Shown piece after piece: positions 1-64,000 of a stretch of DNA of 64,000 bases. The notes under the pieces are model-generated. The model saw nothing but the letters and a program-made list of their open reading frames with translations, ran no database searches and was not told where the DNA came from. Source of the stretch: Lentinus brumalis (Eukaryota; Basidiomycota; Agaricomycetes; Polyporales; Polyporaceae); contig MARA01000001.1 in the NCBI GenBank assembly GCA_001792895.1, forward strand, positions 2,666,001 through 2,730,000, given 5' to 3'. The position numbers were made by a program, and so were the translations under genes. How positions within the stretch are numbered: the stretch's first letter is position 1; each line of letters opens with the position of its first letter.

Positions 1-372
1 TGCGGCGGCGGCGGGGAGAAGAACGACACGACGCAAGGCATGGGGGATACAGTACACATGAGGGGAATGCTGAGCTGCTACCGGTATCAGATACGTATAT
101 GTATAACAGAGACGCAGGAGTTATCGTGTGTGTGGCCTGTCCGTCTTATGTATGTATGTGTGGGGAGTGTTACAGTGTGAAGAAAGTATACATCGTGACG
201 CCGCGTGGGCCCGAGGATATAGTAAATGCAACGGCGAAACCAAGGAACATTATGTGCACGACTGGGTAAAAGTACGAAACACGACGTCTGGGGATGGCGA
301 TGGGATATGCGATGACTTTGTGCAGGGGGCATACAGGTCATGAATGCGCGAGAGCCGAGGTATGCAGTACAA
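1..372. other. 3' flank of the phytochrome gene, no gene seen
   Basis: This stretch lies downstream of the phytochrome stop codon. It starts with a short CGG-type triplet run (about 2-14). Open frames here are short and lack protein-like composition. It probably holds the phytochrome 3' UTR and the start of the next intergenic region. Confidence 0.5.
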
Positions 373-3300
373 TCAATTATAATGTTGATCCGGTGTCTTC
401 GAGTCGGGAAAAGAGAGCCAGCCGCCGATCTCCCAGTTGCAGCCTGGGTGGTAGACGTCCTTCTCGCGTTGGCGCAGATCGATGACCCCACGCAGGATCG
501 CACGGAGTCGCTTGAAATCGATCGGCTTCAGAATCCAGCCGTCCATCCCGAGTTTGAACAACTCATCGCGCTGGTTCTCGAACAGCGATGCGGACACGGC
601 GAAGATGGGTATGCGTCCGTTGAGTTTGTGCGAAATGCGGTCCAGAAGCTCCAGGCCTTGTTCAAGACTACGTATCCGTTCGGTTGCCTCGTAGCCATTC
701 AAGAGAGGCATTCTATGCAGGAATGAGCAATCACATACCAATCGCGCACAAGAAAACATACTGAATATCCATGAGAACACAGTCGAAATTGCGATCTTCT
801 TCGAGGACCTCAAGACCCTCCTGGCCATTTGAGGTGTTGACGACGACATGCCCGTCAAGCGACAACCGCTTGGCGAGTATCATGCGGTTGATATCATTGT
901 CCTACATGATCGTCAGGTCCCAGGATTATAACCAGCAATCAAGCACGCGGACCACTGACCTCGACGATGAGTATCCGGAGTTTGGGAGCATCTGCGTCAC
1001 GATGACGTTTGGGCGGAGAGACCTTCGACTTCGACTTCGACTTCCTTACAACCGGCTTGTCAAGGTCGAACTCGTCCACCTTCACCGGCTTGAGCGGATG
1101 CGCAGATCCAGGAATGTCCACGCGGCTCGTGCTACTCGCACGCCCGGTAGAGCCGGGGGACCCGCGCTCGATCTTCCGCGGAGACGGTGCTGGCCCGGTC
1201 TCCAGGTGACTGGACGACAGCGCCTCGACGAGGTTATCAATCTGCGACCCTCTACTGTTCGGCTGGGAGAGCGAGGAGTGAAGCGAGCGCTGCAAGGAGG
1301 ACCGAGACGAACCACCACTGGAACCGATTGTCACGCGCGTCCCGGCACTGCCGCTGCCGCTGAACGCACTCGACGTCTCCGTCGCCAGCGGCAGCAGGAA
1401 CGAGAACCGGCTGCCTTGGCCAAGGGCCGAGTCGACGCGCAGCTGGCCACCAAGCTGCTCAACGATGCGAGCAACGACAGCTAATCCCAGACCTAATCCT
1501 GGAGAATGCGTCCGAGGCGGCGCGCTCTCGACCTGCTCGAACTCCCGGAAGATGCTCTCCAGCTTCTCCGTGGGGATGCCGCATCCAGTGTCAGCCACGA
1601 CCACCTCAACGGCGATGTCTCCAGTATCCCGTAGGCCCATGGGCTCCTCGAAATGGCGGCACGACACGAGGATGCTGCCTTGCGCCGTGTACTTGAGCGC
1701 GTTCGCGGTGAGGTTAGCGACCAGAGTTCTGATTTTCCGCGCGTCGCCGACAACCCGCCGAGGACAGGTCGTGAGGTCGAGATCGAACACAAGCCCTCGC
1801 CGCCTCGCCTCGTTCCGGTAGAGCTGCGTTGCCTCCTCGATTGACTGATGCAAATCGAACGGCTCGTTGAACGAAGTCTCATTTCCGCTCTCCAAACGCG
1901 TGAGGTCGAGCAAATCGTTGATCGTGAACAGCAAGCTCTTGGACGCGGCATGCGACCGACTTAGATTCTCACGGGTCTCCATATCGAGGGGCCCGTTCAT
2001 CGCCAACTCCAAGTAGCTATAAATGAGACGCGTCAACAAACGGATCGACGATATAGGGCGACAAGACCTCACTTGATGATGTGGTTCAAAGGCGTGCGCA
2101 CTGTTCCACCGCATACACTCAACATCCCGCCAGCGCATACAGGCTAAGTGATGTCACGCACCTTCATGACTCGCATTCGACAGCAGGATGTTCGTCAACT
2201 TCGTCGCATGCAGCGCGCTCTCCTTCTGCCTCCATACCTCAATGAACTTCCCGTACACGAGCGCCAAGACGCCCGCGGTCTCGAGATGCTCGTCCGTCCA
2301 TGCACGGCTCCGGCCCGCGACCGTCTCTGACCACAGCTTGAAGGACGACCGTGGCTCCAAGATATTTGGCTGCTCGGCCGTCCTGTACGGGCGTCCGGCC
2401 CAATTGACCTGTCGAGGCTGGCCCTTGCGGAGCAACGCGATAAAGTCCCGGCCACCGGTGGACAGTGGAACGTAGAGCAGACCAGCTATTACTTCGAGTC
2501 CAGTGTTGAGCTTGAGGTCGGGGTAGTCGACGGTCACCGCCTGCGACACCTGCAAGTTGCTGTAGACAAAGTCAGCTCGGTGTACCGATAGTCTAAAGAG
2601 GGCGAATGACCCACTTGAACTGCTTCAACCGGAGATACTCGGCAACGATCAAGATCTCCTGTCCGTGCTGGTTGGGACCGAGGATCTTTGCGCCCTCCCC
2701 GATAACAAGCACGCCGTAGTCCGCGTCGAACAAGCCGAGTAGATCATCCGCGTTCGAGACGATATACCCGCTCGGATGCTGGTCGGTTGGCATCGTGTTG
2801 ATCTGAACATGTCCCGAACACGTCAATGCCAGCACCCGAACAATCTGAGAGGACTATCGGGACGTACCAACTTGCGAGTATGCAGACGCTGGGCATAGCT
2901 CAAGCGCTCAATATTGCGGGAGATGGACTGGCTGAGCAGGCGTAGCATCTGGCGCACAGGAAAGGACACACGCATACCGTGCGGACCATACGAGTGGCAC
3001 GCAACGAGGCCCCACAGCGTCCCGAACGCGATGATCGACTAAGATTGAAAAGGCGAGGCGGACACGAAATCGCAACAGGGGCGACGAACACGGGACCGCG
3101 TCAGAACCGCGCACGGGGTTTACGCCAATTGACACTCACCACAGACATTGACGCACGGACACCCATGTTCCCGAGATCTGGAATAGAGTGAAGACGCGGA
3201 GGCCTATCAATACACCGATACGCAATGATTGGACACCGAGGTGACGGACATTTGAGATGGATCGGACTCATCGCACGAAGATAACAGTGGGTCATATCCT

Positions 3301-6051
3301 GATTGACAATAATCACAATCAGCCGCTGTCCGATGCAGCATGACAGCGGGGAGGCGTACGAGGGGCTTGTCCAGATCTTCTTTGCTTCGCACAACAAGCC
3401 GGGCCGTCGGCTGCCCGCGGTCGTAGAGCAGTCGCACCTTGTCTGACGAGTTGGAACAAATGCATTGGAATCTATGGAGTCAAGACAGGCAGCCGAGTAC
3501 TCACTTAAGGCATACAGGTCTCGGGCCTGAAAACAGTCAGCAAAGAGATCCACTTTCAAAGTGAACATATGAACGCACCTGTGCAGGAATATCAGTCGCC
3601 GGGAAGTGCAAACCACGGTACAGGTCGTGTGTCTGACCCCAATCGACGAGCTCAGAGACGACTTGACCATTCCATGCCTCGTCGAACTGGTAGACCAGGA
3701 CCCGATGGAACTGCGTCAAGTCCTTCATGACACCCGCTGTGACCTTCAGGAATGAATCGAGATCGGCCGCGGCTCCGAGTTGCTCGTCGATTTGCGCCAT
3801 CACAGCGAAGACGTCCATCATCCCGACAGCGCCTGTACCACGACGTCGTCGAAACCCTCTTGCCTTGCCGTTGCCGCCTTGAGAGTCCGATGTCGCGGTA
3901 TCAGTGTCCCCCGGGCGTCGGGTACGTCTCAATCGTTCGAGAGCCAACAAAGGCTTCGACCTGCTCGTAGTGCTCTCCAGCACGTCCTCGGCACTTGGCA
4001 ACCACTCATCTCCCCCAGGAGTATGATGCGCCTGAGAAGCGGACGACAGTGATGTTGCTATCGAGGGACCAAAAGCGGACTCGGCGTCGGAGGTCAAGCC
4101 GGCCAAACTGGGCGTCGAGTCGTCGGGAGTCACAACCGAAGTGCTGTCTGCCGAACCCGAAGAGTGCGAGAACAACGTACGACCAGAGCTGTTCGAGGCG
4201 GATACGGACGACGACGCTTCGGTAGAAGGAGAGGAGACCCCAGATCGCCGTCCGGAGCCGTCCTCGGATGCGAGCGAGGGGGGCGGGTAGAGCGGATTGA
4301 ACGTATCGCGTTCGAGCTCAAATTCGAGAATAATGATATTCTGGTATGCAGAGTCTAGGCCGTTCTCGTTATCATCAGCCAGATTGGCGGGTGCAGTCAT
4401 TTGTGGCCTGTGAGCGGCACACCAGCACGTCCATGTCCGCAGGCCTTGTACATCATTGCTTGAATTATCTTCGGACGGCGCAGAGCCCGACTCGCCGAAT
4501 CCGCTGATCATGAAGACATGGAGGTTCTCGGCCTGCTCTTCTGATGTCAAGGATGTATCGCTAAGGTACTGGATGTTGTCGAACAGGACGTCTGCCTGGG
4601 TGTCTGGGAACGTCTGCGACAAGCACTCAAGACCGAATAGGTACGACGGCGAGAGGCCAAGCAGCTCCGTCGAGTTCTGCGCATATCACAGAGTCAGATG
4701 CCATGACTGGAGCAAACAGAGTTCTATTTGGGACGTATCGCACCTCTGACACCTGTCGGACAACCAGATTGCCTGTTTCGAGATCCTCCTCCACGGCGAT
4801 GAGTACGCCGAAGCCTTGGACAGCGCCAGGCGTGCGGATCGGCTGAGGACTCCCGGTAAGTTTGCGGGCGATCACACAGGCAGGGAGCACTGACCTCATC
4901 CTCGCAGCGCGTCAGCTTGCCCTCACGCCCGACAATCAGATGGTGCCCATTGTCGTCCTCGACGTGCTCGTACCTCAGCGTCATGTGCGGCGCAGATCGC
5001 GAGCTACCGCTCGAACCACTGCCAGGATGCAGCCGCGACACCGCAGAGGACGACGGGTCGGTTGAGCGTGACCGAGAAGCCTCAGCAGACAAGTCCTTGG
5101 AAAGCGGCGACTGGCCTGCCGGACTGAAACGTCGTCCCGAGGACGCTGCTCCTGAGCTCGAGCGACCGGACAGTTCTCCGAGCTCCTCGACGGGAGGCAG
5201 ATGGACGATTCCAGACTGGGAGAAGTTCGACAGAGCGTGTGGGCCGCCGGACGGACGCGTGGGGGTGGGATCGGGAGGTGACTGGTCGTCGTACGCACCG
5301 GGAATGAGCGAACTCGCGGCCGTGACAGATGCAAAGGCCGACGCAGCGACATCGGAGAGGTGCGGGGGATGTCGTGGATTGTAGACATCGTCAGAGAGCG
5401 CAGAGTCTGGGTCCGAGTTGACGGGGACAGGCTCCCCGGCTGGTCCAGAGGTGAACAGGATGTCCCGGCCTGACCCGGAACCACTGCTTGTGTTCGGCAA
5501 CGCAGTGGCAAACGTCCTCGGCGAGAAGGGGTTCGTGTGGGCTGGAAAATCGCGGAAATTGGGCTGCGAGCGGTCACTGGTCAGCCCAAGGGGAGCGCGT
5601 GGAGGATGGGGGATGGAGGTACACGAAGCAAGGGCAATCTGGGTGCACATGAAGCCGAGCGCGGTGTACTTACCTCTCGATGTCGTGACCGCTGTTTGGA
5701 ACGGTGCGAGGTGCGAGAGGAGGCAGAGGTGGAGCCTGGCTTGGGGGCATGGAGCGTCTCAGACGCTGAGGTCGTCGGAATGCTGCCCGCGCTCGACGAT
5801 CGAAGCAAGCCGGGTATCGTCTCGTGCCGCGGGGCCGTTGATTCGACATGCAAAAGGACGCTGTCGTCTGTGGAGAAGTCAGAAAAGAGAGACGTACGAG
5901 AGCGCGGTGACATGCCAGAAGCCCTCTGTCCCGCAGCCGGCTGGATCCCGCTGAGCAGCGACCTGATGGGATACACGTAGGACGCCGTGGGCGACGTGCG
6001 CTGGAGCTCCTGGGCAGCGCGGTCGTCGGCAGCGGGGTCGTCGGCAGCCAT
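373..6051 (-). CDS. fphA: Fungal phytochrome, hybrid histidine kinase with receiver domain
   Basis: Red/far-red photoreceptor coupled to a two-component phosphorelay. Order: low-complexity Ser-rich N-terminus, PAS, GAF, PHY, histidine kinase, receiver. Exon 1 is 6051-5674 and exon 2 5563-4895, ending in TRCEDE; this Cys (about residue 346) is the expected bilin attachment site, followed across an intron by PIRTPGAVQGFG. Exon 4 (4676-3579) holds the PAS remainder and GAF with HFPATDIPAQ. A 22-nt micro-exon (3526-3505) joins to the NKVRLLYD exon, then DMTHCYLRAMSP and YLGNMGVRASMS. PHY carries ALLRKGQPRQVNWAGRP. The H-box SHEVRTPLN is split over introns near 2158 and 2105; the N box is near LVANLTANALKYT and the G boxes are DTGCGIP and GLGLGL. 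The receiver has LMDIQMPLLNGYEATE with the phospho-accepting Asp and ends at 373. About 1,600 aa in roughly 13 exons; all joins tested keep frame, so it looks functional. The symbol follows the Aspergillus orthologue. X block DNA begins 132 bp upstream of the ATG. Confidence 0.93.
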
Positions 6052-6183
6052 GGAGGTCGAGGAGGAAGGGCCGCAGGGCCGGCGGATGATGGTCAAGCGC
6101 AACCTTTGGGCGCTTCGCTGTGCGTGCTCTCGCAAGTTCTCGTTGCGCCTCTGCTGGCTTTTGCTCCGTCGCCGACCAATGCG

Positions 6184-7490
6184 GCCATGAGGTCTCTGCT
6201 CGCTGGCCCCGCCCAACGCCCGTCAGAGCCCACCCACTGTCCGTCCGCGTCGCTCTCTGCCGCTGCTCTCTGCCTCGCCCGCGCCGAGTCGTTCATAGCA
6301 CAGACCGATCCGTGTACGAGTACGCCTGTAATGCATCTGCTGCCGTCTAGCAATACTCGAGTGCTCTCCCGTCCGTCCCTTGGCTGCACGCCCATACATC
6401 TGTGAGTCCCTCTGCGTCGTTCCGCCAGGCGCCGACCTCGCAGTCGCCCTCCTGGTCAGTGTCCACCTCCCTCGCCCCACATCTTCTGCATCTCACATCT
6501 CCTCGCCCCAGGATCCGCTTCCACCTCGAGAGCGGCTCATGCTTGCCCCCCATACGCCCCGTCCTCTCCAGCTCCTTCTTCTCGCCGCGTACGTCACAAC
6601 GCATCTCACCCGTGTCGCCCCTCGTGCAGTTCCAGCTTGCGGCGCGCGCGTTCGACGCGGTTCTCGCTGTGCAGAACGAACTTTGTAGCCCTGCTCCACC
6701 ACATTCGCCGCTCACACGCCACGACGACGTCTGACCGGGTCCATTCCGCACTGAGCAGGTGCGCATAACCTATCCGAGCCGGCCCATGTCCGTTTCCTCG
6801 CGAGGCATCAAGTACCGCCGTCGCTATGCCGTGGACTCTGCCGCGGACTCTAGCCATCCGTCCGGGCTTCGCAGCGAGCGCTGCTCACTCTCACGCGTTC
6901 TACAGCACTCGTAGAATCCACAGGAGCACTGCAGGAGCTTTTGCCCCAGCTGCGCAAGAGCCTGCGACCGCCCAGGACATCGATCTCCACGGCCCCTCCC
7001 CCGCCTCCCCCAACCGTGAGCACCGGCCGGACGCTGCTACGACTACGACTTGATACCTCTAACCTAACCCTCGAACTCCAACCAGAGCCATCGCACGCTC
7101 GCACTGAGCACGCAGCGCGTGCAACCCACCGCGATCACCCGCACCCCGCCACCAAACCGGACATGCTGTCCCCAAGACCGTCCGTGCGCGCCCAGATTCA
7201 AGATGCGGGACGTGCCGACCGTTCTGAGTCGGCCGCGAGAGCTCACACGCGAACCCGGCGAGGTCGGGAAACGCGTTCTCTCCACCTCCCGCCACTCTCA
7301 CCGCCTTCCCGTCTCGTCCGCGCGCCGCATCGCCGCAAAACCAACGCGAACGAGCCTTAGACATCCAACTGCATACGGCGCACCACTGGCCGACCGCTCT
7401 GACCGCTCCGGATGACTCGCCACCATCGCCCTCGACCACGGTGCGGCCCAGCACAAAACCATCCGTATCTCCTCCATCGAGACGCCTATC
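6184..7490. other. Start of X block, no gene recognised
   Basis: GC-rich DNA upstream of the phytochrome, repeated at about 17514-18838. Many medium open frames exist on both strands, but none shows a known domain or consistent splice structure. The reverse strand of the first part should contain the phytochrome 5' UTR and promoter. A few stretches near 6350-6610 weakly resemble the flank right of unit C (36395-36645). Confidence 0.4.
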
Positions 7491-8075
7491 GTGCTGCAGC
7501 CAGCACAGGCAGGCTACGCTGAACGTCCTCCACCAACGTCTGCAGCCGCACCGAGAACCGAGCCGGTCCAAAAATCGCATCTAGGGGCGATTTCCTTTGC
7601 ATTCTCGCCGCCCGACCGCCCGTCCCGGCTCTTCCGCCCGCACTCCATCCCAGAACGCCGCGAAACCGACTCAGAACGCCCACGCGAGTCGCACAGAGTG
7701 TGCACGACCCGGTTTTGCGCCGCCAGCACGAGTCTCAAAAACCGGCCGTCCGTCGTGTTCGCGGGACCGGCCCGACACAAGGCCGACCATATCTCCCGCA
7801 CCCCGCACCCTCTCGCGCTGCCTCCAGCACCCCCGGAGCGCACTGAACAGCCGCTACTAGCTCGCCAATGCGCACCGCGATCCGAGCCGGTCTGGAAATC
7901 GCTCTCAACCGCGATTTCCTTTGCTTTCTCGCCGCCCGACGACTTACGCCGGCTCTCCTGCCCGCACATCGTCCCCGAACGGCGCGAAATCACGTCAGCG
8001 CTCTCAGAGGAACGCACAGCGCATGTGCGATCTGCTCTCGCGCCGCCGAGACGCGTCTGAAAAATTCGGTCGGCC
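7491..8075. repeat. Two tandem diverged repeats, about 324-bp period (unit A)
   Basis: The stretch at about 7551-7740 (GAGCCGGTCC, then GCGATTTCCTTTGC and TCTCGCCGCCCGAC) recurs at about 7875-8070 with the same order of sub-motifs. Conceptual translations of both strands show the same duplication, for example AISFAFSPPD twice on plus and SRRSG...C..ESR twice on minus, so strand and coding status cannot be decided. Similar shorter echoes occur at 8095-8160. Confidence 0.6.
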
Positions 8076-11000
8076 GGCGGGTGCTCGGGATGGGGTCCAG
8101 AACCAAGTCGCGAAACCGACCCCGTGAGCCATCGGAGCAAGGCGAAACCGTCTCGAAGCTTCCAGTAGAACACTCACGAGCAGCATGCGACATACGCCGT
8201 GCCTTGAACCACCGGCAGTATCAAGATCGACTGGCGCGGCTATGCCAAGAGGCAGGAGGTCGACATCCCGCCACGCCCGAACGACGACCATCCGCCACCG
8301 ACGAACGCATCTCCCAGCATTGGCACATCAATGGCGTGCTGGAAGACACGTCCGCACCAGGCTTGAACCACGATCTCGCGCCCCGTGTGCGCCCGCTGTT
8401 CGGCCGCCCGGTACGTCGCCGTTCCCGCGATATCTCCCGAGTCCCTCCACAGAATCTCACGAAACATTGGCTCTTAGGCTACACCGACGCCTTCGCGTAG
8501 AACACGCCCTCTTACGCGATGTTCCGGGAGGATTCGCCTCACCTCCTTCATCGCAATCGCAAGACTGACCGCCAACACATCGGCGCCATCTCGGCCGGGA
8601 TCAAGAACGGACGGCCGCGCAACCGCTGCGCATGGTGCGTACAAGCCCTCAAGACTACGCACGAGCAATTCTGGTCCGAACGGAAGCCGTCGCAAAATCG
8701 ACCCCGCGGGCGAGTCGGTCGGCTCGCTCGCGGAGCCAACTTCGCGTTCCAGCCAGTCAGCCGGCTGGACACCTCGGCGCGATGAGAGCGGGTACTGGGA
8801 CGGTGCACGACGCGTCCGTATGCTGCGAAGGTGCCGGAAACGAAAGCGAAGAAGCTCGAGATGCACGTCGGGCGCAGTGCCCGATCTCACGACAACAGCA
8901 GCCAGCGTGCCCGGGACCGGCCACGCCGTCCATGTAGCAAGACCGCTGGCCGCCCAACCCTCCCGGAGTCGGGCACGATACTCGTACTGATACGACGCTC
9001 GAAGCTCACAACACCGGCCGCTCGGCGCAGATGCGACAACATACACGCCGTCAAGAGGAGACTCACGAAGCCCTGCCGACGCTGGACACAGGAGACCGGA
9101 GCGCACCGCAGAAACAGGGTGTGTGCTCCGGGCTTCTGCGACGCAGCGCAGGCCGCTGTGCATGCGCGTGAACATGAGAAGGCGAGCCCGAGCATGGAGC
9201 CAGGAGGACATGCTGCCGCGTGCTCTACCTTACTTAACGGAAACTGTACCTACCACGAATAGATGTCGTTTGCCGGATTGCTTGCGTGTGCCGGAATGCG
9301 TGCTGCGATGGTCGGGCACCGCGGCCGGGAGAGCGGGCGAAACCGGTGGTCGTATTGCTGTTCGCTGCGGACGTCCGGACAGTGCTCGTAGCGTAGACTT
9401 GCACGCTGCGTGAAGGGGAGGCCGCCGGCCTCCCCATGCACTCAAGTGACCTGCGGTATGAGTAGTCGGTGAGAAGCTCACTGCGGCGTGATTTAATTCG
9501 AATAGAACGTACTGTCTACACTCAAGTATGCTTGGAGTGTGGCCGACGAATTCTCGAACACTGTGGGAGGGTATGAGCACGAGATGTACCGTCGCTACGC
9601 TCTGGCGGTCGAAGTGAAGTACGTACCCAGAAAGTCCACTGCATGTGCATCATATCGAGTCTCTGCTCGGCCTCGAGCTGCGAGTCGACCTGCACAGAAC
9701 TGAAGAGATCATGAAGTTAGCGTTCGGCTGCCGCAAGTCATACAAAGCAAATCTCACCATGGGTCAGAGCGCATCAGCGACTGACCAGGAATACTGGGCC
9801 CTCTGCCAGTCCTGCCCATGTACGTAGGACCGATCCGAAGGCTTCTGATGCGAGCCTTCCGCAGTGCGCGCATTAGCATTGAGTCGAGTGCGAGCTGAGC
9901 TCGTACCTAGCCTGGCGCGGGAGCGCAAGTAACAGCTCGTTAGATTTGCGACACCTGTGAGGTGCGTCAGCTTGTATCGAAGGAACGAGGCAGGAGAGCC
10001 CATACGTACTGATGATAATGGCGCATGTGCAGTTGTCGACACGAACTAGGAAGAGGCGGCGTGGTGATCTGTAAGATAGTCAGCAAGGTGGACTGCCGCC
10101 TGCCGCTCGTACGAACCTCCGTGCGAATAGAACATGGCATTCGAGCTGGGCTACGAATTAGCAGGAGCCAAGCGGTAAAAGACTGGACACATACTGACCT
10201 ATGATCGAGTCTAAAGGGACGGCAATGGTCAGCCTACGAAGCGACCAAGGGGTGTGACATCGGAGACATACCTCAACAGTATCATCTTGAAGCAGCGTCG
10301 CCGGGACTGCGAGCTAAAGGAGACTATCAGAGACGGGCGTACATGAGCATGAAGACGAGCCTACCCGCAGCCTGTCTGTTATGTGAATCAATGGTGAGGA
10401 TAGCAAGGGGTGGAGCGACGAAGACAGAATCAAAGCAAGTATAGCTAAAAGCAGATACAGTATCGCATATGATGACCAAGGTCGAGACGGAGGAGGTAAG
10501 AGGAGCTTTTATACGATAGACGAAGGATATGGTAGTGTTCATAGGACGACATAATGGTATGCTCGTAGGGACATGGGGGCAAAATGGAGACTGCGAGATA
10601 GTGAGGGAAAGTAACAGACAAGAGCGAGTGCATGTGGTATTAATAGTCCTGTAAGTAGAGCATAACAAGTATGAGGCTGAAGGCTTCCGTGTATGAGGGA
10701 GGGGACGAAGGGAGGGGATGGGCATGGGTGCGGGTCGCCGAGATGGCGGGGTACTTATACATCTCCTGCTGCCCCAGTCACGAGCAGCAGAACCTTAAGT
10801 TGTTGAAAGACCAACATTCGCACGATGGACCACCACGGAGGGGCTCGTCCAACCAGAGAGCGACACGGCGAGACAGGGCGGAGAGCGGGCGAGGCTGTAG
10901 ACTAACGAGGCTAGCGCAGTTACAGGTGAGCGAAGGATGTCTCGGTTATGGAGAAGCTCTGAAAGTATCGTAAGCTAGACGCCGAGAAGCTGATGTACGA

Positions 11001-13248
11001 TTTCCGGCTCACAGTTTTGTCGTACAGTCCGCGGAGGAGAGGAGGAGGACAGGGTCCTGGAAAGCGAGTGATTGCACATGGTTTTCTGCAGAATCGAAGC
11101 AGTTCGAGGGTATGTGTGTACCTAGTGTAGAAGACGCTTACCTGTAGAGTAAGCGCTGAGCCTAAGGACTATGAACAGGCCTTTCAGGGGACCTAGTTCA
11201 GCGCATGGATGCTTAGGGGGTGCAGTGTTCGAGCACAGGACTGCCTGCCACTTTATGGCCAATTCTGGGCACTTCATCAGCTCACATGTTCCTGTATAGG
11301 TAAAGTAGAGCTTACATAGTTCCTTCAAATTGGCGTATAAGCTTCTGCTGAGCCGGTCGAAAGCACATTGAGCATAGAGCGCACGCGCGAAGGTCGCGAT
11401 TTCGAAGAGCGCTTAAATTCCCTTTTTCGTCCAAGCCCACTTCTGGCAACACTGACGCGGGCTCCGGCCTGCTCGTCCGTTGTCGGGCTTGTATCTCAGG
11501 GCCAATAGCATTCTCCCGCAGCATCTGAGGCTACCACTACTCTCTGCTGCTTAGGGTTGGTATGTTGTATAGTCTCGAGCTCTGACTTTCAGCTAAGTAC
11601 TGCTTCACAGGCTTTCTATACTGTTACTTGACATCTACCTGAGATGATAGCCACAGTCTTCGATAAATAATACACAGATGTATGCTGCTCGTCAAGCAAT
11701 AACACTCTGCCACCAAACAATTCACATGTAGGAAGACATTCTGGCAAAACTGCTGGCTTTGTTCATGCTGTAATCAGACCCTGAGCAATCCAGACCCTTG
11801 ATCTGGCATGGCCTCACCGCATGCTGTCTCTGTATTTCGATGAGCCGAGGCATCGAAGCCGTCCAAAATGGGCTACTTTCCCCCTGGTAACTTCCCCCGC
11901 TGATCGACCTACTGCCGCATTTCTCCCGGCCGTTGGTGTCATCCCCGTGAAACCCATGAAGATGCTGAGCCTTCAGCCAGGTCTCTGCACTATAGGTTTT
12001 GAGTGGGAGTCCCAGAGACCGTAGCCTGCACAGACCGCACTATGCTTGGGGTTGCAGGTGCTGCCTGACTTTGAGGCGAAGATGCATGCCGATCAGTTGC
12101 TTCTCGAAGCCTGTGTACGTATTATCTATCTTTGGAGTCCTCATGGACCAAGTTGGTGGCACTCCCTCTCCTGACGCTGTGTACCTTGCAGAACTGAGTG
12201 GACTGGACTCACTTGTGAGCACTCAGAATATTATAGCATGGCCAGGAATGAGTATTCAAATCTGAGCAGACAATAATTTGCCTCTGACAGAGGGAAAGAG
12301 ACTCCCAGGATACGGACGTTTATGGAAGTTCTTGCGGCGCTCCGTCACGTCGCGCATGCACAGAAGGATTGCGCCTATCGCAAGACCTCTTTACCGGCAG
12401 CGGCCAGAAAATGTTCGAGGCTGTATGCTCCCACGGAATATTCACACTATGTTGCCCCAGCTGGGGCTCGGGCTCTGGTTATTTCTTCAGAATCAGCATG
12501 TATTATTCACTCTCCGATCTACTGAACATTGCAGACCTCCCGACCCGTCCCTATTCCCACCCGGACGCGTACAACGCAACGGTGGGACTCCCACGAGCCC
12601 TCTCCTCAATCCACCACGTCCCCGTCCGCTCCACGACACGCATGTCCCTCTACACATCCTCGTCACTGAACACCTTCAGCCACTCACTGTTCAACGCAGC
12701 GAGTCGGCATTCCATGGAAGAACGTCCGCAGCCGCTGTCCTCCCACCTCAGCAGCTGTTTGTCATGGAGAGAACGACGTTGTCTGTGATAACGTGTAAGC
12801 ACCCCGCTCCATCTAACCCTCCCTCTCGACGACTTACCGGGTCTTGGATGCTCAGCACACGTGAAGAATCACTCGACGGCGTGTTTTACGCAGCTGGATC
12901 GGCCATACCTACGCATGGACGCGTCTCTCACTCTCTAACAGTCAGCTAGACATCAGGTACCGTGTGTTCTCGGCTCGGGTATGCTGACTGACCGTTTCCC
13001 TTCGCCCCTGCTCGCAGAACCGCTATCACAGTCTGCTTCGAATTCGACAGCCTCACCTGTACCCCATGGTTCCAAGTCCCTGGTACGACGCAGCCCAAGG
13101 AAGGTCACGAAGCACTCCGAGTCGGGGCCGTTGTTCTACGAGTAAGGTACGGCACCTGGCCCTAATTGGGGTCTGCAACGTGTCAGCTCACGGTCAGCAG
13201 TCGCAGCGTCCAGGAATAGTATCGCGACGCGTTCGTGGAGGTAGATGT
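8076..13248. other. X block middle, no gene recognised
   Basis: No known domain seen. The part from about 9210 is less GC-rich, and the A and B copies differ there by about one base over 4.2 kb, far more similar than the flanks. A plus-strand stretch at about 12370-13270 has some protein-like character and possible splice sites but no frame stays open, so it may be a decayed gene. Confidence 0.4.
9415..9435. repeat. Perfect GC-rich hairpin
   Basis: A 9-bp perfect stem (GGGGAGGCC / GGCCTCCCC) with a 3-nt loop. It recurs at 20760-20780 in unit B and lies close to the left edge of the near-identical segment. Function unknown. Confidence 0.6.
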
Positions 13249-13620
13249 CTACACAGGACACATCAAGACTGAGCGACTCGGGTCTACTGCGCAATGTCGT
13301 GAGTAGCCAGCACGCTGCTTACCTGCGTAGTCCTTGACTATGTACTGATTGATGTGCTTCGCGCGCAGGTCGTAGAACCACTTCCTTCCCGTAGTAGGCG
13401 GCGCAGGGTAGAACAGAGCGTCGCTCGAGGCTGCCCGCAGTGAGCCTTCTCGTGGGCATGTACACGTACTTGACGCCCCTGTGCGGTACTTCGAAATACT
13501 CACATGCAGAAGGTTGAGGTTTTGACGAGGCGCAGAGGCCTCTTCGCCACAGGTCCAAGCATCCCGACAAGAGCGAAGATTGAGCAAGCCCAGAGCAAGG
13601 TAGAAGGCGAGCAATTTCAT
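13249..13620 (-). CDS. Possible small secreted protein (doubtful)
   Basis: An open frame starting at MKLLAFYLALGLLNLRSCRD (ATG at 13620), with a basic residue, a hydrophobic core and small residues that could form a signal peptide. The later part includes ALFYPAPPTTGRKWFYDL and INQYIVKDYAG, followed by a GTAAGC donor-like site, so the true 3' end may be spliced. No family recognised. The reading frame remains open without the potential intron at about 13506-13432. The unit B copy is split by the retrotransposon. It could equally be a chance frame opposite a decayed plus-strand gene. Confidence 0.25.
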   Translation of the reverse strand: MKLLAFYLALGLLNLRSCRDAWTCGEEASAPRQNLNLLHVSISKYRTGASSTCTCPREGSLRAASSDALFYPAPPTTGRKWFYDLRAKHINQYIVKDYAGKQRAGYSRHCAVDPSRSVLMCPV

Positions 13621-13853
13621 GTGGGCAGAGAGGACGTGCAGAGAACAAGTCAAGGTGCGTGTCCGTCAACTCGCGCGCCTTGCCTCTTATGGGGACATGA
13701 CGTCGCGCGTTGCACTTCTTCAGAAGCGCTTTACTGACCTTTCTCTGCCAGACGCGTTTCCCCGGCAGCAGCCAAAGACACAAATCCAGCGACAAGAGGC
13801 AGCACCGTGCTGCCGTCCTTGTCCTCCGAGATTCGGAGTAACTAGCATTCCAG

Positions 13854-15400
13854 GTACGTAGCTTCGGGCACATTGCATTCCCTGGCGAGGTGAACTCACC
13901 TGAGCGTCGTCTTGTAGCGCGTCGACGTCAAGCTGAAGGCGTGCGGAGGATACAATAGAGCTGTACGTACTTCTAGTTGTTGTTCGTCACTAGCATATGC
14001 TGACATACTTCGGTGTTCTAGCAGGCAATTGCTATCAAGAACCGGCAAGACGTCAGGAGCAGCGAAGACTAGGAAGGATGCGGAAATTCAGGAAGCTGAC
14101 CGCAGTGATGTGGACGGGGAAAGAAGACGCACGCAGCCTTGGACCGAGGACGAATCACGCCCGTCCCATCAAGCGCCCAGAGCGCGGTTTGGCCGTGTTC
14201 CAACTTCCGTGGCTTTCACCTTCCTCCGTTCCTGCCAACTCGGTGAGTTTTTCTCGACGTCTTCCCCGTTCTAGGCTCACTTGACGAGGTTAGGAGCAGC
14301 GCACATCAGTCTGGCTCGGCCCTGCGGGGAGCAGCGGGCAAGCATTCCGCTGTATGGCGCATCGTCGCCTCACGAAAGCTCAAACTACAGGTGCGTAAGT
14401 CAGTCTTGAGCTGATGTGTAGTAGTGAGTGAACTGACATCGCGGTTGACGGGTTGATTCAGGTGCTTCGAGGCATCCCTGGTGTTCTCGGGCTCTTGGGC
14501 ACTCGGTAACGGCGGGCGACTGGACGCAGACTGCACACGTCGTCGAGACATGTATCCGGCTATGTGCGCGGACACGGTGAGTAGTATGTCGGCTCAAAAA
14601 CAGTTCTCACTGACCTTTGTCCTTCGCAGGCGGTCTACGGAAGCTTGCGGACATGCTCTTAGCCAAGTACACGGAGCGGTACCTGGCCCTTCAAGCTCCC
14701 CGTTTCCCGCCTACACGGTGATGGCTGGAGCTCGCTGCTCGACAGGATCGACTTGTCGCCGTCTCGACTCGTCGTCATCGCAAGCTCCCATGTGTCTTGA
14801 GGCCGGTAAGTGCAGTACTTCTACTGCATCTTCTCGACGACACGCTGACCATGCGCGCACAGCGATGGCAAGACGATCATACTGCTGCCAGTACTCGTCT
14901 GGGCCGCTCGCACTGTGATGTACCTGGCCCTTGGAGTTCACATACGGGCAAGTTGAAAGCCGCCGCTTGTTCGTCGGCCGCGTTTGATGGTGCGTGACAG
15001 GTATATATATGCGAGGGAGTTCTCGACACTAACACTGACACCTCGCCCGAGCAGTCCGTTCAGCCCCACTGGCGGGCAGGTCGAAGCCTTCGCACAGCTC
15101 CTCCGCGAGCTTGTTGCAGCGCATGTACCTGGTGAGCGATTGCGAACTTCTCTGCGGCATTCCCGGCACTGACAAACCGATTTGATAGCTATGTTCTCGG
15201 CCGCTGTGCGCGTCCGATGTCCAGTGAGTGTTTCCCGCTGCTCACGGCGATTTTATCGAGCCGGCAGATCGTGTTCCTGGCAGATCTCGCCGTGCGCGCT
15301 CGAGCGCACACGAGTGTTCGGAGTGTTTGGACGCGACACTTCGTGCTCTCGCGAGATGGTTACTCGGTATGTGGCAGAGATGGCGCTGCTGCTCGTACGT
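13854..15400 (+). pseudogene. Decayed intron-rich gene (unit A copy)
   Basis: Nine well-spaced intron-like intervals with fungal donors and AG acceptors: 13854-13917, 13963-14021, 14243-14289, 14391-14461, 14577-14629, 14806-14862, 14990-15054, 15132-15188 and 15224-15267. All are 44-71 nt, the normal size range here. The intervening exons have protein-like stretches, such as KLADMLLAKYTERYLALQAP (14650), DGWSSLLDRIDLSPSRLVVI (14720) and GDGKTIILLPVLVWAART (14863), but in different frames, with stops that splicing does not remove. I read it as an old protein gene broken by indels. No family recognised; the GDGKT stretch hints at a P-loop, which is speculative. A near-identical copy lies in unit B. 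Confidence 0.45.
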
Positions 15401-15666
15401 GGCTGACTGGAACCTCCCGACGGGCAGAGGACCGCGGCACGGCTGGAGAGCTGTCGCGAACGCTGGCTATCGAGCCCGGACGCACACGACGCTCGACAGC
15501 TCTGTCTGCTGGGCGAGCGGAGTGCTGTCCTTCACGGGGCTCGGGCTCGAAGCGGAGAGTGGAGGGGGTAACGAGGTGTCTGGGAGGGCACTTGGTCGGG
15601 TTCCCGGGCGGGTATGTACGACTGCGGCTTGCGTGGAGGTAATCGAGTGCTCCCCGGGTCGCGCAT

Positions 15667-17381
15667 TCACAGTCCGCGTGTCGTCCAGGTGACTGTCGCA
15701 GCGAGGAGGGCGGGTCGTAGAACGAGATATATTGTGCCGTAGTCTACACGCAATGAAAGACCGTCTCCTCCTACCTGCGAGTGCGAGTGCCGTCCATCCC
15801 CATCCCCACCCAATCTCTGCTCGCCCAGTCTCTCCCCGCCCACTGTCTCTCCCCGCCCACTGTCTCTCCCCGAGTCTCCCTGAGGTTGTCTTTCTCGCTG
15901 CAACAGGCCTGGCACAGGCACCAAACCGACGGCCCGCCCGGGTCTAGCCATGTACGACTGCCCGCCGACGCGGCCCCGGGGGTGACGCCGGCCAAGCAGC
16001 TCCGTCGAGTTCTGCGCATATCACTGAGTCAGATGCCGTGACTGGAGCAAACAGAGTTCTGTTTGGGACGTATCGCACCTCTGACACCTGTCGGACAACC
16101 AGATTACCTGTTTCGAAATCCTCCTCCACGGCGATGAGTACGCCGAAGCCTTGGACAGCGCCAGGCGTGCGAATCGGCTGAAGACTCCCGGTAAGTTTGC
16201 CGGCGATCACACAGGCAGGGAGCACTGACCTCATCCTCGCAGCGCGTCAGCTTGCCCTCACGCCCGACAATCAGATGGTGCCCATTGTCGTCCTCGACGT
16301 GCTCGTACCTCAGCGTCATGTGCGGCGCAGATCGCGAGCTACCGCTCGAACCACTGCCAGGATGCGACCGCGACACCGCAGAGGACGACGGATCGGTTGA
16401 ACGTGACCGAGAAGCCTCTGCAGACAAGTCCTTGGAAAGCGGCGACTGGCCTGCCGGACTGAAACGTCGTCCCGAGGACGCTGCTCCTGAGCTCGAGCGA
16501 CCGGAAGTTCGCCGAGCTCCTCGACGGGAGGCAGATGGACGATTCCAGACTGGGAGAAGTTCGACAGAGCGTGTGGGCCACCGGACGGACGCGTGGGGGT
16601 GGGATCGGGAGGGACTGGTCATCGTACGCACCGGGAATGAGCGAACTCGCGGCCGTGACAGATGCAAAGGCCGACGCAGCGACATCGGAGAGGTGCGGGG
16701 GATGTCGTGGATTGTAGACATCGTCGAGAGCGCAGAGTCTGGGTCCGAGTTGACGGGGACAGGCTCCCCGGCTGGTCCAGAGGTGAACAGGATGTCCCGG
16801 CCTGACCCGGAACCACTGCTTGTGTTCGGCAACGCAGTGGCAAACGTCCTCGGCGAGAAGGGGTTCGTGTGGGCTGGAAAATCGCGGAAATTGGGCTGCG
16901 AGCGGTCACTGGTCAGCCCAAGGGGAGCGCGTGGAGGATGGGGGATGGAGGTACACGAAGCAAGGGCAATCTGGGTGCACATGAAGTCGAGCGGTGTACT
17001 TACCTCTCGATGTCGTGACCGCTGTTTGGAACGGTGCGAGGTGCGAGAGGAGGCAGAGGTGGAGCCTGGCTTGGGGGCATGGAGCGTCTCAGACGCTGAG
17101 GTCGTCGGAATGCTGCCCGCGCTCGACGATCGAAGCAAGCCGGGTATCGTCTCGTGCCGCGGGGCCGTTGATTCGACATGCAAAAGGACGCTGTCGTCTG
17201 TGGAGAAGTCAGAAAAGAGAGGCGTACGAGAGCGCGGTGACATGCCAGAAGCCCTCTGTCCCGCAGCCGGCTGGATCCCGCTGAGCAGCGACCTGATGGG
17301 ATACACGTAGGACGCCGTGGGCGACGTGCGCTGGAGCTCCTGGGCAGCGCGGTCGTCGGCAGCGGGGTCGTCGGCAGCCAT
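15667..17381 (-). CDS. Chimeric truncated phytochrome (unit B): N-terminus plus novel tail
   Basis: ATG at 17381 matches the phytochrome ATG. The exon 1, 2 and 3 equivalents and their splice sites are kept, including TRCEDE with the bilin Cys and PIRTPGAVQGFG. Exon 2 has lost one base at three places (near 16505, 16614 and 16723), so the frame shifts and then returns. After exon 4 starts (16011, NSTELLG) the phytochrome breaks at 15990 and the same frame continues 107 codons into X (GRRHPRGRVGGQSYMARPG..., stop 15667-15669). The spliced product would be about 495 aa, with part of the PAS and no GAF, PHY, kinase or receiver. The intron 1 equivalent is 108 nt (110 in the full gene), so its retention would also stay in frame. 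Without a GAF pocket, stable bilin binding is doubtful; it may be a pseudogene or a regulatory decoy. Confidence 0.45.
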
Positions 17382-18838
17382 GGAGGTCGAGGAGGAAGGG
17401 CCGCAGGGCCGGCGGATGATGGTCAAGCGCAACCTTTGGGCGCTTCGCTGTGCGTGCTCTCGCAAGTTCTCGTTGCGCCTCTGCTGGCTTTTGCTCCGTC
17501 GCCGACCAATGCGGCCATGAGGTCTCTGCTCGCTGGCCCCGCCCAACGCCCGTCAGAGCCCACCCACTGTCCGTCCGCGTCGCTCTCTGCCGCTGCTCTC
17601 TGCCTCGCCCGCGCCGAGTCGTTCATAGCACAGACCGATCCGTGTACGAGTACGCCTGTAATGCATCTGCTGCCGTCTAGCAATACTCGAGTGCTCTCCC
17701 GTCCGTCCCTTGGCTGCACGCCCATACATCTGTGAGTCCCTCTGCGTCGTTCCGCCAGGCGCCGACCTCGCAGTCGCACTCCCGGTCAGTGTCCACCTCC
17801 CTCGCACACATCTTCTGCATCTCACATCTCCTCGCCCCAGGATCCGCTTCCACCTCGAGAACGCCCTGAATGCGGCTCATGCTTGCCCCCCGTACGCCCC
17901 GTCCTCTCCAGCTCCTCCCTCTCGCCGCGTACGTCACAACGCATCTCACCCGTGTCGCCCCTCGTGCAGTTCCAGCTTGCGGCGCGCGCGTTCGACGCGG
18001 TTCTCGCTGTGCAGAACGAACTTTATAGCCCTGCTCCACCACATTCGCCGCTCACACGCCACGACGACGTCTGCCGGGTCAATTTTGCACTCAGCAGGTA
18101 CGCATAACCTATCCGAGTCGGCCCATGTCCGTTTCCTCGCGAGGCATCAACTACCGCCGTCGCTATGCCGTGGACTCTGCCGCGGACTCTAGCCATCCGT
18201 CCGGGCTTCCAGCGAGCGCTGCTCACTCTCACGCGTTCTACAGCACTCGTAGAATCTACAGGACCACTGCAGGAGCTTTTGCGCCAGCTGCGCAAGAGTC
18301 TGCGACCGCCCGGACATCAGCCTCCACGGCCGCCCTAAGACCCCTCCCCCGCCTCCCCCAGCCGTGAGCACCGGCCGGACGCTGCTACGACTACGACTTG
18401 ATACCTCTAAGCGAACCCTCGAACTCCAACCAGAGCCATCGCACGCTCGCACTGAGCACGCAGCGCGTGCAACCCACCGCGATCACCCGCACCCCGCCAC
18501 CAAACCGGACATGCTGTCCCCCAAGACCGTCCGTGCGCGCCCAGATTCAAGATGCGGGACGCGCCGACCGTTCTGAGTCGGCCGCGAGAGCTCACACGCG
18601 AACCCGGCGAGGTCGGGAAACGCGTTCTCCCACCTCCCGACACTCTCACCGCCTTCCCGTCTCGTCCGCCCGCCGCATCGCCGCGAAACCAACGCGAACG
18701 AGCCTTAGACATCCAACTGCATACGGCGCACCGCTGGCCGACCGCTCTGACCGCTCCGGATGACTCGCCACCATCGCCCTCGACCACGGTGCGGCCCACC
18801 ACAAGATCATCCGTATCTCCTCCATCGAGACGCCTATC

Positions 18839-19423
18839 GTGCTGCAGCCAGCACAGGCAGGCTACGCTGAACGTCCTCCACCAACGTCTGCAGCCGCACC
18901 GAGAACCGAGCCGGTCCAAAAATCGCATCTAGGGGCGATTTCCTTTGCATTCTCGCCGCCCGACCGCCCGTCCCGGCTCTTCCGCCCGCACTCCATCCCA
19001 GAACGCCGCGAAACCGACTCAGAACGCCCACGCGAGTCGCACAGAGTGTGCACGACCCGGTTTTGCGCCGCCAGCACGAGTCTCAAAAACCGGCCGTCCG
19101 TCGTGTTCGCGGGACCGGCCCGACACAAGGCCGACCATATCTCCCGCACCCCGCACCCTCTCGCGCTGCCTCCAGCACCCCCGGAGCGCACTGAACAGCC
19201 GCTACTAGCTCGCCAATGCGCACCGCGATCCGAGCCGGTCTGGAAATCGCTCTCAACCGCGATTTCCTTTGCTTTCTCGCCGCCCGACGACTTACGCCGG
19301 CTCTCCTGCCCGCACATCGTCCCCGAACGGCGCGAAATCACGTCAGCGCTCTCAGAGGAACGCACAGCGCATGTGCGATCTGCTCTCGCGCCGCCAGGAC
19401 GCGTCTGAAAAATTCGGTCGGCC
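18839..19423. repeat. Two tandem diverged repeats, about 324-bp period (unit B)
   Basis: Unit B counterpart of the pair at 7491-8075, nearly identical in sequence. No function assigned. Confidence 0.6.
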
Positions 19424-20574
19424 GGCGGGAGCTCGGGATGGGGTCCAGAACCAAGTCGCGAAACCGACCCCGTGAGCCATCGCAGCAAGGCGAAACCGTC
19501 TCAAAGCTGCCATTAGAACACTACGAGCAGCATGCGACACACGCCGCGCCTTGAACCACCGGCAATATGAAGATCGACTGGCGCGGCTATGCCAAGAGGC
19601 AGGAGGTCGACATCCCGCCACGCCCGAACGACGACCATCCGCCACCGACGAACGCTTCTCCCAGCACTGGCACATCAATGGCGTGCTGGAAGACACGTCC
19701 GCATGATGCTTGAACCACAATCTCGCGCCCCGTGTGCGCCCGCTGTTCGGCCGCCCGGTACGTCGCCGTTCCCGCGATATCTCCCGGTCCCTCCACAGAA
19801 TCTCACGAAACATTGGCTCTTAGGCTACACCGACGCCTTCGCGTAGAACACGCCCTCTTACGCGATGTTCCGGGAGGATTCGCCTCACCTCCTTCATCGC
19901 AATCGCAAGACTGACCGCCAACACATCGGCGCCATCTCGGCCGGGATCAAGAACGGACGGCCGCGCAACCGCTGCGCATGGTGCGTACAAGCCCTCAAGA
20001 CTACGCACGAGCAATTCTGGTCCGAACGGAAGCCGTCGCAAAATCGACCTCGCGGGCGAGTCGGTCGGCTCGCTCGCGGAGCCAACTTCGCGTTCCAGCC
20101 AGTCAGCCGGCTGGACACCTCGGCGCGATGAGAGCGGGTACTGAGACGGTGCACGACGCGTCCGTGTGCTGCGAAGGTGCCGGAAACGAAAGCGAAGAAG
20201 CTCGAGATGCACGTCGGGCGCAGTGCCCGATCTCACGACAACAGCGGCCAGCGTGCCCGGGACCGGCCACGCCGCCGCAGTAGCAAGACCGCTGCCTGCC
20301 CAATCCTCCCCGAGTCGGGCACGATGCTCGTACTGATACGACGCTCGAAGCTCACAACACCGGCCGCCCGGCGGAACCGCGACAACATACACGCCGTCAA
20401 AAGGACCCTCACAAAGCCCGGGCCGACGCTGGACACAGGAAACCGGAGCGCACCGCAGACACAGGGTGTGCTCCGGGCTTCTGCGACGCAGCGCATGCCG
20501 CTGTGCATGCGCGTGAACATGAGAAGGCGAGCCCGAGCATGGAGCCAGGAGGACATGCTGCCGCGTGCTCTACC

Positions 20575-23500
20575 TTACTTAACGGAAACTGTACCTACCA
20601 CGAATAGATGTCGTTTGCCGGATTGCTTGCGTGTGCCGGAATGCGTGCTGCGATGGTCGGGCACCGCGGCCGGGAGAGCGGGCGGAACCGGTGGTCGTAT
20701 TGCTGTTCGCTGCGGACGTCCGGACAGTGCTCGTAGCGTAGACTTGCACGCTGCGTGAAGGGGAGGCCGCCGGCCTCCCCATGCACTCAAGTGACCTGCG
20801 GTATGAGTAGTCGGTGAGAAGCTCACTGCGGCGTGATTTAATTCGAATAGAACGTACTGTCTACACTCAAGTATGCTTGGAGTGTGGCCGACGAATTCTC
20901 GAACACTGTGGGAGGGTATGAGCACGAGATGTACCGTCGCTACGCTCTGGCGGTCGAAGTGAAGTACGTACCCAGAAAGTCCACTGCATGTGCATCATAT
21001 CGAGTCTCTGCTCGGCCTCGAGCTGCGAGTCGACCTGCACAGAACTGAAGAGATCATGAAGTTAGCGTTCGGCTGCCGCAAGTCATACAAAGCAAATCTC
21101 ACCATGGGTCAGAGCGCATCAGCGACTGACCAGGAATACTGGGCCCTCTGCCAGTCCTGTCCATGTACGTAGGACCGATCCGAAGGCTTCTGATGCGAGC
21201 CTTCCGCAGTGCGCGCATTAGCATTGAGTCGAGTGCGAGCTGAGCTCGTACCTAGCCTGGCGCGGGAGCGCAAGTAACAGCTCGTTAGATTTGCGACACC
21301 TGTGAGGTGCGTCAGCTTGTATCGAAGGAACGAGGCAGGAGAGCCCATACGTACTGATGATAATGGCGCATGTGCAGTTGTCGACACGAACTAGGAAGAG
21401 GCGGCGTGGTGATCTGTAAGATAGTCAGCAAGGTGGACTGCCGCCTGCCGCTCGTACGAACCTCCGTGCGAATAGAACATGGCATTCGAGCTGGGCTACG
21501 AATTAGCAGGAGCCAAGCGGTAAAAGACTGGACACATACTGACCTATGATCGAGTCTAAAGGGACGGCAATGGTCAGCCTACGAAGCGACCAAGGGGTGT
21601 GACATCGGAGACATACCTCAACAGTATCATCTTGAAGCAGCGTCGCCGGGACTGCGAGCTAAAGGAGACTATCAGAGACGGGCGTACATGAGCATGAAGA
21701 CGAGCCTACCCGCAGCCTGTCTGTTATGTGAATCAATGGTGAGGATAGCAAGGGGTGGAGCGACGAAGACAGAATCAAAGCAAGTATAGCTAAAAGCAGA
21801 TACAGTATCGCATATGATGACCAAGGTCGAGACGGAGGAGGTAAGAGGAGCTTTTATACGATAGACGAAGGATATGGTAGTGTTCATAGGACGACATAAT
21901 GGTATGCTCGTAGGGACATGGGGGCAAAATGGAGACTGCGAGATAGTGAGGGAAAGTAACAGACAAGAGCGAGTGCATGTGGTATTAATAGTCCTGTAAG
22001 TAGAGCATAACAAGTATGAGGCTGAAGGCTTCCGTGTATGAGGGAGGGGACGAAGGGAGGGGATGGGCATGGGTGCGGGTCGCCGAGATGGCGGGGTACT
22101 TATACATCTCCTGCTGCCCCAGTCACGAGCAGCAGAACCTTAAGTTGTTGAAAGACCAACATTCGCACGATGGACCACCACGGAGGGGCTCGTCCAACCA
22201 GAGAGCGACACGGCGAGACAGGGCGGAGAGCGGGCGAGGCTGTAGACTAACGAGGCTAGCGCAGTTACAGGTGAGCGAAGGATGTCTCGGTTATGGAGAA
22301 GCTCTGAAAGTATCGTAAGCTAGACGCCGAGAAGCTGATGTACGATTTCCGGCTCACAGTTTTGTCGTACAGTCCGCGGAGGAGAGGAGGAGGACAGGGT
22401 CCTGGAAAGCGAGTGATTGCACATGGTTTTCTGCAGAATCGAAGCAGTTCGAGGGTATGTGTGTACCTAGTGTAGAAGACGCTTACCTGTAGAGTAAGCG
22501 CTGAGCCTAAGGACTATGAACAGGCCTTTCAGGGGACCTAGTTCAGCGCATGGATGCTTAGGGGGTGCAGTGTTCGAGCACAGGACTGCCTGCCACTTTA
22601 TGGCCAATTCTGGGCACTTCATCAGCTCACATGTTCCTGTATAGGTAAAGTAGAGCTTACATAGTTCCTTCAAATTGGCGTATAAGCTTCTGCTGAGCCG
22701 GTCGAAAGCACATTGAGCATAGAGCGCACGCGCGAAGGTCGCGATTTCGAAGAGCGCTTAAATTCCCTTTTTCGTCCAAGCCCACTTCTGGCAACACTGA
22801 CGCGGGCTCCGGCCTGCTCGTCCGTTGTCGGGCTTGTATCTCAGGGCCAATAGCATTCTCCCGCAGCATCTGAGGCTACCACTACTCTCTGCTGCTTAGG
22901 GTTGGTATGTTGTATAGTCTCGAGCTCTGACTTTCAGCTAAGTACTGCTTCACAGGCTTTCTATACTGTTACTTGACATCTACCTGAGATGATAGCCACA
23001 GTCTTCGATAAATAATACACAGATGTATGCTGCTCGTCAAGCAATAACACTCTGCCACCAAACAATTCACATGTAGGAAGACATTCTGGCAAAACTGCTG
23101 GCTTTGTTCATGCTGTAATCAGACCCTGAGCAATCCAGACCCTTGATCTGGCATGGCCTCACCGCATGCTGTCTCTGTATTTCGATGAGCCGAGGCATCG
23201 AAGCCGTCCAAAATGGGCTACTTTCCCCCTGGTAACTTCCCCCGCTGATCGACCTACTGCCGCATTTCTCCCGGCCGTTGGTGTCATCCCCGTGAAACCC
23301 ATGAAGATGCTGAGCCTTCAGCCAGGTCTCTGCACTATAGGTTTTGAGTGGGAGTCCCAGAGACCGTAGCCTGCACAGACCGCACTATGCTTGGGGTTGC
23401 AGGTGCTGCCTGACTTTGAGGCGAAGATGCATGCCGATCAGTTGCTTCTCGAAGCCTGTGTACGTATTATCTATCTTTGGAGTCCTCATGGACCAAGTTG

Positions 23501-24593
23501 GTGGCACTCCCTCTCCTGACGCTGTGTACCTTGCAGAACTGAGTGGACTGGACTCACTTGTGAGCACTCAGAATATTATAGCATGGCCAGGAATGAGTAT
23601 TCAAATCTGAGCAGACAATAATTTGCCTCTGACAGAGGGAAAGAGACTCCCAGGATACGGACGTTTATGGAAGTTCTTGCGGCGCTCCGTCACGTCGCGC
23701 ATGCACAGAAGGATTGCGCCTATCGCAAGACCTCTTTACCGGCAGCGGCCAGAAAATGTTCGAGGCTGTATGCTCCCACGGAATATTCACACTATGTTGC
23801 CCCAGCTGGGGCTCGGGCTCTGGTTATTTCTTCAGAATCAGCATGTATTATTCACTCTCCGATCTACTGAACATTGCAGACCTCCCGACCCGTCCCTATT
23901 CCCACCCGGACGCGTACAACGCAACGGTGGGACTCCCACGAGCCCTCTCCTCAATCCACCACGTCCCCGTCCGCTCCACGACACGCATGTCCCTCTACAC
24001 ATCCTCGTCACTGAACACCTTCAGCCACTCACTGTTCAACGCAGCGAGTCGGCATTCCATGGAAGAACGTCCGCAGCCGCTGTCCTCCCACCTCAGCAGC
24101 TGTTTGTCATGGAGAGAACGACGTTGTCTGTGATAACGTGTAAGCACCCCGCTCCATCTAACCCTCCCTCTCGACGACTTACCGGGTCTTGGATGCTCAG
24201 CACACGTGAAGAATCACTCGACGGCGTGTTTTACGCAGCTGGATCGGCCATACCTACGCATGGACGCGTCTCTCACTCTCTAACAGTCAGCTAGACATCA
24301 GGTACCGTGTGTTCTCGGCTCGGGTATGCTGACTGACCGTTTCCCTTCGCCCCTGCTCGCAGAACCGCTATCACAGTCTGCTTCGAATTCGACAGCCTCA
24401 CCTGTACCCCATGGTTCCAAGTCCCTGGTACGACGCAGCCCAAGGAAGGTCACGAAGCACTCCGAGTCGGGGCCGTTGTTCTACGAGTAAGGTACGGCAC
24501 CTGGCCCTAATTGGGGTCTGCAACGTGTCAGCTCACGGTCAGCAGTCGCAGCGTCCAGGAATAGTATCGCGACGCGTTCGTGGAGGTAGATGT
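20575..24593. other. Near-identical part of X, unit B, no gene recognised
   Basis: Corresponds to 9230-13248 with only about one substitution seen by eye (C at 9818, T at 21163). No recognisable coding sequence; see the unit A entry. Confidence 0.4.
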
Positions 24594-24822
24594 CTACACA
24601 GGACACATCAAGACTGAGCGACTCGGGTCTACTGCGCAATGTCGTGAGTAGCCAGCACGCTGCTTACCTGCGTAGTCCTTGACTATGTACTGATTGATGT
24701 GCTTCGCGCGCAGGTCGTAGAACCACTTCCTTCCCGTAGTAGGCGGCGCAGGGTAGAACAGAGCGTCGCTCGAGGCTGCCCGCAGTGAGCCTTCTCGTGG
24801 GCATGTACACGTACTTGACGCC

Positions 24823-24827
24823 CCTGT
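24823..24827. repeat. Target-site duplication, left copy (CCTGT)
   Basis: CCTGT precedes the 5' LTR and is repeated at 32324-32328 after the 3' LTR. Unit A has a single CCTGT at the uninterrupted site near 13477-13481, which confirms a 5-bp duplication on insertion. Confidence 0.93.
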
Positions 24828-24854
24828 TGTCACAAAATGTGACCTTTCTAGCGC

Positions 24855-24920
24855 TTATCCGGTGGATAAGTGGGCTTATCATTAGTTATCTGGAGTTATC
24901 AGTAGTTATCATCATTTATC
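24855..24920. promoter_or_regulatory. Phased GATA-site array in U3
   Basis: Seven GATAA cores in 66 bp: TTATC at 24855, 24876, 24886, 24896, 24906 and 24916 and GATAA at 24865. Five consecutive sites are exactly 10 bp apart, close to one DNA turn. GATAA is the core site of fungal GATA zinc-finger factors; binding is inferred. The same array is in the 3' LTR at 31854-31919. Confidence 0.65.
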
Positions 24921-25175
24921 GATGTTTATGATCGCTTTTTAGCTTCTTTAGGGATATCTATTACATCATTGGTCCAGATCCTTCTAGGACCTTGGTCCTA
25001 GAACCTTCTAGATAGTTGCCTAGTAATGTAGTGCACGCTATTGGTCAGTTACTTGCTGAGTAATAGGGCTACCTCAGCACACATGACTCAGCCTTACTCA
25101 GCTGGTCATGTGATTAGCTTAGTAACATAGAGTACCAGGGGTCTTCCCCAGTCCCAGGGGGGCTGGGGCTACATG

Positions 25176-25183
25176 TATATAAA
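25176..25183 (+). promoter_or_regulatory. TATA box of the LTR promoter
   Basis: TATATAAA in the 5' LTR, about 150 bp before the LTR end, in the expected position for the U3 promoter. The 3' LTR copy is at 32175-32182. Confidence 0.6.
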
Positions 25184-25326
25184 CCACCAGTCTGAGGCCG
25201 GCACCCTCAGACTTATCCACTTATTGTCTAACCCATCTAACAACTCTGGCCTAACAAGCCCTCACCTTTTCCCCACACTTATATTTCATAACTAGTGAGT
25301 ATTGTATTTGGGCTTACTGTTATATT

Positions 25327-25339
25327 TGGATAAGTCTGC
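25327..25339 (+). other. Candidate primer-binding site
   Basis: TGGATAAGTCTGC begins 2 nt after the 5' LTR. A TGG start matches the complement of a tRNA 3' CCA end. The tRNA was not identified. Confidence 0.4.
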
Positions 25340-25438
25340 TTCTATTGCACTGGGCTTGGCAAAGTCCCTTGCATTTATTTCCTTTAATTGGGTGTCGGTT
25401 GTTGCCTTTGCCTTTGGGCTTTTAGCCCTAGGCTTTGT

Positions 25439-25535
25439 GGGTTCTGGGGGCTATAGTATTGTTGCTGTCAAGCTTCAGTACTTATTGGGTTCTGGGGGCT
25501 TCAGTGCTGTTGCTGTCAAGCTTCAGTCACTTATG
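25439..25535 (+). repeat. 48-bp direct repeat in the retrotransposon leader
   Basis: Two adjacent copies, starting at 25439 and 25487, of a unit beginning GGGTTCTGGGGGCT and containing GTTGCTGTCAAGCTTCAGT. They lie in the leader between the primer-binding site and the first long ORF. Confidence 0.75.
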
Positions 25536-25874
25536 TTGAGAGACACCTTGTTGTATGGCTTGCCTATGGCAGGCTGTATGGCTTGGTTGTTGATCTTCTT
25601 GCCGGGCCCTAGGCGTAAGGGGATCTGTTAGCCTTCGGGCAACAGCTTGGAACGGATCATTTGCATCTCCCATGAGAGTCTTTGACTTGTCGACGGGTAA
25701 CCAGGCTGGACAGATTAGAGAAGGGTGCAACACCCTCTCAAACCCATTTGCAGCACGGTGTGGTGCCGTGTCTGAGAATCAAGCTTACCACCACATCAAG
25801 GCACAACCTTTCCCTTTTTGGAGTTTTGTCCTGTCAAGGACCAGCTGACAAGCTGCTGACTCTTCTTCTTAGCC

Positions 25875-26582
25875 ATGCCCAAGATCTCGAAGGACCGCAA
25901 GGTCATTGCCAAGCAGGAGCCACTCGGTATTTACGAGTGCATCCTCCTTCGGCCTTCGCACGAGTACAAGCACGTCCCTCGCTTCCCTCGCAAAAGGGTT
26001 AACGCTGCACCAGTCCGCGTCATCCCCCGACCTTTCGACCCGGAGCGTGCGAGACAGGCCGACGAAGACATCGCTCAACTTGCAGAGCGTGCCAGGCTCC
26101 TCAAGGAGATACGACGCCTCGAACGTATCTCCCAGGCCTCACCACCCCTCATCGATCGCATCTCCGACCCATCTCGTCCCCTCATCGAACGACTCCAGGC
26201 ACCCGTGCAGATCCCTGAGCACAAGCCTGTCCCCAAGGACCTCCACATGCTGAAGCACAAGGTCGTCGATCGCATCCGGGAGTTCGAGCGCCTCTTCCGA
26301 CCCACTGTCGAAAGACTCTCTCCATTCGTCAAGAAGGCACTCGAGGATGATCGTATCTCGAAGGATGCGAAGGACGACATCAGGTTGTGGGGCACGGAGT
26401 TCAACGAGTTGTACACCAACTTGGAGAAGAGGGCGCGGAAGCTGACGAATAAGGAGTGGAGGATTATCAAGAGGCAGCTAAAGGCTGTCGGCCAGGTTTC
26501 CTTCAAGAACCTGAACGAGCGTCTTCCGGAGATCTGCGACGAGCTGAATGCTCTGAAGCTGGAGTTCAACTATGGCATCTAG
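25875..26582 (+). CDS. Extra ORF upstream of gag in the retrotransposon, 235 aa
   Basis: Begins MPKISKDRKVIAKQEP and ends LEFNYGI, uninterrupted although gag and pol are not. The protein is highly charged, Arg/Lys/Glu-rich and predicted to be mostly helical, with repeated amphipathic stretches (LLKEIRRLERIS, HKVVDRIREFERLF, RARKLTNKEWRIIKRQ). No zinc finger, protease or nucleic-acid-binding motif was recognised. It ends 86 bp before the gag ATG in a different frame. It could be an accessory protein, a diverged capsid-like protein or a captured host gene. Codon use looks more GC-rich than the leader. Coding status is well supported by length and composition; function is unknown. Confidence 0.7.
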   Translation: MPKISKDRKVIAKQEPLGIYECILLRPSHEYKHVPRFPRKRVNAAPVRVIPRPFDPERARQADEDIAQLAERARLLKEIRRLERISQASPPLIDRISDPSRPLIERLQAPVQIPEHKPVPKDLHMLKHKVVDRIREFERLFRPTVERLSPFVKKALEDDRISKDAKDDIRLWGTEFNELYTNLEKRARKLTNKEWRIIKRQLKAVGQVSFKNLNERLPEICDELNALKLEFNYGI

Positions 26583-26668
26583 ATCTGTAATGGGCACCAT
26601 TGGCAATAGAGAACCCTTCGTTTTGCTACCTTTCATTGTAACCACTCGGAAGACAAGTACTAACCACT

Positions 26669-28096
26669 ATGTCATCAGCAATGAACTACAACAACTTCGT
26701 CCCCGTAACCACGTTCCACCCACTCGCTCCCCAGGCAATTGATGAGATTGTCAGCAATGGCATATCAGATGGGGCAGACATCAATTTCATTGTTGCAGCT
26801 CGAATGCAGTAGGGCTTGCGGAGCAACGTGTCCCGGAATACGTCCGCAATGTGGTAGCCGAAATGGCTGGGCATATGGACACCAATTTCCAGAGCCTTAT
26901 AAACCACATCAGTCTTTTGACTACTCAAGTGACCACTCTCAGCACACTCGTTCAGAACCAGCAGACCCTTGTTCAGTCCTACAAACAACAAGTCGATGCC
27001 TTACCAGCGTCGACTGGAGGAGGTTCGCGTCAACCCAAAATTGGCGAGCCCCCCATCTTCAAGGGCTCAGATGACAAGATCAAGCTGGAGGAGTGGCGCA
27101 ACCTGATTAGCCTGTGGTGCGCGCACGAGGGTATCGTCACCGACAAACAGAAGATTGTTACCGCCCTGTCCCGGCTGCAAGGCCCAGCTCATAAATACAT
27201 GGCATCGTACTATGACCGTGTAGGCAAAGGCCAAGACCTCGGAACGTGGGACGCCTTCATGGATGAGCTTGCGCAAATCTATGGGCAGAGGACGACAAAG
27301 AAGGAGCAAAGAAGGAGATCACAGCCCTGTTTGTCAACAAAGACTTGGCTGCTAAAGACTTCATCAGATATGCGGAACGCTTCCGTACTCTGGACGTCTT
27401 ACGGGTTACGATGATGAGCTTCTCATTGACAAGCTACGGGAGGTTATCAGCCGCGACATGCGGATTGCCCTCGTTGGCAAGGGTGGCAGCAATGTCCCCA
27501 AGAAGTGGACCGAGTTTCTCGACATGTTACTCGACTTCTACAGAGAGCTCAACCCGGAAAAGACACGAGGCACTGTCTTTAGTAAGAGCAGCTCAGACAA
27601 CAGCGGTCACACCCCGATGGACATTGACTCGGCTGAAAAGTCGAAGGGCAAGGGCAAGAAGGGCAAGCAGGCCAACTCCGCTACCACAAACAAGAAGGCG
27701 CTATACTGCCACAACTGCAAGAGGCGGAACTCGCACGACACAGATGACTGCTACCTGCTCGCCAAGAACGCTGACAAGCGTCCCAAGTCCCAGAGCCAGT
27801 CCAAGGGGAACGATCAGTCCAAAGGGAATGATCAGAAGACAGGGACAAAAGGCACGACACCGTCGAACAACTTCAAGGCGAAAAAGACACGTGTCGTAGA
27901 AGTTGAAGTCACGGACGACGAGGACGACACCCCCAAGTCTTCAAAGTCCATCTCTACTGCGAGACTCGGGCGAGAGGATGTTGACAGTGAATCAACCTTG
28001 TCTGAGGAGGATGAACCTCAGACTCGTTCCGGCCAGTCTGAAAAAGGCAAGGCTCGGTCCTCGAAGAGCTCGGATTTTCTCATACGCCATATGTAA
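26669..28096 (+). pseudogene. gag: Retrotransposon gag (apparent frameshifts)
   Basis: Structural polyprotein of the particle. The likely start is ATG at 26669 (MSSAMNYNNFVPV). The frame moves by -1 near 26806, near 27305 and near 27392, each explained by one missing base. The middle shows typical gag content (YAERFRTL, IDKLREVISRDMRIALVGKG). A zinc knuckle at about 27707-27757 reads CHNCKRRNSHDTDDC, that is CX2CX5HX4C, one residue longer than the classic CX2CX4HX4C. The stop is at 28094-28096, 17 nt before the pol ATG; pol lies in the -1 frame. An intron is possible at the first break. Either the copy is defective or the assembly has homopolymer errors. Confidence 0.8.
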
Positions 28097-28113
28097 ATAA
28101 CACCTGCGAACAT

Positions 28114-31100
28114 ATGGCAGAGAATAGTAAACCCAACGTCGGAATGCAGACATGTAGTGTTGGCATTAGTAGCACGGACAATCCTGTAATATCGTCATCT
28201 TCTCGCAACAGGAATTCATTCAAATTGCCCGTGACACTGTGGGTTTACGGAAGAAAAGTGCAGGTCGAAGCTCTGGTAGACTCAGGGGCCACGACATCTT
28301 TCATCAATAAATCAGTTGTCGAAACCTATCACCTGGGAACTCATAAGCTGGCAACCCCGTACGACGTGTATAACGCCGACGGGACCTCCAACAAAAGTGG
28401 ACAGATTACTCATGCTGTCCGGTCCTATGTCGAAATTGGATCTCATAAGTCAACTCACCAGCTGCTCGTAGCAGACTTAGGTAGTAAAGACATGATCCTA
28501 GGGTACACCTACTTACGCAGACATAACCCTGAAATCGACTGGGAACATGGGGAATGGAGGTTCACCAGGTGCCCTGAGAGCTGTGCCCCAAGAGCTCGTA
28601 AAAGAGGCAATGTGGCTGAAGAAGAAGCCGACGAGCTTCAGCTACCAAGGGTGGATCCCTTGATCACTCCACTGGACGAGTTAGGAGAGGAGTGTATCGA
28701 AAATCCGCATATCAACTGGATTTCGACAGAAGATCCAGACGACCACGAAGTAGCACAGTTGACCGCAGAGATTCTTGCAAAAGATCTCGAGGAGATTGAG
28801 GACGATGATACTCGCAACTGGAAGACTATAGTCCCAGAATATCTACACGAGTATGGCAACGTGTTCTCAAAGAAAGAATCAGAGAGGATGCCGGTGCGCA
28901 AACCGTATGACCACGGTATTGACTTCGAGGAGGGGGCCCCGCTTCCTCGACCGGCCAAACTATATCCAATGTCTCCAAAGGAACGCAATTCCTTGGACGA
29001 ATGGATCAATGAGGAAACCCGAAAGGGTTACATTCGAAAGTCAAAGAGCCCTCTAGCAGCACCTGTCTTCTTTGTCAAGAAGAGTGATGGAAGCCTGCGG
29101 TTGGTGGTAGACTACCGGAAGTTAAACGACATCACAGTGAAGAACCGTTACCCAATTCCCCGCATAGCGGACTTGGTTGACTCGCTCAGCCAGGCGTCAA
29201 TATTCACAAAAATTGACTTGCGCTGGGGATATAATAATGTTCGTATCCGAGAGGGTGACGAATGGAAAACGGCTTTCATCACACATCGCGGGCTGTTTGA
29301 AGCCAATGTGATGTACTTCGGTTTCTCCAATGCACCAGCCACCTTCCAGGCAATGATGAACGATATACTCGGTGATCTCATACGGGATGGACACGTTATT
29401 GTGTACCTTGATGACATATTGATCTTCACGACAATGTGCGTCAACACCGTCAAATCACTCAGGAGGTGCTCAAACGTCTACGAGATAATGATCTATTTGC
29501 AAAACCAGAGAAGTGCTTCTTTGAAAAAAGCAGCATCGAATATCTGGGCATGATCATCTCGAAGGGACAGATTTCGATGGACCCTAAGAAGGTTTCTGGA
29601 GTGACCGACTGGCCGCGACCCACTAAGGTCAAGCAAGTCCAAGCCTTCCTCGGCTTTGCCAACTTTTACAGGAGGTTTATCAAGGACTTTGCAAAGCATG
29701 CCAAGCCGCTCACCTCATTGACCAAGAAGGATCAACCATGGGTCTGGGGCGAGGAACAGGAACATGCGTTCGATAGCCTGAAAAAGGCCTTTACCTCAGC
29801 CCCTATTCTGCGCATCCCGGATGATGTAAACCCTTTCCGCCTTGAGACGGATGCCAGTGACTTTGCCACCGGAGCAGTCCTGTCTCAGCTGGACCCAACT
29901 GACAAGTTGTGGCATCCAGTAGCCTTTTATTCCAAGTCGCTCAATGTCCATGAACGGAACTATGAGATCTACGACAAAGAGATGCTTGCTATTATACGCG
30001 CTCTGGAGGAATATAGGCAGTACTTGGAGGGTCATCCGGAAAAGCTCGAGATATGGTCAGATCATCAGAACTTGACCTATTTCAAGACGGCCCAGAAGTT
30101 GACACGGAGACAGGCGAGATGGTCTCTGTACCTCACGCGTTTCAACTTCGTATTGCGCCACAAACCAGGCAAGACAATGCTCACTGCCGACCCTCTGTCC
30201 AGGAGGCCAGACCATGAAGAGGGGGTGGAATTCGATAACCGAGATCAAATCCTTCTCAAGCCTGAATTTTTCGCCATTCATGCTATCGATTCCTCTCATG
30301 AGTCGCCTATCAATGATGACATTCTCCTAAGAGAGGTCAAAGAAGCATTGCTACAGGACAACGTCACCAAGGACTATCAGCAACTGCTGAAGTCTGGACC
30401 ACGAGAGTTCAGCAAGTCCCTGGAGGATTGGAACTACGAGAATGGACTTTTGCTCTACCGTGGCAAAGTCTATATCCCAAAGAGTGACAACGATCACCTC
30501 CGTAGACGAGTAGTTCAGATGCACCATGATATACCTTCTGCTGGACATCCGGGGAGGTGGAAGACATATGAACTCGTCTCACGGAACTACTGGTGGCCGG
30601 GCATGTCAGTATTCACCAAGAAGTATGTCACAGGCTGCGACATCTGTCAACGGATGAAGAACCGTCCGCAACAGCCATATGGACCGCTCCAGCCCAACCC
30701 TGTCCCGGAAGGGCCATGGGAAATCATCACTATCGACCTTATCACTCAGCTACCAGAATCTTTTGGTTACACCGCCATCTGCGTGGTGGTAGACAGGCTC
30801 ACAAAGCGAGCACACTTCTTCCCCATCAAGAACGAGTTCTCTGCGAAAGATCTAGCGGAACTACTCTATGAGAGGATATGGCCGTTGCATGGCCTACCAC
30901 TTCAGATCATCTCCGACAGGGGTACACAATTCGCGGCAGCGCTATTCCAAGAATGGTGCAAGCTACTGGGGATAGAATCATCCATGTCCACCACATATCA
31001 CCCGCAGACGGATGGCCAGACCGAAAGGGTCAACCAGACACTGGAGCAATTCCTTCGCTGCTATGTTGATTACCAAAAGGCCAACTGGTCTAAGCTTCTC

Positions 31101-31785
31101 AGTGCAGCAGAGTTCGCGTATAATAATGCAGCTCACGAAGGAACCAAGGAGAGCCCATTCTTCTTGGAATACGGTCGACACCCACGGGCAGGTCCAACGC
31201 TTCGCAAAGAAGCAACTCCAACAAACCTCAGTGACATTGCATGGAGAAGACAACAAGCCCAGGAGCAAGCGAAGGCAGCTCTTGCTTTGGCAGCCGAGCG
31301 GATGAAGTGGTACTACGATCAGGGAGTCCAGAAGGTCCCCTTCAAAGTAGGCGACAAGGTTCTATTGGACCTACGTGACTATCAAACCACGGGTCGCAAG
31401 CTCAACGCTCGGTATGCAGGACCCTTTGAGATTGTTGAAAAACTTTCTCCAGTCACCTTCAGACTGAAGTGGCCTGCTAGGATGACTCGGATCCACCAGT
31501 CTTCCATGCCAGCAAGCTCATACCATATCATGACTCTCAGATCCCAGGCCAGAAACTGGCCCCACCGACCCTGTCATTATCGATGGGCATGAGGAGTTCG
31601 AGGTTGAAGCAATTCTCGACTCCAGGCGCTACCGCAGACAACTCCAATACCTAGTTCGGTGGAAAGGTTACGGCCCCGAGGATGATTCTTGGGAGCCGGT
31701 CAATAACCTCACGAACTCTCCCGAGCTCATCAAACAATTCCATGAGGCTCACCCGCATGCAATCCGCATGGCGGAGAGTTTCTAG
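28114..31785 (+). pseudogene. pol: Retrotransposon pol: PR-RT-RNaseH-IN-chromodomain (apparent frameshifts)
   Basis: Aspartic protease ALVDSGATTSFI near 28270; reverse transcriptase with VDYRKLND and the catalytic YLDDILIF at about 29401-29424; RNase H LETDASDFATGAVLSQ near 29842; integrase zinc-binding region H-H...GCDICQRMK, catalytic core with TIDLITQLP, ISDRGTQFAA and YHPQTDGQTERVN supplying the D-D-E; GPF module LNARYAGPFEIVEKL; chromodomain with YLVRWKGYGPEDDSWEPVNN, ending 31785. The frame shifts by -1 near 29430 and twice near 31500 and 31570, which detach the chromodomain. The chromodomain presumably targets integration to particular chromatin. With the breaks as read it cannot make a full protein; activity in trans or assembly error are alternatives. 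Confidence 0.9.
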
Positions 31786-31812
31786 CTTCGCCTTCTCAGC
31801 GGAGCTCGAACT

Positions 31813-31823
31813 AGAAGTGGGGG
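31813..31823 (+). other. Polypurine tract
   Basis: AGAAGTGGGGG, 3 nt before the 3' LTR, the expected primer site for plus-strand DNA synthesis. Confidence 0.7.
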
Positions 31824-31826
31824 TAC

Positions 31827-32323
31827 TGTCACAAAATGTGACCTTTCTAGCGCTTATCCGGTGGATAAGTGGGCTTATCATTAGTTATCTGGAGTTATCA
31901 GTAGTTATCATCATTTATCGATGTTTATGATCGCTTTTTAGCTTCTTTAGGGATATCTATTACATCATTGGTCCAGATCCTTCTAGGACCTTGGTCCTAG
32001 AACCTTCTAGATAGTTGCCTAGTAATGTAGTGCACGCTATTGGTCAGTTACTTGCTGAGTAATAGGGCTACCTCAGCACACATGACTCAGCCTTACTCAG
32101 CTGGTCATGTGATTAGCTTAGTAACATAGAGTACCAGGGGTCTTCCCCAGTCCCAGGGGGGCTGGGGCTACATGTATATAAACCACCAGTCTGAGGCCGG
32201 CACCCTCAGACTTATCCACTTATTGTCTAACCCATCTAACAACTCTGGCCTAACAAGCCCTCACCTTTTCCCCACACTTATATTTCATAACTAGTGAGTA
32301 TTGTATTTGGGCTTACTGTTATA
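31827..32323 (+). repeat. 3' LTR (497 bp)
   Basis: Same length and, by eye, same sequence as the 5' LTR. Followed by the CCTGT duplication at 32324-32328. Confidence 0.95.
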
Positions 32324-32699
32324 CCTGTGCGGTACTTCGAAATACTCACATGCAGAAGGTTGAGGTTTTGACGAGGCGCAGAGGCCTCTTCGCCACAGGT
32401 CCAAGCATCCCGACAAGAGCGAAGATTGAGCAAGCCCAGAGCAAGGTAGAAGGCGAGCAATTTCATGTGGGCAGAGAGGACGTGCAGAGAACAAGTCAAG
32501 GTGCGTGTCCGTCAACTCGCGCGCCTTGCCTCTTATGGGGACATGACGTCGCGCGTTGCACTTCTTCAGAAGCGCTTTACTGACCTTTCTCTGCCAGACG
32601 CGTTTCCCCCGGCAGCAGCCAAAGACACAAATCCAGCGACAAGAGGCAGCACCGTGCTGCCGTCCTTGTCCTCCGAGATTCGGAGTAACTAGCATTCCA

Positions 32700-34246
32700 G
32701 GTACGTAGCTTCGGGCACATTGCATTCCCTGGCGAGGTGAACTCACCTGAGCGTCGTCTTGTAGCGCGTCGACGTCAAGCTGAAGGCGTGCGGAGGATAC
32801 AATAGAGCTGTACGTACTTCTAGTTGTTGTTCGTCACTAGCATATGCTGACATACTTCGGTGTTCTAGCAGGCAATTGCTATCAAGAACCGGCAAGACGT
32901 CAGGAGCAGCGAAGACTAGGAAGGATGCGGAAATTCAGGAAGCTGACCGCAGTGATGTGGACGGGGAAAGAAGACGCACGCAGCCTTGGACCGAGGACGA
33001 ATCACGCCCGTCCCATCAAGCGCCCAGAGCGCGGTTTGGCCGTGTTCCAACTTCCGTGGCTTTCACCTTCCTCCGTTCCTGCCAACTCGGTGAGTTTTTC
33101 TCGACGTCTTCCCCGTTCTAGGCTCACTTGACGAGGTTAGGAGCAGCGCACATCAGTCTGGCTCGGCCCTGCGGGGAGCAGCGGGCAAGCATTCCGCTGT
33201 ATGGCGCATCGTCGCCTCACGAAAGCTCAAACTACAGGTGCGTAAGTCAGTCTTGAGCTGATGTGTAGTAGTGAGTGAACTGACATCGCGGTTGACGGGT
33301 TGATTCAGGTGCTTCGAGGCATCCCTGGTGTTCTCGGGCTCTTGGGCACTCGGTAACGGCGGGCGACTGGACGCAGACTGCACACGTCGTCGAGACATGT
33401 ATCCGGCTATGTGCGCGGACACGGTGAGTAGTATGTCGGCTCAAAAACAGTTCTCACTGACCTTTGTCCTTCGCAGGCGGTCTACGGAAGCTTGCGGACA
33501 TGCTCTTAGCCAAGTACACGGAGCGGTACCTGGCCCTTCAAGCTCCCCGTTTCCCGCCTACACGGTGATGGCTGGAGCTCGCTGCTCGACAGGATCGACT
33601 TGTCGCCGTCTCGACTCGTCGTCATCGCAAGCTCCCATGTGTCTTGAGGCCGGTAAGTGCAGTACTTCTACTGCATCTTCTCGATGACACGCTGACCATG
33701 CGCGCACAGCGATGGCAAGACGATCATACTGCTGCCAGTACTCGTCTGGGCCGCTCGCACTGTGATGTACCTGGCCCTTGGAGTTCACATACGGGCAAGT
33801 TGAAAGCCGCCGCTTGTTCGTCGGCCGCGTTTGATGGTGCGTGACAGGTATATATATGCGAGGGAGTTCTCGACACTAACACTGACACCTCGCCCGAGCA
33901 GTCCGTTCAGCCCCACTGGCGGGCAGGTCGAAGCCTTCGCACAGCTCCTCCGCGAGCTTGTTGCAGCGCATGTACCTGGTGAGCGATTGCGAACTTCTCT
34001 GCGGCATTCCCGGCACTGACAAACCGATTTGATAGCTATGTTCTCGGCCGCTGTGCGCGTCCGATGTCCAGTGAGTGTTTCCCGCTGCTCACGGCGATTT
34101 TATCGAGCCGGCAGATCGTGTTCCTGGCAGATCTCGCCGTGCGCGCTCGAGCGCACACGAGTGTTCGGAGTGTTTGGACGCGACACTTCGTGCTCTCGCG
34201 AGATGGTTACTCGGTATGTGGCAGAGATGGCGCTGCTGCTCGTACG
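32700..34246 (+). pseudogene. Decayed intron-rich gene (unit B copy)
   Basis: Copy of 13854-15400 at offset +18846, with the same nine intron-like intervals and the same lack of a continuous frame. Only a few substitutions were seen, for example near 33683 and 34281. Sharing the same stops shows that the gene decayed before the duplication. Confidence 0.45.
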
Positions 34247-34513
34247 TGGCTGACTGGAACCTCCCGACGGGCAGAGGACCGGGGCACGGCTGGAGAGCTG
34301 TCGCGAACGCTGGCTATCGAGCCCGGACGCACACGACGCTCGACAGCTCTGTCTGCTGGGCGAGCGGAGTGCTGTCCTTCACGGGGCTCGGGCTCGAAGC
34401 GGAGAGTGGAGGGGGTAACGAGGTATCCGGGAGGGCACTTGGTCGGGTTCCCGGGCGGGTATGTACGACTGCGGCTTGCGTGGAGGTAATCGAGTGCTCC
34501 CCGGGTCGCGCAT

Positions 34514-36238
34514 TCACAGTCCGCGTGTCGTCCAGGTGACTGTCGCAGCGAGGAGGGCTGGTCGTAGAACGAGATATATTGTGCCGTAGTCTACACGCAA
34601 TGGAAGACCGTCTCGTCCTACCTGCGAGTGCGAGTGCGAGTGCCGTCCATCCCCACCTCCCCACCCAATCTCGGCTCGCCCAGTCCCTGCTCGCCCAGTC
34701 TCTCCCCGCCCACTGTCTCTCCCCGAGTCTCCCTGAGGTTGTCTTTCTCGCTGCAACAGGCCTGGCACAGGCACCAAACCGACGGCCCGCCCGGGTCTAG
34801 CCATGTACGACTGCCCGCCGACGCGGCCCCGGGGGTGACGCCGGCCAAGCAGCTCCGTCGAGTTCTGCGCATATCACTGAGTCAGATGCCGTGACTGGAG
34901 CAAACAGAGTTCTGTTTGGGACGTATCGCACCTCTGACACCTGTCGGACAACCAGATTGCCTGTTTCAAGATCCTCCTCCACGGCGATGAGTACGCCGAA
35001 GCCTTGGACAGCGCCAGGCGTGCGAATCGGCTGAAGACTCCCGGTAAGTTTGCCGGCGATCACACAGGCAGGGAGCACTGACCTCATCCTCGCAGCGCGT
35101 CAGCTTGCCCTCACGCCCGACAATCAGATGGTGCCCATTGTCGTCCTCGACGTGCTCGTACCTCAGCGTCATGTGCGGCGCAGATCGCGAGCTACCGCTC
35201 GAACCACTGCCAGGATGCGACCGCGACACCGCAGAGGACGACGGATCGGTTGAGCGTGACCGAGAAGCCTCTGCAGACAAGTCCTTGGAAAGCGGCGACT
35301 GGCCTGCCGGACTGAAACGTCGTCCCGAGGACGCTGCTCCTGAGCTCGAGCGACCGGACAGTTCGCCGAGCTCCTCGACGGGGGCAGATGGACGATTCCA
35401 GACTGGGAGAAGTTGGAGAGAGCGTGTGGGCCACCGGACGGACGCGTGGGGGTGGGATCGGGAGGTGACTGGTCGTCGTACGCACCGGGGATGAGCGAAC
35501 TCGCGGCCGTGACAGATGCAAAGGCCGACGCAGCGACATCGGAGAGGTGCGGGGGATGTCGTGGATTGTAGACATCGTCAGAGAGCGCAGAGTCTGGGTC
35601 CGAGTTGACGGGGACAGGCTCCCCGGCTGGTCCAGAGGTGAACAGGATGTCCCGGCCTGACCCGGAACCACTGCTTGTGTTCGGCAACGCAGTGGCAAAC
35701 GTCCTCGGCGAGAAGGGGTTCGTGTGGGCTGGAAAATCGCGGAAATTGGGCTGCGAGCGGTCACTGGTCAGCCCAAGGGGAGCGCGTGGAGGATGGGGGA
35801 TGGAGGTACACGAAGCAAGGGCAATCTGGGTGCACATGGAGCCGAGCGCGGTGTACTTACCTCTCGATGTCGTGACCGCTGTTTGGAACGGTGCGAGGTG
35901 CGAGAGGAGGCAGAGGTGGAGCCTGGCTTGGGGGCATGGAGCGTCTCAGACGCTGAGGTCGTCGGAATGCTGCCCGCGCTCGACGATCGAAGCAAGCCGG
36001 GTATCGTCTCGTGCCGCGGGGCCGTTGATTCGACATGCAAAAGGACGCTGTCGTCTGTGGAGAAGTCAGAAAAGAGAGACGTACGAGAGCGCGGTGACAT
36101 GCCAGAAGCCCTCTGTCCCGCAGCCGGCTGGATCCCGCTGAGCAGCGACCTGATGGGATACACGTAGGACGCCGTGGGCGACGTGCGCTGGAGCTCCTGG
36201 GCAGCGCGGTCGTCGGCAGCGGGGTCGTCGGCAGCCAT
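34514..36238 (-). pseudogene. Third phytochrome N-terminal copy (unit C), frameshifted
   Basis: ATG at 36238 corresponds to the phytochrome ATG. Exon 1 and most of exon 2 match, and the X-derived tail after the P breakpoint (34843) is present as in unit B, with stop 34514-34516. A one-base loss near 35380 shifts exon 2 and is not compensated, so the frame carrying TRCEDE is not joined to the start. Substitutions near 35413 change further residues. Likely non-functional. Confidence 0.7.
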
Positions 36239-36370
36239 GGCGGTCGAGGAGGAAGGGCCGCAGGGCCGGCGGATGATGGTCAAGCGCAACCTTTGGGCGC
36301 TTCGCTGTGCGTGCTCTCGCAAGTTCTCGTTGCGCCTCTGCTGGATTTTGCTCCGTCGCCGACCAATGCG
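34843..36370. repeat. Partial tandem repeat, unit C (P only)
   Basis: Third copy of P, starting at the same GGCCAAGCAGC breakpoint as unit B. It ends at 36370, where units A and B enter X (A 6183, B 17513) but this copy passes abruptly into different DNA leading to the MFS genes. Confidence 0.9.
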
Positions 36371-37249
36371 TCCAATCTATGCCGTCTTGGACTACGTATA
36401 CTCGGGTGATTTCCCAGACAAGCATCGACCTCGCAATAACAGAGGCAGTCCATGACGGGAAGGTGAGTACTGTACTTGACTGACCATGTCACTTGCCCAT
36501 GCATCTCTTCTCCATCTCACATTTTTTCGCCGCAAAATCGGGCTTATTCTGAGCTGGAAAAGCCTCGCGCAATCCCCCAACAGGCTCGTTTACTGCGACT
36601 AGGTATGCCCGAGCTCCTCTTTCTCGCCAGGTACGTCACACCGCACAGTGTTCTGCGCTTCGTTGCATGGTCACCTATCTGTCAATCCGTGCTATCTCTT
36701 CTCTGTTATGTCTGTTTTCCGAGCAAGTATGATGGGGGTCGGCGAGACACTGCTGATAAGCCCAAACCAGTGTCAGGAGTCGCGGAGGCGGAGGAGGAGA
36801 TTGAGGATTTTGGCTAGCAGATGAATACGGTACTCGGAAGGTACGTATACTTCGCCATCCGCACCGACGTACGCCCATCATGTCTCTATTAGATATACAC
36901 ACCCGGAGAGCCGGACAACAGTGTCGTTCATTCAACGACGCCTGCCGCTCGACTGAGTCTTGTGAACCAATGAGATATTAAGCAACTTAGCAAGTGAACG
37001 GTTCGTTCGGCCGAACACTCCGAGGATCTACTCCCTCGTGCCGTCGGCATGGGAGAAGATAAGAGTCATTCGTGCGCATGGGTTGCCCATGGGCGTGCAC
37101 CAAGCCTCCGGAGTCCGCACCCATTTTATGGCGAATGATCAGACGATCAGTACTGTACTCATATAAATGTCTTCGTGAAACCGCGACGCTCCTCATTCCC
37201 CTCAGGCTCCCGGCCTCCACCTGAGCCACGACTCCTTTGACGACTTGTG
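36371..37249. other. Upstream region of MFS gene 1, no gene seen
   Basis: Contains short open frames only. A stretch near 36395-36645 resembles the start of X near 6350-6610 in short ordered blocks (for example CTCGCC..GTACGTCACA). Nearer the MFS gene, blocks such as GGCCGAACACTCC and GCTCCCGGCCTCCAC are shared with the upstream region of the second MFS gene, and CATATAAAT at about 37160 may be its TATA element. Confidence 0.4.
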
Positions 37250-39516
37250 ATGACCATGTCTGACGAAAAGCAGGCCGCTGTCGCTGTTCCGCCTGCACCT
37301 GCACTTGCACCGGCTGCGGATGTAGCCCGCTCGTCTCCTGCGCTGGACATCGAGCACGCCGGAGTCGCGGACGATCCGCGGGCATGGTCCAATGCACGCA
37401 AGGTATTTGTGCCACGTTGTCCTCGCACAGACACGAATCACTGACCGCGCGAGTAGCTGTCTGTAGTTGCCACTGTCTCCGCGGCTAGCATGATCGCCGG
37501 CCTCGGCGGGAACATCTACAATCGTGAGCAGATCATGCTGGGGTAGTCGCTGCCGCAGCGAACTCGTCTTGTGAGATTTACTTGGGTGTTCGCTCGGACA
37601 GCGGCAATATCCCAGATTGAGCAGCAGCTCCATGCGTCCAGCAGCTCTCTTGCCCTGAGCTTGTCGCTTTTCATCCTCATCCAAGGTGGTGTGCCGCTAC
37701 TGTGGAGTACATTGAGCGAATTTTGGGGACGCAAGGTATGCAAATCCATACCTCCGTAGGTTGCCTTCTAGCTGACCACGTGCTCAGAAAGTATATCTAG
37801 TTTCAACCGCTCTATGTGTGGTCGGTTGCATCGTTGCTGCTTTGGCAAAGACCATAAACGTCCTTATCGGCATGCGAAGCATCCAAGCTCTAGGGTAAGT
37901 CCACCTTCCTGGAGTTGGGAGGCCTGCCTAATGGTCTCTCAGATCAAGTGCAGTCATGGCGCTTGGAGCAGCCACACTCTCCGACATCTACGAGCCAGAG
38001 CAGCGCGGGACAATGATGGGCATCTACTACAGGCATGTCCAACATGATGGCGTCCTACGGCCACTTCGTTAGTCCGCTCACCTCATCCGCAGTGCGCCCC
38101 TCCTAGGACCCTCCCTCGGACCGCTCCTCGGCGGGGTGCTCACGCAAGCGTTCAACTGGCGTGCTACATTCTGGTTCCTCGCCATATTCGTTGGTCTGTG
38201 CTTCGTACTCTTCATCCCGTTCAAGGACACTTTCCGTCGCGAACGCAGCCTCACGTACCAAGCCGCGCTGAAGAGGCGGCGCGCACAACTCTCTGCGAAG
38301 GCTTCTGAGACGTCCAGCATCTCGCAAATTACCGCCGTATCTCGCGTGGTTTCCCCAACCGAAGGCGGCAAAAGCATTCCACCCCCAGCCCCAGCACCCG
38401 ACAATGCGATAGAGGCGCTCGAGCGTGACCGGGACCTCGAGAAGCAGCAGCAGCCCGCTCGTGTGGCCGAGCCCGAGCCAGAGCCCATGAAGGACATCAA
38501 GCTCTCGCTCTCAGACGTAAACCCCGCAAAGCCGATCATACATGTGTTGCGCCGGATGAATAACCTCGTCATCCTCGTGGCCTCAGGTATGCATCACTGC
38601 CGTCATCTCGTCCCGCTCGAAACTCATGGCTTGATGATTCGGTCAAAAGGATTGATCTTCGGCTTCAGCTATTGCATCTCGTACACCTGCTCGCGGACAC
38701 TGGCGAATCACTACGGCTACAACGCGCTCCAAATCGGCCTTGTGCTGCTCGCTTTCGGAGTTGGTGCGTGCACACCTGCGGCCTTCCGTGTTATGTATAT
38801 CCATGTCTGACTCCCGATGCGGGTTTGTAGGGTCGCTAGTCGGAAGCGTGTTCGGAGGACGGTACTCCGACCACGTCTTCCGGAAGCTCAGAGCACGTAA
38901 CGGCGGCACGAGCCAACCGGAGGTGTGTCCCTATCTCAATCACAACTCATTTCATCCCCTCTTCTCCGAACGTCCGGGCTTGCTCACGATACGATGACGG
39001 TTGTCGTGCTGGACAGATGCGATTGCAGAGCACGATGATCTTCATGCCCTTTCTCCCTGCATCCGTCATCGTCTACGGCTGGGTGTGCGAGCGCCACGCA
39101 AACGTCGCCGCCATCTGCGTCACGCTCTTCCTGAGCGGCCTCTTCTCTATGTACGTCCAGTGTTCCATTTTACGTTGCCGGTTCTCACACCACATCTCAT
39201 CCCACAACGTGCTAACGCTTTCATGTACACCTCCCACAGCGCAATCTATACAAGCACGCTCGCTTACATCGTCGACGCGAACAACGGCCGCTCCTCATCC
39301 GCCGTAGCCACGAACAGCGCCTTCCGCGGCAGCACAGCGTTCATCGCCGCCGAAGTCGCCGTCCCGCTGCAGACCGCCATCGGGGACGGGGGTATGTACT
39401 CGCTTTGGGCGGGGCTCATGCTCCTTTCCGAACTACTCATCCTCCTTGTGTGGTGGAAGGGTGGGGCATGGCGTGCGAAGTGGGAGCGGAAGGAGCAGGG
39501 TATCCCTCGGTCATGA
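37250..39516 (+). CDS. MFS transporter, DHA1 drug:H+ antiporter type (paralogue 1)
   Basis: Plasma-membrane proton-coupled exporter by family. Starts MTMSDEKQAAVA; the first exon ends WSNARK. The membrane domain follows in short exons: LSVVATVSAASMIAGL, SQIEQQLHASSSSLALSLSL, TLSEFWGRKKVYL (the loop 2-3 motif of MFS), IGMRSIQALG, SDIYEPEQRGTMMGIYY and APLLGPSLGPLLGG (motif C-like). A long charged loop between TM6 and TM7 (FRRERSLTYQAALKRRR to KDIKLSLSDVNP) is followed by the second six-helix half, ending KEQGIPRS at 39516. About ten introns of 45-90 nt. One intron (38033-38092) appears to use a GC donor. Substrate unknown; Qdr/Flr-like multidrug exporters are the closest match from memory. Confidence 0.85.
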
Positions 39517-40379
39517 TGGACCCCGGGGCAGCGGCACATGCATCATGATCTTAGAGCAATTTCTGGCCAGACTAGACATCTGCATGCGGGTTAACTAATT
39601 CGACCTTTGTTCACAGTTTGCACTCACTCTTAGACGGCATGATAGAGGGACGTGTATTCCGTAGATTCATGTGACATGCTAGATCCCACCTTTCCGCTCC
39701 CTACCGAACGGACACTATCCCAGCTCAAACTTGCAAGCCGATGGCTCCAAAGTATATGCACCTTAAGGATGATGTGCGCGGGGTGGCATTGCCAGACATA
39801 CTGGCGTGGGGCCAGTCGGTTATTTCAACAACTCGGAGTCGTACGGGTCTTACCTTCTCACTTTCCTACTCATTATAAGTAAGTAATCCGGAAAGTTTCT
39901 GGTGATGTTTGCCAGGTTCACCTTCCCTCCATGCACGCAGCAAATCCTTAGATGGGCGGTACCGTTGCCATAGGCCCTGCTCCTGCCCGGCGAAATCGCA
40001 ATTGCGACGGCGGAGGTTATTTCATGGGTATGCGCACGTCTCCGCCAGTAAGTACCATGGCGCATCGGACTGCGCAAGACGGTGAACAGACCGAGATACT
40101 AGTGGAACGGCACATTGATCGGCCGAACACTCCCGATTCTCGAACGAGACTTCTACTCCAACATTCCTCTGTCTGCAGCGTGTCGGCATGGGCGAAGGTA
40201 TGTAATTTCGTTTACATGAGCGTGCACCCGCTTGTGCGCCGTCGCGGCGAATGGTCAGACGACCTCGAATCTTGATAGCACTCCGCAGCCCGTCATATAT
40301 TCTTCTCCACGAGGAATGCGACGCACCCATAACGCTCCCGGCCTCCACGTTAGGACGACGACTCACGTATACGAATTTC
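39517..40379. other. Intergenic region between the MFS paralogues
   Basis: No protein-coding feature recognised. The part 40110-40350 shares ordered blocks with the region upstream of MFS gene 1 (GATCGGCCGAACACTCC, GTCGGCATGGG, GCTCCCGGCCTCCAC), so the promoter was duplicated along with the gene. Confidence 0.45.
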
Positions 40380-42624
40380 ATGACCATGTCTGACAAAATG
40401 GCCGCTGCTGCGCCCGTACCTACACCAGCTGCCGGCATACCTGCGCTAGACATCGAACACGCCGGAGTAGCGGACGATCCGCGGGCATGGTCCAATGCAC
40501 GGAAGGTATTTCCACTACATCAGGTCTAATACCGAGACAATGAATGACTATCACGCATAGCTGTCTGTGGTTGCGACTGTCTCCGCGGCTAGCATGATCA
40601 ACGGCCTCGGGACGAACATCTACAATCGTAAGCAGCTCATGCCCGGCTCGTCGCTGCCACAGCTCGTCTCGTGAGATTGACTGTGTTCTCTCGGACAGCG
40701 GCAATATCCCAAATCGAGCAGGATCTCAACGCGTCCAGCAGCTCTCTTGCTCTGAGCCTGTCGCTATACATTCTTATCCAAGGTGGTGTACCACTACTGT
40801 GGAGCACATTGAGCGAATTCTGGGGACGCAAGGTACGCGAACTTCGTAGATTCGTTGCCTAATTGCTGACGACCGTGCGCGCAGAACGTTTACCTGGTTT
40901 CAGCAGCTCTAGGTGTGGTCGGTTGCATCGTTGCTGCTCTGGCACAGAACATAAACGTCCTTATCGGCATGCGATGCATTCAAGCCCTAGGGTACGTCCA
41001 CTGTCCAACTTGAAGACTCGAGGTCATGCATTCCTCAACGCCCTCCCAGATCGAGCGCAGTCACTGCGCTCGGCGCAGCCACACTATCCGACATCTACGA
41101 GCCCGAGCAGCGCGGGACGATGATGGGCATCTACTATAGGTATGTACACCGTCATGACCCACGGCCAGTTCAATAATTCGCTCACCTGGCTTGCAGTGCG
41201 CCCCTGCTCGGACCATCCCTCGGGCCACTCCTGGGTGGTGTGCTCACCGAGTCGTTCAGCTGGCGCGCAACATTCTGGTTCCTTGCCATCTTCATCGGTA
41301 TCTGCTTCCTGCCGTTCATCCCGTTCAAAGACACCTTCCGCCGCGAGCGCAGCCTCACGTACCAAGCCGCGCTGAAGAGGCGGCGCGCATATCTCTCTGC
41401 GAAGGCATCCGAGACGTCCAGCATCTCGCAAGTCACCGCTGTATCTCACGTTGTCTCCCCGACACCGGCCGGTGAAGTTCCTCCAGGTCCTGCTTCAGTA
41501 CAAAATCAAAGCAAGGATACAGTGCAAGTAGTAGAGCTCTCGTACGACCAGGACCTCGAGAAGCAGCAGGTTCAGCAATCCGCTCGTGTGGCCGAGCCTG
41601 AGGCAGCGCCCATGGAGGACATCAAGCTCTCGCTCGCAGACGTGAATCCCGCAAAGCCAATTATACATGTGCTGCGCCGGATGAACAACCTCGTCATCCT
41701 CGTGACCTCAGGCAGGCATTGGTGCTATGCCATTCTCGTGACGGAAATTCACTGGGGTCAACAGGATTGATCTTTGGATTCACCTATTGCGTCTCGTACA
41801 CCTGCTCGCGGACACTGGCGAATACCTACGGCTACAACGCACTGCAAATTGGCCTTGTGTTGCTCGCATTCGGAGTCGGTGCGTCTGCGTCTGCGTCATC
41901 CGGTGTGATCGACGTCTATCTATGACTCACTTGCAGCGTTGGTTTCGCAGGGTCGCTCGTCGGAAGCGTGTTCGGAGGACGGTACTCTGACCACGTCTTT
42001 CGGAAGCTCAGAGCACGTAATGGTGGCACGAGCCAGCCGGAGGTGTGTTTCCACTTCGATGCCAATAGTTTCAAATTGCTCATGCTGGACAGATGCGGTT
42101 GGAGAGCACGATGGTATTCATGCCCTTCTTCCCCGCGTCCGTGATCGCCTACGGCTGGGTGTGCGAGCGCCACGTAAACGTCGCCGCCATATGCGTCATG
42201 CTCTTCCTAAGCGGCCTCTTCTCGATGTGAGTGCACTCCCATCCGACGATATATCCGTGTCTCTCTTGTCCAGTGCACGGCCATTTGCATCAATCCCAGT
42301 CATCCTGCTCACACCGTCGACGCGTGCCCTTCCCGCGCACCCTACAGCTGCATCTACACCAGCACGCTATCCTACGTCGTCGACGCGAACAACGGCCGCT
42401 CATCGTCCGCTGTAGCAACGAACAGCGCCTTCCGCGGGGGTACCGCGTTCATCGCCGCCGAGGTGGCCGTTCCGCTGCAGAACGCCATCGGGGATGGGGG
42501 CATGTACTCGCTCTGGGCGGGACTCATCCTTCTGTCGGAGCTGCTCATCTTGCTTGTGTGGTGGAAGGGCGGGGCGTGGCGGGCGAAGTGGGAGCTAAAG
42601 GAGCAAGGTGTTCGTGGGCACTAG
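40380..42624 (+). CDS. MFS transporter, DHA1 drug:H+ antiporter type (paralogue 2)
   Basis: Tandem paralogue of the gene at 37250, with the same exon pattern and high identity. Starts MTMSDKMAAAAPVPTPAAG; the N-terminal tails differ but ALDIEHAGVADDPRAWSNAR is the same. Conserved parts include QGGVPLLWSTLSEFWGRK, SDIYEPEQRGTMMGIYY, the charged loop FRRERSLTYQAALKRRR and the C-terminal WWKGGAWRAKWELKEQGVRG, stop 42622-42624. The loop between the halves is longer than in paralogue 1 (extra VQNQSKDTVQVVELSYD). The intron at 41712-41764 appears to start GC, while the intron that has GC in paralogue 1 starts GT here (41140). Confidence 0.85.
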
Positions 42625-42929
42625 TTTCCCGACAAGCGTGCCAGTTGGCCCTTCCCCCGGCTGAGTCAAAACTCTGCTTATGAACGAGCTGCTATCGTAC
42701 TACTTTCAGATGACACCGGACGCGTACATTGCATGATACACCTTCTCTGGCCGAGTTCGCCGAGCGGTTGATGGTGCGACGTATAGATACTCTATAGCCT
42801 CGAACTGCTGTCAGTGGCTTCACATTCAGCTCGACAACTTACGCATCAGGTTAGACATTACTGGGGCGAGTGTCTTGGTTGTAGCGTCCTAGGCGGCACC
42901 TCAAGTCGCTAGAGTCCTATTACTACGAA
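42625..42929. other. 3' flank of MFS paralogue 2, nothing seen
   Basis: No open frame of note and no repeat recognised; it probably contains the 3' UTR. Confidence 0.4.
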
Positions 42930-43410
42930 GTGTACAGAAGAACCCTTCAAAGCACATAACTCGGCCGAGAGACGACCGACAAGGAGCCACACTCATCGCC
43001 CATCTACCCAGCTTCGCTACCGCCCTGCGTACCTAAGAACGAGATACAAGAGAAACCTTCACAGAGCAAACAACTCCGCCGAGAGACAGATGACGAAGAG
43101 CCACCTTCGCCCCCCTCTACCCAGCCTCGCTGCCGCCTTGCTACTCTAACACAAGAGCCGGGGCCAATTACAATGTACAACGTGGAGAGCAGCATACAAG
43201 GAACACCTTCACAGGGCAGACAACTCCGCTGAGGAACAGACGACGAGCAGCCACACTCGCCGCCCATTCACCCAACATCGCCGTTGCCCTGCTACGAAGT
43301 CTCAGTCCAAGCCCAAATCCAAGTCCGAGTCCCCAGTCCCAGACACAACAGAAATGTCCAAGCAGCTCAGAGAAACCAAGTCCTACGCGTCCGAAGCTAG
43401 AAGCAGCTGA
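42930..43410 (-). repeat. Left arm of inverted repeat, three tandem units
   Basis: Read on the minus strand, three imperfect units of about 115-145 bp carry TAGCAGGGC...GGCGGCGAGTGTGGCT and CTCAGCGGAGTTG-like blocks. They match, in the same order, the plus-strand array at 50365-50870, including the preceding run of GGACTTGG-type repeats. The arms face each other across 7 kb. Confidence 0.8.
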
Positions 43411-43442
43411 CATCAGTACCCCCCTCTTTGTCATGCCCTTGA

Positions 43443-44395
43443 TCCATTGCAAGTCCGGCCTGCATCTTCAGCACGCATGGAACCGTGCGTGGCGGTAGCT
43501 CCAGGAACGAATGGCGATCGTCCGGGTTCGCTGATGGTCGTCCGAGTGATACAGGACCACGAGCTTCCTATGCTTAGCTTCTCCTGGCCTCACGCCCGGG
43601 GCATTCTCGAATGTGCGCGGCCGCCCCGTTGATACCCTACCCTAAGCCATGGCCAGATCTCATTTTTTCGTCGTCGTCGTTGCCGATATCGTCGCCATGT
43701 TTTGAACCCGAATGTGATCGTCACAGGCGACGTCGCGCTGACACTCGGGTGGGGTCCACACTCACAATCGTAGTCTGCGATGCCCAAGTCAGCAAGCCGG
43801 CACCCGGACCGTCTGAATCTCTAGGGTCCCAAACCGGAACGCACCCTCGCACTTGCTCCACGCACATCCTGCTGCCCGGAACATCCAAGATGCCCGAGAC
43901 GTGCTGGGTCTTGACCTTCTTGACCGCTCGGTGGCCGTCCGCCGCCCACGTTGCCTTCCGCTTCGCCTTGCGCTCGCTATTCTCATCATGCTGCGCCTTC
44001 TTCGTCACTCGCTCATCTTCAATCGTGTCGCTCGCCTTGCGCTTCGCCGCTGCGTCGGCTTCTTGTGCGCCCGTCTTCGACCTCGTCTTCGCCCTTCCTG
44101 CGCCCCGATCTTCAGCCCGGCCCCCGATCGTCCTTCGGACTCTCGACCTCGTCTGCAGGGATGCACTGATCGTGACCGTCCACAGCGTCGGCGCTGTATA
44201 CCGGGTCCGCATCGTCTCCTTCTTCGTCTTCGCCGCCGACCACCGCTCGTACTCGTTCCTGACGCGCGTCTTCGCGACCTTGTCCGCTCTCTGCAAGGTG
44301 TTGGCCTTCCTGCTCTTTGTCCGCGCGTCCATCACGAAGTGCTGACCGTCCGGGGTCTTGAACGTGTAACGTGCGAACCTGTTATAAGACGACAT
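43443..44395 (-). pseudogene. Decayed copy of the GILK/KxVRW family (left module)
   Basis: Starts MSSYNRFARYTFKTPDG, matching TSSYNIYARYTFKTPEG of the gene at 49467, then a basic, helical middle and VKKVKTQHVSGILDVPG. Where the intact copy has GILK and KQVRW, this one has GILD and EQVRG. The first frame stops at 43721. Homology continues in another frame near 43450-43560 (VRPGEAKHRKLVVL, HSDDHQ) but with stops. I judge it a pseudogene. It lies beside the left inverted-repeat arm just as the intact gene lies beside the right arm. Confidence 0.65.
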
Positions 44396-44443
44396 GTCTT
44401 AAGATCTACTATGTGAGGGTATGTGAGATAAAGGGGTATGATT

Positions 44444-44454
44444 CTGCGCAGCAG
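44444..44454 (-). promoter_or_regulatory. Shared upstream element CTGCTGCGCAG (left module)
   Basis: On the minus strand, 49 nt before the ATG at 44395. The same 11 bases stand 44 nt before the ATG at 49467 and 60 nt before the ATG at 45388, each followed by a C/T-rich stretch. Role inferred from conservation only. Confidence 0.45.
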
Positions 44455-44933
44455 TAAGTGTAGGGGTGAGGTCGAACGAAGTGAGGAAGCTTTCCAGAGG
44501 CGGGAAGCGTGCCTTCTATACGTCTTTGCGGTGCCAAGACGGAAGATCTCCTGTCCTATCCGCGGAAATTGGTCCGTAACGGCATGATGCATTGATATCC
44601 GCTCTTGAGCTTGGTCGCGATTGGAACTGGTGCGACATGATCAGGAACGAGATGCTGTAGCTAGCGAGACTGCGAGCGGGATGCAGAGATATTACCTCTG
44701 AGCATGATAACAGCATATGCCATGTTTTGCAAGTACAACGGTACCGGCTATCATGTCTGAATTGAACTCGGAGGAGTTCAGGCAGTCCTGGTGGCGGCAG
44801 CAGTGGTTCGAGCAGCGTGGGTGAAGCGCTAAACATCGGACCGGGTACTGCCGACTATAGCAGCGCCTAGCAGCGCCGGCCACGCGTCTCGCAGGTCGTT
44901 CTCCTGCCTCCTCGCTGTATGTGACCCTGTATC

Positions 44934-45391
44934 ATGACTATGACCACCACGTCCTTTGACCGCGCGTTGGCCTTTCCGAATGAAAGATTTCCAAGTTACT
45001 ACTCATCCGCCAAGTCTGAGGACACTCGGAGTCGGATCCACGACCCTGGTCTCGAGCTCCACGCACAGTGCTCTCCAGTACGATCAGCTGAGTTATACCC
45101 TGCTTTGGCTCTTCCGTGGTACTTTGGGCATCACGAGGCTATGCTTGACAATTTTGTGAGCTGTTTCGATCAAGATTTTGAACGAACAGAACCCCTCACC
45201 ACAAGGTCAACTATGGGTCCGTCGGTCGTGAACCCAATCAATTCCGCCTCCGACGCATAAGTAATCCAGAAGGGCTTGCTCGAAGCCTGCCTATTACTCG
45301 TCCTGCCCTTGACACACTGCTGCGCAGTTTTCCTCCCCTACCTCGCATCATTCAATTACTCTCTACGAGTCCACGCTCACCTCACCCATGA
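44934..45391 (+). CDS. Hypothetical 135-aa protein (doubtful)
   Basis: ATG at 44934 (MTMTTTSFDRALAF). The unspliced frame gives 108 aa. A 50-nt intron with GTGAGC donor and CACAAG acceptor (45156-45205) is phase 0 and leads into a longer open second exon (VNYGSVGREPNQFRLRR...LLRSFPPLPRIIQLL), stopping at 45391 and overlapping the next ATG (45388) by 4 nt. No domain recognised. Its second exon covers the shared CTGCTGCGCAG element, so it could instead be upstream, non-coding sequence of the next gene. Confidence 0.3.
45317..45327 (+). promoter_or_regulatory. Shared upstream element CTGCTGCGCAG (middle module)
   Basis: Lies 60 nt upstream of the ATG at 45388 and is followed by a pyrimidine-rich tract (TTTTCCTCCCCTACC). 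See the left-module entry. Confidence 0.45.
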
Positions 45392-46381
45392 ATGATTCTC
45401 AGAGTATTGTGGGCGGTCTTATCTGCTTTGACGAAGAAACCCAAGAATACAAGCGCAACGACAACTATCGTCCGATCTTCTACGCTCCTTACCCCTTCGT
45501 CGCCTCACCCATCTCTTCTCTTGCGCCTCCCTCCGATCTCGCCCCATCCTCTGCTAACGCGGACACTTCAGGACGCGAGCAGCGCAAGGCCGCCTCCCTA
45601 CTCGACCTCGGCAGCGACCTGTGCACGTGGCAGGCTTCCGAGGGCTTTTCCACTCTGAGCAAGGAGGACGGATACCAGGCTGAAGCGTCTGCACCAGCGC
45701 TCTCAGCGGCGTACATAGTGAGTTCCTTGCCGTTGTTCTTCACCGCGCGCACACGCTTATCGTACCATTTGCTGTCAGCCCACGAGCTGGCTCTCTGAGC
45801 AAGACTGGTTCGACGATGCGCCGACGGACGACGCTAACCTGTCTAGTAGTTGCAGGTCTGAATCTGAACCTGTCTCGTCCCCGATCAAGAACACTGGGAA
45901 TGCATATGAGGGAGACCGCAGTGCGTGCCCGGGCCCCGAGTCGGTCCACCTCACCGAGTCGGCCTACCTCGAGGAGCGTATCCAAGTGGCCGAGAGGTTA
46001 GAGGCAGCGGCAAGGAGTGCGAGCTTGCGGAGCATGCGCTCTCTCGGGGTGAACGCATCTTTCCGTCATGACGTTCGTCGCACTGATGGCACTGTCCAGG
46101 ATGTGGAGACGTTCAAGTCTTCCTCACACGCACAGATGGGGCCTCTTTCGATTCTCAAAAGGTCAAGAACGAATGAGTTGCAGCCCGAGCCTTCCGCGAA
46201 GCGGGTGCGGTGGTATGACTCAACCGGCGAGCATGCGAAGACTCGCGCTGACAAATCTGCACGGCTGTACTCCCCCCGTCCGCCACAGAGGTGGGACCAA
46301 CGACTGGCGCACGGTGTAGCGAGGATCAAGGCCGCGTTCGCTGACGTCGTCATCAAGAACCAGTCTTCGAGTGCAATGTAG
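45388..46381 (+). CDS. Putative PP1-docking protein with SILK and RVxF motifs, 310 aa
   Basis: ATG at 45388; one phase-0 intron (45718-45778, 61 nt); stop 46379-46381. The N-terminus (MNDSQSIVGGLICFDEETQE) is acidic and Ser/Pro-rich with no known fold. The C-terminal third is basic. Residues 234-237 read SILK and residues 251-255 KRVRW, 13 residues apart. From established knowledge, [GS]IL[KR] and [RK]x(0,1)[VI]x[FW], in this order, are docking sites on the PP1 catalytic subunit, as in inhibitor-2. A role as PP1 regulator or targeting subunit is inferred. Related through this region, the upstream element and the 3' repeat to the modules at 43443-44395 and 49467-50361. Confidence 0.75.
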
Positions 46382-46611
46382 GAGGTCTTTCGTGGTGACC
46401 TGTGAGTGCCGATGCATGGTCCATCTTCATTTGCGATGCTTACTGCCCCCCGTCACAGGGATGGGTTCGGGTTTTGCTTGTTTGCTTGTATTTGTGCATG
46501 AGTGCTACTGATTAGGTGACTGGGGATTCTTAGACATGGACCTTGTATCCGTGTCGCGCTCTTGGACTAGGACTGATGCGCTGGTGTATATTCTAATGTG
46601 GCTCGTTTGTC

Positions 46612-46720
46612 GTAGAGTAGCAGGGCGACGCGTTGGGACAGGGCGGCGAGTGTGGCTCCTCGTCGCCTGACTCTCAGCGAGAGCTGGTTGCCCTGCGACA
46701 CGAACCTACTTTTCTTCTTG
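46612..46720 (+). repeat. Single diverged GTAGCAGGGCG unit downstream of the middle module
   Basis: GTAGAGTAGCAGGGCGACG...GGCGGCGAGTGTGGCTCC with CTCAGC matches one unit of the arrays at 42930-43410 and 50365-50870. All three family members therefore share this 3' flank. Confidence 0.65.
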
Positions 46721-47149
46721 GTGAGTTCCTCATGCTTCTTCGGGCTGCGACCTTCACTGACTGTTACGGTCCACCTAGGCTTGCTTTCTCCGTGCTTTGT
46801 ATCACGCTTCGTGACGTCCGTAATCTATACCCAGGTCCATGGCTGTGATGTGCGTGCTGGCTTGTCTGCTTTCTCGCAGTCCTTCTCTGCTCGACTCTTC
46901 GTATCAACGGTCGGGATCCTTGACTGCCGCTTGACCCTGGCTCCCTGTTCGCTTCCCTGCTCCCCGCGGCCGCATGCCGGACAGCTTTGCAGAGGCTGAC
47001 GTTGTCCAAACCGTCATGTCAGCCTCCTTCATGGCAGCACAAAAGCTCGCTCGGCGGGCCAGAATCTTCTCATTGTTCTCTCCTTCGCACCACTTGCGTC
47101 CACGCAAACACCGACGTCGATCTCTACACTCTCTACAACGCCGTACATC
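46721..47149. other. Intergenic, no gene seen
   Basis: Upstream region of the small secreted protein. Open frames are present on both strands but without recognisable content. Confidence 0.35.
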
Positions 47150-47623
47150 ATGATGGTCCCGTTCCGCTACGTGCTCGCGATCGCGCTCCTCCACCTCACC
47201 GCCACCGTCTGCGCCGCGCCCGCCTCGTCCCCTGAATCCTCCGTGTCCAACACAGTCTCGCCATTGACCAAGGACGCCGGGGCGCACATCGGCACGGGCG
47301 CGAACATCCCGTCAGAAGGCAAACAGGTTCTGAAGGATGTGGACGACGTGCACGTGAGTAGTCCCTTCATCTCGTTCCATGCCCCGTATATGCACCCGAC
47401 TGTCTGTTAGCCGACACCGTGTGTGCATCAGGCTGACCCTTGATTTCTCTCCTGCTTCATACAGCAACGGCGACGCGGCATAGCCGGACCAGTCAGTGTC
47501 GGACAGGGCAACGCGGACGATTCGCACCCGCCGGTGCCCGTTCAGAACTACAAGAACGACGTGGCGCGGCTGCCGGTGTTTGAGAACATGCAAGCGCCGG
47601 AGAGTCAGGGCGGCGTAGAGTGA
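47150..47623 (+). CDS. Small secreted protein, 120 aa
   Basis: ATG at 47150. MMVPFRYVLAIALLHLTATV and the following CAAPA form a clear signal peptide with a likely cleavage after CAA. One phase-0 intron (47354-47464, 111 nt) separates DDVH from QRRRGIAGPVSVG. The mature protein is about 97 aa, acidic and polar, with no cysteine after the signal. QRRR is a plausible Kex2-type processing site that would release the C-terminal half. No family recognised; an effector-like or peptide-precursor role is possible but unproven. Stop 47621-47623. Confidence 0.7.
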
Positions 47624-47971
47624 ATGGTGCTGAGCGGTGAGAAGTGGGGTGTGTATGTCGTCGCGAGTGCACCGTGCGAACGAGGAGCGGGCTGCAGCTG
47701 GTGGTGTATGCGGGGATGTTCTGTCCTATGGGGTGACTGGTTATGCAATCATGGTTTCTTTCTGTTTGCAACACGGTGTTCGATATGCCTGTCGTAACAC
47801 GATGGCTGCATGGCACAGAAACGGCAGCGACGACATTGGGAGAAGCCCATTGGGTGCGCGGCTGACTGCGGGCACCAGGTATCCCTTGTTCCGAGTTGAT
47901 CTGTGAACGTACACCTAATCATACAACATATAAAGATGAAGGGGAAGCAACACGACAACAATGAACCTAAC
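47624..47971. other. Convergent intergenic region
   Basis: Lies between the 3' ends of the secreted-protein gene and SPC25; presumably both 3' UTRs. No other feature seen. Confidence 0.4.
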
Positions 47972-48898
47972 TCAACGCCCTTGTTCTACCAACTCGCAAA
48001 ACGCTTGTCGCATGCGTCGCATGAAAGCATAGATGTCCCGCGACGCGTTGAGCTCGTCAAGCAGGAGGGGTAGTATCGGGAGGTAAGGCGTCGTCGTCGG
48101 CACTGCATAGACAGCCCACCATCCATATATGTTGTAGCAGCGCATGTCAAGTATGGACGCACCTTTATATGCCCGGCTGGATACATCCAGCACGAAAGTG
48201 AACTCGGCTTTGAGGTCGTCTGGGTCGATGTGCGAGAAACGGACGAGGATCTTGTCCTTGTCTATGCCCTCTATTGCAAACTTCAAACGGTCCTCGCAAG
48301 CCGCGACTTCGGGGTGGGTGCGCGAAGCATGAGCGTTCAGGATGCTCTCCTCGCGTTTCCGTTCTAGGACGCGGTATGTTCACGTATGGGGCAAGCAAGG
48401 AAGACGCATATAGAAAACATACCTCGCATGAGATTGGTCACATTCCTCCGGTGCAGCTCAATCTCAGCGTCGAGCGACGCACACTTCTCCTTGATGGACG
48501 CAAGCTGCCGCCGGAAAGCAGCGACACTCGCCTCGCTCTCCTTCTTCTCCTCCTGCTCCTTGTCCAGCACTCCGCGTAGCTCTTTCCTCAGCCCATCGAG
48601 TGTACGCAACGCATGAATGGGCGCACGCACCTGCAATGAGCTCGATCTCCTTCAGCTTGCACTGGTTTGTCTCCGCCTCGACCTGCTGCGTCTTCTCCGT
48701 GATCTTCTTCTTCTCGCCGCTGAAGTTGTTCTTCCTGTTCGTAATCTCCGTAACGGCGCGTTGGGTGTAGTTGGAAACGGCCTTGATGAAGTTGCGCGTC
48801 GAGACTTCGTACGCCTCGAGCCGTAGGTCGATTTGCGGGTTCTGCTGGTTAAGGACGGCAGGTAGGTCGAGCTTCGGTACGCGCAGTACGTTGGCCAT
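47972..48898 (-). CDS. SPC25: Kinetochore protein Spc25 (NDC80 complex)
   Basis: Subunit of the NDC80 complex that links kinetochores to spindle microtubules. Starts MANVLRVPKLDLP at 48898. Three introns by frame: phase 1 after KEIELIA, phase 1 after VTNLMR (GTATGT donor), and phase 1 after SSRAYK. Joined, it has an N-terminal and central coiled coil (EKKKITEKTQQVEAETNQ, KEQEEKKESEASVAAFRRQ) and the C-terminal globular domain FTFVLDVSSRAYK followed by LPILPLLLDELNASRDIY and FMRRMRQAF, the hallmark of the Spc25 family. Ends CELVEQGR, stop 47972-47974. Length, about 240 aa, fits fungal Spc25. Intact and probably essential, so it marks a conserved anchor inside an otherwise repeat-rich island. 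Confidence 0.92.
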
Positions 48899-49120
48899 CT
48901 CAACAATAGCAGGGACGTTACTTCAGGAGCAGGCAGAGGTGTCGTTGGAGTGGGGTTCGGAGTGCGTTGGAAAGCTGGACGGAGTCCGGCTTACCCTGGC
49001 TTACCGCGACGAGCGCGACTGTGTCTGTCGTGCACGTGACCGTTCGCTATTTAACCATGCCATCGGCGCTTGACACTCGGCCTGAACACTTTCACTTCCG
49101 ACGTGCTTCCGACCGTTGTT

Positions 49121-49187
49121 TAATTGATGTTCATACTATCCATTCGAGCAAGCAGACGTCTCGAATGGATAGTATGAACATCAATTA
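49121..49187. repeat. Perfect 28-bp inverted repeat (hairpin)
   Basis: Arms 49121-49148 and 49160-49187 are exact reverse complements, with an 11-nt loop CAAGCAGACGT. It starts TAATTGATG and lies between the divergent SPC25 and 49467 genes. Confidence 0.92.
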
Positions 49188-49197
49188 CAAGACACGA

Positions 49198-49255
49198 CGA
49201 GACGCGACCAGGCTTGAGCCACCACAGATTTGAGTCTGTCGTGGGTCGCGTCTCG
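49198..49255. repeat. Second, nested hairpin
   Basis: CGAGACGCGACC (49198-49209) pairs with GGTCGCGTCTCG (49244-49255); inside, CCACAGA pairs with TCTGTCGTGG with one bulge. It starts 11 bp after the perfect hairpin. Terminal structure of a small mobile element or a regulatory structure are possible. Confidence 0.7.
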
Positions 49256-49411
49256 CAACCAGTCTCAAATGAAAGCGGGAGCGGATACTTCACATGATAC
49301 CACTACACAACATCCGTGCGGATAGGACAGGAGTCTACCCGCTCCGCTATCGAGTATAAAGGTGCGTCGCGAGTCTTTCACTTGTTCTATCATCCCCATT
49401 TCTACAAACTA

Positions 49412-49422
49412 CTGCTGCGCAG
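49412..49422 (+). promoter_or_regulatory. Shared upstream element CTGCTGCGCAG (right module)
   Basis: Lies 44 nt before the ATG at 49467, followed by a C/T-rich tract with CACATA repeats very like the left module. Confidence 0.45.
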
Positions 49423-49466
49423 TATACCCCCCTATACCTCACATATACCTCACATATAGCTCACAA

Positions 49467-50361
49467 ATGACCTCTATCATAATGACTTCAACATCTTCTT
49501 ACAACATCTACGCGCGTTATACGTTCAAGACCCCGGAAGGCTGGGCCTTCTCGGATGACAAGGCGGTGGTCAGACAGGAGTACAAGCGGTGGCAAGCGGC
49601 GGAGCGCAGACGGCATCTGAAGGCTCAGAACGTAGCGAAGACGACGACACGGGCACGGGCACGCTCTGTGGGCGCAGAAGACGTGGACGAGGCGGCGAAG
49701 CGCAAGGCGTTCCTCAAAGTCATTGAAGACGAGCGGGCGGCGAAGTTGAAGGCGCGTATCCTCGAGAATCGAAGGCGCAAGATGAAGCGGAAGGCGACGT
49801 GCGCGGTAGACGGCGATCGAGCAGTGAAGAAGGCGAAGACAAATCACGTTGCTGGCATCCTGAAGGTCGACGGCGGTGCGACGGGTACGAAGCAGGTGCG
49901 GTGGTGCGGGTCAGTACAGGAGCCTAGGGAGACGGTCCGGGTGCGTATTCGTCGTTCTGCCGGCCCTTTGAGACTTGCTGACCTCGAATGTGAAGCCTAA
50001 GATTGTGAGGGTCTCATGCCCGGACTCGGACCCTACCACTCGGAGTCAAAACGCGACTACGACACCTGCGCCGACGACGATGCAGATCTGGCCGTGGCCC
50101 AAGGTACCGATGGGACTGTCGCTCACGTTCGAGGACGTACCAGAAGTGAGACCGGGAGAGGCGAAGCCCAGGAAGGCGATGGTTATGCGTCACTCGGACG
50201 ACCACCAGTGGAACCGGAAGATCGTCATTCCTCCATGGACCTACCGTCACGCCCAGTACCACAAGTTGTGGAAGATGCACGTCGGACTCGAGCGACGGAT
50301 CAAGTTTAGTGCAGAGTTGGGGGCACCGATGGCGCGGTTGCTTCTGGCGTCGTGCTTGTAG
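49467..50361 (+). CDS. Putative PP1-docking basic protein with GILK and KQVRW motifs, 277 aa
   Basis: ATG at 49467 (MTSIIMTSTSSYNIYARYTF). One phase-0 intron (49941-50001, 61 nt) joins ETVR to IVRVSCPDSD; stop at 50361. The first 60 residues carry the family motif YARYTFKTPEG; residues 70-125 are strongly basic and helical with nuclear-localisation-like clusters (RRRKMKRK, KKAK). Residues 130-133 read GILK and 142-146 KQVRW, matching the SILK and RVxF docking motifs for protein phosphatase 1. Exon 2 has a second conserved block (VRPGEAKPRKAMVMRHSDDH, WTYRHAQYH), also seen in the decayed left copy. A nuclear PP1 regulator is inferred from motifs only. Confidence 0.75.
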
Positions 50362-50364
50362 GAC

Positions 50365-50870
50365 TTGCTTTCTCTGGCGGCTTGGACATTGCTGGTGTGT
50401 CTAGGACTGGGGACTCGGACTTGGATCTGGGCTTGGACTGGGACTTGTGGTAGCAGGGCGACGGCGATGCTGGGTGGATGGACGGCGAGTGTGGCTGCTC
50501 GTCGTCTGTTCCTCAGCGGAGTTGTCTGCCTTGCGAGGGGGTTCCTTGTATAGTGCTCTCCACTTCGGTTGTACATTATAATTGGCGTCGGTCTTGTAGA
50601 GTAGCAGGGCGGCAGCGAGGCTGGGTAGATGGGCGGCGAAGGTGGCTCTTCGTCATCTGTCTCCCGGCGGAGTTGTTTGCTCTGTGAAAGGTTCCCTTGT
50701 ATGCGCTCTTGAATTGTAGAGTATGTATCAGGGCGGCAGCGAAGATTGGTAGGTGGGCGGTGAGTGTGGCTCCTTGTCGCTCGTTTCTCAGCCGAGTTGT
50801 GTGTCCTGTGAAGGTCTGCGCTTGTATCGTGTTCGGTGCCCACGTTGGATGTATGTCGGGAATGTGTAGT
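50365..50870 (+). repeat. Right arm of inverted repeat, three tandem units
   Basis: Starts directly after the stop codon of the preceding gene with GGACTTGG-type repeats, then three units near 50452, 50602 and 50716 with GTAGCAGGGCG, GGCGGCGA and GTGTGGCT blocks. Reverse complement of the array at 42930-43410. Confidence 0.8.
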
Positions 50871-51119
50871 CGGTTATAGTTGTTCCACTGACATGGACGA
50901 CAAGATTCATGCATCACGAGTAGATGTATGTGTAGACAAACGCAGGTTGTATGACGGATGGTATATGTGTCACGATCTCAAAGCAAGAGAGCAGAATCAG
51001 TAATTAGGACGGCGGAGACCTGGCAGCGATAGACAGCCCTGTAACTAGACAAGCGAACGAGCGTGCAAGTGCATCAACAAAACATACTAAGCAAAAGGGC
51101 CCGGCCCTCCATGGTGACG

Positions 51120-52880
51120 CTACCACAATGCACCTGCACGAGAGCACTGGGACGACGGCTCACGGCAGTACTCCGGCAGGGTCATTTCGGGGATAGCATC
51201 GATGCGCTCGACCTTCACGGTCGGAACGTACTTCGAAATCCGAAGGATTTCGCCTTCGTCAATGACGATGTTCGGCGCCATCTGCAGGACGAGCGTGTCG
51301 AGGTAGGCGTAGTTCCCCGTCGCGAGGCATTCGCACGCCTTGCCCAGCTTCAACTCTGGCCGTCTGAGGCCGGACTCCCGGGTATTCTGTAACCCGATCC
51401 CATGGCAGATAACGAGCCTCAACGTCTTGAGGTTGCGCGATGCAAACGACGGGTGCGTCGTGCTCGGGAGGATCCACAGGTTCGGCTCGAGGGTGTAGGG
51501 GAGGACATACACGAGGGTCTCGACCGCGGGGAGCCCGACCATCACGTCGCGCATGGCGATCGCGACGCGATGCGAAAACGACATGTAGGCAGATCCGTGC
51601 CTGATGTCGAGATGCTGCCACGGAATCGTCATGGTGGGGCTATCCGTATCCTGGATCGCACGGCTCGCGAGCATGCCGACGAGCCACAGCTCGCGCACGC
51701 TTGCTAGGTCCGACTTGTCTTCGAGCATCGCCCTGACCGCTGTGTAGTAGGGGCCGTCGATGTCGTGTGGCTGGTTGCGCCGGACGTGAAAGGTCCCGCT
51801 AGGCCCGATGGACGTCAGGGATGCGCTATCCCAGTCGTCATATGTTCTGCGCCAGGGTGTGGGGTTGAAGAAGTCCCGTGAGACAGGCGGATGCTCGAGA
51901 TGAACGATACGCAGAGTGTGGGGATGCGGGGAATACTTTGGGATGATGCTTCTGGCGACGTCTTCTTTGACCCCCGGATTGAACAGCTGGAACGCCATGT
52001 CTCGATTGTGCGGGAGGGCTGCGAGGTAGACGGCGTCGTCATCAGGATTTTCCAGCGTGACGCGTTGTAGGCGAGGGAGATGGACCGTAAGAGTGGTTGT
52101 CGCGCGTTCCATGATGCTCTCCCGTGAGTTCAGAAGGACGAGGGATACCAGCATCGGGCAACGGCTGAGGAAGGTGAGCAGCGTCTTGTCAAACCGCGGT
52201 ACTCGGACGTTGATCAGCGCAAGATGTGTAAGAGAAGCGAAGTGGTTCCTGGGAAGGAAGCAGACCTTGCTCAGCGTGAGGTGACGCAGCTGCGATGCCT
52301 GAGGGAGTGAGAGGAGCGAGCCCTTCGGAGGTAACCACGCCACACCAGAGCTTGCGATTGAGAGGAATCGGAGTTTCGGTGCAGGCACGGTGAGAAGCGG
52401 CACCCATAAGTCCATGTTCTGGTTTCCTAGACGGGTTATATGGAGCTCTTGAATGCGGTGCGCCTCTGCGACGTACCAGTCGCGAACAACTTGGGGCGTG
52501 GGATGTACGAAGGAGATGTACACGTTGAGCGGGACATCCTGATTCAGAGCATGCATTTTGTCAGCATCGAAGGACGCTTCCTCGCTGATAATAATGGTCT
52601 TGACGACCAGGGACAGAGTCTGAACCACGTCGCGGAGCCGGCGGCATGTTTGCGAGATGGGTTTGAGAGCGGAGGTATCGACGACCGAGCAGTGCCAGTG
52701 TGGCTTGAGATCTGCTCTCCGCAGGCTAAGAGGTGGAGCAAATCTCTGGAGGATCAGTGCGAGGATCTCTGTTGGTAACTTCAGCAAATCCGGTGTGACG
52801 TTTGTTTGGGTGACTGCGTCGGGGTGGGTGTGGGTACCACCGGCTTCTTCGAGGTCCGCCAACATAGCTGCGTCAAGCAA
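51120..52880 (-). CDS. F-box/LRR-like protein, 586 aa
   Basis: Single exon from ATG 52880 (an alternative Met lies at MLADLEEAGG, five codons in) to the stop at 51120. The F-box is near residues 30-80: LLKLPTEILALILQRF followed by LKPISQTCRRLRDV. The rest has Leu-rich stretches typical of the C-terminal repeats in basidiomycete F-box proteins (LRFLSIASSGVAWL, LRHLTLSKVCFLP, LTHLALINVRVP, LVSLVLLNSRES, LKTLRLVICHGI, YLDTLVLQMAPN). By family it would recruit a substrate to an SCF ubiquitin ligase through Skp1. Substrate unknown. Such genes are highly expanded in Agaricomycetes. Confidence 0.8.
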   Translation of the reverse strand: MLDAAMLADLEEAGGTHTHPDAVTQTNVTPDLLKLPTEILALILQRFAPPLSLRRADLKPHWHCSVVDTSALKPISQTCRRLRDVVQTLSLVVKTIIISEEASFDADKMHALNQDVPLNVYISFVHPTPQVVRDWYVAEAHRIQELHITRLGNQNMDLWVPLLTVPAPKLRFLSIASSGVAWLPPKGSLLSLPQASQLRHLTLSKVCFLPRNHFASLTHLALINVRVPRFDKTLLTFLSRCPMLVSLVLLNSRESIMERATTTLTVHLPRLQRVTLENPDDDAVYLAALPHNRDMAFQLFNPGVKEDVARSIIPKYSPHPHTLRIVHLEHPPVSRDFFNPTPWRRTYDDWDSASLTSIGPSGTFHVRRNQPHDIDGPYYTAVRAMLEDKSDLASVRELWLVGMLASRAIQDTDSPTMTIPWQHLDIRHGSAYMSFSHRVAIAMRDVMVGLPAVETLVYVLPYTLEPNLWILPSTTHPSFASRNLKTLRLVICHGIGLQNTRESGLRRPELKLGKACECLATGNYAYLDTLVLQMAPNIVIDEGEILRISKYVPTVKVERIDAIPEMTLPEYCREPSSQCSRAGALW

Positions 52881-53455
52881 TCCATATTAGTGGAGTCTTA
52901 GAGGTGAGATCACCGGCATCATGACGGATGAGGCTTACTGTGTGAAGAGGTGGCTACCGCGTACAACACCAGGTCTCTTCCTGAGAGGTTATGACACGCC
53001 ACAGCAGTTAGAAGACTCGCTGTGCCTGCTGAGGTGCAGTCAGTACAGCATGCTGACCGGCAGACGTGGACTCTTACCTTGGGAGCGTAGCACGAGATGC
53101 TCACTGTCAGTAGCAACTTCGACTTCAAGAACTACTTACTTATATCTTTCGGCAGGTGCCGAGAGTGCCTGGACCGGCCTGCCCACATCCAGGCAGGCGC
53201 CCGTGGGACGGCCGTACGCGCGTCATCCAGAGTCGTCGTCATCTTTTCTTCAAGCCTCCATCATCAAACATTGCGCCAGCTGTACTGACCGTCCGGCAGC
53301 AGCCCGGCGCTCGCCTGCTCACTGCTCGCGAGCATAGCGTCGAGAACCTGAAGTCCTAACCACCAGTGGAGCGTGCTGCGTGGTAATATGTCTCCCCTTC
53401 TCACCGCCTGCTTCGCTTATGCATGTCTCGCAGGTTCAGCGGGTCGTTAGCAAGT
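52881..53455. promoter_or_regulatory. Shared intergenic region of two divergent F-box genes
   Basis: 575 bp between two divergent ATGs, so both promoters must lie here. A 138-codon open frame (52921-53337) has no protein-like features and is probably chance. No clear motif identified. Confidence 0.4.
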
Positions 53456-55366
53456 ATGTCGGCTCATGGTCAGGGCAGATCAAAGGATCGTGGACTTGTC
53501 AGGGATCGATTCGCCCTGGCCGTACAGGAATTAGAACTGCTTATCGACACCGACACAGATCACCTTATCAGGTAAGCCTTCTCTTGAACCATACACACCC
53601 GGTCGACGGCTGACGACGGCTGATCTAGCGATGAAGAGGTTTGCTCCTCAGTCGTTTCACGTAGAATCATTACTGACGATCGAATGCAGATTGACGGCGT
53701 CCGCAAGCTCCTACACAGGAGCAATCAACTCTTGACCAGGCTGTCCAATGCCCGCCGAGGCGCGAATCGTCTTCCGGCCGAACTGCTACATGAAATCTTC
53801 CTGCAGAGTCTCCGCCCTGTCATTCTCTCCCGTTACTGTGCGAAAGGGCCGTCCTGGTACGATCGTCATTACAGCGACGAAGTAGGTTGGCCCCACGAGC
53901 ACAAGCGTGTATGCGACGTCCTGGCCCTTGCGCACGTCTGCAAACGCTGGCGTAGCGTGGCTCTTGCCTTCCCCGAGCTCTGGCAATCTGTCAGCATCTT
54001 CAGCCGAGGAGCAGGATCGACATTCCTCACCCGTGCTGAAGACAAGCCTCTCAGCCTCTTAGCCATCGCGAAGGGGCCGTCGGAGGCCGGATGGCTTAAC
54101 GACATGTGCGCGGAGGGCGCACCTACGATGCGGCAGCTATTGTGGGTCTCTCCTAGCCAAGGACTGGGTCAGCATCGAGGATACGCCATGTCTGAGCTGG
54201 ACATCAAGGCGCCCAACCTCGAGCGACTCTGCATGGCCCGAGGAGTGGGAGATCACGAGTTGTACCGTTCCCGCAGCATCTTCCGCGGAGACACGAGCAA
54301 AGTGAAGTACCTGGCCATCATTGAACTCCACTGGGTGCCACGCAATCGCTTTCCTGCACTCACTCACCTCGTCTTGACCGAGCGCATTCATCCATACGAG
54401 CTGGGTACCTTCCTTGAGCGTTGCCCGAACCTACAGACCTTGGTATGCCGGACGACGAGGCCCTGGGAGCAGATCGAACCCGCGCGCACCATCGCCCTTC
54501 CTCATCTCCGCCGCATCTCCCTGGAATGTCCCGACTTCCCCGACAACTATCTCTTCAACTTCCTTGCGAAGCTGGAGTTTGATCGCTCTCATGCCGCTAT
54601 CCGGGTGTCGTTCAATGGCTATGCCGCGGACACGTTTGGACACCAGCGTAATGTTCTTGTCGCGCCGCCGCATCCACAGGACATGTCCGGTCTAGAACTT
54701 CAGCCTGACGCGCAATACACCCATCTTTGCGTCAAGGCAATCGGACCCCCTCGTGGTTCCTCCTCGTTCACGATGTTCGCTACGAGCGCGACAGGCGGTG
54801 TCTGTCTCAGGGGCAACTCGGCCATACAGCACATGGTGCAATACAGCTTCCCGCTCCAGCACATCACAGAGCTGTGGGTTGACGGCCTGACGAAAGAGGT
54901 CCCCGAGGTGCTGATGTTGTGGCGGCGCGCTCTGCCTGCCTTACGCACGCTCGTCGTCGTGCGCCGCCCGCCGCCTCTCACAGAGGTCTTCCCCAACGTG
55001 CCCGCTATGTATTTCGGAGGACCTCAAAAGTCCCAGAAAGCGGGTCCGACCATCATGGGTCTGGCACACGCGCGGGAGATGGGGATGCGCGTGCTGGATG
55101 ACAGGCGATGGGAGAGCGAGGACGCCGTCTTTGCGCACCTTAAGACCATCTTCGGCATACCCTTCATGCCTGGGACGCACCCCGTGCGCATGTTCGTTTC
55201 GGACGGCCAGGGGACAATCGAGGAGGCGGAGCTGGATCCGTGGATGACCGTGACTGGGCTGACGCTGCAGGAGGCTGAAGGAGAGGGTGTGGAAGTGCCG
55301 ACTGTCATGCTGATGCCGGAGGTTTGTACGGAGGATTCTGACCTCACCGCTTGGGAGACGTGGTAA
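53456..55366 (+). CDS. F-box protein
   Basis: Exon 1 starts MSAHGQGRSKDRGLVRDRFA at 53456; an intron (53572-53664, GTAAGC donor, CACGTAG acceptor, phase 2) joins LIR to IITDDRMQID, giving a coiled-coil-like LLHRSNQLLTRLSN before the F-box (NRLPAELLHEIFLQSLRP ... LAHVCKRWRSVALAFPELWQ). This helix-plus-F-box layout is typical of basidiomycete F-box families. The C-terminal part has Leu-rich segments (HLRRISLECPDF, ITELWVDGLTKEV, LPALRTLVVV). Stop at 55366; about 600 aa. If the intron is not used, translation could start at the internal ATG 53684. A decayed relative follows. Confidence 0.82.
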
Positions 55367-55518
55367 CTCAAAGCACAAAAGTAGTATCGGTGGGGTATCA
55401 CGGAGAGGAACGGACTGTATCGCATCATTCTCTGGGGCTAGAGCTTATTATTGGGTACATATTGATGACTCTGTTGTATAGGACTTCCAAGGTGTATCGC
55501 AAGGGCATTTGTAGACAC

Positions 55519-56400
55519 GTAACTCTCCATGGAATGCGAAAATCTCTGCGACAGGTATCTCTTCCACTTCCTCACGAAGCTAGGCTCGCAAGCCAGCCTC
55601 TAGTTCGAAGTTGCGGAAGACAGTCGTCCCTCTTCGAATAGAGGCTGGAATCGTTTAACAGGGGGGTGCAGGCGACCCCCGTGAGAAAGCGGAGTTTCAA
55701 GCACCTGGAGAGCGACAGCTTCACCATGTGTATGGCCATGAGCTAGTCCCGAAAACCTTATGGAGTCCTCAAGTATAATTATCTCCATGCCCCCAGAAGT
55801 TTTGGTAATATCCTGGATGCTAGAGCTGCGGCTATGAGGAGGAGGATGTGTCCCGTCGCGTCCAGCGGCTGTGCTCTGCTCAGGCGCTCGTCGCTCTCTC
55901 TGGCAGGATTCAGACTCAGACAGCCTCCGCCGTTCCCACGGGGGGTCGCCTGCACCCCCCTGTTAAACGATTCAAGCCTACACGAAGCTAGACTTCGATC
56001 GCTCTCGTGCTGCCATACGGGCGTAGATTTGGAGAGTGGCGAAACCTTCTCGTCCACATCTAGAGAGCCTCAGAGGGACCCCTCGTCGCCCCGCCGCCTC
56101 CGAAGACTAAATTCGGCCAAGTACGTCGCCCAACACTCATCTCTGCATCATGGCAGTCGGAAATCCTCGTGGTCCCGTAGTGGTCCCGCGGCCTTCACCC
56201 TGGTGGCCACCAGCGCGACAGCCGGTGTGTGTCCTCAAGGGCGAGTATTGCGTGCCGCACGGCTTTCCCCACTAGCCGTCCGCGGAGCTCTGGGTGGACA
56301 GCTCCTCCCTCCAGCACGTCACCCAGTTGTGGATTCTTGACCTGACGGGAGAGGAGGAGGACGTGCTGAGGGCGCTCTCTCACCGTCAGCCCTGTGCACA
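55519..56400 (+). pseudogene. Decayed F-box paralogue
   Basis: Fragments resemble the C-terminal half of the preceding gene: MECENLCDRYLFHFLTKL (55532) against LECPDFPDNYLFNFLAKL; KLDFDRSRAAIRA (55986) against KLEFDRSHAAIRV; FTLVATSATAGVC (56192) against FTMFATSATGGVC; and LQHVTQLWILDLTGEEEDVL in another frame (56310). No F-box region is left. It is split by a 397-bp insertion. Confidence 0.75.
55584..55980. mobile_element. Short inverted-repeat element with 11-bp flanking repeats
   Basis: The 397-bp insert in the F-box pseudogene is flanked by CACGAAGCTAG at 55573-55583 and 55981-55991. Inside are inverted repeats of about 46 bp (55642-55687 and 55933-55979) with core TCGTTTAACAGGGGGGTGCA, differing by one C and a few bases, and a smaller pair AGCCTCTA(G)TTCGAAG / CTTCGAATAGAGGCT (55595-55610, 55632-55646). 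No ORF. This fits a non-autonomous DNA transposon; 11-bp duplications occur in Mutator-like elements, but the family is not proven. Confidence 0.6.
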
Positions 56401-59400
56401 CACGTCTTTGTACTCGCCAGCGGTACAGACGTACGTGCCCATGTTACCTATGGGGCTCGTTGAAAATGATAACAGAATGCCGAGGGTCGATACACAACGT
56501 CGCCGGGGGACAGGGAACTTGAATGTCACTGTTGTTGCCGCCGCAGAATATTACGGAAATTTTTGAGCTGACCGGTAGAGAGGCACAATAACTCGCCGTT
56601 GACCGCAAATAACGATATGCTTGCTTCATCACTTGTACTGAGCAAGAGGATAGAGCAGAAGCCTCAGGCTGAGGCGGGAGCAATACTTATGTTTAGCGCT
56701 CCTGCAAACGCCGGACAAACAACGCGGCAACAAACGCCCTGCCCACTCACTTTTCGACCCGTTCCACATCTCATTCCGTTCCCAAAGCCAGCGAGATACA
56801 CCAACATCTGCGTGTATGTGGTCTTCTTACAGCATCGGTGAGGCCGTTGCAGTGCAGTCATAGCGGCCTCTGCCCTGAACTCGTGTTCGTGGACGGTGGT
56901 TCTCCCGATGTGCGTCGGACTCAGTCAAGGTGCCAAACCCGGATGATGACAATGAGACCGACTTTGCAGGCTCCCGGGCGCATTACGACAATTGACGCAG
57001 GCTTTGCGCCGTACTATCTGTGAGGTAATTGCCCGTAACCATCATATATCCGCTGATCATCTCCGCCGCCAGGACTGTGCTGTGACCCTCCCGAATTCAA
57101 GCGTACCTGCCCCCCACCATTTATTGCCATGACTCGATGCGGTGATTGTGTCAACACCGTGTGGCGCGTCAGGAACATGAGTGGCGCAGCGCGTGGTAGT
57201 ACTTACTCCGTGGAAGCCTCACTCGCCGACTTCAGTCACTTATTCACTGACTCCTAAGAGAATTCACAGTAGGCCCAATATGGCGTGAGGGATCGATGGC
57301 GCCATCCACAATATGCTCCTCTTGGCCCGCGCGTATCCAGTAAGTCTCTCATATGGCTAGCTCGCTCTGCCGGATACCTTAAACCTGATGGACATAGGGA
57401 GGCTGTGCGATTCGTGCGGCATTGCGAAGATCTCGACACGAGGCCACGGAATACGATGAACGCGATGAACTCATGGCACCCCACAGAGCAAATTGGTCGG
57501 TGAGTCTAGGCGTCCCAGTATACTCGACGAGAAGCCCTGGCGCGCCAGTCGGAACCGGTTGACAAGCCCCGTGATTATATAATAACCACCGGTCGGTGCT
57601 CTTGCAGTCCCTTACGCCGGTCGTAGCTCGCCCGGAATGCGCCAATGCTACCGCAGCCTTGACGGAGGTTTGAGTTCGATGGCCATCTTCTCGGTCTCAC
57701 TCTCACGGGAGGTCACGATGCCACATACTTATCCATCTCAGGGACGGTCATCCAGCGCTGGAAGTTCCGACTCTTCTTCCAGCCTGGACGCATCAAGGTC
57801 GGTAAGTGTGAGCCCACTTCTTGACAAAGTTCGTGGCGGTAGCCTGAGGCCATACCTCAGGAGCGGCTCGCCCATTCTCATGCGGTCCGAATCAAGGGTT
57901 CGGGGCGGGATGCCGGCACGCTTCCCCCGGTGCAGTATGAACGCCGACCCGACAGTACGTTCGACAGAAACTGCCAAACATCTACACTGGATCTCAAACA
58001 TCGCTTCTCAGACATTGTTCGCCGGGGACTTGCTACGGCCTTTCGCCCACGATGTGGTATTGCATCCTCTCCCACCCAGCCTCGTCCGTCTCCATGCAAG
58101 AGAACCGTCCAAAGCTGCGGTCCCACGCATGTATGATCGGGAATCTACAAGCTCCCTTGCATCTCACGCGGTGTCCATTCACGGATGCACGTATTGCACT
58201 ATCGAACCTGCACTCCGTTCAGGGGCCTACCACACGGGCTGTGTGCTGGGGCGGCGAACGGAGCGGAGGAATCCTTGGGAACATCTACGGAGAGGTGCGT
58301 ATATGTACATTGCTTCCTCCCATTTGGATAGCACTCCGTCGCCGGTGATGCGGAACGGGTCTTTCCTTTCCTCACCTGCAATCTATTCTGTTCGGGATGG
58401 TATGGGCCCTTCTCGCGCGTCAGGTACGAGTTCTCATACCTACTAGTATACGTATACAGCCGCGCTAACCTTCACATTCCACCCGGTATGCTTCATATCA
58501 GGGCTTCGATGACGAAACTACCTCGCATTGGGTATCCGAACGAGCAGGCGAGCCACCCAAGCCACCCCGATTCGCATAGCGAAGCACACGGAGGCTCTGT
58601 GGTCGTCCACCACACCTCAGGTCGTGAACCACCCGCCCCGGTACGCAGTGCAGCCTCTTACGTGTTGAGGCGCGTCTGTTCCGTATGCAATGTCGGCCCT
58701 GCCAAATCCCATGCAAGTCCATGTGGGCAGGATCCTCGCAGCCAACCCTCCGAATTCGATATCGAGATATTGCCCCCAGACGCCTTGCCAACCCATGGCC
58801 GCCATGCATACGTACGTCCTTCTGTTCTCCCGCGATCATCAGTCCGCATTGACGCCGTGCTTCCGTAACAGCTCCGCCTTCGCTGACCGCAAAATACCAA
58901 CGGGTTACTGACGCAGCTCTGAGATCGGAAGTCTGATAGGACAATATCCGAAGCCCGGATTGCATCACCGCAGACGCGCCGAAGCGTCCACTCGTGCGCT
59001 GACTGTGGTTATTATCTCGATACCATCCGGTGGAGTTACGGTATGTGAGGCGTGGCCGCAAACATCATCTATTCTGGTGAGTTCAACAGGGCTCGGATCC
59101 TGGCCAAGTCGGGCTTTCGCCGGTACTCACACGCCTAGGAACAGGAAGCTCAGCCGCCGCACCTTTGTCTGCGGACGCGTGCCCTTCCATATCCAGGGCT
59201 GGAACCGTTTCTTGCAAATTCGTCCGCGTCACTTATCCCGTCTCGCCGTCCACGTTTCTAGTATTTGCACCCCGCCTCTGCGACCGAATCCCTTCACAAT
59301 TCGCCTGGCAAAAAAGTGCTAAACCTTGAGCTTCCGAAGCGACTACCAACTAGTACCGTGCCGCGTCACCTCCGTCGCAGCCCGCGTCGCGCGCGCACCG

Positions 59401-61950
59401 CGCCATCAGAATCAAGAAGTCAGCGCCTCCGTTACGGGAGGTGACGTACAGGGCGCGATGGGCACGGATTCGCTTGCGAGTTGAGGGCGGGCTGGAACCT
59501 GCACGGACTCGACCACAGCGTCGTCTCTCTTCGGCAGAGTGAGTACTCACGCTATTACACCCCCCTGATAGCCCTAAGCTTGTTTACCGCCAGAACCCTC
59601 TGCGTTTCATAGCAGCAATACAGTCCGTGGCGCATCTCTTCCCTCGCATACCTCTGCACCTCGGGTTGAGCCTCATCGGCTCCGTGCGCTGCCCGGGGGC
59701 GGTTGTATATGGACCGCAGCCAGCCGCTGCAGGGCGACCGTGTCCGAGAGGTCCGTGCACCTTCTCCCGCAACCCCAACAAGAAAGGCGAACTTCCTGAA
59801 CCAGCCTGCGGGGCGCTCAACACCGGAGACTTTGTCCTCCCAAGCTCATGGCGCTCTGGGCCGGGAGAAAGGCGACGATGCTGTATCGGTCTGTGCCCAG
59901 GAGAACCCCGGAGTTTCTCCAGCGACGGGTCCAGGCCCGGCAGAATACTCGGAGCCAAGCTCGGGGTCGGGCACTCGGGACGCTGCGTTGTCTCCAGAAT
60001 TGCAGGTCGACGACGGGTTGTTCGTACACGCAAAGTTTTCACGCGCACGGAGCTTGCACGATCCTCCACAAGAACGCGGTCTCAACACGGCGAGGGCCAT
60101 CTGGAGGGCGGGACGCTCAGACCACCTGACGCGGTGCTTCGTCCTCTTCTGTTCGGGCCTAGGTGCGTGCGTGTGTTTGAGTTCATGCTTCGGGCGGGAT
60201 GAACGCCCATCTCCTAGGTATGGACGCGCGATGGCCCTTGCTGTATAGACGCACCGCATCGTATCGCGCTGGAGTTGCCCGTTCGTGCGTAGCGAGACTT
60301 GCAACCTGGCCGCTGCTACCATGCGACGAAGAAGTCAGAAGATCAACGCAGCTGCAAACCCATGATGGCACACGAACGTAGACTGGGAAGAACGCGGGAA
60401 GCTCGGGCATCTGCGTCAGTGCTGCGCGTCATCGGTATGTGGACCTCACAAATCACGATCTCTACTTCACGCTTTGCTGCGTACATCTCGGCGCGACCGT
60501 GCGACCGTGCTGCATCCAGGACGGCCTTGGCCCTTCGGGCAGTTGTCCCAGTCCTGCGTGGAAGCAAAGTCCACGTTAAATCGCAGTGACAATGCTGCAA
60601 GAATGGGACGACTTACGGCCTCTTCCTGCGCGTTGCTACGGGTCTGCCCGCATCTCGGCATCCTCGAGGACGATACTGCGAACTCCGGAGTGTCAAAATC
60701 GGGGTCATGAAGGACACGCTGTGCGCTCCTCGGACTGTTTGGAACACCGGAGCACTCAACCCACACAAGGCAGGTACAATAGGGCACAATAGGTCGTCCC
60801 GATCCCAGCGACGCTCTCATCGATCATCGCAGAAAACAACGACATGCCGACAAAGCACCTCAGGAGTCTGCGACTTTTTATTGTTTGACCACCATGCCAG
60901 TGCACCTCATCCGGAATCCGCCCCCAGACCCTCCACTCTCATGACAATCACCTGAGCTGCTAGGCACTGTACCGGAACACGGCTCTGCGCACGATTGTTT
61001 TCGACCCCGCACGGCGCAAAATGACCAAAGCGGTACAAGGTAAGTAGAACACGCGTCGGTCTAACGCGACGCGGTGGGTGGCGCCACGGATACGTACCCG
61101 TGAGTCGTATGTACTTGGTAACCGCCGGAGCCCGTCGCGGTCGCGATCGCATCGTCGGGTCTTGTCTTTTGCCCTCGGAAGTCGACCCGGTGTGGCGGAG
61201 GCGGCCTTGTTGTTGTTTGGACTTTCTTCTTGTCGCGAGTCGCAGCGACAGAGCGGCGGCGACGACCTGCTGTATCCGTCTCCGAACACAACACATACAT
61301 ATGGTGCCGCGTGGGCTTGAGATCTGCGCATGCGAATGGGTCGGCGAAGCGGCGCACCACCCACATGTCTCTCGTACATGTCCGTCCGCCCCTGTACGGG
61401 CGGAATATGCATGGCGATTCACGAATTCACGTCTCGGTCCGTAGGGATGTACTGTACATACGTGCAGAAAATCATCCTGGTGACTCACCGTGGTGACTGG
61501 TGACCTGGTGCGAACTCCGCGTCGAGTCCCGACTCCCGACGACCCCAGTCTCCAGACCGGCGGCATCTCACCTCGCCACGTCGCGACATCACATCCCCCG
61601 CTTATCCAGATCCCATACGTATCCGTATATGAAGATCCCCCTCGAGGCTCGCTCGAATCACCCCGCAACGAGATCGGATTCGATATCATCATCATCATCA
61701 GCAGCAGTCATCAGCGCACCTGCACGTATAGCGTAGCGGCTAGCCTCTATCGCATCACCTACATTACATCCAATGTGGCGCCGGCCCTGCGGGTAAAATG
61801 CGTAGGTGTGCTACGCCTGGGGCGATATATGATGATGTATGTATCTCATTTACGGCGTACGCCCGTGGCCGTGGGTCGTAGATGAAACTCAATACTCAAT
61901 GCCAGCGAGCGCGGATCGTTTGAGTCTTGACGATGGGCCAGGACTCGGGA
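56401..61950. other. Region without a convincing gene
   Basis: Many medium ORFs on both strands overlap without domains. The most protein-like is plus 57637-58446 (Ser-rich, SSSAGSSDSSSSLDASRS), with splice-like sites nearby and a possible continuation at 58488-58868 (CSVCNVGPAKSHASPCG), but no coherent gene model emerged. An ATC/AGC triplet run lies near 61684-61705. This may be decayed coding DNA or species-specific sequence. Confidence 0.35.
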
Positions 61951-61954
61951 ATTG

Positions 61955-62225
61955 CGAGAAATTGTCTGCAGACAGAACGCGCGTGCACATATGTGCACAT
62001 GGTGTATGTATCACCGGGGCTTTGAGTTCTTGGAGGGCGCGTCGCAGCGCTGCAGAAAATCAGTGCAATGGTCAGCCAGCGTTGGAGGAGCGTTTCGTTG
62101 GGCGTGCAATGCAAACTACTTGAAGTTAGAGAGTTTGTCGGCGGACAGAATGCGCACACAGCACATGGTGTATCACCGGGACTTTGAGTTCTTGAGGGGC
62201 GCGACGCGGAGCGCAGAAGACAGCC
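61955..62225 (+). repeat. Pair of diverged direct repeats, about 170-bp spacing
   Basis: The block near 61955-62060 (TTGTCTGCAGACAGAACGCG, CACATGGTGTATG, TATCACCGGGGCTTTGAG, TTCTTGGAGGGCGCG) recurs at about 62125-62222 with the same order (GGACAGAATGCGC, CACATGGTGTATCACCGGGA, TTTGAGTTCTTGAGGGGCGC). Confidence 0.75.
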
Positions 62226-62494
62226 CGCAGTGAGGCGAGCACGGCGCGCAGGCTTCAGTACTCAGTCTCTGAGAGCACATGCAGTTAGTTCGGTATGCGT
62301 TCCGCCAGACGAGCGGGAGCGGGGTCCATTGAGAACGTTCAACCTCATGCTCATGACGCGGGTGTGCATTGTGCAACGGTCTCACTCAAGCAGAGAAGTG
62401 TTCACTGTTCACCATGTCGGCAAGTTGCTATATTCCACACACGGGGGACGGACATCCAAGAAAGCAGGCCGCGGGCACGTAGCCTCGATAAGTA

Positions 62495-62655
62495 AGGTGG
62501 AGAAAGCGAGAGAGAGAGACAGAGCCACCGATATCTAACCACGGAGAGACCGAGACGAGCGAGAACGAGAGGAAAGTCCGATGTGTCAGAGTCGAGCGCG
62601 AGGGTCCCTCTAGAGAGGATACGAAGAGAGAGAAAGAGAGAGAGCAACGACGACT
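62495..62655. repeat. GA-rich low-complexity DNA
   Basis: Runs such as AGAGAGAGACAGAG and AGAGAGAGAAAGAGAGAGAG, pyrimidine-rich on the minus strand. It may lie in the 3' region of the minus-strand gene at the window end. Confidence 0.6.
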
Positions 62656-62831
62656 AATAAAAACTATTACGTTGTACATGTACTGTAGGCGGAGGTGATG
62701 ATACTGACTGCTATGCGGATGCGACGACGAGGGGGGTGCGGGTGCGATGGACTCGAGAGCGACGTAGACGTACAGATGTGTGTGCAGGATGCGGCGGGCC
62801 GCGACCGCGTGCAGGGGATGCATGGAAGGCT

Positions 62832-62920
62832 GGGGGGGGGGGGGGGATTAAGGGGGACGGGGACTGCGTTGCGGTCGTCGGTGGCGTCCGGGATGAGATG
62901 GGACGGGGGGGGGGGGGGGG
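62832..62920 (+). repeat. Two long G homopolymers
   Basis: G15 at 62832-62846 and G16 at 62905-62920, 58 bp apart. They could form G-quadruplexes, or be inflated or collapsed by sequencing. Confidence 0.75.
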
Positions 62921-62989
62921 AAATCGAGGAAATAATGCGGGTGATGGATGTGTGGGAGCGATGTGTGACGATGATGCGGGGACGGTGGT

Positions 62990-63435
62990 ATCAAAACAAG
63001 CGGATAGGGCCACAAGGAGTGAAGGAACATACAAGCGGGTAGTAGCACACGGGGGCGAATGAAATAGAGACACATACGACAGCAGGGGACGGACCAAGAA
63101 GGTGCAGCGCACGACGTTTTGCATATATACACAGCAGACGACCCTGCGCCGGCGCGGGCCTGGGACAGCGACGACGACGACGGCGACGACGGAGGAAGAA
63201 GCAGAGGCGGTGAGGACGACGACGGGGGCGATGTCGACGAGGGCGAAGACGGCGAGAACGCGTGGGAAAGGATGAGCGACGAGGCCGAGAGAGCACCCGG
63301 TGGCGGGAGCGAATTAGCGGATAATCATAGGCTACTTTGATTGTCCGTGTGCAATCAATCTTTGTCCGTTTTACAAGTCCCCGCGCGCCCTCCCGCGCCC
63401 ACACGCCCCGCACCCCGTCGAATTCCAACCATCCG
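62990..63435. other. 3' flank of the terminal minus-strand gene
   Basis: GAC/GAG-rich DNA near 63160-63260 gives an acidic frame on plus, probably an effect of composition. Nothing else seen. Confidence 0.35.
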
Positions 63436-64000
63436 CTATTGCGGCGTACCGTAGCCAGAGCCCGAGTGCGGCCCAGGCGACGCGGAGTGCTCGGGGAACC
63501 GATAGCTTGCAGAGTCGTCCGTGCCAGGCGTGAGACGGCCGGCCGAGCTACCTCCTTGCTGTACGTGATGGCCACCGCTCTGCGCGTAGCCCGCGCTCGA
63601 GCCGTACATCGAGTTCGAGCCGCCGATGTAGCTGCTGCTCGTGGTCCCGGAGAGCCCGAAGAACCCGCCAGGCCCCGAGTGCGCGGAGGGATGGAGTGCC
63701 GACGACGCGCCGCTGCCGCCATACGAGAGGCGGCCGGTCGCGTATGACGCGTCAGAGAGCGCGTACGGACTGTGACCGTGACCATGATGTCCCAGCCCGC
63801 TCAAGCTGCCTGCGGTCGCATGCGACGAGGACAGCGAGCGGGTCATGCCGACCATATGTCGGGTACTGGGTGGGGAGAGATGGCCGTGCGGATCGTGGCC
63901 ACCGAGGGACTGGAGAGACATGGGGTAATAGAGCTGGAGGGAGTCGACGGACATGCGACGACTGGGGTCGAGAGCAGAAGGCGCACCAAGACCCCCATGC
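63436..64000 (-). CDS. C-terminal part of a Gly/Ser/His-rich protein, runs off the window
   Basis: The frame is open from the window edge (GGLGAPSALDPSRRMSVDS...) to the stop at 63436-63438, giving at least 188 residues. Composition is Gly-, Ser- and His-rich with Tyr spaced through it (LSGLGHHGHGHSPYALSD, YIGGSNSMYGSSAGYAQSGG), which suggests a disordered tail such as those in fungal transcription factors or RNA-binding proteins. It has no domain of its own; the Met at MSVDSLQLYYPMSL is probably internal because the frame continues upstream. Function cannot be assigned from this part. Confidence 0.6.
   Translation of the reverse strand, partial: HGGLGAPSALDPSRRMSVDSLQLYYPMSLQSLGGHDPHGHLSPPSTRHMVGMTRSLSSSHATAGSLSGLGHHGHGHSPYALSDASYATGRLSYGGSGASSALHPSAHSGPGGFFGLSGTTSSSYIGGSNSMYGSSAGYAQSGGHHVQQGGSSAGRLTPGTDDSASYRFPEHSASPGPHSGSGYGTPQ

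What the first reader, a model, noticed from the sequence alone, without database searches (positions are those of the whole stretch)
45388..50361. Local family of small basic proteins with paired SILK and RVxF motifs: candidate PP1 regulators
Seen: SILK...KRVRW (residues 234-237 and 251-255) in the protein at 45388 and GILK...KQVRW (130-133 and 142-146) in the one at 49467; the rest of the two proteins hardly matches. Known: [GS]IL[KR] N-terminal to [RK]x(0,1)[VI]x[FW] is the docking pair of protein phosphatase 1 partners such as inhibitor-2. Inference: a fungal, locally expanded PP1-docking family, not obviously named in any family I know.
Basis: partly seen in the sequence, partly recalled or inferred. 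Interest (0 to 1): 0.75.

Follow-up and report, generated by a model that had tools for sequence, protein, structure and literature searches.

The report
Fungal orphan gene cluster, PP1-like motifs
A mushroom-relative fungus carries three neighbouring, fast-changing orphan genes copied from one ancestor, two intact and one decayed, and the coding stretch best preserved between the two intact ones looks like the docking motif for the cell's main phosphatase PP1, so they may be new nuclear PP1 partners, though binding is untested.

Summary
The motifs are real and lie where stated: SILK-13-KRVRW in gene A (45388-46381), GILK-8-KQVRW in gene B (49467-50361). They are the only two such pairs in 1380 six-frame ORFs; residue shuffles average 0.15, with 2 or more in 4 of 300. 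A, B and C share a promoter-proximal element and a ~100-bp 3' element that searches of the 53.4-Mb genome found only beside these genes: the local family is genuine. The best DNA match between A's and B's motif-bearing exons is exactly the KxVRW codons (17 of 18 bases; 3 of 2000 codon shuffles). VRW is kept in 3 of 3 A and 3 of 3 B-type proteins, lost in 2 of 2 C-type. SILK varies: SFLK in Lentinus tigrinus, absent from the Cerioporus B model. Best reading: lineage-specific, probably disordered nuclear proteins docking PP1 through RVxF, helped by SILK, laid out like inhibitor-3/Ypi1 but not members of it. A bipartite nuclear signal overlaps A's motifs. PP1 binding is not shown.

The parts
45388..46381 (+). 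Gene A: exon 1 45388-45717, intron 45718-45778, exon 2 45779-46381; 310 aa; the only copy found in the genome
   Evidence: splice search, translation; own-genome searches
46148..46159 (+). SILK motif of A (residues 234-237)
46199..46213 (+). KRVRW (RVxF-type) motif of A (residues 251-255)
46157..46210 (+). bipartite-NLS-like stretch of A (residues 237-254) overlapping both motifs
   Evidence: pattern scan
49467..50361 (+). Gene B: exon 1 49467-49940, intron 49941-49995, exon 2 49996-50361; 279 aa
   Evidence: same length as P0003
49854..49865 (+). GILK motif of B (residues 130-133)
49890..49904 (+). KQVRW (RVxF-type) motif of B (residues 142-146)
49785..49838 (+). bipartite-NLS-like stretch of B (residues 107-124), upstream of and separate from the motifs
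   Evidence: also matched in C, P0003, P0004, P0005 (5 of 5 B/C proteins)
43477..44395 (-). Gene C: decayed paralogue of B; open exon 1 44395-43721, exon-2 remnant about 43731-43477 with two in-frame stops
43844..43894 (-). degenerate motif region of C, GILD...EQVRG
   Evidence: alignment; position counted
45316..45348 (+). 5' element of A (CTGCTGCGCAG core 71 bases before ATG)
   Evidence: A/B flank alignment reached by 0 of 2000 shuffles
49411..49444 (+). 5' element of B (core 55 bases before ATG)
44444..44454 (-). 5' element core of C; the core occurs 3 times in the window, once before each gene
46585..46698 (+). 3' element of A, one unit
50450..50834 (+). 3' element of B, three units
42940..43295 (-). 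3' element of C, three units

Best explanation
A, B and C are an old tandem family of orphan genes. A and B encode probably disordered nuclear proteins whose KxVRW segment docks into the RVxF groove of the fungal PP1 catalytic subunit (or its relative PPZ), with the upstream [SG]ILK adding a second, dispensable contact in the SILK pocket. A nuclear signal carries them, and PP1 with them, into the nucleus; the remaining, fast-changing parts would choose substrates or site. C is a decayed copy. Shown here: the motifs, the common origin, the codon-level match at KxVRW, the conservation in few homologues. Inferred: binding, localisation, disorder, and any effect on PP1.
For: Both motifs in the order SILK then RVxF. 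Common origin from flanks that the genome searches found only at these three genes. The best DNA match between A exon 2 and B exon 1 is exactly the KxVRW codons. RVRW kept in 3 of 3 A proteins; VRWCxSVQEPRETVR kept in the Cerioporus B homologue, which is 47-56% identical to B. In B the VRW lies outside the nuclear signal, so a signal alone does not explain it. Spacing is workable: inhibitor-3 binds PP1 with 27-SLTIK-31 and 40-KVEW-43, an 8-residue linker like B's, part of which is its nuclear signal (passages of PMC10066265). Yeast Ypi1 uses RHNVRW and its W53A mutant loses Glc7 and Ppz1 (passage of PMC6506691). The genome carries inhibitor-2 and Ypi1 by profile and two PF16891 phosphatases that I read as PP1 and PPZ. 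Motif regions of both AlphaFold models are nearly all below pLDDT 50 (P0003 127-244; P0002 244-314, with 241-243 above), as expected of disordered docking segments, though two-row alignments give weak models anyway.
Against: SILK is not constant: SFLK in L. tigrinus, missing in the Cerioporus B model, GILD in C and P0005. The Cerioporus B sequence HEVRW fails the strict [RK]x(0,1)[VI]{P}[FW] pattern; C and its L. brumalis counterpart P0005 have lost the W. RVxF-like strings are common: 18% and 40% of shuffles of A and B hold one. Only three A and three B-type proteins are available, and in A the residues flanking the motif are conserved too. No homology to a known PP1 regulator was found.
Confidence: 0.5

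Rival explanations
1. The conserved basic strings are nuclear localisation signals, and the match to PP1 motifs is a by-product: in A, KRSR-x10-KRVR is a bipartite signal read by importin alpha; PP1 is not involved.
For: In A the bipartite pattern covers residues 237-254 and is present at the motif in 3 of 3 A proteins; B has a separate one at 107-124. One A versus Cerioporus-B alignment (reached by 1 of 1000 shuffles) lines A's basic pair up with B's nuclear signal rather than with GILK, which would make the two ILK motifs non-homologous.
Against: A nuclear signal needs no invariant W after the basic pair, yet W is kept in 3 of 3 A and 3 of 3 B-type proteins (not in the two C-type); in B the VRW is outside the signal. 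The two readings do not exclude each other: inhibitor-3's linker serves both (PMC10066265 passage).
Confidence: 0.25
2. KxVRWCxSxxxP is a docking or structural motif for some other partner, specific to this family; the PP1 resemblance is chance.
For: Conservation runs beyond RVxF: profile comparison pairs RVRWCxSxxxPxxT of A with B (hhalign E 0.0012 for the single comparison but probability only 19%); to my recollection PP1 docking needs neither the C nor the P. SILK varies.
Against: SILK upstream and RVxF with a basic residue and an aromatic fit the PP1 consensus in both window genes; chance 0.03-0.06% per protein.
Confidence: 0.2
3. The genes are non-functional relics and the shared bits are only remnants of the duplication.
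For: C is decayed (two in-frame stops in the exon-2 remnant). Homologues were found in few species.
Against: A and B are open with GT-AG splice sites; relatives at 43-56% identity are annotated as complete proteins (A: P0001, P0002; B: P0004 at 47%); B against C, one of them decayed, gives dN 0.38 against dS 0.82, below neutrality.
Confidence: 0.05

Closest known systems
Inhibitor-3 / Ypi1 (PPP1R11; Pfam PF07491)
   Same: SILK-type motif, short linker that holds a nuclear signal, then K/R-V-x-W; linker of 8 residues as in B (PMC10066265 passages); Ypi1 uses VRW (PMC6506691 passage)
   Different: No PF07491 match, no CCC motif after the RVxF, no significant alignment with this genome's own Ypi1 frame (A 723, B 272 of 1000 shuffles as good; that frame includes an apparent intron read through). 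The genome has its Ypi1 elsewhere (C1:332764).
Inhibitor-2 / Glc8 (Pfam PF04979)
   Same: [SG]ILK plus an RVxF-type motif ending in W (SQKW in inhibitor-2, PMC10066265 passage); this genome's inhibitor-2 exon reads GILK
   Different: No PF04979 match; the genome's own inhibitor-2 lies on another contig. Whether A or B hold an inhibitory helix was not tested.
Rif1 (SILK then RVxF at the N-terminus in fungi)
   Same: SILK N-terminal to RVxF (PMC3410773 passages)
   Different: Rif1 has a HEAT region of about 1000 aa; A and B are about 300 aa without any Pfam domain (B through P0003).

Membership tests
   A, B, P0001, P0002, P0003 met; P0004 and P0005 not; C has EQVRG
SILK/RVxF class of PP1-interacting proteins | [GS]IL[KR] N-terminal to RVxF | tested here: met
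   A, B, P0001, P0003 met; P0002 (SFLK), P0004, P0005 not
SILK/RVxF class of PP1-interacting proteins | both motifs conserved among homologues | tested here: not met
   both motifs in 4 of the 7 proteins scanned: A, B and P0001-P0005; C, not in that scan, also lacks them. P0005 is the L. brumalis counterpart of C; P0004 may be a model error
SILK/RVxF class of PP1-interacting proteins | motifs in a disordered, accessible region | tested here: inconclusive
   pLDDT mostly below 50 around the motifs in models of P0003 and P0002, but the alignments have two rows
SILK/RVxF class of PP1-interacting proteins | direct binding to PP1 | not testable with these tools
   no complex prediction or assay available
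Inhibitor-3 / Ypi1 | PF07491 profile match | tested here: not met
   A and P0001-P0005 scanned, 0 families at E up to 10; window B itself was represented by P0003. The genome's own Ypi1 is found by the same profile
Inhibitor-3 / Ypi1 | CCC motif downstream of RVxF | tested here: not met
   no three consecutive cysteines in the sequences of A and P0003 or B exons
Inhibitor-2 / Glc8 | PF04979 profile match | tested here: not met
   the genome's own inhibitor-2 is found by the same profile
Local paralogous family A/B/C | shared ancestry | tested here: met
   3' element matches only at the three genes in the searched 53.4 Mb; 5' element; 17 of 18 bases at KxVRW for A/B (A/C shows nothing there)

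The most novel reading that the evidence does not exclude
A clade-restricted, rapidly diverging nuclear gene family in which protein sequence has been almost wholly replaced between paralogues while the PP1 docking site is kept: young PP1 targeting subunits that evolve around a fixed docking peptide, possibly under conflict or for a lineage-specific nuclear or mitotic role (a kinetochore gene, SPC25, sits next to B).
Probability: 0.15. Interest if true: 0.6.

Novelty: new member of a known kind. Interest (0 to 1): 0.38.

Why it matters
PP1 specificity depends on many short-motif partners, and those outside model yeasts are, to my knowledge, largely uncharted. If A and B bind PP1, this cluster shows orphan genes becoming or remaining phosphatase subunits with little but a docking peptide conserved, and offers a natural series (intact A, intact B, decayed C; species with and without the SILK half) to test what the SILK contact adds to RVxF.

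Tried and rejected
Reading A and B as inhibitor-2 or inhibitor-3 members: no profile match. B as a Ypi1 duplicate: the alignment puts SLRLR over GILK and VVW over VRW but is not significant, 272 of 1000 shuffles. PDB sequence profiles: one hit each, to ribosomal proteins, E 3.1 and 1.1. Fold search was not run because both models have mean pLDDT under 50. Rfam at E up to 1: six matches, all within 49104-49201, to miRNA families and below their gathering scores; they reflect a hairpin and I do not credit them. A region search for the motif module found only P0001 among 17 candidates. Literature: searches for SILK with RVxF and inhibitor-2 (25 papers, 15 listed), SILK motif/RVxF/RRP1B (43 papers, 20 listed), RVxF with basidiomycete and PP1 (2 papers), SILK motif with RVxF motif and orphan (1 paper), RVxF with Polyporales (0 papers) and SILK motif with fungal terms (20 papers, 10 listed) listed no title about such a family. 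I saw passages only ('find') of PMC10066265, PMC3792071, PMC3410773, PMC6506691 and PMC8786283, and of the rest the listings alone.
Full report
What is there. The window lies in a 53.4-Mb genome. The protein matches of genes A and B are from Polyporus arcularius, Lentinus brumalis, Lentinus tigrinus and Cerioporus squamosus, five proteins in all. Gene A (45388-46381, one 61-base intron) and gene B (49467-50361, one 55-base intron) have GT-AG splice sites. B's spliced length, 279 aa, equals that of P. arcularius P0003.

More than chance? In 100,000 composition shuffles each, the pair with a linker of 4-40 arises in 0.03% (A) and 0.06% (B). In the whole window the pair occurs twice in 1380 six-frame ORFs of 30 or more residues, against a shuffle mean of 0.15, with 2 or more in 4 of 300 shuffles. 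The RVxF half alone is cheap: 18% and 40% of shuffles of A and B contain one. Since A and B prove to be related, the two pairs are not independent events.

A third member. B has one paralogue found in the genome, C, at 43.5-44.4 kb on the minus strand (55% identity, E 2.5e-18). Its exon 1 is open, but the exon-2 remnant holds two in-frame stops, and the motif region reads GILD...EQVRG. The L. brumalis protein P0005 is its counterpart and reads GILD...EQVCG. No second copy of A was found.

Common origin. At protein level A and B are barely alignable (97 of 1000 shuffles as good; over the nine A-family by B-family comparisons the count runs from 1 to 246 of 1000). Non-coding DNA settles it. Each gene is followed by one to three units of a ~100-bp element (74-78% identity between A's unit and those of B and C); two searches of the whole genome found this element only beside these three genes (5 and 4 matches, all on contig C1 inside the cluster; the tool calls such counts lower bounds). 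Each gene is preceded by an 11-base core, CTGCTGCGCAG, 55-71 bases before the ATG, found 3 times in the 64-kb window, once per gene; it was not sought in the rest of the genome. The flank match is reached by 0 of 2000 shuffles for A/B, 18 of 2000 for A/C and 0 of 2000 for B/C. Within coding DNA the best match between A exon 2 and B exon 1 is 17 of 18 bases exactly over the KxVRW codons (3 of 2000 codon shuffles as good; A against C shows nothing, 1040 of 2000). The codons of ILK differ at all three third positions, so SILK and GILK may be old homologues or separate gains; one alignment of A with the Cerioporus B protein (1 of 1000 shuffles) sets A's KRSR...KR against B's nuclear signal instead.

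Conservation. A family (A, P0001, P0002): R252, V253, R254, W255 are invariant in 3 of 3; SILK is SILK, SILK, SFLK. Flanking residues (KRSRT, SPRPPQRWDQ) are invariant too, so the motif is part of a conserved C-terminal block, not an island. B-type proteins (B, P0003 at 94%, P0004): VRW is kept in 3 of 3, the basic residue two before V in 2 of 3 (HEVRW in Cerioporus), GILK in 2 of 3; the two C-type rows (C, P0005) keep neither motif. P0001 and P0004 both list a longest contig of 362,847 bases, so A and B are probably neighbours in Cerioporus as well.

Known background (passages only). Inhibitor-3 binds PP1 with SLTIK 27-31 and KVEW 40-43; residues of the linker are its nuclear signal; mutating its SILK, which is non-canonical, hardly changes affinity (13.1 against 15.7 nM), whereas mutating its RVxF weakens binding to 3460 nM (PMC10066265). 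So B's 8-residue linker has a solved precedent, overlap with a nuclear signal is no argument against docking, and a drifting SILK beside a fixed RVxF is what a PP1 ligand may show. SILK stands before RVxF in unicellular Rif1 proteins and after it in animal ones (PMC3410773). In LAP1B the motif REVRF binds while a SILK, lying after it, does not (PMC3792071). Yeast Ypi1 docks by RHNVRW, and W53A abolishes it (PMC6506691). This genome has inhibitor-2 and Ypi1 by profile and two PF16891 phosphatases that I read as PP1 and PPZ from their exons.

Verdict. A and B most likely dock PP1 by KxVRW with an optional SILK contact, as nuclear proteins of unknown target (confidence 0.5). They do not match the inhibitor-2 or inhibitor-3 profiles. 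If binding is confirmed they are a new, clade-restricted family of a known kind; the clade restriction rests on word-based searches of limited reach. No title listed concerns such a family; the library lacks most subscription papers.

Noticed in passing
window 47972-48898 (-): Kinetochore gene SPC25 lies between A and B: PF08234, E 1.2e-20 on the frame 47972-48286; the upstream frame 48464-48898 has no match over a cut-off and is joined to it by reading only.
   Followed up: partly
window 49121-49187: 67-base inverted repeat (hairpin) between SPC25 and B, 87% complementary, no other copy found in the genome; it draws sub-threshold miRNA matches.
   Followed up: partly
window 50450-50834 and 42940-43295: 3' units of about 100 bp, three after B and three after C, one after A (46585-46698), found nowhere else by the genome searches; function unknown, no Rfam match at E up to 1.
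   Followed up: partly
window 42001-42609 and 38881-39501: A second local duplication, 78% identical over 532 bases and 94% over 48.
   Followed up: no
window 28042-31589 (+): Retrotransposon pol, Ty3-like by domain order: protease and reverse transcriptase in one open frame, RNase H and integrase in an overlapping one.
   Followed up: no
window 51120-52880 (-) and 53624-55363 (+): Two divergently oriented F-box-like/LRR-like frames downstream of B; the first matches F-box-like only below the curated cut-off.
   Followed up: no
window 942-2153 (-): Histidine kinase domains HisKA and HATPase_c.
   Followed up: no
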